Shown one piece after another: positions 1 to 64,000 of a stretch of DNA of 64,000 bases. Position numbers and translations under genes: made by a program. Each line of letters opens with the position of its first letter. Positions within the stretch are counted from its first letter, which is position 1. Source of the stretch: an uncultured Burkholderiales bacterium (lineage in GTDB: Bacteria > Pseudomonadota > Gammaproteobacteria > Burkholderiales > Burkholderiaceae_C); contig CAMFGY010000006.1 in assembly GCA_945952065.1 (NCBI GenBank), forward strand, positions 62,001 to 126,000, read 5' to 3'. A model generated the notes under the pieces. It made no database searches and had not been told where the DNA came from. It was given only the letters and a program-made list of their open reading frames with translations.

Positions 1-139
1 CAAGAAACAATGCGGGAGCTTGAGCGCCGAGTCCACGCTTCGTGGCCGTCTGAGGGGCCTGGGGCGTGTTGGCAAAAACGCTGCTGCAGTAGGGCGCAAG
101 TGCTTGAGACGTGCGTCCTGCTGCAGCAATCTGCGTTGA

Positions 140-469
140 TTATAGGTTGGCGTCCAGGAAGGCCGTCAACTGGGCTTTGGAGAGTGCGCCAACTTTGGTG
201 GCGGCCAACTGGCCGTCTTTGAAAAGCATCAGGGTCGGAATGCCGCGAATGCCGTATTTGGCGGGGACTTCGCGGTTTTCATCGACGTTCATCTTGGTGA
301 TTTGCAGCCGTTCGCCATAGTCCTTGGACACTTCATCAAGGATAGGGGCGATCATCTTGCAGGGGCCGCACCACTCGGCCCAGTAGTCCACCAGCACGGG
401 CTTGGCCGCCTGAATGACATCGGATTCGAAAGACGCATCGGAAATGTGTTTTATCAGTTCGCTACTCAT
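140..469 (-). CDS. trxA: thioredoxin
   Basis: 109 aa ORF with WCGPCK active site and thioredoxin fold sequence throughout. Confidence 0.97.
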
Positions 470-698
470 GGAGTGTCCTTGGGCGAGCCGGCTACGGAGC
501 CGGCAGGGCGCCAGTCATGACTGGCATTGGTGCCGAATGATTTTGACACAAAGACAGCGCAAGGTTTGGCGTGTGCATGTGGTGGGGTGTGTGTCGATGC
601 GCCGACCGGTGTCATTCCAGCGGTCGCGAAATATATTCATTAATTTTTTAAAGCTCTTTACGAGACACGAAAAACCGGGCTAGAATAGCGGTCTTCGT

Positions 699-775
699 CG
701 GGGCGTAGCGCAGCCTGGTAGCGCATCTGCTTTGGGAGCAGAGGGTCGCGAGTTCGAATCCCGCCGCCCCGACCA
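699..775 (+). tRNA. tRNA-Pro (TGG anticodon)
   Basis: Acceptor CGGGGCG/CGCCCCG, anticodon loop CTTTGGGA, GTTCGAATC T-arm, encoded CCA. Confidence 0.95.
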
Positions 776-789
776 AGACCCAATTGAGC

Positions 790-825
790 AACCCGCTGTA
801 AGCCTGAGCTTGCAGCGGGTTTTTT
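790..825 (+). terminator. Rho-independent terminator after tRNA-Pro
   Basis: Inverted repeat AACCCGCTG...CAGCGGGTT followed by T run. Confidence 0.75.
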
Positions 826-1112
826 CATGCCTTTTGACTTTTGTGCTCAGTGTTGAGTTGCGTGCTAGAGCCGTCGTAGGCGCTGGGCGCTCAGTCAGCC
901 AAGGGTAAAGGCTTGTGAAAAAAAACGCCCGAGCTTTGTGTTGTTGCCCTGGGTATCCTCGGCTACCGCTCGAAGTGCGGGCGTAGAGAATCAGCTTTGC
1001 TGTCTCTTCACGGGTGAGTGATGGGCGATGCATTGGGCTGCCAAACGCAGCATGTTGTCGAACATCGCGCTCAACGGGCTTACCCAGCTCTCAACTCTTT
1101 TCCCTTTCTCTC

Positions 1113-3101
1113 ATGGCTATTCAATCACTGACCGACGAGCAGATTCGTACCTGGACCCGGGCGCAAAAAGACGAGTGGTGGTTCAAGAATGTGTATCGGG
1201 GTGACATGCCGCAACTCACCTTGCGGTCGGCCCTAACGGGCTTCTTGCTCGGCGCGGTATTGGCGGCGACATCGCTTTACATCGGCGGCAAAACGGGCAT
1301 TGGCATCGGTGTTGGCTTGACCTCTGTGATCATGTCTTTTGCGCTGTTTCGCGCTTTGCATGGGGCCGGGCTGGCCGCCGACTACACCATTTTGGAAAAC
1401 AACTGCACGCAGTCGATCGCCACGGCTGCGGGCTATGTAGTGGCGCCGCTTTACTCCAGTTTGGCGGCTTACATGCTGATCACGGGCCGCATCATTCCCT
1501 GGTGGCAAATGATCATCTGGATGGCGGTGATTTCAATCCTTGGGGTCCTGGTGGCCTTCCCGATGAAGCGCCGCTTCATCAATGAAGAGCAACTGCCTTT
1601 TCCGGAGGGGCGCGCCAGCGGTGTGGTGTTGGATTCGCTCTACACCGGCGATGCGGGTGAGGGCGTCTACAAGGCTCGCCTGCTGGGTCGAGTCGCGATC
1701 TTCACTGCCCTGTATCAGGCGGTGGTCAGCGATGGCTGGATGAAGCTGCTGCAGTTCAAAGTCTTGCGCATGGATCAGTGGGCAAGCTTGAAGGAGGCTT
1801 GGCACATTCAAGAGAGGCTTGACAGTTACTACTATCAAGCAGCTGCCAAAGCCGAGCTGTGGATTCCCAAAATCATGGGCGTTGATTTCCGCGTGCTGGG
1901 CCTGCGCTTGACCTTGGATGCCGCGATGTTGGGCGTGGGGGGCTTGATGGGGATTGCCGTGGCCACCAGCTGCATGTTGGGCTCTTTCGTCAACTTTGTG
2001 ATCTTGGCGCCCATCATGATCAATGCGGGTGATATCGCTCAGCGCGTGTCGCCGGCCGGGGCGGTCGTGCCCATCTCGCGCGCTGAAATCGTCAATCAAT
2101 GGTCCTTGTGGTGGGGTGTGGCCATGATGGTGGTGGGCTCTCTGGTGGGCTTGTTGGCCAAGCCGGAACTGTTCACCAGCATGTTCAAAGCCTTTGGCAA
2201 GAAGAAGGATGTCGCGTCAACAGGCCCGGACTTGCTCGCGGGCATTGAAGTGCCGCTCTGGATTTCTTATGTGGGTGTGCCGGTGTTCAGCCTCTTGGCG
2301 GCATGGGTGACGCATGCGTTTTTTGGCGTCCCTATGTTTTTGGCCCTGGTCTCGCTCCCCTTGATCTTCATTCTGACAGTGATCTGCACCAATGCCATGG
2401 CGCTGACATCCTGGACACCTACGGGTGCTTTGTCCAAGATCACTCAGTTCACCATGGGTGCGATTGATCGCAGCAATCCGGCCAGCAATTTGCTGCCGGC
2501 TGGCATGACCTCGGAGATTGCGTCCAATGCGGCCAATTTGCTCTCGGACATCAAGCCAGGTTATATGTTGGGCGGCAAGCCGCGTCATCAGGCCATTGGC
2601 CATGTGATTGGTATTTTTGCGGGTGTGATGGCCTGTGTGCCTTTGTACTTCTTGCTCTTCCTGCCTGCTGACGCCAACGGCGTGCGCTCCACCGCCACAT
2701 TGGTTTCTGAGCAGTTCGCGATGCCTGGCGCCTTGCAGTGGAAGGGCGTGGCCGAGTTGATTGCCAAGGGCTTGAAAGAGCTGCCCAGTTCGGCGCTGCT
2801 TGCCATGGCTGTGGCGGCGGTGTGTGCCGTAGCGATTGAGGTGGCGCGCATTGTGACCAAAGGTCGTTTCCCTCTGTCGGCGGTGTCGATTGGATTGGGT
2901 GTTGTGTTGCCGCCCGAGTCGGTGTTTGCGATGTGGGTGGGAGCCTTGTTGTTCGCTGTGATGGGCCGTAAGAACAAGACGCCCGGGACCGCAGGACATC
3001 GCTTGTGGGTTGAGGGTTGTGAGCCGATTTGCGCGGGCCTGATTTCTGGCGCGGCCTTGATGGGCATTGGCAATGCCATCGTCAACGTCGTGATTGGCTG
3101 A
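1113..3101 (+). CDS. OPT family oligopeptide transporter
   Basis: Long multi-TM ORF typical of OPT/YSL transporters; start chosen at ATG 1113 (MAIQSLTDEQIRTW). Confidence 0.88.
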   Translation: MAIQSLTDEQIRTWTRAQKDEWWFKNVYRGDMPQLTLRSALTGFLLGAVLAATSLYIGGKTGIGIGVGLTSVIMSFALFRALHGAGLAADYTILENNCTQSIATAAGYVVAPLYSSLAAYMLITGRIIPWWQMIIWMAVISILGVLVAFPMKRRFINEEQLPFPEGRASGVVLDSLYTGDAGEGVYKARLLGRVAIFTALYQAVVSDGWMKLLQFKVLRMDQWASLKEAWHIQERLDSYYYQAAAKAELWIPKIMGVDFRVLGLRLTLDAAMLGVGGLMGIAVATSCMLGSFVNFVILAPIMINAGDIAQRVSPAGAVVPISRAEIVNQWSLWWGVAMMVVGSLVGLLAKPELFTSMFKAFGKKKDVASTGPDLLAGIEVPLWISYVGVPVFSLLAAWVTHAFFGVPMFLALVSLPLIFILTVICTNAMALTSWTPTGALSKITQFTMGAIDRSNPASNLLPAGMTSEIASNAANLLSDIKPGYMLGGKPRHQAIGHVIGIFAGVMACVPLYFLLFLPADANGVRSTATLVSEQFAMPGALQWKGVAELIAKGLKELPSSALLAMAVAAVCAVAIEVARIVTKGRFPLSAVSIGLGVVLPPESVFAMWVGALLFAVMGRKNKTPGTAGHRLWVEGCEPICAGLISGAALMGIGNAIVNVVIG

Positions 3102-3238
3102 TGAACTGAATGCCCCTCAATGCCCCTTAAGGCCCGAGGGGGCCGCTGTGCCGCTTGGGCGCGCCGAGATGGTTCTCGTCTCATGTCACAATGCGGCCCC
3201 TGCCAAGGTCTTGGGTGTCAAGATCTTGGGTTCGCTGA

Positions 3239-3315
3239 CCGACCATAGCTCAACTGGATAGAGCACCCGCCTTCTAAGCGGGCGGTTGCAAGTTCGATTC
3301 TTGCTGGTCGGGCCA
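3239..3315 (+). tRNA. tRNA-Arg (TCT anticodon)
   Basis: Acceptor CCGACCA/TGGTCGG, anticodon loop CTTCTAA, T-arm GCAAG-TTCGATT-CTTGC, encoded CCA. Confidence 0.93.
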
Positions 3316-3452
3316 CCTTCCGCTTTTGGCCTTTGTTTTGCACAAACACGCGCCTGTTGAGGGGCGCGGTTGACATTCAGGTTTGCGCACCTTGGTCACG
3401 AGTGCACCAAGGTCGGTGTTCGATGGCTGCACCATCGACGCATCATCAGGCA

Positions 3453-4154
3453 TCACCGATGCGCAGCGCGTGCGTACTGTGGGTTGCCAAACAAGTTTTC
3501 TCGGGCAGCGTCGTTGGTGAGGGGTTTTCGACGATCTGACAGAACATCCAAACCTCGCTTCACGGCAGGTCGCGCGGCGATCTCGTCAAACCAGCCCTTC
3601 AGGTGTGGATAGTCGGCCAAGTCCACGCCCTGGTTTTTCCAGGACCTCAGCCAGGGGAAGACGGCGATATCTGCGATGCTGTATTCGCGGCCTCCCAAAT
3701 AGGTCGAGGCAGCCAGTCGTTTGTTCATCACGGTGTAAAGACGGCGTGCTTCACTGCTGTACCGATCGATGGCATACGGAATTTTCTGCGGGGCATAAAT
3801 CCGGAAATGGTGGGCTTGGCCCAGCATGGGGCCCACACTGCCAACTTGAAACATCAGCCACTGCAACACTTCGTATTTGCCAGCCGTCCCTGTGGGCAGG
3901 AGTTGCGAAGCTTTGCTTGCGAGATAAAGCAGAATGGCGCCGGACTCAAACAAAGAGATGGCTTGGCCTTCAGGCCCCTCTGGGTCGATGAGGGCGGGAA
4001 TTTTGTTGTTGGGGCTGATGCTCAAGAATTGGGGGTCGAATTGCGCGCCACTGCCGATGTCCACGGGGATCACCCGATACGGAAGGCCGCATTCTTCCAA
4101 CATGATGTGAACCTTGTGGCCGTTGGGTGTAGGCCATGAATACACTTCGATCAT
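3453..4154 (-). CDS. glutathione S-transferase family protein (YfcG/Ure2p-like)
   Basis: GST N-terminal motif TPNGHKVHIMLEE and C-terminal GST domain (YSIADIAVFPWLR). Confidence 0.9.
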   Translation of the reverse strand: MIEVYSWPTPNGHKVHIMLEECGLPYRVIPVDIGSGAQFDPQFLSISPNNKIPALIDPEGPEGQAISLFESGAILLYLASKASQLLPTGTAGKYEVLQWLMFQVGSVGPMLGQAHHFRIYAPQKIPYAIDRYSSEARRLYTVMNKRLAASTYLGGREYSIADIAVFPWLRSWKNQGVDLADYPHLKGWFDEIAARPAVKRGLDVLSDRRKPLTNDAARENLFGNPQYARAAHR

Positions 4155-4218
4155 TTTGTGTCCTCTCGATCAAGGCCTGCGGTTCACGCCGCACCCGTTC
4201 AGTGCATTCTCCTAGCTC

Positions 4219-4962
4219 ATGTTTTTTAAGCAAGTAAAACACTGGTTTGTGGCGCGTGCGAATGCCGCGCGCTGGCGCCCCATCCATGATTGGGCGGAAG
4301 CCCGCAACGGCCACTTCCGCATGGCACGCGATGGTCAAGGCTTTTTGATCGAGCAACCCAAGGCTTTGCCGGGGAGCCTGCGCATCGAATGGGGGCGCTC
4401 TCAAAGAGCCTATATCGAAGGCCATGAGTTGCGCATGCGCTGTGAACTGAGGCTGCACAGCGATCTCCAGCTTTTGGTTTTGTGCCGGCAGTTGATGGAA
4501 ACCTTGGAGGCCTCGGTGTTTGAGGCCTACACCGACACGCTTAAAACCCGCGTCGATACCGACACGCCGGAAGAGATGCGCTGGTTGGTGATGTTTCCCA
4601 AGTTCAACCAAATCAGCTCAAAGCTGGTGCGTCAACGCTTCGGCGCCTTGGGGGTGAACAAGGAACTGACGGCGGCATGGGTCGAGGGTGAATTGAGCAC
4701 AGCGCTTGCGCAGGCGAGCATGGATCTTTTGCCGGAAGGGCAGGCTTTTGTTTTGATGACCATGCGAGGCAATGTCTATTTGCGCACCGCGATGGCTGAG
4801 CCCTCCTTGAGCAAGATTCAGGCCTTGGTCAAAGTGCTGGAGGTGGCTTGCAAAGAGGCGCAGGCGGTGAATGCTCGCCTGTCGGATCGCGGGGCTTGGC
4901 CCACCACAACCTCGGTGGCGTGGCAGAGTTCTCGGCCAGAGGAAGATCAGGCCCCGGCCTGA
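4219..4962 (+). CDS. conserved hypothetical protein
   Basis: 247 aa ORF divergent from the GST gene; no family recognised. Confidence 0.6.
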   Translation: MFFKQVKHWFVARANAARWRPIHDWAEARNGHFRMARDGQGFLIEQPKALPGSLRIEWGRSQRAYIEGHELRMRCELRLHSDLQLLVLCRQLMETLEASVFEAYTDTLKTRVDTDTPEEMRWLVMFPKFNQISSKLVRQRFGALGVNKELTAAWVEGELSTALAQASMDLLPEGQAFVLMTMRGNVYLRTAMAEPSLSKIQALVKVLEVACKEAQAVNARLSDRGAWPTTTSVAWQSSRPEEDQAPA

Positions 4963-5016
4963 TCGATGCCCTTGATGGCGGGGCCAATGGATTGGCTCTG
5001 GCTGGAGTTGTTCAGT

Positions 5017-6096
5017 TCAAGTCTTGGCGCGCTGTGCAAATTGCCATCCGAGTGTCGCCAGTGGGGCGGCGCCTGCTGCGGCGTCGCGTGCTTGTGCGCT
5101 CGAGGCCGTGCCTTCGTCGATGCGCTTGGCGATGCCTTGCAGAATTGCGGCAATGCGAAAGAGGTTGTAGGCCAGGTAGAAGTTCCAGTCGCGCATCAGC
5201 GTTTCGGCATCGCCGCGTCCGCTGCGCTCGCAATAGCGGCGCACATAGTCCAACTCTGAAGGAATACCCAGCGATCGGAGGTCCAGTCCGGCCAAACCTC
5301 TTGCCGCGCTGCTGGTCTTGATGTGCCAACTCATGCAGTGGTAGCTGAAGTCAGCCAAGGGGTGGCCCAGCGTTGACAACTCCCAATCCAGCACGGCAAT
5401 CACCCTCGGCTCGCTTGGGTGGAACATCAAATTGTCAATTCGGAAGTCGCCATGCACGACAGCAACTTCGCTTTCATCGCGAGCGGATTGCGGCATGTGC
5501 TTGGGCAGCCATTCCATCAGCCGTTCCATGGCCGCGATGGGCTGTGTGATCGAAGCGATGTACTGCTTGCTCCAGCGGGCGATTTGGCGCTCAAAGTAAT
5601 TGCCCGGCCGGCCGTAATCGGCCAGGCCAATCGTTGCGGGATCGATGTGATGCAGGGCCGCGATCACTTGGTTCATGGCATCGAAAACCTCGCCACGACC
5701 GTGAGGCGTCATGCCGGGTAGGGCTGGGTCCCAAAGTATGCGACCCTCCATGAATTCCATGAGGTAAAACGCGCGCCCAATGATGGATTCGTCTTCACAC
5801 AGGGCCAGCATGTGCGGCACCGGCACAGTGCTGCCGGCGAGCGCCCGCATGACCGTGAATTCGCGCTCAATCGCATGGGCTGAGGGCAGCAGCTTGGCGG
5901 CAGGGCCAGGCTTGGTGCGCATCACATAGCTGCGGGCCGGGGTGATCAGCTTGTAGGTCGGATTGGATTGACCGCCTTTGAATTGTTCGATTCGCAGCGG
6001 CCCCTCGAAAGAGGCCAGGTGCGCGCGGAGCCAGGTGCTCAGGGCGGCTTCGTCCAGGGTTTGGCTGGGGCTGATGGTGCCGGTAAATGCTTCCAT
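5017..6096 (-). CDS. phosphotransferase family protein (APH-type, often acyl-CoA metabolism associated)
   Basis: Kinase-like motifs VVHGDFRIDNLMFHP and AVLDWELSTLGHPLADFSY. Confidence 0.9.
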   Translation of the reverse strand: MEAFTGTISPSQTLDEAALSTWLRAHLASFEGPLRIEQFKGGQSNPTYKLITPARSYVMRTKPGPAAKLLPSAHAIEREFTVMRALAGSTVPVPHMLALCEDESIIGRAFYLMEFMEGRILWDPALPGMTPHGRGEVFDAMNQVIAALHHIDPATIGLADYGRPGNYFERQIARWSKQYIASITQPIAAMERLMEWLPKHMPQSARDESEVAVVHGDFRIDNLMFHPSEPRVIAVLDWELSTLGHPLADFSYHCMSWHIKTSSAARGLAGLDLRSLGIPSELDYVRRYCERSGRGDAETLMRDWNFYLAYNLFRIAAILQGIAKRIDEGTASSAQARDAAAGAAPLATLGWQFAQRAKT

Positions 6097-6158
6097 GCGC
6101 TGAGGGCCTTATCAGTGGGCCGCAGGCCGCTTGCGCAACCCTGGTGCTGCAGCGTTCG

Positions 6159-6887
6159 TCAACCACTGGCGATGCTCAGCAGCTTCTCTTTGCTCAGTAC
6201 CACCAGACGTGTCGGTTCGACCCGTACCGCCCCATCCCGCTCGAAGCTTTTCAGTTCTTGGTTGACCCGTTGACGCGATGCGCCCAAGAGCTGCGCCAAA
6301 TCCTCTTGAGCCAGTTGCAGGCCGATGCGGATTTCTTCGCCCTGCTGAACGCCGTAGGAGCGGGCCAAGAGCAAGATTTGTTTGGCCAGGCGCGAGGCTA
6401 GCGGCAAGGTGTTGAGGTCTTCCACCACATTGAACATCAGCCGCAAACGCCGACAGTTCAGGCGTAGCAGCGCTTCGTAGAGCTCGGTGTGGCTGTGCAA
6501 TAGCGCGCGAAAATCGGGCTTGCGCACCACCAACAGGGTTGTGTTGCCATGGGTATAGGCGTCGTGCGTGCGAGGCAGGCCATCGAACAAAGCAATGTCG
6601 CCGAACCAAGTGCCGGGTTCGACATAGGTCAAGGCAATTTGTTTGCCCGCCAGCGAAACCGAGCTGATGCGCACCGCGCCGAGTGCGACGCCCACCCATT
6701 CCTCGGCTGCCTCGCCTCGGCAGGTGAGCAAGGCGCCGTCGCTCAAGCGACGCACAGTAGCCCGCGAGAGGATGTCGGCGCGCAGCGGTGCAGAGAGCTT
6801 GGAGAACCATGAGCCTGATTCGATATTGTTTCGTTCAGGCAGTGTAAGAACCGGACTGTTCATGCTTTGTCGCTGATGTGACAGCAA
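6159..6887 (-). CDS. Crp/Fnr family transcriptional regulator
   Basis: cNMP-binding domain (GTWFGDIALFDGLPRTHDA) and HTH (QEDLAQLLGASRQRVNQELKSFERDG). Confidence 0.92.
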   Translation of the reverse strand: MLSHQRQSMNSPVLTLPERNNIESGSWFSKLSAPLRADILSRATVRRLSDGALLTCRGEAAEEWVGVALGAVRISSVSLAGKQIALTYVEPGTWFGDIALFDGLPRTHDAYTHGNTTLLVVRKPDFRALLHSHTELYEALLRLNCRRLRLMFNVVEDLNTLPLASRLAKQILLLARSYGVQQGEEIRIGLQLAQEDLAQLLGASRQRVNQELKSFERDGAVRVEPTRLVVLSKEKLLSIASG

Positions 6888-7053
6888 GGCGCTGCTGTGT
6901 GAAGCGCATTGTCCATGAGCCCATCTGCTATCGCCTGGCGGGCAAACTCAGGTTTTGTTGGCGTTGCTGCTTGCCGGAGGCGAGAAATGCTGCTCAAGCC
7001 CGCACAAGGTCGTGAGATCCCTGGGATTGCGGGGCGGCCTGCCATGCTAGAGT

Positions 7054-9318
7054 GTGCGAATTAACAATCGCCCCGGCATGTACCGAGATACTGCAGCGCC
7101 TTTGCCTGTTTTGCGCACCACTTCTGTGGCTTCCCTGTTGCTGTGCGGTCTGGCCTTGGGCTGGACCGGCAAGGCTTGGGCGTTGGGCTTAGGGCCTCCC
7201 CAAATGCAAACCGCGCTGGGGCAGGCGCTCCAACTCGAGTTTCCGCTCAGCCTCAGCGCTGGGGAGTCGCTTTCTTCAGACTGCGTCAGTGCTGAAGTGG
7301 TGGCTGGGACCAGCCGGCTTCCCGCCGCCGCAGTTCGTGTGCAATTGCAAGGATCGAGTGAGACCTCGGTGCGGGCGATTCGGGTGCTGAGCAAGGTCAA
7401 GATCGAAGAGCCCATTGTCTCGGTGACATTGAGCCTGGGTTGTCCCGCCCGCTTGACGCGACAGTACAGTGCTTTGCTGGATCCGCCGCGTGCCCATGGC
7501 GTAGCAGCCAGTTCGTCCATGCTTGAATTGCCCCAGCAGGCTGAGCCGCCGCGGTACACGCCCGCTTTGCGGGCAGCGTTGGCAACGACCGGCGCCAAAC
7601 CGCATGAGCTTCTGGCGCGGGCAGAAACTGAAGTTTCGGCGGCTGAGCAGGTCAGTGCGAGCCAAGTGCAAGCACCAAAGTCGGCGGCGAGCCGCTCTCC
7701 GAGTGATCCTGCCAAAGCAAAAAGCAAACGGCCGCAAACCGCCGCGACTCAAACCGATGCAAAGCCTCAACTGATCACGCCAGCCGTGGTCGCTGAAGTG
7801 CAGGCCAAAGTGGGGTCACGCGAGCGCTTTGGCAATGCACCGAAGTTGCGTTTGGAGCCTTTGGGTTCGGTGGTCTCCGCTGCTGCGGAGGCTCAGGTGG
7901 CGGCCAGTGCGGCGCAAGCAGATGCCGCGATGCAAAGGCTGCAGAATTTGGAGGCCGGCCTTGGCAAGCTGCGTGAAGAAAAACGGGCGTCTGAGCTGAG
8001 GCTGCAAGAGATGCGCTCGCGCTTGGAGGCCCAAGGCAGCGATGCAGCGCTCCAAGCAGACTCGGGCGTGGCGGCGATGTGGCCTTGGGCTTTGCTCGCG
8101 GTGCTAGGCGCGGGCGGCGGCATTGGCGCATGGCTGTGGAAACGGGGTCAGAGCCCGTCAAAGCGAAGTGCCGCCCATTGGTGGGATGTGGCGGGTTTGG
8201 GCCGCGTTGACCCGGCAGCCTCACATCGGCCACGGCAAGGATCTGCAGGGCTGGATCAATCGAATGCTACCTCGCTGAGCGCTGCTTCAAGCGAGCTGAC
8301 CATCGCCCCACAGCAGCTCGCGACAAGCTCTGCGACGTCCGCCCCCGCCTCGGTCGTTGAGGGGGGGGCTTCGCGGCGAGCGGAGCCTCCTCATCGCGAT
8401 GAGGAGCGCACGATTTCACTGGCCAAATTGAGCGAAGCCGATCCGATGCTGGATTTCGCGCATCCCGGCCCAACGGTGCCTGGCGCCTTGTCAGAGTTGC
8501 CCGAAGTTTCGCGTCATGACTTTTCGACGGGGGCTGCTGAAGCCGAACCCCATTTCAACAAGGGCGGCGCGCAATGGGGTCAGGAGTCTGTTTCGGCGGA
8601 GCCGCTCAGTGTGCAGTTCTTGGATCTGGCCTTTTTTGCGCAGCCGGGGGCGGCACTTGTCAAAGCCGGTGGGCCTGGCGCTCAGCCTTCAAAGGGACTG
8701 GTCAGCGTTGAGTCTCTGATCGATTTGGAACAACAGACCGACTTCTTTGTGGTCTTGGGTCAAGAGGATGCTGCCGTCGATTTGCTGCAAGAGTGCATCA
8801 ATGGTCAGATCGAAAGTGCCTTGCCCTATTTGAAGCTGATGGAAATTTGCCAGAAGCGTGGTGAGGCGCTGGCATTTGCTGATCTTGCCGGACGCTATTC
8901 CTTACGCTTTGATGCCATTGCTCCGAGCTGGGATCAGGACTTGAGTCAGGGCCGAGACTTGGAGGCTTATCCCGAGGTCTTGCGTGAGCTCCAAGAGCTT
9001 TGGACGGACAGCGCGGCCAGCATGATTTTGTTGCAAAGACTCTTGTCCAACCGAGGTTTGCGTGGCACTCACTTGGACTTGCCCGCGCTGCGCGATTTGC
9101 TGCTGCTGTACAGCGTGGCGAGAGATCGTTCGGAGCATGAAGAACCCGGCCAGGAGATCGATCTGTTCTTGCCGCTGGAGTCGGACCTCAGCAGTCAGAC
9201 CGGCTTTGGATTGGCGGCCGAAAAGCTGGCGCGCAAGCCCTCTTTGGGGGAGCCGACAGCGCCGCAAGCGGTCGATGTCGACATCGTCTTGGATGATTGG
9301 GCAGCGTCCCGCACCTAA
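7054..9318 (+). CDS. FimV-like protein
   Basis: Signal peptide followed by FimV-type N-terminal region (LGLGPPQMQTALGQALQLEFPLSL), one TM segment, coiled coil and a C-terminal FimV-like domain; start could be ATG 7078. Confidence 0.7.
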   Translation: MRINNRPGMYRDTAAPLPVLRTTSVASLLLCGLALGWTGKAWALGLGPPQMQTALGQALQLEFPLSLSAGESLSSDCVSAEVVAGTSRLPAAAVRVQLQGSSETSVRAIRVLSKVKIEEPIVSVTLSLGCPARLTRQYSALLDPPRAHGVAASSSMLELPQQAEPPRYTPALRAALATTGAKPHELLARAETEVSAAEQVSASQVQAPKSAASRSPSDPAKAKSKRPQTAATQTDAKPQLITPAVVAEVQAKVGSRERFGNAPKLRLEPLGSVVSAAAEAQVAASAAQADAAMQRLQNLEAGLGKLREEKRASELRLQEMRSRLEAQGSDAALQADSGVAAMWPWALLAVLGAGGGIGAWLWKRGQSPSKRSAAHWWDVAGLGRVDPAASHRPRQGSAGLDQSNATSLSAASSELTIAPQQLATSSATSAPASVVEGGASRRAEPPHRDEERTISLAKLSEADPMLDFAHPGPTVPGALSELPEVSRHDFSTGAAEAEPHFNKGGAQWGQESVSAEPLSVQFLDLAFFAQPGAALVKAGGPGAQPSKGLVSVESLIDLEQQTDFFVVLGQEDAAVDLLQECINGQIESALPYLKLMEICQKRGEALAFADLAGRYSLRFDAIAPSWDQDLSQGRDLEAYPEVLRELQELWTDSAASMILLQRLLSNRGLRGTHLDLPALRDLLLLYSVARDRSEHEEPGQEIDLFLPLESDLSSQTGFGLAAEKLARKPSLGEPTAPQAVDVDIVLDDWAASRT

Positions 9319-9340
9319 GGCGCTTGGCCGCTAGCGCTGG

Positions 9341-10552
9341 CTAAAGCCTTTGCAGCAGTTGGAGCGCTCGATCTAGCGTTTGCTCTTGTTTGGCGAAGCA
9401 AAACCGGATGATGGTTTGTTCGCTGCCTTGTGCATAAAAGGCCGACAGAGGGATGGCGGCCACGCCAATTTCTCGGGTCAACCATTCGCAGAATTCTCGG
9501 TCTTTCATCGAGCTCAAAGCGCTGTAGTCCACGCATTGGAAGTAACTGCCTTGACAGGGCAAGAGCTTGAGCTTGCTGCCTTGTAAGCCGGCTCGGAAGC
9601 GGTCTCGTTTGGCTTGGTAGAAGCTGGGGAGTTCCAAGTACGGCGCGGCGTTCGCCATATAGCTGGCCAAGCCGACTTGCATCGGCGTGTTGACGCTGAA
9701 GACGTTGTATTGATGCACCTTGCGGAACTCATGCATCAGGTTCGCGGGCGCCGCCACATAACCCACTTTCCAGCCGGTGACATGGTAGGTTTTGCCAAAG
9801 CTGGAAACGATGAAACTGCGGCAACACAATTCCGGGTAGCGGGCGACACTTTGATGCGTTTGCCCATCGAACACCATGTGTTCATACACCTCATCGCTGA
9901 TCAGCAAGATGTCGCTGCCCTTGAGCAAGTCCGCCAAGGCGCGCATCTCTGCGTCGGTCCAGACCGTTGCGCTCGGGTTGTGCGGGGTGTTGATGATCAA
10001 GGCCCGGGTTCGCGGGGTGATGGCCGCGGCAATCTTTTCAAAGTCGGGCCGAAAGCTCGTGGGCGTTAGAGGCACAGGAATCGCAATGCCACCGGCCAGT
10101 TCAATATTCGGCAGGTAGCTGTCGTAACAGGGCTCCAGCACGATGACCTCATCACCGGGGTGGACCACCGCCAACAAGGCGGTCAAGATGGCTTGGGTGG
10201 CGCCTGCACTGACCGTGATTTCGCTGTCAGGCTCGTAGGCGTGGCCATACAGTGCCTGCATTTTTTGCGCGATGGCTGCGCGTAAAACGGCGACACCGGG
10301 CATTGGCGCATACTGGTTGTGTTGCGCTTGCATGGCTGCCGTCACTGCAGCAGGCAATTGGGGGTCGCAGCCAAAATCCGGAAAGCCCTGACCTAAATTG
10401 ACCGCCCCATGCTTTTGGGCCAGGGCCGACATGGTGCTGAAAATTGTATTGCCGACCTGCGGCAAGCGGCTGCGCAGCTGAGGGCTTTCAGGTGCGGGCG
10501 AAGATGGCGCTGGCTGAGATGGGGAAGCTTTGAACATCGGGGGCGGAATCAA
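9341..10552 (-). CDS. pyridoxal phosphate-dependent aminotransferase (methionine aminotransferase/YbdL-like)
   Basis: Class I aminotransferase signatures: NTPHNPSATVW, SFGKTYHVTGWKVGY. Confidence 0.9.
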   Translation of the reverse strand: MIPPPMFKASPSQPAPSSPAPESPQLRSRLPQVGNTIFSTMSALAQKHGAVNLGQGFPDFGCDPQLPAAVTAAMQAQHNQYAPMPGVAVLRAAIAQKMQALYGHAYEPDSEITVSAGATQAILTALLAVVHPGDEVIVLEPCYDSYLPNIELAGGIAIPVPLTPTSFRPDFEKIAAAITPRTRALIINTPHNPSATVWTDAEMRALADLLKGSDILLISDEVYEHMVFDGQTHQSVARYPELCCRSFIVSSFGKTYHVTGWKVGYVAAPANLMHEFRKVHQYNVFSVNTPMQVGLASYMANAAPYLELPSFYQAKRDRFRAGLQGSKLKLLPCQGSYFQCVDYSALSSMKDREFCEWLTREIGVAAIPLSAFYAQGSEQTIIRFCFAKQEQTLDRALQLLQRL

Positions 10553-11497
10553 TCAAAGGCTGTAGTCGCTGGAGTCGCCGTTCATGGCGCGCTCCAGCAA
10601 ATGTCTGTTCAGTCGGTCGGACAGCAGTTCCGCGAAGCTGTAAACATAATTGCGCAGATAAGCGCCACGCTTGAAGGCGATGCGAGTCACATTTTGGCCG
10701 AACAAATGACCCAATGGGCGAGACACCAAATCGCCCCCGGGTGGGTCATCTCGAACCGCCATTTCCGCCACGATGCCCACGCCCATGCCCAGCCGAACAT
10801 AGGTTTTGATCACATCCGAATCGATGGCTTCCAAGACGATGTTGGGGTGTAAGTGACGGGCTGCAAAAGCCTTGTCAATGCGGGTTCGGCCTGTGAAGCT
10901 GGGGTGATAGGACACCAAGGGTTCTGCTGCCAGTTGGTCGAGCGTGGGGCGCTCGACCTGCGCGAGCGGATGTTCGGCTGGCACCACCAGCACATGCTGC
11001 CATTCATAGCAGGGCAGGCTGACCAAATCCTCGATTTGGGCCAGGGACTCCGTGGCCAAGCCAACATCGGCGCTGTCGTCCAGTAGCATGCGAACCACTT
11101 GATCCGGTGTGCCCTGGTGGAGGCTCACACGGACCAAGGGCAATTGCCTTCGTAACTGGGCCACCGGTCCCGGCAGCACATAGCGGGCCTGGGTGTGGGT
11201 GGTGGCGATCGATAGCGTGCCGTTGTCTTGTTTGGAGTATTCCTCGCCAATGCGCTTGAGGTTGCCGACCTCGCGCATGATGATCTCAATCGCCGCCAAG
11301 ACCTGCTGGCCGGGTTCGGTGATGCGTCGCAAGCGCTTGCCGTGGCGCGAGAAGATGTCGATGCCCAGTTCTTCTTCCAACTCCAAAATGGCTTTGGAAA
11401 CACCGGGCTGGGAGGTGAAGAGCGCTTTGGCGGTCTCGGTCAAATTGAGGTTGCGCCGGGCGGCCTCCTGCACAAAGCGAAATTGGTGCAGATTCAT
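10553..11497 (-). CDS. cysB: CysB family LysR-type transcriptional regulator
   Basis: MNLHQFRFVQEAARRNLNLTETAKALFTSQPGVSKAILELEEELG is characteristic of CysB/Cbl. Confidence 0.88.
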   Translation of the reverse strand: MNLHQFRFVQEAARRNLNLTETAKALFTSQPGVSKAILELEEELGIDIFSRHGKRLRRITEPGQQVLAAIEIIMREVGNLKRIGEEYSKQDNGTLSIATTHTQARYVLPGPVAQLRRQLPLVRVSLHQGTPDQVVRMLLDDSADVGLATESLAQIEDLVSLPCYEWQHVLVVPAEHPLAQVERPTLDQLAAEPLVSYHPSFTGRTRIDKAFAARHLHPNIVLEAIDSDVIKTYVRLGMGVGIVAEMAVRDDPPGGDLVSRPLGHLFGQNVTRIAFKRGAYLRNYVYSFAELLSDRLNRHLLERAMNGDSSDYSL

Positions 11498-11904
11498 GGG
11501 GGCGGGGCCTTTTGTGCGTCGAGCGTTGTTGCGCCTGTGGTCAGCCAGGACAAGCTGGCCTCGGTCATGGCTTGAACCACGCGTTCTTGCTCACCAATGG
11601 CTGGATGAAGCAACCATTCCACGGCATCGCCATACTGCGCGCGCAGGCGTTCGAGCAGCGGAGGGATGTCGCGCCGTACATGGCCGCCGGTGCCTAAAAA
11701 CATGGGCACGATGTGGATGCGACGGCAGCCCTGCGCTACGAGTTGGTGGGCGGCCTCCTCCAAACTGGGTTGCATGAACTCTAGAAAGGCCAAGGTCAGT
11801 GGCATTTCGGGGCGATCAAGGCGAATTCGCCGCGCCACTTCTTGGAAGGGGCGGGCCCAGTCGGGGTCGCGTGCGCCGTGGGCAAAAAGCAGCATTGCGT
11901 TCAT
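11494..11904 (-). CDS. CbiX/SirB-type sirohydrochlorin chelatase family protein
   Basis: LLFAHGARDPDWARPF and VPMFLGTGGHVRRDIPPLLERL; overlaps cysB start by 4 nt. Confidence 0.88.
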   Translation of the reverse strand: MNAMLLFAHGARDPDWARPFQEVARRIRLDRPEMPLTLAFLEFMQPSLEEAAHQLVAQGCRRIHIVPMFLGTGGHVRRDIPPLLERLRAQYGDAVEWLLHPAIGEQERVVQAMTEASLSWLTTGATTLDAQKAPPP

Positions 11905-11934
11905 TCGGGATTCCAGCGCAAAAGGGAAGGGGCA

Positions 11935-13077
11935 TCAGCGGTAACGAACCAGCCATGCAAATGCAGCCATGGACAGGCCAAGATAAGCCAGGCTGGGCGC
12001 TGCAGAAACCATCCAGGGCGTCCAGTTTTTCAGCACACCGATATGGCCGGCCACATTGTTGAGCAAGACAAAGCTGATGCCCAGCATGATGCCGCCAAAC
12101 ACCTTCAAGCTGATACCACCGGATCGCCCGTGCAGATAGGCAAAGGGCAGGGCCAAAGCCACCATCACGAAACAGGCAAAGGGATAAAAAGCTTTGCGCC
12201 AAAACTGAATGTTATGGGCTTGTGCCGATTGTTCTTGAGCGGACAGATGTTGGGTGTAGCGGTACAACTCGATGGTGGACATGGAATCCGCAGGCAGCAC
12301 GGCCGCTGCAATCACGCCGGCATGCAATGAGCTTTGCCAATTCAAGCTTGGCAGATGACTTTCTTTGACCACTTGCCGTTGCTCTCGCTCGGTCTGCAAG
12401 GATTGGCTCCCCGCTGGGGGGATGTGCTGCCACTCTGAGATCTGAACTTGCTCCAAGCGCCATAAGCCTTGGCTGTCCACCGTGGCCGATTGGGCTTCGA
12501 TGCGGGCTTTCAGTCCGCCGTAGATATCGAATTCAAAAATGCGCACGCCCAAGAGATGCCCTCGCGCATTCGCTTGGCTGACGTTGATGGAATAGCTGCG
12601 GTCTTGCCCGTCCACCACTTGGTGGTCTTTCAACCACGCGCCGCGTTGGGCTGCGCTGGGATCGCCGGTGAAGCGGCTGCGCATCAGGTCGGTCTGTGCA
12701 TCGAAGTAGGGGGCTGCGAAGTCGCCGATCAAAAACGTCAATGCAGCCAACACCGCCGCCAAGCTGGCCAGAAGGCCCAGGGCACGGCGCGGCCCCAGGC
12801 CACCGGTGCGCAAAATCGTGAACTCACTGGACTGGGCCATACGGGCCAGTGAAAAAATGCTGCCAATCAAGGTGCTGATGGGCAAGAGTTGGTAGGCGTG
12901 GCCGGGGAGCTTGAGTAAAGCAAGCAAGGCGGCTTTGGCCGCACCCGCGCCCACCCGGTTCATGCGCTCCAGTTCTTCGACAAAGTCGATGAAATAGAAC
13001 AGCGCCAGAAAGGCCGCCGACACAAACAAAATGGAGCCAATGAGGTCGCGATACAGCAGTCGTCGAACGGTCTTCAT
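11935..13077 (-). CDS. lptG: LPS export ABC transporter permease LptG
   Basis: YjgP/YjgQ family ORF adjacent to lptF; ATG overlaps the lptF stop. Confidence 0.92.
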   Translation of the reverse strand: MKTVRRLLYRDLIGSILFVSAAFLALFYFIDFVEELERMNRVGAGAAKAALLALLKLPGHAYQLLPISTLIGSIFSLARMAQSSEFTILRTGGLGPRRALGLLASLAAVLAALTFLIGDFAAPYFDAQTDLMRSRFTGDPSAAQRGAWLKDHQVVDGQDRSYSINVSQANARGHLLGVRIFEFDIYGGLKARIEAQSATVDSQGLWRLEQVQISEWQHIPPAGSQSLQTEREQRQVVKESHLPSLNWQSSLHAGVIAAAVLPADSMSTIELYRYTQHLSAQEQSAQAHNIQFWRKAFYPFACFVMVALALPFAYLHGRSGGISLKVFGGIMLGISFVLLNNVAGHIGVLKNWTPWMVSAAPSLAYLGLSMAAFAWLVRYR

Positions 13078-14198
13078 GCCTGGGCCGCTCCTGGCGTGGT
13101 CTCAGGCTTGGAAGGGCTGCGCCGCCAAGGTAGACGCATGCGATTGCCTTGCTCGCGCAAATACAACAAGCTCAGTGCGAGCACAAACACGCTGCCGTGC
13201 ACTTTCAGCAAGCCTTCGCTCAAACTCATCTGGCCCGTCCCCACCCAAGATTGACTGAGGCTGAGCAGATTGAAATAGACCACGAAACTCAGCAGGGCAA
13301 AGAGCAAGTTCCAGCTATTGGCTCGTCGGGGATTGGTGGCCGCCATGCTCAGGCCAAGCAGCGCCATATTGAGGCAGGCCAGAATCATGCCGAAGCGCCA
13401 AGCCAGTTCACCGTCATTGCGCGGGTTGGGATCGCGCAGCAATTCGAGCGTGCCGGTCGCTTTGGGTGGGGGTTTCTCGGCGCTGCGCAGCACTTGACTG
13501 TCTGCAAGGATTTTGTATTGCTCAAACCGGGCCAAGGACTTTTCACCCGTCTCTGGATTGCTTTCATTGCGTTGCCCGCGGTCCAGGACCAAGAAGCGCT
13601 CGGTGTCGGTCAGCTCAATATGGCCTTTGGCTGAGGTGGTGACGGCCTCGGTTTTGCCTTGATGGGTGAGGATGAAGACATTGCGCCCGGTTCGACCATC
13701 TGCGCTGTCGCGATCGATGAAAAACACGCTGCTGCCGTCTCGCGATGACTGAAACTGGCCGGGGGCCACGCGCGACAGGTCGCCGCGCTTTTGGTACTGC
13801 TCGCGCAACTGCGCACTGTTCTCGTTACCCCAGGGCCAGAGCAAGAGTTCCAGAACAATGACCGCCAGCAAGACCGGCATCGCCAGTTGAAGGACGGGCT
13901 TGATGAACCGGCGCAGGCCAATGCCGCTGGCGAACCAAATGGTCATTTCCGATTCGCGGTACATGCGCCCGAGCGAAGCCACGATGCTGATGAACAAGGA
14001 CAGCGCGAGCATGGTGGGCAACTGCGCCAGCGAGGCGTAGCCCATCAGCAGCAGCACGTCTTGGGGTGCGACATTGCCCCCGGCCGCCTGACCCAGGGTG
14101 TTGATCAACATCATCGTCAGCACAATGGTCAGGATGACCACCAGGGTCACACCGAAGCTGCGCGTCAGTTCGGAACGTACAGAGGAATCGAATAACAT
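13074..14198 (-). CDS. lptF: LPS export ABC transporter permease LptF
   Basis: YjgP/YjgQ family permease; divergent from pepA as in many proteobacteria. Confidence 0.93.
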   Translation of the reverse strand: MLFDSSVRSELTRSFGVTLVVILTIVLTMMLINTLGQAAGGNVAPQDVLLLMGYASLAQLPTMLALSLFISIVASLGRMYRESEMTIWFASGIGLRRFIKPVLQLAMPVLLAVIVLELLLWPWGNENSAQLREQYQKRGDLSRVAPGQFQSSRDGSSVFFIDRDSADGRTGRNVFILTHQGKTEAVTTSAKGHIELTDTERFLVLDRGQRNESNPETGEKSLARFEQYKILADSQVLRSAEKPPPKATGTLELLRDPNPRNDGELAWRFGMILACLNMALLGLSMAATNPRRANSWNLLFALLSFVVYFNLLSLSQSWVGTGQMSLSEGLLKVHGSVFVLALSLLYLREQGNRMRLPWRRSPSKPETTPGAAQA

Positions 14199-14226
14199 CC
14201 GGGCACTTTATTTATTCGGCGACATT

Positions 14227-15696
14227 ATGGACTTCCGTACACAGTCTGCGTCTTTTGACGCATTGGCCGGCATCAATGCCGACGCTTTGATTCTGGTTTT
14301 GGGCGGCGAAGAGTTGCCCGCCGGGCTTGATCCCGCGCTGGCCGCGCTGGTCAAAGACGCCATCAAGCTGGGTGATTTTGAGCTCAAGTCCGGCAAGGTT
14401 TTGAGTTTGCAGCGGGCAGCGGGTGTGAAGGCGCCTCGGCTGGTCTTGGCTGCAGCGGGCAAGGCCTCGTTGAAGAGCGCTCGTGCCGCGTTTCAGGCAG
14501 CACTTGGGCAGTTGAAAGGTCGTGGCGCAGCGCATGCGGCGACTGCCTTTGTGGGCTTCGATGCCATGACCGAAGGCTTGGCCGAGCAGTTCGTTTTGGC
14601 CGCAAACGATGCCATTTATGTGTATCGCCACACCAAACCCAGCGCACCGGCCCCGGGCAAGTTGGACAAGCTGAGTCTGCTGTTGAACAAGGCGGACGAA
14701 GGCGCAGCAAAAGTCGCCAAGCTGGGTTTGGCGCGTGGTCAAGCGATTGGTGCGGGCATTGAATTGGCTCGCGAATGCGCCAATCGTCCTGGCAACTATG
14801 CGACGCCCACGTACTTGGGTGAACAGGTCAAAGCGATGGGCAACAGCCACGGTTTGAAGGTCGAAATTCTGGACCGCAAGGCGGTAGAAAAACTCGGCAT
14901 GGGGTCCTTCCTTTCGGTGGCCCAGGGCTCGGATGAGCCTTTGCGTTTCATCGTGGCGCGCTATGACGGCGCGCCCAAATCGCAAGCGCCCGTGGTGCTT
15001 GTGGGCAAAGGCATCACCTTCGATTCGGGCGGCATCTCTTTGAAGCCTGGCGCCGAAATGGACGAAATGAAGTTCGATATGGGTGGCGCGGCCAGTGTCA
15101 TCGGGACTTTGCGTGCCGTGGCCGAACTCAAGCCCAAGCTGAACTTGGTGGTCTTGGTGGCTGCATGTGAAAACATGCCCAGCGGTCGAGCTCTGAAGCC
15201 CGGTGATGTGGTGACCTCCATGTCTGGCCAGACCATTGAGATTCTGAACACCGATGCCGAAGGCCGGTTGGTGCTATGTGATGCCTTGACCTATGCCGAG
15301 CGTTTCAAGCCGGCGGTGGTGGTGGATGTGGCCACCCTGACCGGGGCTTGTGTGATCGCCTTGGGTGGTGTGCGCAGTGGCATGTATGCCAGCGATGATG
15401 AGTTGGCCGCTTCCTTGTCGGCAGCCGGTGACGCAGCTCTGGATCCTTGCTGGCGTTTGCCGCTGGACGAAGAGTACGAAGAGGGCTTGAAAACCAACTT
15501 CGCGGATGTGGCCAATGTTGGCTCGCGCGCTGGCGGCTCGATCACGGCGGCCAAATTCTTGCAGCGCTTTGCGAGCAAGTACCGTTGGGCGCATTTGGAC
15601 ATCGCCGGCACCGCATGGAAGGGCGGGGCGGCCAAAGGCGGTACCGGTCGGCCGGTCGGCTTGCTGACGCATTTCGTCTTGTCGCAGGCCAAGTGA
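14227..15696 (+). CDS. pepA: leucyl aminopeptidase
   Basis: Peptidase M17 signature NTDAEGRLVLCDALTYAE; start at ATG 14227. Confidence 0.95.
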   Translation: MDFRTQSASFDALAGINADALILVLGGEELPAGLDPALAALVKDAIKLGDFELKSGKVLSLQRAAGVKAPRLVLAAAGKASLKSARAAFQAALGQLKGRGAAHAATAFVGFDAMTEGLAEQFVLAANDAIYVYRHTKPSAPAPGKLDKLSLLLNKADEGAAKVAKLGLARGQAIGAGIELARECANRPGNYATPTYLGEQVKAMGNSHGLKVEILDRKAVEKLGMGSFLSVAQGSDEPLRFIVARYDGAPKSQAPVVLVGKGITFDSGGISLKPGAEMDEMKFDMGGAASVIGTLRAVAELKPKLNLVVLVAACENMPSGRALKPGDVVTSMSGQTIEILNTDAEGRLVLCDALTYAERFKPAVVVDVATLTGACVIALGGVRSGMYASDDELAASLSAAGDAALDPCWRLPLDEEYEEGLKTNFADVANVGSRAGGSITAAKFLQRFASKYRWAHLDIAGTAWKGGAAKGGTGRPVGLLTHFVLSQAK

Positions 15697-15721
15697 TGCT
15701 GCCGCAACAGGCCTTGCGAAC

Positions 15722-16153
15722 ATGACCGAGGTTTCTTTTTACACCGGAGTCCCCGATCGTTTGGCCTATTTGTGCCGACTGCTGAGAAAAGCTCAGCAGT
15801 CGGGCGCCCGCATGGGGGTACTGGGCCCTCTGTCAGTATTGCAGCGCTTGGATGCAGCCCTGTGGTCCTTTGAGCCTGCTGAGTTTGTGCCCCATCTCTT
15901 GCTGACCGAAGAGCTGGTGGCGTCCGAGCTTGTACAGGCCACGCCGATTCTGTTGGTGACCGACAGTGCTGCCTTGCCGCACCGTGAGGTGCTTTTGAAT
16001 TTGGGGGGGGAGATCCCGCCCGACTATGCCGAGTTCGAGCGCGTGCTGGAGGTGGTGTCGACAGAGCCTGAGCAGGTGCAAGCCGGACGGCGGCGCTACA
16101 AACAGTACGAAGCTTTGGGCCACGTGGTCAAGCATCACAAGGTGAGCCCCTGA
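15722..16153 (+). CDS. holC: DNA polymerase III subunit chi
   Basis: HolC-like 143 aa ORF directly downstream of pepA (conserved synteny). Confidence 0.88.
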   Translation: MTEVSFYTGVPDRLAYLCRLLRKAQQSGARMGVLGPLSVLQRLDAALWSFEPAEFVPHLLLTEELVASELVQATPILLVTDSAALPHREVLLNLGGEIPPDYAEFERVLEVVSTEPEQVQAGRRRYKQYEALGHVVKHHKVSP

Positions 16154-16155
16154 AT

Positions 16156-16797
16156 ATGCCGGCGATGAACAAACCGCACCGGGTCGTGCCGACCTTGACC
16201 GAGGTACTGGATGAGTCGCAACTCAGCCTCAACTCCGCAAAGACTTCAGCGCCTTTGCTGGATTTGGATTTGGATGAGGACATATCGCTGGACTCTGATC
16301 AGGGACTGAACGCCGCCCCCATGGTGGCGCAGGTCTTGGGCCATGAGGCTGAGATAGCCGTACCAAGCCCTGGCAGTGAGATCGAGTTGGACCTCTCTGG
16401 CGACTTTGATCTTGACTTGAGGCCCGTTGAATCCAGCCTTGACACAGCCTTGGACCTTGCATTGGACGATGCAAGCCCATTCCAGCAAGCCCGAGAACTT
16501 GACCCTGGGCTAGACCAAGGTTTAGGCCAAGACCAGTTGGAGGCGCGGGGGGCTCAGGATGCTGAAGGTTTTGTTGCGCAAGCGATGTCGGCGGCGTTGC
16601 CTCTTCATCCCTCTCAGTCAAAGAGCGCCGTCGACTCAGACGCGCTGCAGTTGAGTGCGGCCTTGCAGTCTTTGATGGTCCAGGCCGTGGACGCGGCGCT
16701 GGCCGATTTGCGCGAGAGCTTGCTGATGCGACTTGAATCCGTGGTCCGTCAAGCTGTTGCTGAACAGCAGGCGCAAGACCTGCATCAGCGCTCATAG
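16156..16797 (+). CDS. hypothetical acidic protein with LDLDLDE-type repeats
   Basis: 213 aa ORF immediately downstream of holC; low-complexity acidic N-terminal half. Confidence 0.6.
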   Translation: MPAMNKPHRVVPTLTEVLDESQLSLNSAKTSAPLLDLDLDEDISLDSDQGLNAAPMVAQVLGHEAEIAVPSPGSEIELDLSGDFDLDLRPVESSLDTALDLALDDASPFQQARELDPGLDQGLGQDQLEARGAQDAEGFVAQAMSAALPLHPSQSKSAVDSDALQLSAALQSLMVQAVDAALADLRESLLMRLESVVRQAVAEQQAQDLHQRS

Positions 16798-16974
16798 TTC
16801 AGCACTTCCCAGTCGCGCTTCATCGCGACTGATGGCAACACACGACAACGCTTGCAATAACTCATCGGTTTTCCATGCTTTCCCCATGTAGGGGAGCCTG
16901 ATTTTTGAGTTATGTTTGATGGGTTGAGATTTCAACAGCCAAAAGCTCTCCTTCTTCCAACTCGGAGGTAATTC

Positions 16975-18117
16975 ATGCAAGTTAAGTTGAATGTTGTCGT
17001 CGGCGCTGTTGCGCTGTTGATGAGCGGTACAGCCATGTCTCAGGATCTGGTTGTCAAAATCGGTCACGTCGGCCCAACCAGTGGCGCAATTGCCCACCTG
17101 GGTAAAGACAACGAGTTGGGTGCCCGTATGGCCATCTCCGAACTGAACGCCAAGGGCGTGATGATTGGTGGCAAGAAGGCTAAGTTTGAACTGCTGGCGG
17201 AAGATGATGCTGGCGATCCAAAGCAAGGCACTGCGGCCGCACAAAAGCTGGTCGACTCCAAGGTCAATGGCGTGATCGGCCACTTGAATTCGGGAACCAC
17301 GATCCCGGCTTCCAAGGTCTACAGCGATGCGGGCGTTCCCCAAATCTCGCCTTCGGCCACCAATCCCAAGTACACCCGTAACGGCTACAAGACCACCTTC
17401 CGCGTGGTGGCTGATGACGTCCATCTGGGCGGCACCCTGGGCAAGTACTCGGTCAAGGAACTGAAGGGCCAGTCGATCGCCGTGATCGACGACCGTACTG
17501 CTTACGGTCAAGGCGTGGCTGACGAGTTCGAAAAAGGCGTCAAGGCCGCTGGCGGCAAGATTGTGGGCCGTGAGTTCACTAATGACAAAGCCACGGACTT
17601 CACCGCTATCCTGACCTCTTTGAAGTCCAAGAAGCCCGATGTGGTCTTCTTCGGCGGTATGGACGCTGTGGCCGGCCCAATGCTGCGCCAGATGAAGCAA
17701 CTGGGCATTGAAGCCAAGTTTGTGGGCGGCGATGGCATTTGCACCGGCGAATTGCCGAAGCTGGCTGCGGGCACCATGGGCGACAACCAAGTCTATTGCG
17801 CCGAAGCTGGCGGTGTTGAAGGTGAATCCAAAGCGTCTTTGGAAGCCTTCAAGGCTAAATTCAAGGAGCAGTACAAGGTTGACGTGCAGATTTATGCGCC
17901 TTACGTCTATGACGCTGTCAAAGTGATGGTGGCGGCCATGGAAAAGGCAGGCTCTGCTGACCCGGCCAAGTATCTGCCTGTGTTGGCGAAGACCGAAGGC
18001 TACAAGGGCGTTACGGGCACTATTACCTTTGACAACAAGGGTGATATCAAAAACGGCGCTTTGACGATGTTCACCTACAAGGGTGGCGCTCGCTCGCAAA
18101 TCGCTGTGGTTCGTTGA
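16975..18117 (+). CDS. branched-chain amino acid ABC transporter substrate-binding protein (LivK-like)
   Basis: Signal peptide plus type 1 periplasmic-binding fold: VKIGHVGPTSGAIAHLGKDNELGARMAISELNAKG. Confidence 0.93.
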   Translation: MQVKLNVVVGAVALLMSGTAMSQDLVVKIGHVGPTSGAIAHLGKDNELGARMAISELNAKGVMIGGKKAKFELLAEDDAGDPKQGTAAAQKLVDSKVNGVIGHLNSGTTIPASKVYSDAGVPQISPSATNPKYTRNGYKTTFRVVADDVHLGGTLGKYSVKELKGQSIAVIDDRTAYGQGVADEFEKGVKAAGGKIVGREFTNDKATDFTAILTSLKSKKPDVVFFGGMDAVAGPMLRQMKQLGIEAKFVGGDGICTGELPKLAAGTMGDNQVYCAEAGGVEGESKASLEAFKAKFKEQYKVDVQIYAPYVYDAVKVMVAAMEKAGSADPAKYLPVLAKTEGYKGVTGTITFDNKGDIKNGALTMFTYKGGARSQIAVVR

Positions 18118-18142
18118 TCCACGAGCTCTGCCTTTAGAATCG

Positions 18143-18170
18143 AAAGCCCGCAGTCGCGGGCTTTTTTTTT
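18143..18170 (+). terminator. Rho-independent terminator after livK-like gene
   Basis: AAAGCCCGC-AGTC-GCGGGCTTT hairpin followed by 9-10 T. Confidence 0.9.
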
Positions 18171-18594
18171 GGCTCGATTCGCCTTGATCAGGGCACATAG
18201 ACGCCTGCCGTGCGTGGCATTGCAGCCATGGATGGATTCAAACCCGCAGCCTGCTGTGGAAAACGCACGATTGGGTGACTGGAAATATGTCTGAGATGCT
18301 GCGCCATCAGTTCTACTCTCGCCTGTTCTTTCATTTCAAAGCAAGTGGGCTCGAACTGGTGAGGGCCTCTGTTTTCTCAAGCTTGCCGCCCCCTTCAAAC
18401 GGGGGGCTTTCAAGTCCGGTGGCTGCAGGCATCATCGGGCCGCGATCAAGATGAGTGAGGCAGAGGTTGGTTGAAGTCGACGGTGTCAGTGGATATGGGT
18501 CTTGGAGCTTGCGGCCAAAGGACTCATACAGGCATCAGAGCGCGACTCAATTCACTTTTGTGCAGTGAACTAAGTCTTAGCGATCGGGAAAAAA

Positions 18595-19977
18595 ATGGTC
18601 CGAATTTTCAGTCACTATTTGCATAAGCAGACCTTGCTCCATGTCTTGTTTGACTTGGGCTTGATTCTGTTTGCGGTTGTCGCAGTGGTCCTGAGTCAGG
18701 GGGAGTCCGCTTCTTCGGTGATGCCTTTTGTGGCATCGCATGGGCTTTCGTTGGCAGGCTGTATGTTTGTGATCAACTCGGCCAGCGGCCTGTACCAGCA
18801 TGTCCACAACCGGTCCATCACTGAGTCTTGCGCGCGTGCGTTGCTGGGCTTGTTGTTTGGCCTGCCTTTGGCCTATGCGATTTTCAGTTTGATGCCTGTC
18901 AATGCCAATCATCGTGAGCTGATCACCATGGTGGCGATGGCTGCGGTGGCTGCTGTGATGGTTCACCGGGTTTATGCGGCCCATTCGGGCGCGCAGTCGC
19001 GCCTTCGGACCCGAATTTTGATTTTTGGTTCAGGCTCTGTGGCCAAGACGGTGGGTGAGACCCTGCGCGCGGCAGACCCCCATGCCTTGATCGTGGGTTA
19101 TTTGCCTGGTCCGAATGAAGAGCAGCAAGAAGTCCCTCAGGCAGAAATCATTGCCTCCCGCGGCACTTTGACTGAAACAGCGAAAAGCCTGGGTGTGGAT
19201 GAGATTGTGGTGGCCCTGTCGGAACGCCGTGGAGGGAGCATGCCCTTGCGTCAGTTGCTTGACTGCAAGTTGTATGGCATTCGCGTCGTTGATATCGCCA
19301 CGCATTTTGAAAAGACTCTGGCGCAGATCAAGATCAGCCATGTCAACGCAGGTTGGCTGGTGTTTGGCGATGGTTTCAACCAAGGTGTGGTGCGCACCGC
19401 ATTCAAGCGTCTGTTTGACATCGTGTTCTCCGCGGCGATTTTCATTGCGACTTTGCCGGTCATGCTCGTCACCGCAGTGATGATCAAGTTGGAATCTGCT
19501 GGCCCGGTCTTCTATCGCCAGGAGCGTGTCGGTTTGAATGGCGCGCCGTTCAAGGTGATCAAGTTCCGCAGTATGCGGACCGATGCAGAAAAGGACGGCA
19601 AGCCGCGCTGGGCCACAGTGAATGATGATCGCGTCACTCGCGTGGGGCGTTTCATTCGCAAGGTTCGGATCGATGAATTGCCGCAGTTGCTGAACGTGCT
19701 TCGCGGCGAAATGAGCTTGGTGGGCCCGCGTCCTGAGCGTCAGTTTTTTGTTGACGACTTGATTGGCAAGATTCCCTATTTCGCGGTTCGTCACAGCGTC
19801 AAGCCTGGTGTGACGGGTTGGGCGCAGGTGCGCTACGAGTACGGCTCAACGGTGGAGGACTCCATCGAAAAACTGCAGTACGACCTCTATTACGTGAAGA
19901 ACAACTCCCTGTTCCTTGACATGTTGATCATGTTGGAGACCGTGGCCGTGGTTTTGACCGGTAAGGGTGCTCGATAA
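18595..19977 (+). CDS. XrtA/PEP-CTERM system sugar transferase (TIGR03013/EpsB type, undecaprenyl-phosphate sugar phosphotransferase)
   Basis: Bacterial sugar transferase domain: KRLFDIVFSA, FRSMRTDAEKDGKPRWA, LPQLLNVLRGEMSLVGPRPERQFFV. Confidence 0.92.
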   Translation: MVRIFSHYLHKQTLLHVLFDLGLILFAVVAVVLSQGESASSVMPFVASHGLSLAGCMFVINSASGLYQHVHNRSITESCARALLGLLFGLPLAYAIFSLMPVNANHRELITMVAMAAVAAVMVHRVYAAHSGAQSRLRTRILIFGSGSVAKTVGETLRAADPHALIVGYLPGPNEEQQEVPQAEIIASRGTLTETAKSLGVDEIVVALSERRGGSMPLRQLLDCKLYGIRVVDIATHFEKTLAQIKISHVNAGWLVFGDGFNQGVVRTAFKRLFDIVFSAAIFIATLPVMLVTAVMIKLESAGPVFYRQERVGLNGAPFKVIKFRSMRTDAEKDGKPRWATVNDDRVTRVGRFIRKVRIDELPQLLNVLRGEMSLVGPRPERQFFVDDLIGKIPYFAVRHSVKPGVTGWAQVRYEYGSTVEDSIEKLQYDLYYVKNNSLFLDMLIMLETVAVVLTGKGAR

Positions 19978-20041
19978 AATCGGCAGTTGAATCGGCGCAA
20001 TTGCCGATTCTGTCGCCATGCATGGCATGGTTCAATACACC

Positions 20042-22138
20042 ATGGAATTTGGAGTTTTGAATCTTGCATGGTTGGGTGATTGCCTTGCGTTGGCGCTGTA
20101 TACGGCTTTCGCCCTGTATTTTGGTTACAGGGTTTGGTGGGTACGATCCTCGCCCGCCAATGGCTTGTCCTATGTTTTTGCCGCGGCGCTGATTGCCAGT
20201 GCCGCCTGGGCGGGTTTGGGCGTTGCTGCGGGCATGCGGTGGCTTGCCTCTGGCACTTTGGCCTGGATGATTCCGGCGGCAGATTTACTGCGCTACGCCT
20301 TGTGGTTCGGCTTCATATTGCTGCTGCTGCGTCCTGATCAGCAGCAGGTAAAAGCCCCGGTGGCTCCCCCCCGATTTGCGGATATGGCTTATGTGTCGCT
20401 GGGAAGCGCGCTGTTGATGCTTGTGCTTCGTGCCACCCAGTCGGAAATGGGGACCGACTTGCTCCGACCCTCGGCCTTCACGGCACTCGGACTGGCCATC
20501 GTGGGCTTGATCTTGGTCGAGCAGTTGCTCAGGAACTCAAGCTCGGACACACGTTGGAACGCCAAGCCCGTCTGCCTTGGTTTGGGCGCTTTGTTCGCCT
20601 TCGATCTGTTTGTTTTTTCGCAAGCCGCTTTGTTCCGCGAATTTGATGGCGATGCACTTAGCGTGCGTTCTCTGGCTCATTGTTCCGCGCTTCCTTTGTT
20701 GTTTTTGGCTTCCCGCCGCCGAGCCGACTGGCTTGAAAAACTCCACGTCTCGCGCGCAGCGGTGTTCCATTCGGCGACTTTGCTGCTGGTGGGTTTGTAT
20801 CTCCTCTTGGTTTCAGCCATTGGCTACTACGTTCGATACACGGGCGGGCAATGGGGCCGGGCATTGCAACTCGCCTTGGTGTTTGTTGCACTCCTTGGTT
20901 TAGCGATTCTGGTTTTGTCTGGCGCATTGCGCTCGCAACTGAAGGTCTATATCGGCAAGAATTTTTTCAGCTACCGCTACGATTACCGGGAGGAGTGGCT
21001 TCGATTCACGGCAACTCTGTCCTCGAGCGATTCGCCTCAACTGATGGGTGAAACGGTGATTCGCGCATTGGCCAATTTGGTTGAAAGCCCGTCAGGGGCT
21101 TTGTGGTTGCAGCAAGGCGAGGCAGAAGAGTTCAGTCAAACCGCACGTTGGAATTCCCCCTTCGTAGACGAGCGTGTTGCCACCGGCTCCGAGTTTTCTC
21201 AATTTCTGTTGACGCGAGCCTGGATTGTTGACGTGGACCGACTCCGCCATGGAGCCACCGAGTATGAAGGACTGCGTGCCCCGGAGTGGTTGTTGGCCGA
21301 TGCTCGCTACTGCTGGTTGGTGCCTTTGATGTTTGGGGAAAAGCTGCTCGGCTTTGTCCTCTTGGGGCAACCGAGGGCGACGCTTGAATTGGATTGGGAG
21401 GTGCGTGATTTGCTGAAGACGGCGAGTCGGCAGGCTTCCAGCTATCTGGCTCAAATGCAGGCGACAGAAGCCCTGCTGGAGTCGAAAAAATTCGACGCTT
21501 TCAATCGAATGTCGGCCTTTGTGGTCCACGATCTGAAAAACATCGTGACGCAGCTCTCATTGATGATGAAGAATGCCAAGCGTTTGAAAGATAACCCTGA
21601 ATTTCAGCAGGATATGCTCGATACTGTTGAGAATTCTCTGGAAAAGATGCGACAGCTCATGCTGCAACTGCGCGAGGGTGAAAAGCCTCATGGAGTCTCC
21701 AGCGGCGTTGACCTGGAGGCGATTGTCAAAAGGTTGGCGGCTGCTGCTTCAAGCAAGGGGCGGACACTGGCGCTGGAAATTGACTCCAAGGTCAGTACTC
21801 GCGGACATGAAGAGCGTGTGGAGCGAGTACTGGGTCATGTCGTGCAAAACGCTTTCGATGCTTCGAATCACGACGATGCTGTGGTGTTGAAGCTGGACCA
21901 ACTTGGCAGCTCGGCTCGGGTGGTGATAGCAGATCAGGGATGTGGCATGACGGATGAGTTCATTCGCCAGAAACTGTTCAGGCCCTTTCAAACAACAAAG
22001 CAGGCGGGAATGGGGATTGGTGCTTATGAAAGTTACCAGTACTTGAAAGAGCTTGGGGGAAATATCAAGGTTGAAAGCCAACCCAATATAGGTACCACCG
22101 TGACCATATTGTTGCCTCTTTTCCATGCGATGAACTGA
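20042..22138 (+). CDS. prsK: XrtA/PEP-CTERM system histidine kinase PrsK
   Basis: Multi-TM N-terminus, GAF-like region, HATPase (DQGCGMTDEFIRQKLFRPFQTTKQAGMGIGAYES); next to prsR; ORF can extend to 20018. Confidence 0.9.
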   Translation: MEFGVLNLAWLGDCLALALYTAFALYFGYRVWWVRSSPANGLSYVFAAALIASAAWAGLGVAAGMRWLASGTLAWMIPAADLLRYALWFGFILLLLRPDQQQVKAPVAPPRFADMAYVSLGSALLMLVLRATQSEMGTDLLRPSAFTALGLAIVGLILVEQLLRNSSSDTRWNAKPVCLGLGALFAFDLFVFSQAALFREFDGDALSVRSLAHCSALPLLFLASRRRADWLEKLHVSRAAVFHSATLLLVGLYLLLVSAIGYYVRYTGGQWGRALQLALVFVALLGLAILVLSGALRSQLKVYIGKNFFSYRYDYREEWLRFTATLSSSDSPQLMGETVIRALANLVESPSGALWLQQGEAEEFSQTARWNSPFVDERVATGSEFSQFLLTRAWIVDVDRLRHGATEYEGLRAPEWLLADARYCWLVPLMFGEKLLGFVLLGQPRATLELDWEVRDLLKTASRQASSYLAQMQATEALLESKKFDAFNRMSAFVVHDLKNIVTQLSLMMKNAKRLKDNPEFQQDMLDTVENSLEKMRQLMLQLREGEKPHGVSSGVDLEAIVKRLAAAASSKGRTLALEIDSKVSTRGHEERVERVLGHVVQNAFDASNHDDAVVLKLDQLGSSARVVIADQGCGMTDEFIRQKLFRPFQTTKQAGMGIGAYESYQYLKELGGNIKVESQPNIGTTVTILLPLFHAMN

Positions 22139-22147
22139 TAAATATAA

Positions 22148-23533
22148 ATGGCGATCTCAAACAATGAAAAGCCGCAGGATCAGCGGCAAATGATGCTGAT
22201 TGTTGAGGACGATCTGGCGCTTCAGAAGCAGTTGAAGTGGTCTTTGGATCGATTTGATTCCGTCCTTGCCGAAGATGTCAGCAGCGCCGTACAGCAGTTT
22301 CGCAAGCACAATCCGGTTGTGGTCACCATGGATTTAGGCCTTCCACCGGACCAAGATTCGGTCACGGAAGGTTTCAAGTGTTTGGAGAAATTGCTGGAGT
22401 TGAATCCGGCAGCAAAAGTCATTGTGCTGACCGGCCAAAATGACCATGAGAATGCCCTGCGTGCTATTCAAATGGGTGCGTATGATTTTCTGGCCAAGCC
22501 AGTGGATCCCGACTTACTCGCCTTGACGGTGGAACGGGCATTCCGTTTGTACGAGTTGCAGGAAGAGAATCAGCGCCTTTTGAACGCCAATCGTCAAGAT
22601 GCGCTGGGCGGTTTGATCACGCGAGACATGGGCATGCAAAAGATCTGCAGAACCATCGAGCGTGTTGCAAGCAGCGATTTGACGGTGTTGCTGCTGGGGG
22701 AGAGCGGCACCGGCAAAGAGGTTTTGGCGCAGGGCTTGCACACGGCCTCCAAGCGAAAGGGACGTTTTGTTGCGATCAACTGCGCGGCGATTCCGGAAAA
22801 CTTGCTCGAAAGCGAATTGTTCGGCTACGAAAAAGGGGCTTTTACAGGCGCCTCAAAGACGACTGTTGGTCGTCTGGAAGTGGCCGATGGCGGCACCTTG
22901 ATGCTCGATGAAATCGGTGATTTGCCCTTGCCATTGCAAGCAAAATTGCTTCGTTTTTTGCAGGAACGGGTGATTGAGAGAGTTGGTGGGCGGCAAGAGA
23001 TACCGGTCGACGTTCGCGTCGTTGGGGCAACGCACCGCGATCTGCAGGAGCAAATTGCTGCGGGGGGCTTCCGAGAGGATTTGTATTTCCGATTGGCTGA
23101 AATCGTGATCGATATCCCGCCATTGCGTGACCGTGTGGGTGATCCTGTGCTGCTTGCGAATGCGTTCGTCAAACAACTGGCCAGTGAGCAAAGGCGGCGT
23201 CCCCTGGGCTTCAGCCCAGACGCCTTGCGGGCGCTGGAAGCTTACAACTGGCCGGGCAATGTGCGAGAACTGCAAAATCGCATCAAGCGGGCCTTCATCA
23301 TGGCAGATGGCGAGCGATTGACCAGCAGCGATCTGGGTCTCGCTGATCCCAGCCGTGCGACTGAGGTTGACGAAGAAGTTTTGGACTTGCGTGTGGTTCG
23401 TGAACGTGCAGAGCGACAAGCCGTATTGACGGCCATGTCGCGTGCTGATGGCAATGTTGCCAAAGCGGCGGAATTGCTGGGTGTCAGTCGACCCACTTTG
23501 TATGATTTGATGAACAAATTGGAAATTAAATGA
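22148..23533 (+). CDS. prsR: PEP-CTERM-box response regulator transcription factor PrsR (NtrC-type sigma-54 activator)
   Basis: Receiver domain, Walker A GESGTGKE, sigma-54 contact motif GAFTGA, C-terminal Fis-type HTH. Confidence 0.94.
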   Translation: MAISNNEKPQDQRQMMLIVEDDLALQKQLKWSLDRFDSVLAEDVSSAVQQFRKHNPVVVTMDLGLPPDQDSVTEGFKCLEKLLELNPAAKVIVLTGQNDHENALRAIQMGAYDFLAKPVDPDLLALTVERAFRLYELQEENQRLLNANRQDALGGLITRDMGMQKICRTIERVASSDLTVLLLGESGTGKEVLAQGLHTASKRKGRFVAINCAAIPENLLESELFGYEKGAFTGASKTTVGRLEVADGGTLMLDEIGDLPLPLQAKLLRFLQERVIERVGGRQEIPVDVRVVGATHRDLQEQIAAGGFREDLYFRLAEIVIDIPPLRDRVGDPVLLANAFVKQLASEQRRRPLGFSPDALRALEAYNWPGNVRELQNRIKRAFIMADGERLTSSDLGLADPSRATEVDEEVLDLRVVRERAERQAVLTAMSRADGNVAKAAELLGVSRPTLYDLMNKLEIK

Positions 23534-26334
23534 CTCAAGGTGTATTGCGCTCCGCCAGCTCGCCATTTCCAGTGGCCAAGTTTTCGTCTCTTGTTTTGGC
23601 AATTGGCACAAGCGTGCTGCTGAGTGCTTGTTTTGGAGGGAGTGCCGGGGACCTGGTCGTTTCAGCACGCAAGCATGTGCAGGCGAACGATAAGAAAGCG
23701 GCGCTTATCGAATTGAAAAGCGCTTTGCAAAAAAGTCCGGGATTGGCTGAGGCCCGGTTTTTGTTGGGCGAGTTGCTGTTCGATAGCGGTGACTATGTGG
23801 GCGCAGTGGTCGAATTGCAAAAGGCCCAAGAACTTGGCTACGCGCCTGAGCAGGTTCTGCCACTGCTTGCAAAAGCGATGTATGCCAAAGGCCCTCCAGA
23901 AAAGGTGATTGAGCAGTTTTCCTCAGTCAAATTGAGTGAAGCTGCCGCGCAAGCTGAAATCCTGTCGATTGTGGCCGCCGCTCAATTGTCGGCTGGGCAC
24001 ACAGCTGATGCGAAGAAAAACGTGGAGGCGGCGTTGAGCGCTGACGCCAAGTCGTCAGCAGCCCAACTGGCGCAAGTCAGATTGCTGGCCAGCTCAAAAG
24101 ACTTTGAAGGCGCCTCGAAATTGCTGACGGAAGTGCTGAAGAGCCAACCCAATGACAGCGAGGCCCATCGCCTCAGAGGTGATTTGTTCTTGCTTGCGGG
24201 CCAGCGTCAGGAGGCCGCAGAAGCCTATAAGGCGGCCATCAAGTTCAATCGGCGGAATTATGGCGCTCACACCGCAATTTTGAATCTCTATTTGCAAGAA
24301 AAAGACCTGAAGGCGGCGGATAAGCAATTGGCGGAATTCAAAGCCGCGGAACCCTCGAGGCCTGATGTCAAATGGTTTGGTGCCTTGCTGGCCGTGGAAC
24401 GAGAGGATTTCAAGTCGGCTGGAGAATTGTCTCAGCAATTGTTGAAAATTGCGCCAGATAATCCTCAGGTCCTGCATCTAGGTGGCATCATTGATTTAAA
24501 GGCTGGCGCTTTTGTCCGTGCCGAAGCTAAATTGGGTCGCGCTGTACAAATGATGCCTGAGAACGTTCAGGTACGTTTGGCTTTGGCCCAAACTTACCTG
24601 AATATGGGAGATCCCGCCAAGGCTTTGAAGGCGCTTTCGCCATTATCGAATAATGGCAAGCCCAATTGGGAGGCGGCCGTGCTGATCGCCCAGGCTCATA
24701 TGATGCAAGGGGATTTGGCAAAGGCTGAAGCTTTTTATGAGATTGCTGCGAATCTCAACTCCACCGATTTCAATAGCCGAACTGCTTTGGCCTTGGCCCA
24801 ATTTGATAAAGGGCGTGCAGAGCAAGGTCTGAGTAAACTCAGTGCTTTGACATTGAGTGAATCAGGCGTAACCAGTGATCTCGCATTGATCGGCGTTTAT
24901 CTGCGCAAGAAAGATTACGATGCCGCGCTGCTTGCCGTTGAGCAAATGAAAAAAAAGCAGCCCAATTCGCCGATTGTGAGCAATTTGCGCGGGCAGATTG
25001 AGTTGCAACGGGGGCAAAACGATGCCGCAAGACAGGCTTTTGAAGCGACGCTGAAGATTGACCCGGGTTTTGTGCCCTCGGTGTTGGCTTTGGCAAGCCT
25101 GGACGAACAAAGTGGTAAAGCTGCTTTGGCGCAAACGCGGCTCGAAAAGTTTGTTGAAGCAAACCCTCAAAATGTGCGCGTCGCCATGGCCTTGAGTGTA
25201 CTGCGGGCCAAATTGGGGGCGGGCAAGGATGAACTGGTCGCTTTGCTGCAGAAAACGATCAAGAATAACGCCGCTTCGGTGGCGCCGCGCCTCGCTTTGG
25301 TTGACTTGTACTTGCAGGCCGACGAGCCTAAGCAGGCTTTGGCCAGTGCGCAGCAAGGTTTGGCTCAGATTCCTGACAATGCAGAGTTGTTGGATGCACT
25401 TGGCAAATCGCAATTCAAACTCGGCGAGTTGAATCAAGCCATATCCACCTACAACAAAATGGCGGTGCTTCAACCAGGCCAGCCAGAGCCGCATTTCCGT
25501 CTGGCGCAGATTCATTTAGAGCGGAAAGACCAAGCAGCAGCAGCCCAGAGCTTGAGAAAAGCGCTGTCCGTCAAAGGGGACTACCTGCCGGCTTTGCGGG
25601 GTTTGATTGGGCTGGAACTGGCGATGGGCAAGAAGTCAGAGGCCTTGGCGCTTGCGAAGTCGGTACAGAAGAGCCGCCCTGCCGAGTCGTTGGGTTATGC
25701 ATTTGAAGGTGATATCGCTGCAACGCAAAAAGACTGGCCCGGCGCAGCAAGGGCTTATCGCTCGGGTCTCGATCGGCAAAATTCCACCGAGCTGGCAATC
25801 AAGCTTCATAAAGCTTTGCAAGCCAGTGGTGGTGTCACCGATGCGGATAAATTTAGCCAACAGTGGATCGGCAAGTATCCAAAAGATGGTGTGTTTAGAA
25901 CCTATTTGGGTGACAGGGCCGTTCTCAAGGAAGATTGGGACTCTGCATTGCTGCACTATCAAAGCCTGTTGGCCATGAGTCCGGAAAGTCCTTCGATTCT
26001 CAACAATCTTGCCTTGATTCAAAATCGTAAGAAGAAGGGCTCGGGCTTGGATTTGGCTTTGAAAGCGACCCAGCTGGATCCGGGTAATGCATCCTACAAG
26101 GATTCATTGGCCGAGATTTACTTTGACAATGGCAATGTGGCGAAGGCAATTGAGACCCAAAGTGCGGCCTTGGCTGCGGCGCCAGATCGCCCCTGGTATC
26201 GCTTGCATTTAGCCAAGTACTATCTTGCGGCGGGGGATCGTGCGAAAGCCTCACAAGAATTGGCAAGCTTGGCGGCTTTGGGGGATAAATTCTCTGGCCA
26301 AGCAGAAGTAAAGGCGTTGCAAGCTAAATTGTAA
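23530..26334 (+). CDS. prsT: XrtA/PEP-CTERM system TPR-repeat lipoprotein PrsT
   Basis: Lipobox LLSAC, about 900 aa of TPR repeats, start overlaps prsR stop. Confidence 0.92.
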   Translation: MTQGVLRSASSPFPVAKFSSLVLAIGTSVLLSACFGGSAGDLVVSARKHVQANDKKAALIELKSALQKSPGLAEARFLLGELLFDSGDYVGAVVELQKAQELGYAPEQVLPLLAKAMYAKGPPEKVIEQFSSVKLSEAAAQAEILSIVAAAQLSAGHTADAKKNVEAALSADAKSSAAQLAQVRLLASSKDFEGASKLLTEVLKSQPNDSEAHRLRGDLFLLAGQRQEAAEAYKAAIKFNRRNYGAHTAILNLYLQEKDLKAADKQLAEFKAAEPSRPDVKWFGALLAVEREDFKSAGELSQQLLKIAPDNPQVLHLGGIIDLKAGAFVRAEAKLGRAVQMMPENVQVRLALAQTYLNMGDPAKALKALSPLSNNGKPNWEAAVLIAQAHMMQGDLAKAEAFYEIAANLNSTDFNSRTALALAQFDKGRAEQGLSKLSALTLSESGVTSDLALIGVYLRKKDYDAALLAVEQMKKKQPNSPIVSNLRGQIELQRGQNDAARQAFEATLKIDPGFVPSVLALASLDEQSGKAALAQTRLEKFVEANPQNVRVAMALSVLRAKLGAGKDELVALLQKTIKNNAASVAPRLALVDLYLQADEPKQALASAQQGLAQIPDNAELLDALGKSQFKLGELNQAISTYNKMAVLQPGQPEPHFRLAQIHLERKDQAAAAQSLRKALSVKGDYLPALRGLIGLELAMGKKSEALALAKSVQKSRPAESLGYAFEGDIAATQKDWPGAARAYRSGLDRQNSTELAIKLHKALQASGGVTDADKFSQQWIGKYPKDGVFRTYLGDRAVLKEDWDSALLHYQSLLAMSPESPSILNNLALIQNRKKKGSGLDLALKATQLDPGNASYKDSLAEIYFDNGNVAKAIETQSAALAAAPDRPWYRLHLAKYYLAAGDRAKASQELASLAALGDKFSGQAEVKALQAKL

Positions 26335-26423
26335 AATTTAAGGGCTCGAATATTGTTGTGCTTGGCTGTGTTCATGCGAGTGTCGCGAATAGTTTGCGAG
26401 CTTGATTCAAAGGGGTCTTTGCG

Positions 26424-27722
26424 ATGAAGTCTGTACGCAGGTCGGGGCTCAAAAAGACTTTTCACCAATTGCTGCGGCGCGCACTGAGTGCTTTACCCAG
26501 TACGATTCGGTTTTCGTTCTACCGTTCAATGGTTGATTGTGATCCGGAACCGTCAAGTCGATTGGAATTGAAGATCGCGAATACCAAGTCGGAGTTGGAG
26601 GACTGTTTCCGAATCTTGCATGACGCTTATGTGGCCAGTGGTTTTATGAAGCCAGATCCATCGGGTATGCGTATCACCCCGTATCACGCTTTGCCGACCA
26701 CGACGACGCTGTGTGCAAAATATGATGGCAAAGTCGTTGGCACCATGTCAATGATTCGCGAGGGTGTATTCGGGTTTCCCTTGCAGCGTATCTTTGATCT
26801 GGAAGCTGTGCGGGCGAAGGGTGGGCAGATTGCTGAAATCTCGGCTTTGGCTGTTCATCCTGATATGCGGAAGACGGGTGGTGCAATACTATTTCCGCTG
26901 ATGAAATTTATGCATCAGTATTGCAGTGAGTTTTTTGACACCCGGCATCTGGTTATTGCGGTCAATCCAGACAAAATTGAGTTGTACGAGGCACTTCTAT
27001 TTTTCGAGCGTCTGCAGGAGATGCCTGTTGATAAGTATGATTTTGCCAATGGCGCCCCTGCGGTCGGTGCCACGCTCGATTTGTACCATGCCGCTGAACT
27101 CTTTAAAGTAGGGTATAAGGGTCGCCCGCCGCGCAAAAATATGCACAGATACTTCTTCTTGCAAGGTCTGCCCAATATTCAATTACCGCAACGACGCTAT
27201 CACACGACCAACGATCCGGTCATGACGCCGGAGTTGCTGGATCATTTCTTCAATCGCAAAAGTAAAGTCTTTGAAGAGTTGGATGATCGAAATAAAGCTT
27301 TGCTTTGGCAGATTTACAATATGGCTGAGTATCGTTCGGTGTTGCCGATGCTGGCTGGCAACCCGGTGCTCACACATCCACTGCGGCAACACCAGCGGTA
27401 TTCGATTCGCTGCCCTGGCGTTGTGAAATTGAAAACCAGTGAGTCCGAGTTGGAGCGGGCCTTTGTTTTACACGTGATTGAGGTGTCGCTGGGTGGTTTC
27501 CAGGCCGAATGCAAATTAGAAATTCCGGTCAATGCCAGCGGTTACGCCGAAATTGATCTGGGGCGTTCCGAGAGGTCGATTGTGGCGGTGAAGGTGGTTC
27601 GCCGTAAGGACGTTGACGGCAATCTGTTTTACGGTTTCAAATTGGATGAGCCGGATCCCTGCTGGCGTGATTGCGTTGCAGCCCTCGAGGTGGGGGTCAC
27701 TTCTGGGGATTTATTGCATTGA
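26424..27722 (+). CDS. PEP-CTERM/exosortase-associated N-acyltransferase (FeeM-like N-acyl amino acid synthase) with C-terminal PilZ-like domain
   Basis: FeeM/autoinducer-synthase-like GNAT core (residues about 45-270); C-terminus with RxxxR (RQHQR, 321-325) and ExSxxG (EVSLGG, 353-358). Confidence 0.8.
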   Translation: MKSVRRSGLKKTFHQLLRRALSALPSTIRFSFYRSMVDCDPEPSSRLELKIANTKSELEDCFRILHDAYVASGFMKPDPSGMRITPYHALPTTTTLCAKYDGKVVGTMSMIREGVFGFPLQRIFDLEAVRAKGGQIAEISALAVHPDMRKTGGAILFPLMKFMHQYCSEFFDTRHLVIAVNPDKIELYEALLFFERLQEMPVDKYDFANGAPAVGATLDLYHAAELFKVGYKGRPPRKNMHRYFFLQGLPNIQLPQRRYHTTNDPVMTPELLDHFFNRKSKVFEELDDRNKALLWQIYNMAEYRSVLPMLAGNPVLTHPLRQHQRYSIRCPGVVKLKTSESELERAFVLHVIEVSLGGFQAECKLEIPVNASGYAEIDLGRSERSIVAVKVVRRKDVDGNLFYGFKLDEPDPCWRDCVAALEVGVTSGDLLH

Positions 27723-27784
27723 GCGACTTGTGTCGACATGACAGGTTTTTCTTGAATAGATTGAGTTGTTCGACCAGAAGATTC

Positions 27785-28540
27785 ATGCGCAGGGTTTTTT
27801 TCGCTCTCTGCGCTTGCGTTTGCGTGTCTGCGAGTCGTGCAGATCTGCCTGCGACCATTGCCAAATTGAAACCATCGGTAGTCCTGGTTGGGATTTTTGG
27901 TGCGACAGACAATCCTCGATTTACCTTCAGGGGTACAGGGTTTGCGGTGTCATCTGGGCTTGAGCTCGTGACCAATGCACATGTCTTGCCGGAGACTTTA
28001 CCCACTGGCCCGGAACGCCAGTTGGCGGTGATGACTTGGTCGGGGGCGGGGCAGTGGCTGCATCGCAAGGCCAGTTTGCTCGCACTAGATCGGGCAAGCG
28101 ATCTGGCTTTGTTGCGCATGGAGGGGCCGCCCATCCCGCCCTTGAAAATTTCAGAGGCTCCTGCGCAAGAAGGACAGAGCGTTGCATTCATGGGTTTTCC
28201 AATTGGTGGCGCTTTGGGGTATTCCCATGTCACCCATCGAGGCTTGATTTCTTCAATTGCCGCCTTGGTGCTGCCGCCGCCGACCTCTCAGTTTTTGACC
28301 GAAAAATCCGTGGCTCAGTTGCGACGCGGCAATTTTCAAATCTATCAGCTCGATGCGACGGCTTATCCCGGCAACAGCGGGGGGCCGGTGTTTGACCCTG
28401 AAACCGGCGAATTGCTCGCCGTGATCAACAGCGTTTTGATCAAGGGCGCACGTGAAACGGCCCTGACACACCCGAGTGGCATCAGTTATGCCATTCCTGC
28501 TGCACAAGTGTCCGCCCTGTTGCAAGACAACAAGCGCTGA
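27785..28540 (+). CDS. trypsin-like (S1C) secreted serine protease
   Basis: Signal peptide MRRVFFALCACVCVSASRA; catalytic motifs NAHV (His), ASDLALLRM (Asp), GNSGGPVFD (Ser). Confidence 0.88.
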   Translation: MRRVFFALCACVCVSASRADLPATIAKLKPSVVLVGIFGATDNPRFTFRGTGFAVSSGLELVTNAHVLPETLPTGPERQLAVMTWSGAGQWLHRKASLLALDRASDLALLRMEGPPIPPLKISEAPAQEGQSVAFMGFPIGGALGYSHVTHRGLISSIAALVLPPPTSQFLTEKSVAQLRRGNFQIYQLDATAYPGNSGGPVFDPETGELLAVINSVLIKGARETALTHPSGISYAIPAAQVSALLQDNKR

Positions 28541-28607
28541 ACTTCATAGCGGGCTGCTTTAGGGGATACTGGCCCCAAGAAAAGCAAAACAGTTGGAGTG
28601 TGCCCTT

Positions 28608-29759
28608 ATGTCCGCAGATGCTTTGTCAATTTGCATGCTGTCAGATGATTTTTTGCCCGGAGCAACCGGCGTGGGAAGTCATTTGCAAGTGGTCTGTCGA
28701 CGTTTGCAGGCACTGGGACATCGGGTCTCCATCATCACCACACGCCGCCCCTCTGAGCCTGAGTTTGAAGAATGGCATGGAGTGCGGGTGTACCGCGTCA
28801 AAACGGTCAAGGCTTTCGGCTTCTATCAAGCCATCCCTTCGGTCCAGACGCTTGAAAGCTTGTTGGACGATATTCAGCCCGATCTGGTTCACTTTCATTA
28901 CCTGGGTTGGATGCTGTTGCGCACACTGCCGCTGTGTGCTCGTCGTTCATTGCCGGTGGTGTACACCTATCACATGACCGAAGACCATCTGACCCAACCG
29001 CTGCCTATGCGGCCGTTTCGGCGTTTGATCGTGCGCAAGATTGTCGAAATATGCAATTCTGTGGATTTGGTGATTTCTGTTTCAGACAATTTGGCGGCAA
29101 CGCTGCCGGGTAAGGGCATCCATACACCGGTGCGCTTCATCAGCAATCCCGTGGATTTTGTGGCCGCTGATGAGGTGGAGCCCCAAGACAGAAGCGCGGG
29201 CTTTGCTGTGATGTTTGCGGGACGGCTGAACCCAGAGAAGAACATTCCCTTTTTGCTGCGCGGCTTTGCGCTGCTGCGTCAACGCGTTCCCGATGCGCAA
29301 CTATGGCTTGCGGGCTCAGGTGCGGACAAAGAGTCATTGCAACGTCAATGTGACTCCCTTGGATTAGGCGATTCAGTCCGATTCTTGGGTTTTCTGGGTC
29401 ATTCGGATTTGGCTCGGTATTACAAGGCCTGTGATGTCTTTGTGTTGCCTTCTTGGGTCGAAACCCAGGGTTTGGTGGCGATGGAGGCCATGTGGTTTGG
29501 CAAAGCTGTGATCGTGGCGGACTCGGTGGTTTCTGCGACCGAATTGGTTGAGCATGGCTTGAATGGCTACGTCGTGCGCGCCGATCAAGACCAAGAATTG
29601 GCAGAGCGGCTCATTTTCTTGTCCAGCGACCCTCAGTTGCGCGCCCAGATGGGGGCGGCAGGGCAGCGCCGATCTGAGCGCTTTGAAGCGGGACGAGTGA
29701 TGGAGGCCTTGGTGGACGCCTACCGCCAAGTACTGAGTCGGTCGCGGGCCCTCAAGTAG
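28608..29759 (+). CDS. glycosyltransferase family 4 protein
   Basis: GT4/GT-B signatures: GVGSHLQVVCRRLQALGH, VMFAGRLNPEKNIPFLLRGF, SWVETQGLVAMEAMWFGKAVI. Confidence 0.92.
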   Translation: MSADALSICMLSDDFLPGATGVGSHLQVVCRRLQALGHRVSIITTRRPSEPEFEEWHGVRVYRVKTVKAFGFYQAIPSVQTLESLLDDIQPDLVHFHYLGWMLLRTLPLCARRSLPVVYTYHMTEDHLTQPLPMRPFRRLIVRKIVEICNSVDLVISVSDNLAATLPGKGIHTPVRFISNPVDFVAADEVEPQDRSAGFAVMFAGRLNPEKNIPFLLRGFALLRQRVPDAQLWLAGSGADKESLQRQCDSLGLGDSVRFLGFLGHSDLARYYKACDVFVLPSWVETQGLVAMEAMWFGKAVIVADSVVSATELVEHGLNGYVVRADQDQELAERLIFLSSDPQLRAQMGAAGQRRSERFEAGRVMEALVDAYRQVLSRSRALK

Positions 29760-29859
29760 GCTTGAGTCGTGTCGGTTTTCTTTACAGTTGCACGCGCTGC
29801 CCTCGATGATTTTGCGTTGATGATTGCTAAGTTGTTGATTCGTAATGAAATAAAAAACT

Positions 29860-29876
29860 TGGCACGGCAACTGCTT
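29860..29876 (+). promoter_or_regulatory. sigma-54 (-24/-12) promoter
   Basis: TGGCACG-GCAA-CTGCT: GG and GC dinucleotides separated by exactly 10 nt; about 73 nt upstream of the PEP-CTERM gene ATG. Confidence 0.82.
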
Positions 29877-29948
29877 ATAGTTCACCGCAAGTGTGGTGGG
29901 CTGGGATTTCAAAGCAGCCTTTTTTGAATCTTGTTTAGAGGAACGAAC

Positions 29949-30767
29949 ATGAGTAAATTCAACAAGCTCGCAGTGGTTCTGGCAGCGGCTGTGGCCAGCT
30001 TTGCCGCTCACGCGGAATTCACGATCGACGATTTCAGCGTCAATCAAACCGAAATCTCCGACCAAAACAAGTCCGACGGTTTGGGCGTGTACAGCACCGT
30101 GACAGGCGCTGGCATCCTGGGCGGTTCGCGTTCTTTGTACGTCGAGCGCACTGGTGGTATCGGTGGTGACAATGCTGGCGTGAACTCGGCTATCTCTGCC
30201 GGTGTTGACGGTGGTACTTACGGCTACAGCACTGGCTCGAAGGCTGTCGGTCTGAGCTATATCCGCTGGGACGGCAGCGCCGCTGCAGGTGCTACCGCGA
30301 TCTCTGAAGCCAATTACAAGAGCCAGTTGCAAGTGAATGGCCTGGGCGGCTTCAACTTGGCTGCTCAAGGCGTTCAGTTCAAGATCAGCGTGATCGACTC
30401 GGACCTGGGCTTCCCCTTCACCATCCAGGCCTTCACCAGCGCGACTCAGTGGTCTAGCCTGACCCTGTTCGCTTCGATGGGCACTGGCACCTACACCATC
30501 ACCTTTGCTGACTTCATTGGCGCCGCTGGCCTGACCAATCAAGTTCTGCCGACCGGCGCTCTGCTGTCGACCGGTACTGGTGGTTCTGTGGACTTCTCCA
30601 GCCTGGGTGCTTTGCAGGCCATCGTGAACCCGACTTCGGCTTTCAAGGGTCAGATCGACCTGCAGATCGACGCTGCCGGTACCGTGCCTGAGCCAGCTTC
30701 CCTGGCCCTGGTTGGCCTGGCCCTGGTGGGTCTGGGTGTGGCCCGCCGCCAAAAGGCTGCCAAGTAA
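29949..30767 (+). CDS. PEP-CTERM sorting domain-containing protein (putative XrtA substrate)
   Basis: Signal peptide and C-terminus VPEPASLALVGLALVGLGVARRQKAAK (PEP motif, TM helix, basic tail). Confidence 0.96.
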   Translation: MSKFNKLAVVLAAAVASFAAHAEFTIDDFSVNQTEISDQNKSDGLGVYSTVTGAGILGGSRSLYVERTGGIGGDNAGVNSAISAGVDGGTYGYSTGSKAVGLSYIRWDGSAAAGATAISEANYKSQLQVNGLGGFNLAAQGVQFKISVIDSDLGFPFTIQAFTSATQWSSLTLFASMGTGTYTITFADFIGAAGLTNQVLPTGALLSTGTGGSVDFSSLGALQAIVNPTSAFKGQIDLQIDAAGTVPEPASLALVGLALVGLGVARRQKAAK

Positions 30768-30818
30768 TCAGATAGCACTGAAGGCCTCGTTGAATTGCGG
30801 GCCTTTGAAAGTGTCAGG

Positions 30819-30843
30819 AAGGGACCTTCGGGTCCCTTTTTTT
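30819..30843 (+). terminator. Rho-independent terminator after PEP-CTERM gene
   Basis: AAGGGACC-TTCG-GGTCCCTT hairpin with T run. Confidence 0.92.
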
Positions 30844-30877
30844 ATCGCGCGGCAAAGTCTGTTTGCCGGCAGGTGTT

Positions 30878-31699
30878 TCAGTTTTGTTTTTCGGCTTTCA
30901 AAAGGCCTGTGCCCAAAACAGTGGCGGCGATGCCCAGGATGCGCAGGCCGCTGATCTGTTCACCGAAGACCCAGGCGCCGGCCAGTGCGGCAGATCCGCT
31001 GGCGATGGCCAGCTGAACGGGCACGATGACGCTGGCGCGACCGCGGTGAAAGGCAATTTGCAGCGAGACGAGGCCAATGACATTCGCGCCAATGACAGCC
31101 AATAGCAATGGGTTGCTCAGTAGTTGAAGGCTCAAGCTTGGTGAGTCAGCGGTCAAGGCCTTGGTCAAAATGGCGCCCGCCCCGAAGGAAAGCCCGACCA
31201 AGAGGGCGAGCAGCAATTCTGCTTTGTGCCCCATCTTCAGGGCCAGCAGCAAGCAAGCGGCGGCAACGAGTTGTCCGGCGATGAATGCAGTCAACTTCAG
31301 TGCATTCAATCCACTGGCGGCTGTGCTTGTGCTGTTCCAAGAAAGAAGGGCTGCGCCGAGCACGATGATCAAGACGCCCAACCATTCCAAGGGCCGCAGC
31401 CGCTCTTTCAAGAAGATGACCGCGAGAAAAACCAGCAGCAAGTCGCCGGCGGACATCAGTGGTTGAACAAGGCTGATGTCGCCGATCGCGGTGGCCTTGA
31501 CGAAAAAGACCCATCCCAAGCTGGTGGCCAAAAGCCCGCTGAGCCAGCGCCAGTCGCTCAGATGGTGGCGCAAGGCATTGGGCCGCTCGGGCAATTTCAG
31601 TTGTTCAGCTGCCTGGTGTTTGTCGGCGGACAGTTTCCAGAGAAAGTAGCCCAGTTGAATGAAAAGCGTGGCCGCAAGTGTGGTCAGAACAACGTCCAT
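30878..31699 (-). CDS. DMT (EamA) family transporter
   Basis: 273 aa, about ten hydrophobic segments, EamA-like; start chosen at ATG 31699 (MDVVLTTLAATLF) because the upstream ORF extension overlaps the nitroreductase gene. Confidence 0.82.
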   Translation of the reverse strand: MDVVLTTLAATLFIQLGYFLWKLSADKHQAAEQLKLPERPNALRHHLSDWRWLSGLLATSLGWVFFVKATAIGDISLVQPLMSAGDLLLVFLAVIFLKERLRPLEWLGVLIIVLGAALLSWNSTSTAASGLNALKLTAFIAGQLVAAACLLLALKMGHKAELLLALLVGLSFGAGAILTKALTADSPSLSLQLLSNPLLLAVIGANVIGLVSLQIAFHRGRASVIVPVQLAIASGSAALAGAWVFGEQISGLRILGIAATVLGTGLLKAEKQN

Positions 31700-31704
31700 G
31701 GGGG

Positions 31705-32832
31705 TCAAGCCTTTTCGCGGGGGGCTGAAGCCGAACCTGGGCTGGTGATCAACAGTTCTTCTAATGGGCGGCGCAAAGACCGGGCGACTGCTGCCGGCCC
31801 ATGGCCGATTCGGCCCATGAAAACGGCTTGGTCGCAGTTTTCTGCCCCCATCAGTTCTTGCATGGCGCGATGAATCTTTTGAGCCGAAGGCATGGCGAAG
31901 CTCTCGCGGCTGAAGTCGCGCCTTTCTCGGGCGTAGCGGGAGAACACCAGTGGTGTGATTTCGGGTTGCATGCACAGGCCCAGCTGCGTGACCGTGAGCC
32001 AAAGCCTTTGCATGGCGCGACCCGCTGCAATGTAGTCGTCCATGGTTGTCGGTGTTTGCCGGGCGACCATCAAAAAATGGGCGGCGCAGGCAATACCGGG
32101 GAGCAGGTCCAACTGCAATCGAGGCGCCCAGGTTCCAGCTAAAAAGCGATTGAGAAAGTGCACCCGCTCCCAGCTGTGCATGGCGAAGCGCATCACGCGC
32201 GTGGTCATGGGGTCGGAGCCCAGCGCTTGGTCAGGGATTTTGTCGATGCTGAACTGGGCGTTCCATTCAATCACACTGCGGTGAACTTCGAAGGCTTCTG
32301 GCAAGGTCAGGCGCAGCTTGGCCGACTTGAACAAAAGCAGGGCGGTGGCCAGCTTTTCTTGGAACCCTTGCTTCCATACCAAGCTGTAATTGGGGCCAAT
32401 GGCTTGGGCCAGTGCTTGTAAATGCTCGGCATTCAGTGGCCGGGTGCTCATGGCTCGGCGCTGTACCGCGCGTGTTTCGATGCTGGCAAGCAAGGGATCG
32501 AGTTGGACGTTTGCGCTGGCCTCGAATTCCAGCTCAAAAACAGGACGATGCTCGGGTGAATCCGGCCGTCGATGGGTCAATAGACGCCAGCCAAACTGGC
32601 TGGCAGCGATCGCGAGGGTTTCCAGCAGGGCGCCCATGGCGATTTGGCTGGGATGTCCGTCCAGGTCATAAACGCAATGATCACGGGTGTCAAAGCCGTG
32701 CACCAATGCTTGTGTCGGGGAGCGTATTTCAAAGCGCCAAGGTTGCGTGTTGTCGCCGCTGGGTGCCCAGCGTCCCAAGTCCAGAATGCGGCGGAGCTTT
32801 TCGTCTGAAATCATGGTGCGGTGGCCTGTCAT
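31705..32832 (-). CDS. nitroreductase family protein
   Basis: N-terminal RRILDLGRWAPSGDNTQPWRFEI is a nitroreductase-fold signature. Confidence 0.82.
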   Translation of the reverse strand: MTGHRTMISDEKLRRILDLGRWAPSGDNTQPWRFEIRSPTQALVHGFDTRDHCVYDLDGHPSQIAMGALLETLAIAASQFGWRLLTHRRPDSPEHRPVFELEFEASANVQLDPLLASIETRAVQRRAMSTRPLNAEHLQALAQAIGPNYSLVWKQGFQEKLATALLLFKSAKLRLTLPEAFEVHRSVIEWNAQFSIDKIPDQALGSDPMTTRVMRFAMHSWERVHFLNRFLAGTWAPRLQLDLLPGIACAAHFLMVARQTPTTMDDYIAAGRAMQRLWLTVTQLGLCMQPEITPLVFSRYARERRDFSRESFAMPSAQKIHRAMQELMGAENCDQAVFMGRIGHGPAAVARSLRRPLEELLITSPGSASAPREKA

Positions 32833-32961
32833 TGTTGGAAAAGATTGGCGCTGCTCAAAATTGGGCTTTGTTCAAGCTTTGAGTTGTGCCTCAGTGCTGC
32901 GAGACTGAGTGCCTGCCAAGGGGTTTGGCTTCATTGTGCTCAGTTGTTTGGAGGTGTGCTC

Positions 32962-33828
32962 TTGGAAACAAACCTAGTTTTCGACTACGACCGCGCGTTC
33001 TCAAGAAATATTGGATGGGTCACTCGCAAAGAACAGGAGCTCTTGCGCGGTTCAAGGATTGCGATCGCCGGTCTTGGCGGTGTAGGAGGGGCTCATCTCT
33101 TGACCTTGGCGCGCTTGGGTGTCGGGGCCTTCAATATTGCGGACTTTGACCAGTTTGAAGTGCACAACTTCAATCGGCAGGTTGGCGCTTTGATGTCGAC
33201 CCTGGGGCGACCCAAGGCGGAGGTGCTTCATGAGCAGGTGCTGGACATCAACCCTGAGGCCAAGGTTCGCCGGTGGGATGAAGGGGTCGTCGCGGCGAAC
33301 TTGGATGAATTCTTGCGAGATGTGGATGTCTATGTCGACAGCTTGGATTTCTTTGCGATTGAGGCGAGGCGGATGCTCTTCAAGGCTTGCTATGAGCGAG
33401 GCATTCCGGCGCTGACCGCCGCGCCTTTGGGCATGGGCGTTGCATTGCTGTATTTCAAACCCGGGAGCATGAGTTTTGAAGACTATTTCAAAGTTGAAGG
33501 CTGCCAGGAGAACGAGAAGTACGCTAGGTTCATTGCTGGCTTGTCCCCCGCCATGCTGCAACGCGGCTATTTGGCGGATATGGAGGCCGTGAACTTCAAG
33601 GAAAAGCGCGGCCCCTCGACGATGATGGCCTGTGATCTGTGCGCCGGGGTGATGGCGACCTCGGTGCTGAAGGTGTTGTTAGGCCGCGGCCCCCTGAAAG
33701 CTGCGCCTTGGGCCATGCAGTTTGATGCGTACAAGCAAAAGCTCAGTTTTACTTGGCGCCCATTTGGGAATTCGAACCCGCTGCAGAAGCTGCTGTTGAT
33801 GCTCATCCGCCCATTGTTGAAGGGCTAG
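32962..33828 (+). CDS. ThiF/E1-like adenylyltransferase family protein
   Basis: IAGLGGVGGAHLLTLARLGVGAFNIADFDQFEVHNFNRQ nucleotide-binding motif and CDLC; start uncertain (TTG 32962 behind GGAGG, or GTG 32956). Confidence 0.85.
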   Translation: METNLVFDYDRAFSRNIGWVTRKEQELLRGSRIAIAGLGGVGGAHLLTLARLGVGAFNIADFDQFEVHNFNRQVGALMSTLGRPKAEVLHEQVLDINPEAKVRRWDEGVVAANLDEFLRDVDVYVDSLDFFAIEARRMLFKACYERGIPALTAAPLGMGVALLYFKPGSMSFEDYFKVEGCQENEKYARFIAGLSPAMLQRGYLADMEAVNFKEKRGPSTMMACDLCAGVMATSVLKVLLGRGPLKAAPWAMQFDAYKQKLSFTWRPFGNSNPLQKLLLMLIRPLLKG

Positions 33829-34049
33829 ATTCGCCCGCCCTGTGCTCGTTGATCCAAACAAGACATGGGCCTTGTGTGACTGATTTGCCAAGACACTGGT
33901 TCTTGACTGGTTTTGTGGTCATTTCCCTTTATTCGGGCGGGTGACATGACGAATCTTTGTGGGATGATCCCGGCGCGCTTCGAGGGCTGAGAAAACAGCG
34001 GCTTGCCTTGGGCCGGAAGCAATAATTTTTTGATATTTGAGGACTTGCC

Positions 34050-34685
34050 ATGATCCAGAGCATTCAATTCACCTCGCGCAGGCTCGGCCTTGCTCTTTGT
34101 GCGGCGGCTTTGGCCTTGTTGCAGGCTTGCGCCAGTTCATCGGGCGCCCATCCACCTGCGCCTGTTTCTGCTGCAGTATCTGATTACAGCTACATCGTTG
34201 GCGCAGGCGACAACATCAACATCATTGTCTGGCGCAATCCAGAGCTCTCAATGGCTGTGCCCGTCCGGCCGGACGGCAAGATCGCAACGCCGCTGATCGA
34301 CGAATTGGTGGCTCAGGGCAAAAACCCGATCGAGTTGGCCCGAGAGATTGAAAAGCAACTCAGCAAGTACGTTCGCGACCCTGTGGTGACGGTGATCGTG
34401 ACGGGCTTTGTTGGCCCCTACAGTGAGCAAATTCGCGTGATTGGCGAAGCGGCCAGACCGCAAGCCTTGCCCTACAAGCAAAAAATGACCGTACTGGACG
34501 TCATGATTGCGGTTGGCGGCTTGACTGATTTTGCTGCCGGCAATGAAGCCACGATTCTGCGCTCGTCCGACGGTGGCAAGCAGTACTCGGTGCGTTTGAA
34601 GGATTTGATCAAGCGAGGCGATGTCTCTGCCAACGTTGAAATGCGTCCTGGCGACGTGCTGATCATTCCTCAGAGCTTCTTCTAA
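34050..34685 (+). CDS. XrtA-associated polysaccharide export lipoprotein (Wza/EpsE-like)
   Basis: Lipobox LLQAC, Poly_export (DYSYIVGAGDNINIIVWRNPELS) and SLBB domains. Confidence 0.92.
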   Translation: MIQSIQFTSRRLGLALCAAALALLQACASSSGAHPPAPVSAAVSDYSYIVGAGDNINIIVWRNPELSMAVPVRPDGKIATPLIDELVAQGKNPIELAREIEKQLSKYVRDPVVTVIVTGFVGPYSEQIRVIGEAARPQALPYKQKMTVLDVMIAVGGLTDFAAGNEATILRSSDGGKQYSVRLKDLIKRGDVSANVEMRPGDVLIIPQSFF

Positions 34686-34782
34686 TTTTTTAGGGGCTGT
34701 CGCTCCGAATCGCAGCTTGTGCGGTTCAAGTCCCGATCCATGAGCCATGCATGTGGCTCTTCCTTCTAGAGATCATCCGCCG

Positions 34783-36366
34783 ATGGATTTATTGATTGCC
34801 CAGGTTATTGCTATCGTCAAGCGAAGCTGGAAGTACCGCTGGCCGGGTTTGGTTGTGGCTTGGCTGGTGGGGATTGCTGGCTCTGTGTTCGTCATGATGA
34901 TGCCTGACCGCTATGAGGCGAGCGCGCGCATTTATGTGGACACGGAGTCCATCCTGAAGCCATTGATGTCAGGCTTGGCGATTCAGCCCAATATCGAGCA
35001 GCAAGTGGTGATGTTGAGCCGCACGCTGATCAGCCGTCCCAATGTGGAGAAGCTGATTCGCATGGCCGATTTGGACCTGAAAAACCAGTCCAAAGCGCAG
35101 CAAGAAGCCTTGATTGAAAGCGTGATGAAGAACTTGTCGATCCAGAGCACGGCTCGCGACAATCTTTACACGCTGGCCTATCGGGACTCCGACAAAGAAA
35201 GCGCCAAGCGGGTGGTTCAGTCGTTCGTGTCGATCTTCGTCGAGTCGAGTTTGGGTTCCAACCGCAAAGACTCGGCCACCGCTGCGACCTTCATCAATGA
35301 GCAAATCAAGAATTACGAAGCGAAGCTCGAGGAAGCGGAAAGCCGACTGAAAGAGTTCAGACTGCGCAATTTGCAGAATATGGATGCGGATGGCAAGGAC
35401 TCGGCCTCCCGTTTGCGTGAAATGAGTGCTGAACTGGAGCGCGCGCGCTTGGAGTACCGCGAGGCCGTCAATGGCCGTGATGCTGCCAGACAGCAATTGG
35501 AAGCCGAGCGTAAAGGGGCGATCAGCACCACCCAAAGCCTGTTGCAAGAGTCCAACCTGAATATTTCAACGCCTGAGTTGGATGCCCGGCTGGACGCGCA
35601 AAAGCGCAATTTGGATTCGCTTTTGCAGCGCTATACAGAACAGCACCCGGATGTGATCAGTGCTCGCAAATCGATCGCCGACATCGAGGAAGAAAAGCGT
35701 GCCAAGATGAAAGAACTGCGCAAGGCCGCCCTGGCGTCGCCTTCAGCGACCGGAGCCAATGGCGGCGGTAGTGCGACTGCACAAGAAATGAGCCGCTTGC
35801 TTGCTTCTGCTGAGGTGCAAGTGGCGACCTTGAGGGCGCGGGTGGATGAGTACTCCGCTCGCTATGCCAAGGCTCTGGCGGGGGTACGAACTGCGCCTCA
35901 ATTGGAGGCGGAGGCGGCTCAATTGAATCGCGATTATGCGATTCACAAGAAGAACTACGAAGAGTTGGTTTCACGGCGCGAATCGGCTTCGATGTCGGGT
36001 GAATTGGATCTGGCGGCAGGCGTTGTTGATTTCAGATTGATTGATCCGCCGCGGGTTTCGCCCAAACCCGTAGCGCCCAACCGCTTGCTGTTGTTGGCTG
36101 GGGTGATGGGGGCCGCATTTGCTGCGGGCTTGGTCACGGCATTTTTGGTGAGCCAGCTTCGCCCGGTCTTTCACGATGAGCTTGAACTGCGGTCCCGCAT
36201 CGATCTGCCCATTTTGGGAGTGGTGACTCGCCTCACTTCGGCAGCTGATATCAAGCGCAAGCGCCAGGATTTGATGCGTTTCGGCGCAGCGGCCGGGAGC
36301 TTGTTGGCCTTGTTTGTGTTTGGACTTTCGACGATGGCGTTTTTGATGACAAGGGCGGTGGCCTGA
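34783..36366 (+). CDS. XrtA system polysaccharide chain length determinant protein (Wzz/Wzc N-terminal type)
   Basis: N- and C-terminal TM segments flanking coiled coil; RYEASARIYVDTESILKPL. Confidence 0.92.
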   Translation: MDLLIAQVIAIVKRSWKYRWPGLVVAWLVGIAGSVFVMMMPDRYEASARIYVDTESILKPLMSGLAIQPNIEQQVVMLSRTLISRPNVEKLIRMADLDLKNQSKAQQEALIESVMKNLSIQSTARDNLYTLAYRDSDKESAKRVVQSFVSIFVESSLGSNRKDSATAATFINEQIKNYEAKLEEAESRLKEFRLRNLQNMDADGKDSASRLREMSAELERARLEYREAVNGRDAARQQLEAERKGAISTTQSLLQESNLNISTPELDARLDAQKRNLDSLLQRYTEQHPDVISARKSIADIEEEKRAKMKELRKAALASPSATGANGGGSATAQEMSRLLASAEVQVATLRARVDEYSARYAKALAGVRTAPQLEAEAAQLNRDYAIHKKNYEELVSRRESASMSGELDLAAGVVDFRLIDPPRVSPKPVAPNRLLLLAGVMGAAFAAGLVTAFLVSQLRPVFHDELELRSRIDLPILGVVTRLTSAADIKRKRQDLMRFGAAAGSLLALFVFGLSTMAFLMTRAVA

Positions 36367-36367
36367 T

Positions 36368-37348
36368 ATGACGAGCCTGATCGAACAAGCTGCACGTCGG
36401 CTGGAACAACTGCGTCAAGCAGGTGTGGTGCTTCCTGAAGAGTCCGCGACTGCCGCTCCAGCGGTGACGACTCCACTGGAGAAATCTGTTGCCTCAGTAG
36501 AGGCGGCCTTGGCCGCGCAAGAACAGAGCGACGCCGCGGAGGCCTCCAATGCGTCGACGAATGCTGCGCAGGCTAACGCGATTTCTAGACGGGTTGAGTT
36601 GGACCTGGATGCGTTGGCTGCGCAAGGTTTTGTGACGCCCAACGCCGGGCGCACCCAGTTGGCGGACCAGTACCGTGTGATCAAGCGGCCATTGATCAAG
36701 AACGCCATGGGCAAAGGCGCGGCAACGCTGAACCATGCCAATCTGATCATGGTCACCAGTGCATTGGCGGGGGAAGGGAAGAGCTTCACTTCCTTGAATC
36801 TGGCGCTGAGTATTGCGGCCGAACTGGACAACACGGTGATGTTGGTGGATGCGGATGTGGCCCGCCCTTCGATGTTGCGCATGCTGGGGCTGCCTCAGGG
36901 GCCAGGCTTGTTGGACGTGTTGGAACAGCGTTACGACATGGCTGAAGTCATGATGCGTACCAATGTGGACAAGCTCACCTTGCTGCCCAGCGGCACCCCA
37001 CATCAGCGCGCGACGGAAATTCTGGCCAGCGATGCCATGAGCAATCTGCTGGACGATATGGCCAAACGCTATCCCGACCGGATCATTATTTTTGATTCGC
37101 CGCCGCTTTTGCTGACCACGGAGTCGCGCGTGCTCGCCTCGCATATGGGGCAGATCGTGGTGGTGGTTCGGGCGGAAAGCACCGCGCAAAGTGCGGTTAT
37201 GCAAGCGCTGGCCACGATTGAGACTTGCCCTTTGAAAATGATGTTGTTGAACCAGGCTTCGAACGATGCCAGCGGCAGCTACGGTACCGGCTATGGTTAC
37301 GGCTACGGCTATGGATATGGTGACAGCGGTGACGCAGCCAAAAGCTGA
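36368..37348 (+). CDS. XrtA-associated tyrosine autokinase (BY-kinase)
   Basis: Walker motifs (SALAGEGKSFTSLNLALS, VMLVDADVARPSM) and a Tyr-rich C-terminal tail GYGYGYGYGYGD. Confidence 0.92.
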   Translation: MTSLIEQAARRLEQLRQAGVVLPEESATAAPAVTTPLEKSVASVEAALAAQEQSDAAEASNASTNAAQANAISRRVELDLDALAAQGFVTPNAGRTQLADQYRVIKRPLIKNAMGKGAATLNHANLIMVTSALAGEGKSFTSLNLALSIAAELDNTVMLVDADVARPSMLRMLGLPQGPGLLDVLEQRYDMAEVMMRTNVDKLTLLPSGTPHQRATEILASDAMSNLLDDMAKRYPDRIIIFDSPPLLLTTESRVLASHMGQIVVVVRAESTAQSAVMQALATIETCPLKMMLLNQASNDASGSYGTGYGYGYGYGYGDSGDAAKS

Positions 37349-38996
37349 GCGTGGTTTGCGTGGCGCCGGTTTGCCTGGGGCCGGTGCGGGTCGTGCTTTC
37401 GCTTTGAGGAAGTCTTCAACAGCGGGGTCAGGTCGGGTGCTCACCGTGCTGGCCTTTGCGATGGCGGCACCACAGCTGAGCATGGCTCAGATGAGCAACT
37501 CGAGCACGTCCTTGGTTTCTGAGCAAGGCAATGGCGCGACCTCCGGCGCGGGTGTTCGGATTGGCAGTCTGGGATTTCGCGCTCAGTCGCGCATCAGTGT
37601 GACCCAAACCTGGACCGACAATCTGAATTTGCAAGAGCGAGCACCAGACAAGGCCTTGATCACCATCGTGGCTCCCGGTATCTCGATCAGCAGCACAAGT
37701 GGACGATTGCGCGGCACTTTGGACTACGCTTTGAACGGCTTGGTCTACACCAAGTCGGAGCGAGAAAACACCGTTCAGCATGCCTTGACGGCGAATGCGA
37801 ACTTGGAGGTGTTGGACCGGGTGATGTTTGTCGATATGCGGGCCAGTTACGGCCAGCAACAGAGTTCTGCCTTCGGCCAACAAACATCGCCCGAGAACGC
37901 AAGCCGCAATCCGAACAGCACCGATGTGGCCAGCTTGATGCTTGCACCGGTGTTGCGGGGGCGATTGGGAAACTATGCCCGCGTCGAAGCCAAGGTGAGC
38001 GCAACGGAGACCAATGCCAAGGGCTCTGAGCTGGGGGACTCCAGCATCCATGAGCTGAGTTTGCGCGCCGACGGCATTGCCACAGGTCCTCTGTCTTGGT
38101 GGAGCATGGGGAACACGCAGCGCTCGCACTTCAAGGTTGGCAATAGCGCCTCGAAGTCTTCGTTGACCGCGGGCGCCAATTACCGCGTTGATGTCGATTT
38201 TTCTATGGGTGCTAGTGCCGGCCTGGAACGCAGCAATCTTCAAACAGGCAGTAACAATCAAGCGGGTCCCACAGCAGGCTTCAATGCGCAGTGGACGCCA
38301 ACGCCTCGGACATCGCTGCAAGGCGACTATCAGCATCATGACTATGGCGACAGCCATTCCCTGAGTCTGAATCACCGATTCCAACGCTCGTCAATTCGGT
38401 ATTCGGACAACCGTTCGGTGGCCCAGGGCTTGGACAGCAAGGCGGGGGGGCAGCAAAGCAATTACGAGCTGTACTTCTTCCAGTTCCAAAGCCTGTATCC
38501 CGACCCCGCGGTTCGTGATGCCAAGGTTCGGCAATTCCTTCAAGAGAGTGGCCTCAACGCGAACGCCCCCGCCAACTCGGGCTTTTTGTCTTCGGGGCCG
38601 TCTTTGCAGCGTCGACAAGAGTTGTCGTTCTCTTGGAACGGTCTTCGCGCCTCGGCAACAGCCATGTTGAATCAGAGCAAGAACAGCCGGATCGGGACGC
38701 AATTGCCAGACCAAGGAGATTTGGCCAAGTCCTCGATGGTTTTGCAGCGCGGCGCCAGCGCGAGTTTTTCCTATCGTTTGACGCCTGAGAGTTCCCTCAG
38801 TGTGGCATTGTCTGAGCAGCAAACGCGGGGGGATCAAGCAAATCTATCCAGCACGCTGCGCACTGCCAATGTGAACTGGACCGGCCGTTTGGGCGCCAAA
38901 GGCTCTGTGAATCTGGGCGCTCGGCATTCGAAGTTTGATGGCAGTCTTCCCTATCGGGAGAATGCCGTGTTTGCAACCTTGGTTCACCAGTTCTAA
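37317..38996 (+). CDS. TIGR03016-like PEP-CTERM system-associated outer-membrane beta-barrel protein
   Basis: Beta-barrel-like repeats with terminal VFATLVHQF; overlaps the kinase 3' end; alternative ATG 37311. Confidence 0.85.
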   Translation: MVTAVTQPKAERGLRGAGLPGAGAGRAFALRKSSTAGSGRVLTVLAFAMAAPQLSMAQMSNSSTSLVSEQGNGATSGAGVRIGSLGFRAQSRISVTQTWTDNLNLQERAPDKALITIVAPGISISSTSGRLRGTLDYALNGLVYTKSERENTVQHALTANANLEVLDRVMFVDMRASYGQQQSSAFGQQTSPENASRNPNSTDVASLMLAPVLRGRLGNYARVEAKVSATETNAKGSELGDSSIHELSLRADGIATGPLSWWSMGNTQRSHFKVGNSASKSSLTAGANYRVDVDFSMGASAGLERSNLQTGSNNQAGPTAGFNAQWTPTPRTSLQGDYQHHDYGDSHSLSLNHRFQRSSIRYSDNRSVAQGLDSKAGGQQSNYELYFFQFQSLYPDPAVRDAKVRQFLQESGLNANAPANSGFLSSGPSLQRRQELSFSWNGLRASATAMLNQSKNSRIGTQLPDQGDLAKSSMVLQRGASASFSYRLTPESSLSVALSEQQTRGDQANLSSTLRTANVNWTGRLGAKGSVNLGARHSKFDGSLPYRENAVFATLVHQF

Positions 38997-38999
38997 TCA

Positions 39000-40067
39000 A
39001 TGTACGAAGCGTTCTACGGCTTGAGCAGCAAGCCATTCCAGCTCAGCCCGGACCCGAACTTCTACTTCGGGAGCAAGCAGCATCGGCGTGCCAAGGCCTA
39101 TCTTGATTACGGCGTGCTCCGCAATGATGGCTTTATCGTCATCACGGGCGAAATCGGCGCGGGCAAAACCACCTTGCTGCGCGGCCTGCTCGACAGCCTG
39201 AATCGCAGCAATGTGGTGATCGGCAATTTGGTGACCACCCAGCTCGACGCGGAAGACACCTTGCGCATGGTCGGCTCTGCGTTTGGCGTGCGCGTCAAGG
39301 ATCTGCCCAAGTCCGAGGTCTTGATGACTTTGGAAGCCTTTTTCGTCAGCCAGACCAGCCAAGGCAAACGCTGCCTGCTGATCGTGGATGAGGCGCAGAA
39401 TCTCAGTGCCCGTGCAGTTGAAGAGTTACGCATGTTGTCGAACTTCCAGTTCAGCAACCAATCCTTGCTGCAGACTTTTTTGGTCGGGCAACCCGAGTTC
39501 CGCGGCATTTTGCAGCGGCCCGAGATGGAGCAATTCCGGCAGCGTGTGGCCGCTACCTGCCACATCGGCCCCTTGGACGAAGACGAGACGCAGCGCTACA
39601 TCGAACACCGTTTGAAGTGCGCCGGCAGCACCGGCAAACCGACCTTTGCGTCCGACGCCTTCCCGGCCATTTTCAAAGCCAGCCAGGGCATCCCGCGGCG
39701 CATCAATTCTTTGTGTGATCGTCTGCTTTTGCTCGGCTTTATGGGCAGCAAAACCCATCTGGCATTGGCCGATGTGGAAGAGGCTTTGCGCGATATCGCC
39801 CAAGAAATCGAAGTGCCGAAGTCTGTGGCGGGCGAGGGCGTCGATGCCTTGGCGGCATTGCCTGAGAGTGGCCGCTTGGATCTGTCTCGCGTGAATCTTG
39901 GCGCTGATGAACTCGCCGCCATGTCGACGGAACTTGCAAAGCTGGGTGAGGGGCAGCAGTCCGATCGTCTGCAACGCTTAGAGGCCAGTTTGCTGAGATT
40001 GGAACGCATCAATTTGCAAACGCTGCAGTTGATGCAGCGCTTGGTGGCCTCTATCAAGCAAGACTGA
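39000..40067 (+). CDS. XrtA/PEP-CTERM system-associated ATPase (ExeA-like AAA)
   Basis: MYEAFYGLSSKPFQLSPDPNFYF, Walker A GEIGAGKTT, Walker B LLIVDEAQ. Confidence 0.94.
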   Translation: MYEAFYGLSSKPFQLSPDPNFYFGSKQHRRAKAYLDYGVLRNDGFIVITGEIGAGKTTLLRGLLDSLNRSNVVIGNLVTTQLDAEDTLRMVGSAFGVRVKDLPKSEVLMTLEAFFVSQTSQGKRCLLIVDEAQNLSARAVEELRMLSNFQFSNQSLLQTFLVGQPEFRGILQRPEMEQFRQRVAATCHIGPLDEDETQRYIEHRLKCAGSTGKPTFASDAFPAIFKASQGIPRRINSLCDRLLLLGFMGSKTHLALADVEEALRDIAQEIEVPKSVAGEGVDALAALPESGRLDLSRVNLGADELAAMSTELAKLGEGQQSDRLQRLEASLLRLERINLQTLQLMQRLVASIKQD

Positions 40068-40177
40068 GCAAGCGCCGAAGAGCGCGTGCGGGTGTTGCAG
40101 GAGGCTTCGCTCTTGAGCTTGCCCAGCGATCACTTGGCCGTGCTTCTTCGCTTCAAACTGTTGTTGTACCCAAAGCT

Positions 40178-41083
40178 ATGTTGATGCCTACTTCGCCAGC
40201 TCCTGTGCGCAATGCCATGACCATTGATGTGGAAGACTACTTCCAGGTCTCGGCCTTCGCACCCTATATTGATCGGGCTGATTGGGACCGTCGGGAATGC
40301 CGCGTTGAGCGCAATGTAGATCGCATTCTGGCTTTGTTGGCCGAGCATCAAACGAAAGCAACCTTCTTCACTCTGGGCTGGATTGCCGAGCGCTACCCTC
40401 ATTTGGTGAAGCGCATCGTGGCCCAAGGCCATGAGTTGGCCAGCCATGGGTTCGGACATGAGCGGGTCAGCGATCTGACGCCCGCCAGCTTCGCCGACGA
40501 CATCGTGCGAACCAAGGCCCTGCTGGAGGATTTGGGCGGGCATGAAGTGTTGGGTTATCGGGCGCCCAGCTTTTCAATAGGGCATGCCAATCTGTGGGCT
40601 TTCGACACCCTGCTTGAGGCTGGCTATCGCTACAGCTCCAGTGTCTACCCCATTCAACATGACCACTACGGCATGCCAGACTCCCCGCGCTTCGCCTATC
40701 CCGTGCGTGAAGGTTTGCTCGAAGTGCCCGTCACTACCTTGCGCATGTTCAACAAGAACTTCCCCTCCAGTGGCGGCGGCTATTTCCGTTTGCTGCCCTA
40801 CGCTTTGTCGCGCTGGATGATTCGCAAGGTCAATACGAAGGACCAAGAGTCAGCCGTCTTCTATTTCCATCCTTGGGAGATCGATGCCGAGCAACCCCGT
40901 GTACCGGGCATCGACGGTAAAACGCGCTTCAGGCATTACGTCAATATCGAGCGCACCCATGCGCGCATTGCTCACTTGCTGAAAGACTTTTCCTGGGGCC
41001 GCATGGACGAGATCTTTCTGGGTCGAAAGGCGGGGCCAAACTCGGCGCTGTCCGAGCATGCTGCAGCAACAATTTCTGCCTGA
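40178..41083 (+). CDS. XrtA system polysaccharide deacetylase (TIGR03006-like)
   Basis: MTIDVEDYFQVSAFAP and NodB-like motifs; C-terminal YFHPWEID. Confidence 0.93.
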   Translation: MLMPTSPAPVRNAMTIDVEDYFQVSAFAPYIDRADWDRRECRVERNVDRILALLAEHQTKATFFTLGWIAERYPHLVKRIVAQGHELASHGFGHERVSDLTPASFADDIVRTKALLEDLGGHEVLGYRAPSFSIGHANLWAFDTLLEAGYRYSSSVYPIQHDHYGMPDSPRFAYPVREGLLEVPVTTLRMFNKNFPSSGGGYFRLLPYALSRWMIRKVNTKDQESAVFYFHPWEIDAEQPRVPGIDGKTRFRHYVNIERTHARIAHLLKDFSWGRMDEIFLGRKAGPNSALSEHAAATISA

Positions 41084-41089
41084 ACCCGC

Positions 41090-42136
41090 ATGACAACTGC
41101 TTTTCAGATCACGCGCCTGAGGGCGCAAGACGTCGCTTTGGCTCAACGTTGGGATGCCTTTGTCTTGGCCTGCCCGCAAGCGACCTTTTTTCATCGTGCG
41201 GGTTGGCTGCGCATGGTCGAGCAGGTGTTTGGCCATCAAGGCTTTTTCCTTTGTGCGCAGCGCCAGGGGCAGATCGAGGGCGTGCTGCCTTTGGCTCAGG
41301 TGAAGAGCCTTTTGTTCGGCCACTCCTTGGTGGCCTTGCCTTTTGCTGTGTATGGGGGCGTGGCTGCCGTCAATGAAGAAGCGGCGCATGCGCTGGAACA
41401 AGAGGCCGAGCGTATCGCGAAAGAGCTCGGAGTCGAGCATCTGGAATACCGCAATGTGCAGCCACGCCATGCCGATTGGCCGCGTCAAGATCTTTATGTG
41501 ACCTTTCGCAAAGAGATCCTGCCCGAGGAAGAAGCCAATATGTTGGCCATTCCTCGCAAGGCGCGAGCCAGTGTGCGCAAAGGCATCAAAAACCAGTTGG
41601 TCGGACATCTTGATGCGAATGTCGATCGCTTTTTTCAGCTGTATGCAGATAACACGCATCGCCATGGCACGCCCGCCATGCCCAAGCGCTACTTTGCCGC
41701 CCTGTTGGATGAGTTTGGGCCGGACGCCGAAGTGCTGACCGTGACCGATACCGCCGGCAGGCCCTTGAGTTCGGTGTTGAGTTTTTACTTTCGCGACGAG
41801 GTGCTGCCTTATTACGCTGGCGACGATGAGGACGCGCGTGATCTGGCCGCCAATGACTTCAAGTACTGGGACTTGATGCGGCGAGCCTGCGCCCGGGGCT
41901 GCAAGGTGTTTGACTACGGTCGCAGCAAGCAGGGCACAGGCTCCTATGCATTCAAGAAGAACTGGGGCTTTGAGCCGACCCCCTTGCATTACGAGTACCG
42001 CCTGTACAAGCGTGACGCCGTGCCCCAGAACAATCCGTCTAACGCCAAATATCAGCTGATGATCAAAACTTGGCGGCGCTTGCCGCGTGGCTTTGTCAAT
42101 TGGCTGGGGCCCTTCATCGTGCGTAACCTGGGCTGA
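41090..42136 (+). CDS. FemAB family XrtA/PEP-CTERM system-associated protein
   Basis: FemAB-like GNAT fold; KVFDYGRSKQGTGSYAFKKNWGFEPTPLHYEY. Confidence 0.92.
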   Translation: MTTAFQITRLRAQDVALAQRWDAFVLACPQATFFHRAGWLRMVEQVFGHQGFFLCAQRQGQIEGVLPLAQVKSLLFGHSLVALPFAVYGGVAAVNEEAAHALEQEAERIAKELGVEHLEYRNVQPRHADWPRQDLYVTFRKEILPEEEANMLAIPRKARASVRKGIKNQLVGHLDANVDRFFQLYADNTHRHGTPAMPKRYFAALLDEFGPDAEVLTVTDTAGRPLSSVLSFYFRDEVLPYYAGDDEDARDLAANDFKYWDLMRRACARGCKVFDYGRSKQGTGSYAFKKNWGFEPTPLHYEYRLYKRDAVPQNNPSNAKYQLMIKTWRRLPRGFVNWLGPFIVRNLG

Positions 42137-42141
42137 ACGGC

Positions 42142-43359
42142 GTGGCCAATATTCTCTATTTGGTACATCGTCTGCCTTACCCGCCCAACAAAGGCGACAA
42201 GGTCAGGTCGTTCCATTTGCTCAAGCATCTTGCGGCCCGGCATCGGGTCTTCTTGGGGACGTTTGTCGATGACCCTGAAGACCTTCAATACCTGGATACC
42301 GTTCGCCGCTACTGCGCCGATATGCATGTGGTGAAAATCGACCCACGACGGTCCAAGTTGGCGTCGCTGCGGGGCTTGCTCTCAGGTGAAGCACTGAGTT
42401 TGCCGTTTTATCGCGATGCAAGCATGCAGGCTTGGGTGAACAAGCTGGTGCAGACTGAAAATTTGTCTGCCTCGGTGGTGTTTTCTTCGCCCGTGGCTCA
42501 GTACGCGATGCAATGTCCCCAAGTGCCCATGTTGGTGGACTTTGTCGATCTGGATTCGGCCAAATGGACGGACTATGCGCCCAACCATGTCTGGCCGCTG
42601 TCTTGGCTTTACCGCCGCGAAGGCCGCACCCTGCTGGCCTTTGAGCAAGAGGTGGCGGCGAAGGCGCGTGCATCTTTTTTTGTGACCGACAAAGAAGTGG
42701 CTTTGTTTCACGCGCGCTCACCAGGTCTTCAGGCCAAGGTGCATGCCTTGTGCAATGGCGTGGACGCCGAGTTCTTCTCGCCAGAGGCGGGTCGCACTTC
42801 GCCATTCCCAGCGCAGCAAATGCCGCTTGTTTTCACTGGCGCCATGGACTATTGGCCCAATATCGATGCCGTGACCTGGTTCGTCCAAGACATCTTGCCT
42901 GAGTTGCGTAAGCAATGGCCAAGCCTTCATTTCTATATCGTCGGTCGCAGCCCAACAGCGGCTGTACAGGCGTTGGCCGGCGAGGGCGTGACGGTCACCG
43001 GCACGGTGCCCGATGTTCGGCCCTATCTCCAACATGCCGCGGTGGTGGTGGCGCCCTTGCGCTTGGCGCGTGGTATTCAAAACAAGATTCTTGAAGCGAT
43101 GGCCATGGGCCGGCCGGTCGTTGCAGCGAGCAGTTGCGTGCAAGCCATTGACGCCAAAGTCGGGCAGGACTTGCTGCAAGCCCAGGCGAGCGAAGACTAT
43201 GTGCGTGAAGTGAGTGCCTTGTTGGCCTCGGTTGAGCGGGCAGAGCAAATCGGGGCGGCGGGTCGCGCCTGCGTTTTGGCCAATTACAGCTGGGATGCCC
43301 ACTTGGCGGGGATCGATCAGTACTTGGCCGAAATCCCGGCGAGCGAGGTATCGCCATGA
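42142..43359 (+). CDS. TIGR03087-like XrtA/PEP-CTERM system glycosyltransferase
   Basis: HRLPYPPNKGDKVRSFHLLKHL and GT-B C-terminal domain; GTG start. Confidence 0.92.
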   Translation: MANILYLVHRLPYPPNKGDKVRSFHLLKHLAARHRVFLGTFVDDPEDLQYLDTVRRYCADMHVVKIDPRRSKLASLRGLLSGEALSLPFYRDASMQAWVNKLVQTENLSASVVFSSPVAQYAMQCPQVPMLVDFVDLDSAKWTDYAPNHVWPLSWLYRREGRTLLAFEQEVAAKARASFFVTDKEVALFHARSPGLQAKVHALCNGVDAEFFSPEAGRTSPFPAQQMPLVFTGAMDYWPNIDAVTWFVQDILPELRKQWPSLHFYIVGRSPTAAVQALAGEGVTVTGTVPDVRPYLQHAAVVVAPLRLARGIQNKILEAMAMGRPVVAASSCVQAIDAKVGQDLLQAQASEDYVREVSALLASVERAEQIGAAGRACVLANYSWDAHLAGIDQYLAEIPASEVSP

Positions 43360-44954
43360 GAGGCTGGACGTCTTTGTCACCGGCATGGCGCCAAGCGCTG
43401 CCTGCGTTGGCATTTGCTCTGTTGGCCGTTTTGCTGCTTTATCGCGAAACCGCCGTGGCCATGGTGATGATTTGGCATCGGTCCGAAACCTATGCCCACG
43501 CATTTGTGGTTCCGCCCATTGCCATGTGGTTGATATGGCGAAAGCGAGACCTGCTCTTCGCTTTGAGCCCCAAACCTTCACTGTGGTTTGCCGCCCCTGT
43601 GCTGGGCTTTGTCGCGCTTTGGTTTTTGGGTGAACTGGTGTCGGCCAACTCGATCACGCAGTTGGCTCTGGTGGGCATGCTTGTTTTTGTGGTGCCCACG
43701 GTGCTGGGTTGGCCGCTCGCGCGTGTCATTGCTTTTCCATTGGGCTTCTTGTTCTTTGCTGTGCCCATTGGCGAATTCATGACGCCATACTTGATGGAGT
43801 GGACGGCAGATTTCACGGTGACGGCCTTGCGAATCAGCGGAATTCCGGTGTATCGCGAAGGGCAGGACTTTGTGATACCGAGCGGCAACTGGTCTGTGGT
43901 GGAGGCCTGCAGCGGTATTCGCTATTTGATGGCCTCGGTCATGGTGGGCACCTTGTTTGCCTACCTGAACTTCCACTCTTTGAAAAAGCGCTGGGTCTTT
44001 GTTGCTGTTTCTTTTTTGTTGCCCGTGTTGGCGAACTGGTTTCGCGCCTACTTCATCGTGATGTTGGGCCATTACTCGGGCAATAAGCTGGCGGTTGGGG
44101 CTGACCACTTGGTCTACGGTTGGGTCTTCTTCGGCATCATCATGCTGGCCATGTTCATGGTTGGTGCGCGGTGGAGCGATCCTGAACCCGAGAGTGAAGC
44201 GATTGTCCGCACACCGGCCGCTGAGTCCTTGCCTCTGCTTGCGCAGGCCTGGCCCATCTTGGCTCTTTTGAGTTTGCTGGGCTTGGCCCCTGTCGCTTTG
44301 CAGCAATTGGATGCGCGCAATGGCAAAGCACCTGTTCAGCTGAGCCTGCCTGATCTGGCTCGGCAGGGCTGGGAACTCGAATCCGCGGTGAATCCCCCTT
44401 GGCTGCCTAGCTACTCGAATGCATCGGCCGATTTGCAAGCCAGCTGGCGCAAGATTGGTGCGGATGGAAAGCCACGCCAAGTCGCGCTTTACGTGGCCTA
44501 CTACCGCGACCAGAGTTATTCAAGCAAGTTGATCAGTTCGAACAATGAATTGACGCGCTCACAAGACCGAGACTGGGTTTCGGTCAAGCAAGGTCGTGGC
44601 GAATTGGCGCTTCAAGAGATGACCTTGCCTCTGCGCTGGGCCGAACTGCGAGGACATGGTCCTGTGTTGGGCTCGGCGGACCTCGGCTTCGAACCCCGAC
44701 TGACCGTGAAGTATCTGTTTTGGGTCGATGGTCAGTTGACGAGCAGTGATGCCAAAGCCAAGTTGTATGGCGCATTCAAGCAGCTGAAGGGCCGCGGTGA
44801 CGACGCTGCAGCGGTTTTTGTGTCTGCTGTGCAAGCCCAGGAGGGCGAGACCGAGGCGATCTTGGATGAATTCTTACGCGATAACTGGGCTGATTTGGCA
44901 AAGATGCTGAGCGAGGCACGCGAATCAGCGCATAACGGGCTTGCTGCTCGGTGA
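43356..44954 (+). CDS. xrtA: exosortase A with fused EpsI domain
   Basis: Exosortase motifs: VVEACSGIRYL (Cys), ANWFRAYFIVMLGHYSG (Arg), VGADHLVYGWVFF (His); about 220 aa EpsI-like C-terminal domain. Confidence 0.95.
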   Translation: MRGWTSLSPAWRQALPALAFALLAVLLLYRETAVAMVMIWHRSETYAHAFVVPPIAMWLIWRKRDLLFALSPKPSLWFAAPVLGFVALWFLGELVSANSITQLALVGMLVFVVPTVLGWPLARVIAFPLGFLFFAVPIGEFMTPYLMEWTADFTVTALRISGIPVYREGQDFVIPSGNWSVVEACSGIRYLMASVMVGTLFAYLNFHSLKKRWVFVAVSFLLPVLANWFRAYFIVMLGHYSGNKLAVGADHLVYGWVFFGIIMLAMFMVGARWSDPEPESEAIVRTPAAESLPLLAQAWPILALLSLLGLAPVALQQLDARNGKAPVQLSLPDLARQGWELESAVNPPWLPSYSNASADLQASWRKIGADGKPRQVALYVAYYRDQSYSSKLISSNNELTRSQDRDWVSVKQGRGELALQEMTLPLRWAELRGHGPVLGSADLGFEPRLTVKYLFWVDGQLTSSDAKAKLYGAFKQLKGRGDDAAAVFVSAVQAQEGETEAILDEFLRDNWADLAKMLSEARESAHNGLAAR

Positions 44955-45002
44955 AAATCGCGGCCTCCTACTTGTTTGACTCTGTTGGAACTCAAAACCG
45001 CC

Positions 45003-46208
45003 ATGCTTCCTGATAACCGTCCTTTGGTGCTCCATGTGGTGTACCGCTTTGACACGGGCGGACTGGAGAATGGCGTCGTCAATTTGATCAACCACATGCC
45101 GGCGCATGCCTACCGTCATGCGGTCTTGGCTTTGACCGAAGTGACCGACTTTCGTCATCGCATTCAACGAGACGATGTGACTTGCATCGCCATGAACAAG
45201 CCTCCGGGTCAGGGCGTTTGGTTGTTTCCCCGGCTGTACAAGCTTTTCAAACAGTTGCGCCCGGCCATTGTGCATACCCGCAACCTGGCGGCATTGGAGG
45301 TCCAGCTGCCGGCATGGGCTGCGGGCGTGCCGGTGCGAATCCACGGTGAACATGGGCGCGATGTCGGTGATTTGGACGGCTCCAACAGGAAGCTGCAACG
45401 CGTCAGGCGGATGTATCGGCCTTTCGTCCATCACTATGTGGCCTTGTCTCAGGATTTGGCGGCCTATTTGCAAAATGCGGTGCATGTGACTCCTGCACGC
45501 ATGACGCTGGCCTGCAATGGGGTCAACACCCAGCGCTTTTTCCCTTCGGGCGAGCAAGCCTCGCGATTGGCCGGATGTCCCTTTGACCCCAACGTCCATA
45601 CCTTGCTTGGGACAGTGGGACGCATGGCCCATGTGAAAGACCAACTGACGCTGGCCAAAGCCTTTGTCTTGGCTCTACAGCAAGCCCCCGAGCTCCGGCA
45701 GTTTTTGCGGCTGGTGATGGTGGGAGAGGGGCCTTTGCGTGCTGAGGCTCAAGCTTTGCTGGATGCCTCGGCCTGTGCCGACTTGGCCTGGTTGCCGGGC
45801 GAACGCCAGGACGTGCCCGAGATCATGCGGGCCTTGCATATCTACGTCTTGCCCTCGCTGGCCGAGGGCATTTCGAACACGATTCTTGAAGCGATGGCGA
45901 GTGGTTTGCCTGTGCTGGCTACCGATGTGGGCGGCAATGCCGAGTTGGTGCTTGCGCAAGAGACGGGGCTGTTGGTGCCTGCGGCCGAGCCTCATTTGAT
46001 GGCGCAGGCGATCATCCAATTGGCCCGCAACCCTGGTTTGGCAAGGACAATGGGCGCGGCCGGCAAGTCGCGAGTGGATGAGCACTTCAGCTTGCCGGCC
46101 ATGATCAAGACCTACCAAGACCTTTACGACCAACAATTGCGCTTGCATTCGCCTCGGCCTGTGCCGATGCCGCGAGGCGCAGCGAAATCAAACCAAGGCA
46201 AACACTGA
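45003..46208 (+). CDS. TIGR03088-like XrtA/PEP-CTERM system glycosyltransferase
   Basis: HVVYRFDTGGLENGVVNLINHMP and GT4 C-terminal domain. Confidence 0.92.
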   Translation: MLPDNRPLVLHVVYRFDTGGLENGVVNLINHMPAHAYRHAVLALTEVTDFRHRIQRDDVTCIAMNKPPGQGVWLFPRLYKLFKQLRPAIVHTRNLAALEVQLPAWAAGVPVRIHGEHGRDVGDLDGSNRKLQRVRRMYRPFVHHYVALSQDLAAYLQNAVHVTPARMTLACNGVNTQRFFPSGEQASRLAGCPFDPNVHTLLGTVGRMAHVKDQLTLAKAFVLALQQAPELRQFLRLVMVGEGPLRAEAQALLDASACADLAWLPGERQDVPEIMRALHIYVLPSLAEGISNTILEAMASGLPVLATDVGGNAELVLAQETGLLVPAAEPHLMAQAIIQLARNPGLARTMGAAGKSRVDEHFSLPAMIKTYQDLYDQQLRLHSPRPVPMPRGAAKSNQGKH

Positions 46209-46212
46209 CGCT

Positions 46213-48177
46213 ATGTGCGGAATCACTGGAATCTTTGACACGCGAGGGCAGCGTGAGTTGTCGCGTGAAGTTCTTCAGCGCATGAATGACTCCCAGCTGC
46301 ATCGCGGGCCCGATGAGGGCAGCCTGCATCTGGAGCCCGGTGTGGGCCTGGGCCATCGTCGTTTGTCCATCATTGACATTGCCACGGGTCAGCAGCCCTT
46401 GTTTAACGAAGACCATTCCGTGGTCATCGTGTTCAACGGTGAGATCTACAACTTTCAGTCCCTGGTGCCTGAGTTGGAGGCCTTGGGCCATGTGTTTCGG
46501 ACCAAGAGCGATACCGAGGTCATCGTTCATGCCTGGGAAGCTTGGGGTGAGGACTGTGTGAAGCGCCTTCGCGGCATGTTTGCCTTTGCGCTGTGGGACC
46601 GCAATCGGCAGGTCTTTTTCATGGCGCGAGACCGCTTAGGCGTCAAACCCATGTACTGGTCATTGCTGGACGACGGCATGCTGCTTTTTGGCTCGGAGCT
46701 GAAGTCCTTGTTGACCCATGGCGGAATGAAGCGCGAGATCGACCCATGCGCGGTTGAAGAGTACTTTGCTCTGGGCTATGTGGCCGAGCCGCGCTGCATC
46801 TTCAAGCAAGCGCAAAAGCTGGCGCCCGGACACAGCCTGCTGATTCGCCGCGGTCAGCCCATCCCTCAGCCCAAGCAGTTCTGGGATGTGCGTTTCTCGC
46901 TCGACAACCCGATCAGCGAAGCCGATGCGTGCGCCGAGTTGCAGCAGCGTTTGAAGGAATCGGTGCGCCTGCGCATGATCGCCGAGGTGCCGCTGGGCGC
47001 ATTCTTGTCTGGCGGCGTCGATTCCAGCGCGGTGGTGGCGGTCATGGCAGGCATGTCCGAGGGCCCGGTCAACACCTGTTCAATCGGTTTTGACGACCCG
47101 TCCTTCAATGAGTCGGCGTTCGCGCAGACCGTGGCTGATCGCTACAAAACCAACCATCGCCTCGAAATCGTCAAGAGCGATGACTTCGATTTGATCGATA
47201 TGTTGGCACGCTTGTACGACGAGCCCTATGCCGACAGCTCGGCCATTCCGACCTACCGTGTTTGCCAATTGGCGCGCAAGCATGTGACGGTGGCTTTGTC
47301 CGGCGACGGCGGCGATGAAAGCTTTGGCGGCTACCGGCGCTATCGCATGCACTTGATGGAAGAGCGCATGCGCTCCTCGCTGCCCGAATCCGTGCGCAAG
47401 CCGATTTTTGGCACCTTGGGCCGCCTGTATCCCAAGGCCGACTGGGCGCCACGCGTCTTCCGCGCCAAGACCACGTTTGAAGGCATGGCGCGCAGCTCGG
47501 TGGAGGCCTATTTCCACTCGGTGTCGATTCTGCGGGGCCCGATGCGCGAGCAGTTGTTCAGTGCTCAGTTCAAGTCCCAGTTGGCGGGTTATGGTGCGCA
47601 GCAGGTGTTTGACCAGCATGCGGCTCAGGCGCAAACCGATGACCCCCTGGCCTTGATTCAGTATCTGGATTTGAAGACCTATTTGGTCGGCGACATCAAC
47701 ACCAAGGTGGATCGTGCCAGCATGGCCCATTCACTCGAAGTGCGTGAGCCCTTGATGGACCATGAGTTGGTGGAGTGGCTGGCCACCTTGCCGTCCAATC
47801 TCAAAGTCAAGGGCCAAGAGGGCAAGTACTTGTTGAAGAAGGCCATGGAGCCCATGCTTTCTGACGATATTTTGTACCGCCCCAAGATGGGCTTTTCGGT
47901 GCCGCTGGCGCGCTGGTTCCGTGGGCCGCTCAAGCAGCGGGTGCGTGACGCCATCTTGGGGGAACGGCTGGCGTCGACGGGCTGGTTCAATCCCACCTAT
48001 TTGCGTCACTTGGTGGATGCGCATCAAAGTGGCGCCAGCGATTACAGCGCGCCGATTTGGACACTGTTGATGTTTGAGGCCTTCTTGCGTCAGGTGGTGG
48101 ATGCGGGCGACAGCTCGGTGTCGATCTTGGCGCCTCAAGCGGCTGCGCCGACGATGGAACAGGCGGTGGCGCCATGA
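46213..48177 (+). CDS. XrtA/PEP-CTERM system amidotransferase (AsnB-like, TIGR03108)
   Basis: MCGITGIFDT class II glutaminase, LSGGVDSSAVVAVMAG PP-loop. Confidence 0.94.
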   Translation: MCGITGIFDTRGQRELSREVLQRMNDSQLHRGPDEGSLHLEPGVGLGHRRLSIIDIATGQQPLFNEDHSVVIVFNGEIYNFQSLVPELEALGHVFRTKSDTEVIVHAWEAWGEDCVKRLRGMFAFALWDRNRQVFFMARDRLGVKPMYWSLLDDGMLLFGSELKSLLTHGGMKREIDPCAVEEYFALGYVAEPRCIFKQAQKLAPGHSLLIRRGQPIPQPKQFWDVRFSLDNPISEADACAELQQRLKESVRLRMIAEVPLGAFLSGGVDSSAVVAVMAGMSEGPVNTCSIGFDDPSFNESAFAQTVADRYKTNHRLEIVKSDDFDLIDMLARLYDEPYADSSAIPTYRVCQLARKHVTVALSGDGGDESFGGYRRYRMHLMEERMRSSLPESVRKPIFGTLGRLYPKADWAPRVFRAKTTFEGMARSSVEAYFHSVSILRGPMREQLFSAQFKSQLAGYGAQQVFDQHAAQAQTDDPLALIQYLDLKTYLVGDINTKVDRASMAHSLEVREPLMDHELVEWLATLPSNLKVKGQEGKYLLKKAMEPMLSDDILYRPKMGFSVPLARWFRGPLKQRVRDAILGERLASTGWFNPTYLRHLVDAHQSGASDYSAPIWTLLMFEAFLRQVVDAGDSSVSILAPQAAAPTMEQAVAP

Positions 48178-49406
48178 GTGTGCGGGTTCTCCATGTGCTG
48201 GATCACTCCATCCCCTTGCACAGCGGCTACACCTTTCGGACCTTGTCCCTGTTGCGGGAGCAGCGCAAACTGGGTTGGGAAACGCATCACCTGACCAGCC
48301 CCAAGCATGGCGACGGCCTCGCGGCAAAGGACAAGACCGACGATCTTGAGCAAACTGTCGATGGCTGGCACTTCCATCGCACACCAGTTCCTGTGGGCAA
48401 AAAAACGCTGCCGGGTTTGGGTGAGATGCGCTTGATGAAGCAACTCGAGGCGCGCTTGCAAACGGTGGCCGAGCAATTGCGCCCGCAGATCATCCACGCG
48501 CACTCTCCGGTCTTGAACGTATTGCCTGCATTGAAAGTCGGGCGCCGCTTGGGCATTCCGGTGGTCTATGAAGTCCGGGCATTTTGGGAGGACGCTGCCG
48601 TTGACCACGGGACCACCCATGAAGGCAGTCTGCGCTACCGCATGACGCGGGCCATGGAAACCCATGCACTCAAGCGCGTCGACCATGTGTTCACCATTTG
48701 CGAGGGCTTGCGCAAGGACATCGTGGCGCGCGGCATCGCCGCCGACAAAGTGACGGTGATTCCCAACGCCGTGGATATAGATTCCTTTGAGCCAGGCGGA
48801 CAGGCAGATCTCACCTTGAAGGCTCAGCTGGGTCTGAGTGATTGCACCGTCTTGGGGTTTATCGGCTCGTTTTATGCCTACGAGGGATTGGACCTCTTGC
48901 TGGATGCATTGCCGCAAATTCTGGCGCAGCGCCCGGATGTGCGTGTCTTGCTGGTGGGCGGTGGCCCGCAGGATGCCGCTTTGAAGGCGCAAGCGGCCCG
49001 CCTGGGTGTGCAAGACAAAGTGATCTTCACCGGCCGAGTGCCGCACGCTGAAGTGACGCGTTACTACGACTTGGTGGACGTGTTGGTCTACCCGCGGCAC
49101 TCCATGCGTCTGACCGAGTTGGTGACCCCACTCAAGCCGCTGGAGGCCATGGCGCAAGGGCGTGTGTTGGTGGCCTCGGATGTGGGCGGCCATCATGAGT
49201 TGATTCGTGACGGGCAAACCGGCTATTTGTTCAAAGCGGACTCGGTGAAGTCTTTGGAGCAGGTCGTCTTGCGTGTACTGGGTGAGAGTCAGCAATGGGC
49301 CGACATTCGGACCCAAGGGCGCCACTTTGTGGAGACCGAGCGTAACTGGGCGGCCAGTGTGGCCAACTATGTTCAGCCCTATACACGGCTGTTGGCTGGG
49401 CGGTGA
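48174..49406 (+). CDS. TIGR04063-like PEP-CTERM/exosortase A-associated glycosyltransferase
   Basis: VLHVLDHSIPLHSGYTFRTLSLLREQRKLGWET; GT4 C-terminal domain; ATGA overlap with upstream gene. Confidence 0.94.
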   Translation: MSVRVLHVLDHSIPLHSGYTFRTLSLLREQRKLGWETHHLTSPKHGDGLAAKDKTDDLEQTVDGWHFHRTPVPVGKKTLPGLGEMRLMKQLEARLQTVAEQLRPQIIHAHSPVLNVLPALKVGRRLGIPVVYEVRAFWEDAAVDHGTTHEGSLRYRMTRAMETHALKRVDHVFTICEGLRKDIVARGIAADKVTVIPNAVDIDSFEPGGQADLTLKAQLGLSDCTVLGFIGSFYAYEGLDLLLDALPQILAQRPDVRVLLVGGGPQDAALKAQAARLGVQDKVIFTGRVPHAEVTRYYDLVDVLVYPRHSMRLTELVTPLKPLEAMAQGRVLVASDVGGHHELIRDGQTGYLFKADSVKSLEQVVLRVLGESQQWADIRTQGRHFVETERNWAASVANYVQPYTRLLAGR

Positions 49407-50659
49407 TGGCGCCCGAGTCCAGCGTGGAGCCGACTGACCGCCCGGCTCTGGTGGTTTTGAGCAGCTTGTTCCCGAGTGAGGCGCAGCCTGGGGCAGGCTT
49501 GTTTGTGCGTGAGCGCATGTTCAGGGTCGCCAAGTTGCTACCCTTGAGCGTGGTCTCGCCACGCGCTTGGTTTCCGGGGCAGAGCGTGTTGTCACGCTGG
49601 GGCTTTGGGAGCCGGCCACGTACGGCGGCCCATGAACAGCAGCAGCAAACGGTCTGGTTTCCTAAATTTCTATCGGTCCCCAAGCTGTTTCGTCGCATGG
49701 ATGCATGGATGATGGCCTTGGGGGCCTACCCACGCTTGAGGGCTTTGCAGCGCGCGGGTCGCTTGGATGTGCTGGATGCACACTTTGGCTACCCCGATGG
49801 GGCCGCTGCGGTCAAGCTGGGCCGCTGGCTGAAAGTGCCGGTGTGCATCACGCTGCGAGGCACCGAATTGCGTCATTCGCAAGACCCCTTTCTAGGGCCG
49901 CAGTTGCGAGCGGCCTTGTGCCAAGCGCAGCAGGTGTTCTCAGTGTCTGAATCCTTGCGACAGCTGGCCTTGAGCTTGGGGGCCGCGCCCGACAAGGTGA
50001 AGGTTGTGGGCAACGGGGTGGATCTGCAGCGCTTCCAAATTTTGGACAAAGCGCAGCAGCGCGCGCGTTTGCAACTGGACCCGAATGCGCCGGTGTTGAT
50101 CACGGTGGGCGGTTTGGTTGAGCGCAAAGGATTCCACCGCGTCATTGACTGTCTGCCCGAGCTCTTGAAGCAGTTCCCTGGTTTGACCTATCTCGTGGTG
50201 GGTGGTCCCAGTCCGGAGGGCGATTGGACAGAAAAGCTCAAGGCCCAGGTTCAGTCCTTGGGCTTGACGGAGCGGGTCCGCTTCATGGGGCCAGTCAAGC
50301 CGGATGATCTGGCTGGGCTGCTGAGTGCTGCGGATCTGTTTGTGCTGTCGACCCGCAACGAGGGCTGGGCCAATGTCTTTCTGGAAGCCATGGCGTGCGG
50401 CTTGCCGGTCGTGACCACCAATGTGGGTGGCAATGCGGAAGTGGTCAATCACGACTCGCTCGGCGAAGTGCTGCCCTTTGGGGATCATGAGCGCCTTTGC
50501 GCCGCCCTGGAGCGAGGCTTGCGCCGTGATTGGGACCGCCAAGCCATCCGGGCTTATGCGCAAAACAACACCTGGGATCGGCGTGTTGAAGTGCTCGTGC
50601 AGGAATTTCGTCGCATTCATTCGCAGGCCACAGCGGCAGGACGTGCGAAATCCTCATGA
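49403..50659 (+). CDS. glycosyltransferase family 4 protein
   Basis: GGLVERKGFHRVIDCLPELLKQFP, STRNEGWANVFLEAMACGLPVVTTNVGGNAE. Confidence 0.92.
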   Translation: MMAPESSVEPTDRPALVVLSSLFPSEAQPGAGLFVRERMFRVAKLLPLSVVSPRAWFPGQSVLSRWGFGSRPRTAAHEQQQQTVWFPKFLSVPKLFRRMDAWMMALGAYPRLRALQRAGRLDVLDAHFGYPDGAAAVKLGRWLKVPVCITLRGTELRHSQDPFLGPQLRAALCQAQQVFSVSESLRQLALSLGAAPDKVKVVGNGVDLQRFQILDKAQQRARLQLDPNAPVLITVGGLVERKGFHRVIDCLPELLKQFPGLTYLVVGGPSPEGDWTEKLKAQVQSLGLTERVRFMGPVKPDDLAGLLSAADLFVLSTRNEGWANVFLEAMACGLPVVTTNVGGNAEVVNHDSLGEVLPFGDHERLCAALERGLRRDWDRQAIRAYAQNNTWDRRVEVLVQEFRRIHSQATAAGRAKSS

Positions 50660-50714
50660 AATCGGGCCAAATGCCGATGCCTGTCTTTTGCGCTCAACGA
50701 GAGATTGCTTTGCC

Positions 50715-52067
50715 ATGAGCTCGATCTACACCTCTTTTGTTTCGGCCTTGGCCTTCCCCTTGCATGAAAAACTCAAGGGCCACAGCAGCGTTCAGATTCG
50801 CCGCGAGTTAGAAAAAACGCAGTGGATTCGTCCGCAGGAATTGGCTGAATTGCAATTGCGTCGACTGAATGCCTTGCTCAGCGAAGTCCGTAGCCATGTG
50901 CCTTTTTATCGGCAGCTCTTGCAAGAGCAAGGCATTGCGGCGCAAGGACTGAGCTCATTGGCGGACTTGCAAAAGCTGCCGTTCTTGACGAAGGCGGTGA
51001 TTCGCGCCAATACCGAAGCGATGAAGAGCGACAGGGCACGTGGGCTGGCGCGCTTCAACACCGGCGGGTCCTCGGGTGAGCCTTTGATTTTTTTCATCGG
51101 CAAAGAGCGCGTCAGCCACGATGTGGCCGCCAAGTGGCGTGCCACACGCTGGTGGGATGTCGATATTGGCGACCCCGAGATGGTGGTCTGGGGCTCCCCG
51201 ATTGAGTTGGGCAAACAAGACCGCATCAAAGCCATTCGAGACCGTCTCTTGCGTACCGAATTGCTGCCAGCCTTCGAGATGTCCAGCGCCAAACTGGACG
51301 GCTTCATCGCCGCCATTCGCAAGCGGCGCCCGCGTATGTTGTTTGGCTACCCTTCGGCACTCTCGCACATTGCCCGCCATGCGCAGGAGCGCGGCATTCG
51401 CATGGATGACTTGGGCATCAAGGTCGCCTTTGTCACCTCTGAGCGGCTCTATGACGAGCAACGCGAGCGGATTTCAACGGTGTTTGGCTGCCCCGTGGCC
51501 AATGGCTATGGTGGCCGCGATGCCGGCTTCATCGCGCACGAATGTCCATCGGGGGGCATACACCTGACGGCTGAAGACGTGATCGTTGAATTGGTCGACC
51601 CCCAGGGTCAAGTGGTCCCGAAGGGGCAGGCCGGGGAAATCGTGGTGACCCATTTGGCCACCTCAGACTTTCCCTTTATCCGCTACAAAACTGGCGATAT
51701 CGCCGTGATGGATGACAAGCTGTGCGCATGCGGCCGCGGCCTGCCGATGTTGAAAGAGATCCAGGGCCGGAGTACCGACTTTGTGATTGCCGCCGATGGC
51801 ACGGTGATGCATGGCTTGGCATTGATCTATGTCTTGCGTGACTTGGCGGGGCTGCGTTCCTTCAAAGTGATCCAACACAGCCGATCACATACGGAGGTGC
51901 AATTGTTGCCTGAGGCGGGTTTTGATGCTGTGACGGCCACCGAGCGCATCGTCCATCAATTCAAACTGCGTTTAGGCGCAGAAGTTCGCATCGAGGTTCG
52001 TGTCTTGGATGAAATTGCGCTCGAGAAGTCAGGCAAATTTCGCTACATCATCAGCCATGCAAGTTGA
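50715..52067 (+). CDS. PaaK/CapK-like phenylacetate-CoA ligase family protein
   Basis: NTGGSSGEPLIFF adenylate-forming motif, GYGGRDAGFIAHEC, YKTGDIAVMDDKLCACGRGLPMLKEIQGR. Confidence 0.9.
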   Translation: MSSIYTSFVSALAFPLHEKLKGHSSVQIRRELEKTQWIRPQELAELQLRRLNALLSEVRSHVPFYRQLLQEQGIAAQGLSSLADLQKLPFLTKAVIRANTEAMKSDRARGLARFNTGGSSGEPLIFFIGKERVSHDVAAKWRATRWWDVDIGDPEMVVWGSPIELGKQDRIKAIRDRLLRTELLPAFEMSSAKLDGFIAAIRKRRPRMLFGYPSALSHIARHAQERGIRMDDLGIKVAFVTSERLYDEQRERISTVFGCPVANGYGGRDAGFIAHECPSGGIHLTAEDVIVELVDPQGQVVPKGQAGEIVVTHLATSDFPFIRYKTGDIAVMDDKLCACGRGLPMLKEIQGRSTDFVIAADGTVMHGLALIYVLRDLAGLRSFKVIQHSRSHTEVQLLPEAGFDAVTATERIVHQFKLRLGAEVRIEVRVLDEIALEKSGKFRYIISHAS

Positions 52068-52102
52068 AGGATGCCTAAATATGAGTTTGAGGTCGAACTC
52101 AG

Positions 52103-53428
52103 ATGCGTGACGTTCTGATTGTTGGTCTTGTGATCTGGGGCTCGCTCGCGGCATTGCGACGCCCCTGGATCGGCGTGCTGCTCTGGACTTGGCTGAGCAT
52201 CATGAATCCCCATCGCTATACCTTCGGTTTTGCCTATAGCTTTCCCGTGGCGGCATTGGCTGCTGCATGCACATTGATTGGATTGGTCAGCACACGTGAC
52301 AAGCACAGCCCGATGGTGGACGCTCCTGTCACTTGGTTCGTGGTCTTTTGCTGCTGGATGACTTTGACTTGGCTGCTGGGCTTCGATGTCGATGGCGACT
52401 TTGACCAGTGGAAGAAAGTGATGAAGATCAATCTGATGCTTCTCGTCGGCCTGGCACTGATTCGAAGCAAGGTCCAGATCATGGCGCTCATGTGCGTGGT
52501 GGTGGCGTCTTTGGCCATCTTGGGCATCAAGGGCGGGATCTTCACTTTGCTACATGGGGGCAGTTACAGGGTATGGGGGCCACCTGGCTCATTTATCGAG
52601 GACAACAATGAGTTCGCTTTGTCCTTGGTGATGACCATTCCGCTGCTTCGTTTTCTTCAGTTGCAATCGCATTCCGCAGCGCTGCGTCGGGCCTTGGTGC
52701 TGGCGATGGGCTTGGTGGCTATTTCCGCCTTGGGCAGCCATTCCAGAGGGGCCCTGTTGGCCATTTGCTCCATGGCCTTGTTCTTGTGGCTGGGCAGCAA
52801 AAACAAGGTATCGATGGGGATTTTGCTGGTTGTGGTGGGCAGTTTGATGATCGGCTTCATGCCTGACGAGTGGAGTCAGCGCATGGATACGATCAAAACC
52901 TATGAGCAAGATGGCTCCGCCTTGGGGCGTATCAATGCATGGTGGCATGCTTGGAATATCGCGACGCATCGTCCGTTTGGCGTTGGCTTTAACCCGATCC
53001 AACCGGAGTTGGCTTTGGCTTATGCGCCTGACCCCTCGGACTTGCGGGCTGCCCACAGCATCTATTTCCAGGTCCTCGGCAATCATGGTTTTGTGGGTTT
53101 GTTTATCTTTCTTGGAATCTGGATTTCTACCTGGCGCAGCGCTTCGTGGATCATGAAACAGACACGCAACTTGTCAGAGCAAAAATGGTGTTATGACTTG
53201 GCGGTCATGTCGCAAGTCTCGTTGGTGGCGTATGCCGTTGGAGGCGCATTCTTGAGCTTGGCCTATTTTGATTTGCCCTACGAAATCATGCTGCTGGTGG
53301 CAGTGACCAGGCTTTGGGTGCAAAGGAAGGCCTGGCTTTCAGAGCCAGAGGCGTATCCGCGTGCACTGAGTGTGTTCAACAAGCCGCAAACGCCACAAGT
53401 CCAAACACTGACGGGAGGGAGGAAATGA
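52103..53428 (+). CDS. exosortase A system-associated putative O-glycosylation ligase (Wzy/O-ligase type, TIGR03097)
   Basis: Multi-TM Wzy_C-like ORF; MNPHRYTFGFAYSFPVA, SHSRGALLAI. Confidence 0.92.
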   Translation: MRDVLIVGLVIWGSLAALRRPWIGVLLWTWLSIMNPHRYTFGFAYSFPVAALAAACTLIGLVSTRDKHSPMVDAPVTWFVVFCCWMTLTWLLGFDVDGDFDQWKKVMKINLMLLVGLALIRSKVQIMALMCVVVASLAILGIKGGIFTLLHGGSYRVWGPPGSFIEDNNEFALSLVMTIPLLRFLQLQSHSAALRRALVLAMGLVAISALGSHSRGALLAICSMALFLWLGSKNKVSMGILLVVVGSLMIGFMPDEWSQRMDTIKTYEQDGSALGRINAWWHAWNIATHRPFGVGFNPIQPELALAYAPDPSDLRAAHSIYFQVLGNHGFVGLFIFLGIWISTWRSASWIMKQTRNLSEQKWCYDLAVMSQVSLVAYAVGGAFLSLAYFDLPYEIMLLVAVTRLWVQRKAWLSEPEAYPRALSVFNKPQTPQVQTLTGGRK

Positions 53429-54399
53429 TGCGCTTCCTTGGGTCAGCGTTGTTTCCGGGCGGGCCCCGTGCCAAGCTGTCAACCCTGATCTTCCATCGTG
53501 TACTGGCCCAGCAAGATGAGCTGTTTCCGAATGAAGCCGATGTCCATCGTTTCGAGCAAATCTGCGCTTGGTTGAAGCGTAGCTTTCAAGTCTTGCCGCT
53601 GGACCAGGCGGTGGATTTGTTGCGCGCGGGTCGACTTCCTGCGCGTGCCGTCTGCATCACCTTTGACGATGGTTATGCGGACAATCATGACTTGGCCATG
53701 CCAATTCTGCGCGCCTACGGACTGCCCGCCACTTTCTTCATCTCAACAGGCTATCTCGATGGCGGCCGTATGTGGAATGATTCGGTCATCGAGTCCTTCA
53801 GACGCACGAAGCTGACGGAGCTTGACCTGACTGGCTTGGACGGCGGAATTTGTTTAGGTCGCTTCGCTTTGCATCAAACGGCGCTCAGACGCGCTGCGAT
53901 CGACCAAGTGCTGCTGGGCATCAAGTACCTGCCTCCGCCGCTTCGTTTGCGTTTGACCGAAGTCATCGCAGAGCGCGCGCAGGTTCAGTTGCCGACCGAC
54001 TTGATGATGACATCGACCCAGGTCCAAGCAATGCGCGCCGCGGGCATGCAAATCGGTGCTCATACATCCACCCACCCGATTCTGGCCAAGTTGGATGCTG
54101 CTTCAGCAAGAGATGAAATCCTGCAAAGCAAGCAGTACTTGGAGGACTTGCTGCGCGAACCCATCGACCTGTTTGCTTACCCCAATGGCCAACCCGGCAA
54201 GGACTATTCGCCTGAGACAGCCACCGTTGTGAGGTCATTGGGTTTCAAAGCAGCGGTATCCACCGCCTGGGGGGCCGCTGATTCTCGGAACTCTGACCTG
54301 ATGCAATTGCCTCGATTCACACCTTGGGATCGCAGTGAATGGCGCTTCATGTTGCGCATGTGGGGCAATGCTTACCGACAAAACGTGGTGACTGTTTGA
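53425..54399 (+). CDS. polysaccharide deacetylase family protein
   Basis: NodB motifs CITFDDGYADNHDLAMPIL, GAHTSTHPILAKL; ATGA overlap with upstream gene. Confidence 0.92.
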   Translation: MMRFLGSALFPGGPRAKLSTLIFHRVLAQQDELFPNEADVHRFEQICAWLKRSFQVLPLDQAVDLLRAGRLPARAVCITFDDGYADNHDLAMPILRAYGLPATFFISTGYLDGGRMWNDSVIESFRRTKLTELDLTGLDGGICLGRFALHQTALRRAAIDQVLLGIKYLPPPLRLRLTEVIAERAQVQLPTDLMMTSTQVQAMRAAGMQIGAHTSTHPILAKLDAASARDEILQSKQYLEDLLREPIDLFAYPNGQPGKDYSPETATVVRSLGFKAAVSTAWGAADSRNSDLMQLPRFTPWDRSEWRFMLRMWGNAYRQNVVTV

Positions 54400-55406
54400 T
54401 GGCGGCAGGTATTCAAACGGGGTCCTCAACAGCCAAGCAGTCCGGGCTTGATCAAATCAAGTTCAGCATTCGCCGGCAGCAGACCGTACGCCTCAAGTAT
54501 CAACTGGGTGAGTGGGTGCTCGGTGCTTGGCATCCAGAACTGCTGGTCTTGGAGCCCGCAAGTTTTGACCAGCCTGCTTGGCCAGCTTCCGAGGCGGAAT
54601 TGAGCGCTTTGCTCACGGGCGCCTTGGATGGACTTCTTTGCCGCAAAGTGCCGGCGGCGTTCTGTGTACCGGGACTGGGGCGCTACGGTGCTTTGTTGCG
54701 CTACGTGTCGCACCGAGATGTCTTGCACTACGTTTCGGTGCAAGGGAGCTTCAGCGACTATTTGAAGACACAGTTCTCTCCGAAACCTCGGCAGAACCTA
54801 CAACGCTCCGTACGGCGTTTCGCCGAGCGGCAGGACGGCAAGGCCTCGTGGCAGGTGTACACGGCCGCAGAGGAAATGGAAGAATTCCTGCGTGAGGCGG
54901 TGGCAGTTTCTAAGCAGACCTATCAAACCCGTTTGCTAGATGCCGGCTTGCCTAGCGGTCCTGAGTTTCTGAAGGGCATACAGCGCTTGGCGCAAGACGG
55001 GCGGGCGCGGGGCTATTTGCTCAGAGATCAAGGGAAGGTCATTGCATTTGCGTGGTGTCGCCAGCAAGGAAACAGCCTTATTTACGACACGATTGGCTAT
55101 TTGCCCGAATTTGGCAACCTGTCTCCGGGCTCGGTACTGCTCTACCATATTCTCGAAGACGTCTTTGCTTCTGCCAAATATGGCATCTTGGATTTTGGCC
55201 CTGGAGAGGCACAGTACAAATCCTTGTTTGCAACGCACAGCCAGGAGTTTGTTGATCTCTATCTTTTGCGATCAACATTGAAAAACCGTATCTTGCTGGC
55301 AGGCCATTGGTTCATGAACCAACTCAGTACTGCCATTGGCGAGATCTTGGAGAGCTATGGCGTGAAAAAGCGAGTCAAGGCTTGGTTGAGGCGGCTGAAG
55401 GCTTAA
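54399..55406 (+). CDS. GNAT/BioF2-like (CelD/BcsL) acetyltransferase
   Basis: LKTQFSPKPRQNLQRSVRRF and ILDFGPGEAQYKSLFAT typical of PF13480; TGATG overlap with upstream gene. Confidence 0.85.
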   Translation: MAAGIQTGSSTAKQSGLDQIKFSIRRQQTVRLKYQLGEWVLGAWHPELLVLEPASFDQPAWPASEAELSALLTGALDGLLCRKVPAAFCVPGLGRYGALLRYVSHRDVLHYVSVQGSFSDYLKTQFSPKPRQNLQRSVRRFAERQDGKASWQVYTAAEEMEEFLREAVAVSKQTYQTRLLDAGLPSGPEFLKGIQRLAQDGRARGYLLRDQGKVIAFAWCRQQGNSLIYDTIGYLPEFGNLSPGSVLLYHILEDVFASAKYGILDFGPGEAQYKSLFATHSQEFVDLYLLRSTLKNRILLAGHWFMNQLSTAIGEILESYGVKKRVKAWLRRLKA

Positions 55407-55626
55407 ACAGTCATTGCAGGCATTCAGGGAGGCAATGTTGGGCATTGCGCTGATCCCAATTTGCCGCCGCCCCTGTATTTCTTTGCTCAGATCGCCGCGT
55501 TCACTTTGAGCACGGTGATGCAATCATCAGCGATCTATATCGCTGGCCGGTCCAACGCAGGAGGCCTCACTGTGAAGGCCGCAAGCTTCGGTGACTCTTG
55601 CATGCGGCATTCAGACGAAATGATGG

Positions 55627-56676
55627 CTACGCACCAATGAACATACGGCTGTTCTTGCCGAATATCTTTTGTGCAGCCTTGATCATTAGTACTGAAAACA
55701 GCAGCACTAAACCTGCATAGATGCCAAATACCCACAGATTGCCGGGCAGGTCTCCGCTGCCTTGCCCTGCATACATTTGTCCACGCAACAAATAAACGGT
55801 GCCCACTTTGATGAATGAAATAAAGTAGGCATGCACGAAGAAAATGCCAAAACTGACGTGGGCAATATAGTCAAGCCGGGTGCCAAGCTTGCCATGCCAG
55901 CGCAGGAGCGCAATCGTGATGAGCAAGGACATCGGTAGCTTCATCAACATAAGGTAGTGTGGAGGAACAGGCCAATCCAAGGTGTGCCCAGCCATCCCAA
56001 CCATACTCAAGAGAAGCAGCGGGAGCCAAAATTTTTGGGTCAATTGCTCACTCTTTTCCTGGTAGTGCGAAAAAGCCATGCCCATCATGTAGGCGGGTAA
56101 AAGATAAATGGCCTTGTCGATGGGGCCCAGCGGACCATCGCGTCCGATATAAATGGACAGCAGCCAAAGTGGCAATATCAGCCAATACAACACCGGGGCA
56201 CGTCGATCCAATGCAATGAACAGCGGCGCGACCAAGTAGAAGAGGGTGATGGTCGGAACAAACCACAGGGGGGTCAAGTGTTTGCCAGTGAGCAAAAATA
56301 GGCTTAATTGCTGCCAAACTGGGATGGTGTAAAACCAAGACCACATACCTTCCCGGTGCACAAGTTGCGTAAATATAAAAAGCGCCGGAATTGAAAGAAT
56401 CAAGTACGGAACGATGACCGTTTTGAGTTTTTGCTTCAGATAGTTCTTGAATTTGAACCTGGCGCTGAGATGTTGAAAAAGATAGCCGGCAATAAAGAAG
56501 AAGAAGATCGACGATTCATTGGCCACAGCGTCGAGTAAGCGATGCGTGATTGGATGTGCAGACCAGTCTAAAGAGGGAAGGGTATGGGCGCATACAATCA
56601 AGATGATGGCCACACCACGAAATACATGGATGTGGTGTTGAAAGCTCTCCTTGTGCAACATGTGTGGCTCTTTCAC
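55627..56676 (-). CDS. acyltransferase family 3 membrane protein
   Basis: FRGVAIILIVCAHTLPSLDW and about ten TM segments; start may be 56661. Confidence 0.88.
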   Translation of the reverse strand: MKEPHMLHKESFQHHIHVFRGVAIILIVCAHTLPSLDWSAHPITHRLLDAVANESSIFFFFIAGYLFQHLSARFKFKNYLKQKLKTVIVPYLILSIPALFIFTQLVHREGMWSWFYTIPVWQQLSLFLLTGKHLTPLWFVPTITLFYLVAPLFIALDRRAPVLYWLILPLWLLSIYIGRDGPLGPIDKAIYLLPAYMMGMAFSHYQEKSEQLTQKFWLPLLLLSMVGMAGHTLDWPVPPHYLMLMKLPMSLLITIALLRWHGKLGTRLDYIAHVSFGIFFVHAYFISFIKVGTVYLLRGQMYAGQGSGDLPGNLWVFGIYAGLVLLFSVLMIKAAQKIFGKNSRMFIGA

Positions 56677-56709
56677 GTTCGATCTTGAAGAATTGGGGAG
56701 GCTGGATTT

Positions 56710-57663
56710 TTAGAAGCGACGTTTCAATTGTTCTATATGCCGGCGAACTGTCGCTATCCCGGAGGCGCGGGGTAGCGCTGGGGCTTTTGTGGAGCCAAGC
56801 ACGGGCGGCTCAAAACATCCGACGTTAAAACGCTCAGGATTGCTAGATAAAAAGCTGCAGAGTTTTTCGAATCGATCGACGACCACCCAGTCTGGTAGCG
56901 ATGACTTGGCTTTCAGCATCTCGAAGTTATGTGAAACCCAGACAAACTCTTTTTGTCCCAGGGCCTCGGCACTGATCAGTGCGTCTCTCATCTCATCGAA
57001 ACCTGCCGCAGAGATTTGTGCTGGGCGCACGCAGCCCATGCCATCTCTGTACTTGCTCACAGGCACGCAGCGGACCTCGCCAATCTGCAGGGCAGCATTG
57101 CTTTTCCTATCAAAAGCGACATCCCGGCCGCTGATCGAAAAGCAGCCGTTGAGGCTGGAATCGAGATAAATGCCGTTGGCCGCCAGCGCCTGATAGGTAT
57201 TGGTATCGGCCGCGTAGCTCCCGGCTCTGAAGACGCTGGGCTGGTCCGCCCCTGCTTCGACCAATAGTTGTTTAGCAAGAGCGATTAGTTGGGTTTGCTC
57301 GTCTAAGTCGTAATAACACAGATGCTGTCTTTTGACCCGAGCACCAGGAAAGGGCAAGGGATTGAGTTCATCGCACCATTCAGGATGAATGTGTAATTGA
57401 ATATCTTGTCCGGCTGATTGAATCAGGCTGACAATCTGTGCTAAGTACTTGATGCCGAAGCGGGCTGCAAAAAGTGGCTCAATAAAGAAGACGGCCTTTA
57501 ATTGATTATTTTGCAGAGTCTCAAGAGTTCTTGGCAGTGCATATTCACCCGCTTTCGACCGACCATAGACATATCGATCGAACGCTGCGGGGAACTTTTG
57601 GTCCAACTGATTCCAACCATTGCACCAGACCTCGATATCAAAGCTCAGGATGACTCGCATCAC
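56710..57663 (-). CDS. polysaccharide deacetylase-like protein
   Basis: ILSFDIEVWCNGWNQ, LKAVFFIEPLFAARFG, IQLHIHPEWCDEL. Confidence 0.8.
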   Translation of the reverse strand: MMRVILSFDIEVWCNGWNQLDQKFPAAFDRYVYGRSKAGEYALPRTLETLQNNQLKAVFFIEPLFAARFGIKYLAQIVSLIQSAGQDIQLHIHPEWCDELNPLPFPGARVKRQHLCYYDLDEQTQLIALAKQLLVEAGADQPSVFRAGSYAADTNTYQALAANGIYLDSSLNGCFSISGRDVAFDRKSNAALQIGEVRCVPVSKYRDGMGCVRPAQISAAGFDEMRDALISAEALGQKEFVWVSHNFEMLKAKSSLPDWVVVDRFEKLCSFLSSNPERFNVGCFEPPVLGSTKAPALPRASGIATVRRHIEQLKRRF

Positions 57664-59390
57664 GCCGCTCGACCATCGCGAATGGCGAAGGAAGGTGCCT
57701 TTGCTCTAAGCCACTGCTCCAACATCATGAAAATCCAGACCTGTTCTCCATAGTAGCCTGGATGCTCTTTTAGTCGGATGTTCAGCAGTTGCTCAATGAA
57801 ATCGGGGCGCACAATGCCTCGCTGAGCCAAGGTTCGCAAAGAGTCCTCAGCCAGCGCCTTCAGTGCGGGCTTTTGCGTCATCCATACGCCAAAAGGAAGA
57901 CCAAACCCTTGCTTTTTCTTACTCAGAATTTCATCGGGGAGAAATCCGCGCAGCGCCTCCTTGAAGAACCAGCGCAGCTTCAAACCGCGAAGCTTGTAGC
58001 TATCGGGGAGTTTCAGAGAAAAGTCCAGGAGCGCAGTGTTGAGCATGGGGAAGCCCACATGGATGCCCGCAAGCTTGGTTGTTTCTCGCACTTTTGGCAG
58101 GTCACTCTCACCCAATGTGTAGCGCCAATCAAAAGCCAATGTGGCATTGAGTTCACTGGCGTGGCGATTTGAGTCCCAGACCGCCTGCTGATGTTGAGCA
58201 GGGGCGCCAATGTCGACTTGGCTCAGGAACTCTGGGCTGAGCATGTTCTGGATGCCCAAACGCAGCAGCAAGTTGTACATCTGCAGGCGGGCAGGCATGG
58301 GCACCATGGCCTGCTCGACATAACTATGGGCCTTTTTCAGCAGTGGCGTTTTTGCGGCCATGTTTGTCATCAGCAAAGGCTCCATCAGCCCCTTGCGCAG
58401 GGCGCCCGGTACATGCTGCCACCAGCCAAAAACACGTTGCTTGGCATAGCGGCTATTGCCGCCAAAAAGCTCATCGCCGCCATCACCGGCCAAGAGTTTG
58501 GTCACACCATCTTGACGAGCCATTTCTGCGCAATAAAAGGCAGGCAAAGCGGATGAATTGCCGAACGGCTGGTCGTAATGTGTCGCGACCGAAGGAATGC
58601 GGGCCGCCAAATCCTCCGGGCTGAAATAGAGCTCGTGGTGCTCGGTGCCGAAATGCTTGGCGGCAATGCGAGCAAACTCCATTTCGTCATAGCCGGCAGC
58701 GTCAAAACCGATGGAGTAGGTGGCGGGCTGTCTGCCGCTTGCTTCTCGAATCATCCCGGCGACGGTAGAGCTGTCCGTGCCACCACTCAAAAAACATGCG
58801 GGCTTGCTGCCGTCCAATTCATCTGCGACGGAGAGCTTCAGCAGTTCAAGGAATTCTTCTTGGGCCTGATTGAAACTCAGGCTGGCACTGGCTTCGAAGT
58901 GGGGGCGCCAGTAGGGCTCAAGCCGAAGTTGTCCCTGCTTAAAGAGAGCGAAATGTCCCGGGGGCAAGCGAAACACATTTTTGTAAATAGTTCGCGGTGA
59001 CGGGATGCAATGGAAGTACAGGTAGTCGAAGATGGCTTGAGGATCAATATCTTGTTCACCGTCAGCCAGCTCGTCTGCCCTTTGTGCGAAACGGATGTGG
59101 CCCCCATCGATTCGGTAGCAAAGGGTTTCGATGGCAAAACGGTCGACCGCCAGCACCACACTGCCGTCGCTGTTGTGCAGTCCAATGGCGAAACTGCCGC
59201 CGACTTCCTTCAATTGCGCTTGAATGTGCGCGTGCGAGGCACCCTCGGTACCGAACAAAAAGTTTGTCCAGTGGTCTTGTGCTGCGTTCGGTTCAGTGGC
59301 TGCTTGCAGTGTTTGAACCGTGTTGGAGGGAAAGCGAGGGCGACCGGCCAAAAGAGGTTTCACTGGAGTCGTTGGGTGAAAAGAGTTCAT
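57660..59390 (-). CDS. asparagine synthase-related protein without N-terminal glutaminase Cys
   Basis: FLSGGTDSSTVAGMI PP-loop and LLAGDGGDELFGG; N-terminus MNSFHPTTPVKP instead of MCGI. Confidence 0.9.
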   Translation of the reverse strand: MNSFHPTTPVKPLLAGRPRFPSNTVQTLQAATEPNAAQDHWTNFLFGTEGASHAHIQAQLKEVGGSFAIGLHNSDGSVVLAVDRFAIETLCYRIDGGHIRFAQRADELADGEQDIDPQAIFDYLYFHCIPSPRTIYKNVFRLPPGHFALFKQGQLRLEPYWRPHFEASASLSFNQAQEEFLELLKLSVADELDGSKPACFLSGGTDSSTVAGMIREASGRQPATYSIGFDAAGYDEMEFARIAAKHFGTEHHELYFSPEDLAARIPSVATHYDQPFGNSSALPAFYCAEMARQDGVTKLLAGDGGDELFGGNSRYAKQRVFGWWQHVPGALRKGLMEPLLMTNMAAKTPLLKKAHSYVEQAMVPMPARLQMYNLLLRLGIQNMLSPEFLSQVDIGAPAQHQQAVWDSNRHASELNATLAFDWRYTLGESDLPKVRETTKLAGIHVGFPMLNTALLDFSLKLPDSYKLRGLKLRWFFKEALRGFLPDEILSKKKQGFGLPFGVWMTQKPALKALAEDSLRTLAQRGIVRPDFIEQLLNIRLKEHPGYYGEQVWIFMMLEQWLRAKAPSFAIRDGRAA

Positions 59391-60559
59391 CGTGTGGTTT
59401 TGGCTGTGGGCCCGCTTAGAACTAAAGTTTTCAGGTTTTGAGCGTGCTGAGGCCAGGTGAATCGTTGCTTCACTTCATCCATTAGCCGTTGAGCAAACTG
59501 CTGGGCTTTGATGGGATGGCTCAAGGCATCATCGATCGCTTTTGCACAATCTTCGACTTGGGCGGCCTCAAAGATCCACCCATTGTGGCCAGCTTTTACG
59601 ATCTCTAGATGACCGCCGACACCGGAAACCAGGACAGGAATACCTGACGCGGCCGCTTCAATGACGGCCAAGCCGAAGGATTCGGCAAGAGAAGGCTGCA
59701 CCGCCAATGTCGCCTTGCGCATGACGAGAGCCACGCTTTGCTGCGGCAAGTCTTTCAGAAGGTGGATTCGATCGCTCATCCCCAGCTCGCGTGTGAGCGT
59801 GTGGAGTTTGGGGTATTCAGGTCCCTCCGCGCCAGCAATGACAAGATGGACAGAGGGATGCTTGGACTGAAGCTGGGCAAACGCCCGAACCAAGTATTCA
59901 TGCCCTTTCCCTCGGGTGTAACTGCCGATACTCACCAAATAGGGGGCTGTGGGCAAGTTGAGGAGGCCTGCTGGGTCAGATGGATCATCTGCCCGGGCTT
60001 TTCGGAAAACCTCCAAGTCCACGCCGTTGTAGACCACATGGCATTTGGCCGCCGGCGCCTGCATGAGCTCGAACAGTCGATCTCTTAGCGCGCCAGAACA
60101 CGTGGTGATGGCGTCGCAATGTTTGAACGTGAAGCGCCAAGCCCATCGCTGCAGCGCGCCCACGGGTTGGCGCACATCGGTGCCGTGAAAGCTCAGCACA
60201 AGTCGCCCATCAAAATAGCCACTGCGCTTGAGCAAGGCGATGGTGAATGCACTCAGGGTGGGGTAGTGGAAATTGAATCCCTCGCAATTGTTGTTCTTGA
60301 TCCATTGCAGGCAGGCCCACAACCGGCCAGGCGAACGAAACAAGGCTTTGATCAATGTCACCCAGTTTTGACTTTCAGGGACGATGCCGAATTGGAAATG
60401 CTCCTCTTCCGCGTTGCGGACTTCATCTGGGTCCAGCCAGTCGTCAATGACAATGCGGTGAGACATCCCATCCAAGCCCCATTGCCGACTCAGCAGACGC
60501 ACCACCACGCTGACGCCGCCAGGCAATTGTGCAGACCAAGGAATAATGATGGCAATCAT
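59387..60559 (-). CDS. glycosyltransferase family 4 protein
   Basis: SIGSYTRGKGHEYLVRAFAQL, PSLAESFGLAVIEAAASGIPVLVSGVGG. Confidence 0.92.
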   Translation of the reverse strand: MIAIIIPWSAQLPGGVSVVVRLLSRQWGLDGMSHRIVIDDWLDPDEVRNAEEEHFQFGIVPESQNWVTLIKALFRSPGRLWACLQWIKNNNCEGFNFHYPTLSAFTIALLKRSGYFDGRLVLSFHGTDVRQPVGALQRWAWRFTFKHCDAITTCSGALRDRLFELMQAPAAKCHVVYNGVDLEVFRKARADDPSDPAGLLNLPTAPYLVSIGSYTRGKGHEYLVRAFAQLQSKHPSVHLVIAGAEGPEYPKLHTLTRELGMSDRIHLLKDLPQQSVALVMRKATLAVQPSLAESFGLAVIEAAASGIPVLVSGVGGHLEIVKAGHNGWIFEAAQVEDCAKAIDDALSHPIKAQQFAQRLMDEVKQRFTWPQHAQNLKTLVLSGPTAKTTR

Positions 60560-60649
60560 GCGACAGTCATCTCAATAGAAAACAAAGCTGTGACGGGGCA
60601 ATTGCGATGTTGACGTAGCGTTTTGTATTTGTGTGGGGGTAATCACCAC

Positions 60650-61558
60650 TCAGGCGTTGAAGTGTCCAACTTCAGAAAAGGCTTCAGTGAAATGCTGCAT
60701 CGCCTGAAGCGGCTTTCCCGTTAGTCGGTAGAACGCGAATTTGGCCAGGTTTAGGCAAGCTGCTTTGATTGCCCAGCGCCGGCCCCATTTCGAGTTGAGC
60801 AAAACACCCTCCACACGCGCTTGGCTTGCACCTTGGCCATGAAAATAGCGAGCCAAAAAGACCAAGCCCATTTTTTCTGCGGGAATAAAGTGTTTGACTG
60901 TCGCTTCGGGTACCCACCACCCACTGGATCCTTCCGACAAGATACGGCGAATCATGACCGTTTCTTCTCCTCCGAACCTGGTGTTTCCTCGAATGCCTAG
61001 CAGTGGGTCATACCGGTGCGCCGCGTGCTCTTTGGTGCGAATGGCGTAGTTTGCTCCGAACGGTGTTTTGGATCCCGTTGGCAACAGGGGCTCTTCGTTT
61101 TTGCCATCATTATGAATGCCGTAAGCAGAGTGCACGGCAGGCCAGGCGTTGATGAGCCATGTCGGTGGATCGACCTCAAACCAAGGCTCAATGGATCCGC
61201 CAAATACTGCAGAGTCGGGATGTTTCAGAAATGCGGCTTCGTATGCTGGAAGCCAATTCAAGGCTGGCAGGACGTCATCGTCTGCGAAAACGATGTAATC
61301 GGCTGACTGTTTGACCGCAAATTCCATGATGGCGGTGCGTGCATAGGACACCCCCGCTCTGGGTTCATGAACCAATTGCAGAGGTAGGCGCGACTGGAAC
61401 TGGCGAACGACTTCATCGGTATGGTCAGTGCAATTGTTGTTGACCACCACCATGCAAAGTTCTGCATGACGAGGCCGAGTGATATTTGCGAATCTTTCGA
61501 GAGTCCTCGCTAAGGACTCGGCGCGATTGAAGGTTGGAATGCCTACCAATATTTTCAT
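60650..61558 (-). CDS. glycosyltransferase family 2 protein
   Basis: MKILVGIPTFNRAESLARTLE and VFADDDVLP; start chosen at ATG 61558. Confidence 0.9.
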   Translation of the reverse strand: MKILVGIPTFNRAESLARTLERFANITRPRHAELCMVVVNNNCTDHTDEVVRQFQSRLPLQLVHEPRAGVSYARTAIMEFAVKQSADYIVFADDDVLPALNWLPAYEAAFLKHPDSAVFGGSIEPWFEVDPPTWLINAWPAVHSAYGIHNDGKNEEPLLPTGSKTPFGANYAIRTKEHAAHRYDPLLGIRGNTRFGGEETVMIRRILSEGSSGWWVPEATVKHFIPAEKMGLVFLARYFHGQGASQARVEGVLLNSKWGRRWAIKAACLNLAKFAFYRLTGKPLQAMQHFTEAFSEVGHFNA

Positions 61559-61629
61559 CGTGTGCGCTTCCATGGATGAGCGGCTGGTCGAGCCTTTTGG
61601 GTCATGGGCTGTTGGCCTCGTGCCGCTAT

Positions 61630-62649
61630 TCAATGCGGACTTTTTACTGATCGCCATGCGCTGAGTATGGCTGCAGCAGTTGACCAGCGGGGCACTAATA
61701 CAAAAGAGCGAAAAAACTGTTTTGCGGCTGAGCGGCCCTTGCCATTGCACCGCATTGACCAACCTAGATCTTTGAGGGAGGATGCCAATCGCATGATCAA
61801 GGCTTGACGTTGAGTATGGCTTAATCGATGGCCTAAACGTTCTAAATTGTATTCAGCTAGTCGCGTGGCAAAGTAGTGCAGCTTTTCGAAGTCTTTTGTA
61901 ATGCTGCTGTCGTGTTGGCGGTATCTGGATAGGGGTCGATCCTCGTACAAAAGGTTTCCCTGCAAGCCCAATCTAATCCACATATCCGTGTCTTCACATA
62001 TTGTGAACTCGGTATTGAAAAGTAAGTCGTCACCGTTAATTCTGTCTCTGGCGATCATGCAGGAAATGGTGTGTATGCCTGCATATCGAAGGACTTGGAA
62101 CTCATAAAATTGGCGGGAGCAGATGTAAACATCGGGGCTCAGTTCTTTGAGGTAAGCCTCGGCATCCTTTAAGAAATTTGGCAGATAGCGGGAAATTATT
62201 TTTCCGTTCGCGTCGATGTAATCCAAATCATGAAAAGCAGCCACGCATTCAGGATGCGCCTTCAAGAGCGCGACTTGCCGTTCCAATTTTTCTGGCAGAA
62301 ATAGATCATCATGATCCAAAAAGGCCACGAAACTGCCTTGAATCAGGGGTATCGCGGTATTTCTTGCAGCACCCGGTTGGCCGCTACGCTCTGTGCGTCG
62401 GATATGTTTGATCCTGGAGTCAAGTTGCGCCGCGGCTTCAAGCAATTGCGCTGTTTTGTCAGTCGAACCGTCATTGACAGCAAGAAGCTCCCAATTCCGG
62501 TAGGTCTGAGCCCGTACAGAGGCGAGCGTTTCTTCTAAGAAACGCTCACTGTTGAAGCAGGTCAGGACAATAGAAACCAGGGGTTCGTTGCTTGAACTCA
62601 TGCCAGGCGAACAAGGGTGGAATTCAGTGGGTTCAGCATGCGAACTCAT
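61630..62649 (-). CDS. glycosyltransferase family 2 protein
   Basis: VSIVLTCFNSERFLEETLASVRAQTYRNWELLAVNDGSTDKT, FLDHDDLF. Confidence 0.93.
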   Translation of the reverse strand: MSSHAEPTEFHPCSPGMSSSNEPLVSIVLTCFNSERFLEETLASVRAQTYRNWELLAVNDGSTDKTAQLLEAAAQLDSRIKHIRRTERSGQPGAARNTAIPLIQGSFVAFLDHDDLFLPEKLERQVALLKAHPECVAAFHDLDYIDANGKIISRYLPNFLKDAEAYLKELSPDVYICSRQFYEFQVLRYAGIHTISCMIARDRINGDDLLFNTEFTICEDTDMWIRLGLQGNLLYEDRPLSRYRQHDSSITKDFEKLHYFATRLAEYNLERLGHRLSHTQRQALIMRLASSLKDLGWSMRCNGKGRSAAKQFFRSFVLVPRWSTAAAILSAWRSVKSPH

Positions 62650-64000
62650 GAGGTCAGCCTCTTGAGCAGGGGCACCCGATTGATTTCATCCCTCAAAGGA
62701 TGGCGCCCCAGCACAATCGCTGCGGGCACGGTCAATGCGCTCAAGGCCAAGCAGGCCAGAATGGCGAACCAAGGGTGGCTGGGTTCAAGCCCGGCAAAGG
62801 CGACAACGGCGACCGCTGAGCTTGCCGCGCCCAAGGCGACAAGATAGCTGTGCATTGCCGTTTTGAACAGTGTGGACCAACTGAAGCCTACCAGGGCCTT
62901 GACGCTGCTAAGCCAAATGAAGGCCGAGAAGAGTGCCTCAAAAGGCACCAACATCACCATTGCTTTCAGGCTGATCGAGGCGCCCACCAAAGTGGCTGCC
63001 GCCCAAACTGCCGCGGTGATGCTTGTCGCTCTGAGGACGATATCTGCGCGCCCCAATCCCGTGCAGGCCGCTGAACAGATGGCGGACGGGGCGCCAAAAG
63101 CGATTCCCAGCGCCAGCCATCGAGTCAAGGAAATGGTTTCGTCCCACTGATTTCCGTAAAGCGCTCTTACGACTGGGTGAGCAAGGAGGATCAGGCCAAG
63201 GGCGAAGGAGCTGCTCAGCATGGAGATGTAGCTGAAGGCTCTTAAAAAACTGGCTGCGACATCTTGATCTTGGCGATGTTGTTGAGCAAACAAGGCCATC
63301 GCCACATTGAAAACGGCATCTGTAATCAAGCGAGAGAACATGGCGACCAAGCCGTTGCAGCGCGAGTAAAGGCCCGCTGCATGCATGCCTTGTAATTTGC
63401 CGAGAACAAAATCCGGGACGCTGCTAGACAAGGTGCCAATCAGGCCTGACCCGGCGATTCGCCCTCCGAACCCCAGGACCTCTGGGACCCCTTTGATATT
63501 GAATCCCCAGGGTAAATTTGCTGGTCTGAAAAACTGTGAGACGAGCGCGTTGACGCAAGTGCCAGTCAAGCTGCCCCATGCCAAGCTGATTGGACCGAAG
63601 TCTTGTGCTGCGAGTCCCACCGACACCAGGGCTGTGCTGGCTGCTGCGGCAAAGCGCATGATGGCGACTCGGCCAAACTGCATTTCGCGCATCAAAAGGG
63701 CGTAGGTAATCGAACCCATTGGGTTGACAACGTAGGCAATGGCCATCAGCCACAGGATCGGTGTGATGCGCGACTCGTTATAGAACAAGCCGGCTGGATA
63801 GGCCAACACTGCAATCAACAAAGCCAGGGCACAGCCAAGGCCGAATTGCAAGGTCCAGGCCGCTCGAACTCGTGCTGCAGTCAACTCTTTGACTTGAACG
63901 ACGTATTGTCCTGCGCCCATGTCTCTGATGGAGCCGGCAAGCATCAGCAAAGCCATGGCTACAGAGAACACTCCCAATTCGTCGGGCTGAATCAGCCGGG
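62646..64000 (-). CDS. oligosaccharide flippase (Wzx, MATE/MVF type), truncated by window edge
   Basis: Multi-TM ORF with LIQPDELGVFSVAMALLMLAGSIRDMGAGQ; frame stays open to position 64000. Confidence 0.9.
   Translation of the reverse strand, partial: RLIQPDELGVFSVAMALLMLAGSIRDMGAGQYVVQVKELTAARVRAAWTLQFGLGCALALLIAVLAYPAGLFYNESRITPILWLMAIAYVVNPMGSITYALLMREMQFGRVAIMRFAAAASTALVSVGLAAQDFGPISLAWGSLTGTCVNALVSQFFRPANLPWGFNIKGVPEVLGFGGRIAGSGLIGTLSSSVPDFVLGKLQGMHAAGLYSRCNGLVAMFSRLITDAVFNVAMALFAQQHRQDQDVAASFLRAFSYISMLSSSFALGLILLAHPVVRALYGNQWDETISLTRWLALGIAFGAPSAICSAACTGLGRADIVLRATSITAAVWAAATLVGASISLKAMVMLVPFEALFSAFIWLSSVKALVGFSWSTLFKTAMHSYLVALGAASSAVAVVAFAGLEPSHPWFAILACLALSALTVPAAIVLGRHPLRDEINRVPLLKRLTS

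Follow-up and report, generated by a model that had tools for sequence, protein, structure and literature searches.

Is production of an acyl amino acid (or oxazolone) lipid switched on by a biofilm second messenger, alongside the exopolysaccharide and PEP-CTERM machinery? The question is posed by one gene in a 64,000-nucleotide stretch of DNA (hereafter the window) from an uncultured Burkholderiales bacterium. In this gene, a FeeM-type N-acyl amino acid synthase (NAS) and a PilZ domain occupy a single open reading frame, as the original prediction from the sequence had claimed, and profile, structure and conservation evidence backed that claim. The gene and its parts are located as follows.

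26424..27722, + strand: FeeM-PilZ fusion gene, an intact open reading frame of 432 amino acids
26601..27080, + strand: FeeM N-acyl amino acid synthase domain, residues 60-219, with 2G0B as the top structural match
26835..26837, + strand: putative catalytic Glu138
27111..27362, + strand: conserved helical linker, residues about 230-313, from alignment and model
27381..27659, + strand: PilZ domain (PF07238), residues 320-412, with a fold match to PilZ structures
27384..27398, + strand: RxxxR motif containing R321 and R325
27480..27497, + strand: ExSxxG motif (Glu variant of [DN]xSxxG), residues 353-358

The reading frame is a real gene, since at least 80 genomes hold homologues of essentially the whole length (56-93% identity). 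The protein scored 153.5 bits against the Pfam FeeM profile PF21926 (cut-off 27, E 5.1e-45, residues 60-219), and the solved FeeM structure (2G0B) was its only meaningful PDB match by sequence. In the full-length AlphaFold2 model (alignment of 20 homologues, mean pLDDT 81.5), FeeM chains ranked first (E 4e-10, TM-score to target about 0.8), followed by other GNAT enzymes and BjaI; the PilZ domain of BcsA was also among the matches. The assignment of the N-terminal part to FeeM stood, but the extent first given to it, about 270 residues, did not: the catalytic core ends near residue 220 and is followed by the linker. By its profile score the protein falls outside TIGR03694, the PEP-CTERM/exosortase system-associated acyltransferases (14.2 bits against a curated cut-off of 111.95), although the gene sits in an exosortase locus, and membership was rejected.

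Sequence alignment matched Glu138 with the FeeM glutamate in 'AEVVQFA', and the residue was invariant in 81 of 81 homologues. Its equivalent in the synthase Nas354, E103, is needed for activity, which is abolished in E103A, and Nas354 produces N-acyltyrosine in E. coli (PMC4897644). By analogy with Nas354 and other homologues, tyrosine is most likely the amino acid substrate of the fusion. The source genome carries further FeeM-type genes (loci L002 and L003, on contigs C10 and C15); one encodes 231 aa without a PilZ domain, and the other encodes 560 aa, in which a FeeM-like part is joined to an apparent aminotransferase-type domain.

The two-part PilZ signature had been placed at RQHQR (residues 321-325) and EVSLGG (residues 353-358), and both positions were confirmed. 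Profile PF07238 scored 27.1 bits over residues 320-412 (curated cut-off 22.5), and the PilZ segment was recognised in 26 of 30 homologues of the fusion. The motif alone is modest evidence only, because shuffling the C-terminal 163 residues produced the bare pattern (R-x3-R, 20-35 residues, [DNE]xSxxG) in 0.7% of cases. When the PilZ segment was run as a profile against PDB sequences it gave no match, and therefore fold comparison was used. A separate AlphaFold model of residues 306-432 (alignment of 30 homologues, pLDDT 84) consisted of six strands and a C-terminal helix, and nearly all of its best 45 PDB matches were PilZ domains, among them BcsA (cellulose synthase), YcgR, Alg44, MapZ, PA0012, MotI/DgrA, PP4397, VCA0042, MrkH and PA4608. 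Many of the matched structures were solved with c-di-GMP. The PilZ beta-barrel on which the original prediction had staked itself was thus recovered, with low model confidence at the R321 end of RxxxR (pLDDT below 50 for residues 313-323).

Across the 81 full-length homologues, R321, R325 and S355 were invariant and G358 was kept in 80, and the canonical D/N position of the second motif was occupied by Glu (75), Asp (4) or Gln (2). The 30-segment PilZ alignment had a mean column identity of 51%. Of its 123 columns 12 were invariant, and these included the R, R, S and G (hypergeometric P 5e-5, relatedness not taken into account). The Pfam score together with residue conservation and the fold match settles the PilZ assignment, and on these grounds a chance motif was rejected. 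The conserved residues speak for a c-di-GMP site that has been kept, with a Glu typical of the family; the domain very probably senses c-di-GMP and likely controls the synthase. A literature search found no report of an ExSxxG PilZ variant. As the genome holds 59 GGDEF matches and three PilZ domains besides that of the fusion, c-di-GMP signalling very probably exists in the source cell.

A plasmid search with the fusion protein returned distant relatives only. One of these, a full-length homologue on plasmid pBdHAGR2 of Bdellovibrio sp. HAGR004 (L116:255-1502; 37.5% over residues 15-422), keeps the Arg-rich start of the PilZ segment, carries NVARKG at the position of the second motif and is not matched by the PilZ profile. 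Loss of the motif serine in this homologue, together with Glu for Asp/Asn in most members, is what would be expected if the PilZ domain were a structural relic with its c-di-GMP binding lost. A relic would drift, however, and the invariance of both Arg and Ser and near-invariance of Gly, in segments otherwise at 51% column identity, make this explanation very doubtful.

The window is an XrtA/PEP-CTERM exopolysaccharide locus, and synteny bore out the exosortase setting proposed for the FeeM-type gene. The gene order is epsB (TIGR03013), prsK, prsR, prsT, the fusion, a Trypsin_2 protease, a GT4 glycosyltransferase, a PEP-CTERM protein, a DMT-family transporter, a nitroreductase-family gene, a ThiF-family gene, an export protein, a chain-length protein, TIGR03016, an ATPase, XrtA and an amidotransferase. 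The genes that matter most here are listed below.

20018-22138, + strand: prsK, upstream of the fusion, TIGR02916 above cut-off
22148-23533, + strand: prsR, upstream of the fusion, TIGR02915 above cut-off
23530-26334, + strand: prsT, immediately upstream of the fusion, TIGR02917 above cut-off
27785..28540, + strand: trypsin-like (Trypsin_2) protease gene adjoining the fusion gene, PF13365, signal peptide likely
31759..32832, - strand: nitroreductase-family gene, candidate TyzC-like oxidase (optional), PF00881, with NF047509 and Rv1355c-family models below their cut-offs
32962..33828, + strand: ThiF-family gene, candidate TyzB-like cyclase (optional), PF00899, with PRK08223 at 449 bits, above cut-off
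43356..44954, + strand: exosortase A (XrtA) gene, TIGR03109 343 bits, cut-off 208

Genes of the XrtA locus (EpsB, PrsK, PrsR, PrsT, EpsX or the chain-length gene) lay near the fusion in 71 of the best 80 loci. XrtA was present in 18 of 20 fusion carriers versus 6 of 41 non-carriers (Fisher P 1.5e-8, with one genus making up most carriers). Gene order and co-occurrence mark the fusion as a conserved XrtA-locus component. The trypsin-like protease was found less than 1.5 kb from the fusion gene in 53 of the best 80 loci, sometimes on the opposite strand, and no reported link between such a protease and FeeM-PilZ was found in the literature. A scan of the window for sigma-54 promoters gave none directly before the fusion gene; a good site precedes the PEP-CTERM gene instead. 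This site, TGGCACggcaaCTGCTT at 29860-29876 (+), lies 73 bp before the ATG (29949) of the PEP-CTERM protein gene, is the sole mismatch-free RpoN-type site within the window and matches exactly, in its -24/-12 motifs, the RpoN promoter mapped for Aquincola tertiaricarbonis pepA (PMC9850573).

Taken as a whole, the evidence is best explained by an XrtA-locus N-acyl amino acid synthase that is switched by its own PilZ c-di-GMP domain, a reading to which we give a probability of about 0.6. The FeeM domain would move a long-chain acyl group, probably from acyl-ACP, onto the amino group of an amino acid, most likely tyrosine. The PilZ domain would bind c-di-GMP via R321, R325, S355 and G358 and, once bound, would switch the enzyme through the conserved helical linker, and the N-acyl amino acid would be made at high c-di-GMP, while the XrtA exopolysaccharide/PEP-CTERM machinery runs. 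Against this explanation stand the replacement of the usual Asp/Asn by Glu in the second motif of 75 of the 81 homologues, and the low model confidence at the R321 end of the first motif.

Alternatively, the PilZ domain may bind c-di-GMP but mainly govern partner binding or localisation, for example docking to the exopolysaccharide/PrsT machinery, with the catalytic rate unchanged. YcgR and MapZ, both among the best structural matches, act through protein partners, and the tight synteny of the fusion with exopolysaccharide and PrsT genes also speaks for such a role. The activity of heterologous Nas354 without its native partners is in keeping with it as well (PMC4897644). Nevertheless, the covalent joining of PilZ to the enzyme by a conserved linker favours direct coupling, and NasP, another NAS, is activated by the cyclic nucleotide cAMP and provides a precedent for direct activation (PMC4897644); we consider a purely partner-directed role rather unlikely. 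As regards the favoured c-di-GMP switch, Nas354 was active in E. coli without c-di-GMP manipulation (PMC4897644), so activity may not depend strictly on the nucleotide.

The ThiF and nitroreductase genes, which lie 4-6 kb from the fusion on opposite strands, suggest a further step. In this strain FeeM-PilZ may make N-acyltyrosine, which the nitroreductase desaturates and ThiF cyclises, giving an acyl-oxazolone/dehydro-acyl amino acid pathway. We put this forward tentatively, as less likely than not; it adds to the c-di-GMP-switched synthase and does not exclude it. Relatives of both enzymes in TyzABC and OxzAB cyclise and desaturate N-acyltyrosine to acyl-oxazolones (PMC10404671), and the NAS genes of dehydrotyrosine lipid producers are clustered with ThiF and nitroreductase genes (PMC12479983). 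Besides the sharing of one locus here, another locus (L100) has nitroreductase, ThiF, FeeM-PilZ and EpsX in a row. On plasmid pDV of Nitratidesulfovibrio vulgaris, a single 989-aa protein (L115:4923-7892) consists of FeeM, ThiF and nitroreductase and, within a plasmid-borne XrtA/PEP-CTERM locus, adjoins an XrtA-type glycosyltransferase (epsB), a TPR protein and PEP-CTERM proteins, which supports a functional link of the three activities in exosortase loci.

The ThiF part of the pDV protein is 46% identical to the ThiF of the window, but its FeeM and nitroreductase parts are distant, the nitroreductase likeness being weak (22%, E 7e-9). Two genomes (G008 and G010) have ThiF near XrtA with FeeM-PilZ on another contig or 130 kb off. 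Among 19 same-genus genomes, ThiF was found in 7 and the nitroreductase in 6, versus 18 with FeeM-PilZ, and because of these counts oxazolone formation would be at most an accessory branch. An obligate three-enzyme oxazolone operon as the general role was rejected, as most relatives lack ThiF and the nitroreductase. In other families of the order (L026/G050 and L028/G052), shorter FeeM genes (about 280-320 aa) stand directly beside ThiF with a nitroreductase gene near the pair, and in L028 EPS export genes adjoin too. Mycobacterial trzAS oxazolone genes adjoin c-di-GMP turnover genes (PMC12856293), which is a suggestive parallel only.

The closest named relative of the fusion, at 93% identity, is from Paucibacter sp. 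Y2R2-4, which places the window in the Roseateles/Paucibacter group. Named homologues (56-93% identity) came from Roseateles, Paucibacter, Pelomonas, Mitsuaria, Aquabacterium, Rhodoferax and Azohydromonas, together with MAGs labelled Azonexus and Dechloromonas, and many carriers are freshwater and soil bacteria. Within the 61 genomes examined, 18 of the 19 from the same genus carried the fusion, and it also occurred in two further genera of the family; in an even sample of 400 genomes from the whole order it occurred in only 6.

The novelty that had been implied for the PilZ fusion did not hold up. Nas343 and Nas354, metagenomic N-acyltyrosine synthases, have the same NAS and PilZ organisation with a NAS domain shown by experiment to be active, and c-di-GMP regulation was proposed for them (Thies et al. 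2016, PMC4897644); a novel FeeM-PilZ architecture was therefore rejected. An earlier publication had likewise linked NAS genes to exosortases (Craig et al. 2011, cited in PMC7293339 and PMC4897644). The present analysis adds that across many Burkholderiales the PilZ form belongs to the XrtA locus as a conserved component with its ligand residues retained, along with the characteristic Glu, the protease neighbour and the optional oxazolone-type gene pair at the fusion locus. Our partial coverage of the literature yielded no prior statement of these points. As the enzyme itself carries a conserved, predicted c-di-GMP sensor and occurs in culturable bacteria (Roseateles/Paucibacter, Rhodoferax and relatives), the role of exosortase-linked NAS becomes testable with one gene, and the fusion family offers a family-wide natural test of the Glu-variant PilZ motif.

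Compared with known systems, the fusion is closest to Nas343 and Nas354. By published residue offsets, all have an N-terminal FeeM-type NAS, a linker of about 78 residues and a C-terminal PilZ domain; E103 of Nas354 corresponds to E138, and its PilZ region 279-394 to about 314-429, a similar shift of about 35 residues. The fusion has about 35 extra N-terminal residues. These collinear offsets (PMC4897644) indicate the same architecture. The genomic settings differ, as the fusion lies in an XrtA locus whereas nas343 and nas354 were thought by their authors to lie outside a biosynthetic operon (PMC4897644). FeeM has in common with the fusion a GNAT-fold catalytic domain with a conserved Glu, but at about 200 aa it has neither the linker nor the PilZ domain. 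TyzABC of M. tuberculosis and OxzAB of P. rubra combine an N-acyltransferase, a ThiF-family cyclase and a nitroreductase-family oxidase in one locus, as here; their descriptions (PMC10404671, PMC12856293) mention neither a PilZ domain nor an exosortase link, and, unlike in those systems, ThiF and nitroreductase are optional in the genus of the window. Finally, BcsA and Alg44, which are among the best structural matches, attach a PilZ domain with RxxxR and xSxxG to a biosynthetic protein, as the fusion does, whereas the enzyme is a different one and, in the second motif of the fusion, Glu takes the place of Asp/Asn.

Follow-up and report, generated by a model that had tools for sequence, protein, structure and literature searches.

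What controls the PEP-CTERM protein gene in this stretch of an uncultured Burkholderiales genome (the window, 64,000 nucleotides in all), and does the same control extend to other PEP-CTERM genes of the genome? The original prediction had proposed a circuit running from PrsK through PrsR and RpoN to an exosortase substrate, a proposal that fits all of the sequence evidence and published work considered here. The textbook sigma-54 switch is real, and its most likely target is a single gene for a surface-matrix protein. Two DNA elements that the prediction had not mentioned, a PrsR box and a probable IHF site, are found upstream of the promoter. The features concerned are:

18595..19977 (+): XrtA/PEP-CTERM system sugar transferase, EpsB2-like (TIGR03013, 507 bits)
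20018..22138 (+): prsK, sensor histidine kinase (TIGR02916, 777 bits)
22148..23533 (+): prsR, NtrC-type sigma-54 activator (TIGR02915, 717 bits; cut-off 503)
23530..26334 (+): prsT, TPR protein (TIGR02917, 680 bits)
29770-29786 (+): PrsR box (Haft 2006 motif 1), TGTCGGTTTTCTTTACA, 11/11 match to TGTCG-N6-TTTACA
29828-29840 (+): probable IHF site, TAAGTTGTTGATT, 9/9 match to YAANNNNTTGATW, 18 bp upstream of the promoter box
29859-29875 (+): near-consensus sigma-54 -24/-12 promoter, TTGGCACGGCAACTGCT, by direct reading
29886..29948 (+): predicted 5' leader with GGCTG...CAGCC-TTTTTT and Shine-Dalgarno AGAGGA, almost identical in a genome of the same genus (G009)
29949..30767 (+): cargo gene, encoding a 272-aa, distantly PepA-like PEP-CTERM protein with a signal peptide (scores for PF07589, TIGR02595 and NF033554 below)
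34050..42136 (+): XrtA-associated exopolysaccharide genes (export, chain length, tyrosine kinase, outer-membrane protein, ATPase, deacetylase, FemAB), all listed models above cut-off
43356..44954 (+): exosortase A, xrtA (TIGR03109, 343 bits; cut-off 208)

The cargo gene thus sits within a standard XrtA exopolysaccharide cluster, with PrsK, PrsR and PrsT encoded 3.6–10 kb upstream and exosortase A 13 kb downstream. PrsR combines Response_reg, Sigma54_activat and Fis-type HTH domains (Pfam), and GESGTGKE and GAFTGA can be read directly in its sequence; with its receiver, GAFTGA-bearing AAA+ and Fis-type HTH regions it is the NtrC-type enhancer-binding protein that had been proposed from those two motifs. 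The genome, a 5.27 Mb draft in 74 contigs, encodes all three proteins of the system of Haft 2006 (PrsR, PrsK and PrsT) above curated cut-offs, together with a single copy of rpoN. Its closest named relatives, judged by PrsR, are Paucibacter and Roseateles (90% identity with Paucibacter sp. Y2R2-4). Many of 80 prsR loci surveyed in named genomes likewise have, within 10 kb, a PEP-CTERM gene with a box and a sigma-54 promoter, which makes the cis-encoded layout a common one as well.

The cargo C-terminus, VPEPASLALVGLALVGLGVARRQKAAK, has the PEP, hydrophobic segment and basic tail of an exosortase substrate, and the protein scores above cut-off with both PF07589 (28.1 bits) and TIGR02595 (22.3 bits); the signal peptide was judged by eye. 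Against NF033554 (floc_PepA) it scores 35.9 bits over almost the full length, below the cut-off of 80, and we regard it as a probable distant relative of PepA rather than filing it as PepA. The G009 orthologue is 63% identical. An antisense open frame of 459 codons (29373-30752, -) spans both promoter and cargo, and is probably a by-product of codon bias.

Two dinucleotides define the promoter: GG at 29861-29862 and GC at 29873-29874, 10 nt apart, the invariant spacing within TTGGCACG-N4-TTGCW; the one departure from that pattern is a C in place of the first T of TTGC. Its box ends 73 nt before the cargo ATG (29949), and the original prediction of a canonical sigma-54 promoter at about that distance is confirmed. 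By the -12 rule, transcription is predicted to start near 29886, which would leave a 63-nt leader. This predicted leader is more conserved with G009 than the coding region is, it has a GGCTG/CAGCC-TTTTTT hairpin, its Shine-Dalgarno can pair with the U-tract, and it was found in only two of 60 genomes. We considered and rejected an RNA switch or attenuator in the leader, as folding was no better than in shuffles (z = 0.40), a terminator scan gave none and Rfam returned nothing relevant.

Upstream of the promoter box, at a distance of 72 bp, is the PrsR box. In the available part of Haft 2006 (PMC1569441), motif 1 is a 17-nt element with the 3' end TTTACA that occurs upstream of PEP-CTERM genes and is assigned to PrsR, whose binding to it is there a prediction; the TGTCG half of the consensus used here comes from our own promoter compilation. 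According to the same text, motifs 1 and 2 precede 99 of 167 proteobacterial PEP-CTERM genes with a spacer of 32-92 nt (mean 62.8, s.d. 10.6) and a mean of 71 nt from promoter to start codon, and the phylogenetic profile of the PrsR-associated motif exactly matches those of PrsR, PrsK and PrsT. The window, where a 17-nt element ending in TTTACA falls within that range, has 72 nt against the mean of 62.8 and 73 nt against the mean of 71. PrsR is predicted, on the strength of motif and homology, to act through 29770-29786. Because this box and the probable IHF site are both present, the assignment of the promoter to PrsR is convincing. In G009, where the intervening spacer has diverged, the box and the promoter (there TTGGCATGCCAACTGCT) are both kept.

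Bending at sigma-54 promoters is usually the work of IHF. Its consensus is WATCAANNNNTTR, to which TAAGTTGTTGATT, read in reverse, is a perfect match, giving a predicted site between enhancer and promoter. Comparison was made with a reference set of 51 PrsR-type promoters from related genomes (the window's own included), each with a PEP-CTERM gene downstream. After removal of near-duplicates, 39 of the remaining 48 contain an IHF-like site of at least 8/9 in either orientation; over 200 rounds of dinucleotide-preserving shuffling the count averaged 3.5 and never exceeded 8. Such sites lie most often, like the one in the window, 18 bp upstream of the promoter box, with others near 7 and 30 bp. 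Both IHF subunits, alpha and beta, are encoded in the genome. Our literature search found no publication naming PEP-CTERM together with IHF, and the available part of Haft 2006 (PMC1569441) contains no mention that we could find of an IHF site or of helical phasing.

The identity of the protein bound at this central element is the point at which a different reading fares best. It is conceivable, if doubtful, that the element (YAAG-N3-TTGATW) is a site for a second activator or co-regulator specific to PrsR promoters. At the four 'free' positions of the IHF consensus the bases are non-random here, with G often following YAA, and the element is weaker in a wider sample of the class (14 of 30 promoters at 8/9 or better, a count made without a shuffle control). 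On the other hand, it occurs in both orientations, A/T tracts often lie on the side expected for IHF, and the general role of IHF at such promoters and the presence of both its subunits argue for the IHF reading. Since the G009 site is degenerate (7/9), IHF may assist without being required, or 29828-29840 may bind another protein.

The spacing between box and promoter provides a further regularity. Among the 51 reference promoters the distance is 40, 60-63, 72-74, 83-87 or 96 bp, with none between these groups. In a second, largely independent test, a strict combined pattern that allowed 55-85 bp was run over 369 genomes of the class; it gave 83 sites including the window's (control, 0), the other 82 falling at 60-64, 72-76, 80 and 82-85 bp and none at 65-71. 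The two sets overlap slightly, G131 being in both. The best-fitting period is 11.15 bp (R = 0.79), compared with a maximum R of 0.42 in 20,000 uniform simulations, which treat promoters as independent although those of related genomes are not. Single genomes contain differing spacings, which argues against simple common descent as the explanation. Overall, the distances of some 130 PrsR-type promoters cluster around 40, 62, 73, 84 and 96 bp, with almost nothing between. Steps of about 11 bp would be the expected signature of an activator, here PrsR, that has to face the polymerase across a loop of DNA, and they are consistent with the 10.6-bp standard deviation given in Haft 2006 (PMC1569441).

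Whether PrsR serves one gene or many could be addressed across the genome, which has about 67 PEP-CTERM genes (69 matches, two discarded after translation). Scoring box plus promoter at the allowed spacings upstream of all 67 gave 17.9 for the window gene and 11.9 for the next; the 51 reference promoters all reach at least 15.1, and 1340 shuffles reach 12.5 at the 99th percentile and 14.1 at most. One PEP-CTERM gene of the 67, that of the window, is thus above the null, although start codons assigned by a simple rule and a draft assembly leave room for a weak or missed target. The genome-wide scan that the original prediction had called for therefore speaks against the PEP-CTERM regulon that it had envisaged: PrsR's PEP-CTERM target here seems, from promoter scoring, to be one dedicated gene. 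This argues that most PEP-CTERM proteins in this bacterium are controlled in some other way, 66 of the roughly 67 genes being without any PrsR-type promoter. Other genomes have several such promoters (six in G558, five in G649), so the narrow use is a property of the lineage and not of PrsR in general.

Targets of other kinds are seen elsewhere in the class. At two loci, in two genomes (L265 and L267), a PrsR box and sigma-54 promoter precede homologous genes, the L265 product being a GGDEF diguanylate cyclase, which suggests that PrsR may also feed c-di-GMP signalling in some bacteria. At two more, again in two genomes (L259 and L260), the same arrangement precedes a gene for a DUF5658 protein.

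A relaxed genome-wide search and those sigma-54 matches that were examined yielded only one other in-phase site with much of the box (9/11). This candidate second target (L285, 72-bp spacing) was rejected, since the promoter there belongs to a pilin gene and has a PilR-type site. At this locus (contig C5, ~180.4 kb) two near-identical pilin genes stand in tandem, and each is preceded by a sigma-54-like promoter and an upstream site of the TGACAAA/TTTGTCA type.

Could the cargo promoter, then, be sigma-54-dependent yet driven mainly by some other NtrC-type activator, such as PilR or NtrC? The genome encodes many sigma-54 activators (a PrsR-family search gave 54 matches, only one above cut-off), and the next-best site in the genome is the one before the pilin gene, where the TGTCGGGCGATCTGACAAAAATTGTCA region resembles a PilR-type promoter. 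The window box, however, matches exactly the motif associated with PrsR, a motif that follows the prsR locus through other species and whose profile, as noted above, is that of the Prs proteins. We consider another main activator improbable.

Least credible of all is a chance match, with transcription of the cargo starting at a sigma-70 promoter or running in from the glycosyltransferase gene upstream: GG/GC-type matches do occur by chance inside genes and there is a weak 9/12 sigma-70-like site at 29781-29810, but the combined score lies far above its null and box and promoter are both kept in G009. The core motif TGGCAC-N5-YTGCW has one exact match in the window, the promoter itself, with about 0.15 expected by chance (from the genome control count), and 34 in the genome, many of them intragenic, versus 12 for the reversed pattern. 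The pattern joining box and promoter (TTTACA-N52-82-TTGGCAC-N6-TGC) has one match in the 5.27 Mb and none when reversed. We take the promoter as certain because of the accompanying PrsR box, the combined pattern being far beyond chance.

With high confidence, then, we read this as an enhancer-dependent sigma-54 promoter serving the adjacent PEP-CTERM gene, with a proposed PrsK/PrsR/IHF mechanism. Box, IHF consensus and promoter stand in the right order and at the right spacing, box and IHF site are perfect matches, these DNA elements are conserved to the extent described above, and all of the protein components are present. From homology and the cited work we infer the remainder: binding, bending, dependence on PrsR, RpoN and IHF, and function in the matrix. 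On some signal, PrsK would phosphorylate PrsR, which would bind the 17-bp box at 29770-29786, while IHF would bend the DNA at 29828-29840. With the DNA so bent, PrsR would lie on the correct face of the helix, and its AAA+ domain would reach the RNA polymerase-sigma-54 waiting at 29859-29875. There the GAFTGA loop would contact the sigma-54 polymerase, and ATP hydrolysis would open the promoter for a start near 29886. The PEP-CTERM product would then be exported, presumably processed by the exosortase A of the same cluster, and built into a polysaccharide matrix (floc or biofilm).

We also think it rather probable, with somewhat less assurance, that PrsR promoters across the class share a phased box/IHF/-24/-12 architecture with steps of ~11.15 bp, and that in this lineage PrsR has been narrowed to one matrix protein encoded beside its regulators, despite the presence of dozens of PEP-CTERM proteins. 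The motif of 2006 is sharpened here to a three-part, helically phased model, which makes PrsR targets much easier to find in genomes, and a Paucibacter/Roseateles-type bacterium gains a concrete, testable switch for one of its floc or biofilm matrix proteins.

The circuit is of a kind already described. The novelty claimed for it by the original prediction, as a specific circuit with its regulon, is small, PrsK/PrsR/RpoN control being known elsewhere (PMC1569441, PMC9850573, PMC9012009) and the PEP-CTERM regulon seemingly coming down to one gene. What we add is modest but testable: a PrsR box, a probable IHF site, a rule of phasing and the finding of a single target; of these, the probable IHF site and the helix-turn spacing are two regularities that we did not find in the literature consulted on such switches. 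Haft 2006 (PMC1569441) predicts the circuit from motif and protein profiles, and the window agrees with the promoters described there in its 17-nt box ending in TTTACA, sigma-54 box, spacing and ATG distance, as well as in its single-gene PEP-CTERM target and prsK-prsR-prsT locus; it differs in that one of 67 PEP-CTERM genes appears to be a target here, versus 99 of 167 overall there. In Zoogloea resiniphila, as summarised in PMC9012009, a two-component system and RpoN likewise control a PEP-CTERM gene (PrsK-PrsR-RpoN-PepA) in a genome with many of them; that circuit was tested genetically, whereas the present one is known from sequence, and Zoogloea prsK or prsR mutants lose their flocs, a requirement that PepA overexpression bypasses. 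A further relative is pepA of Aquincola tertiaricarbonis RN12, whose start was mapped to a TGGCAC/CTGCTT promoter like the one seen here before a PEP-CTERM gene, and whose floc-related transcription depends on rpoN1 (Xia 2023, PMC9850573), a dependence on rpoN that we infer for the cargo gene. Aquincola pepA lies directly upstream of prsT and is served by one of four rpoN paralogues, whereas in the genome studied here, with its one rpoN, prsT lies three genes upstream of the cargo gene, whose product falls short of the cut-off for the PepA model.
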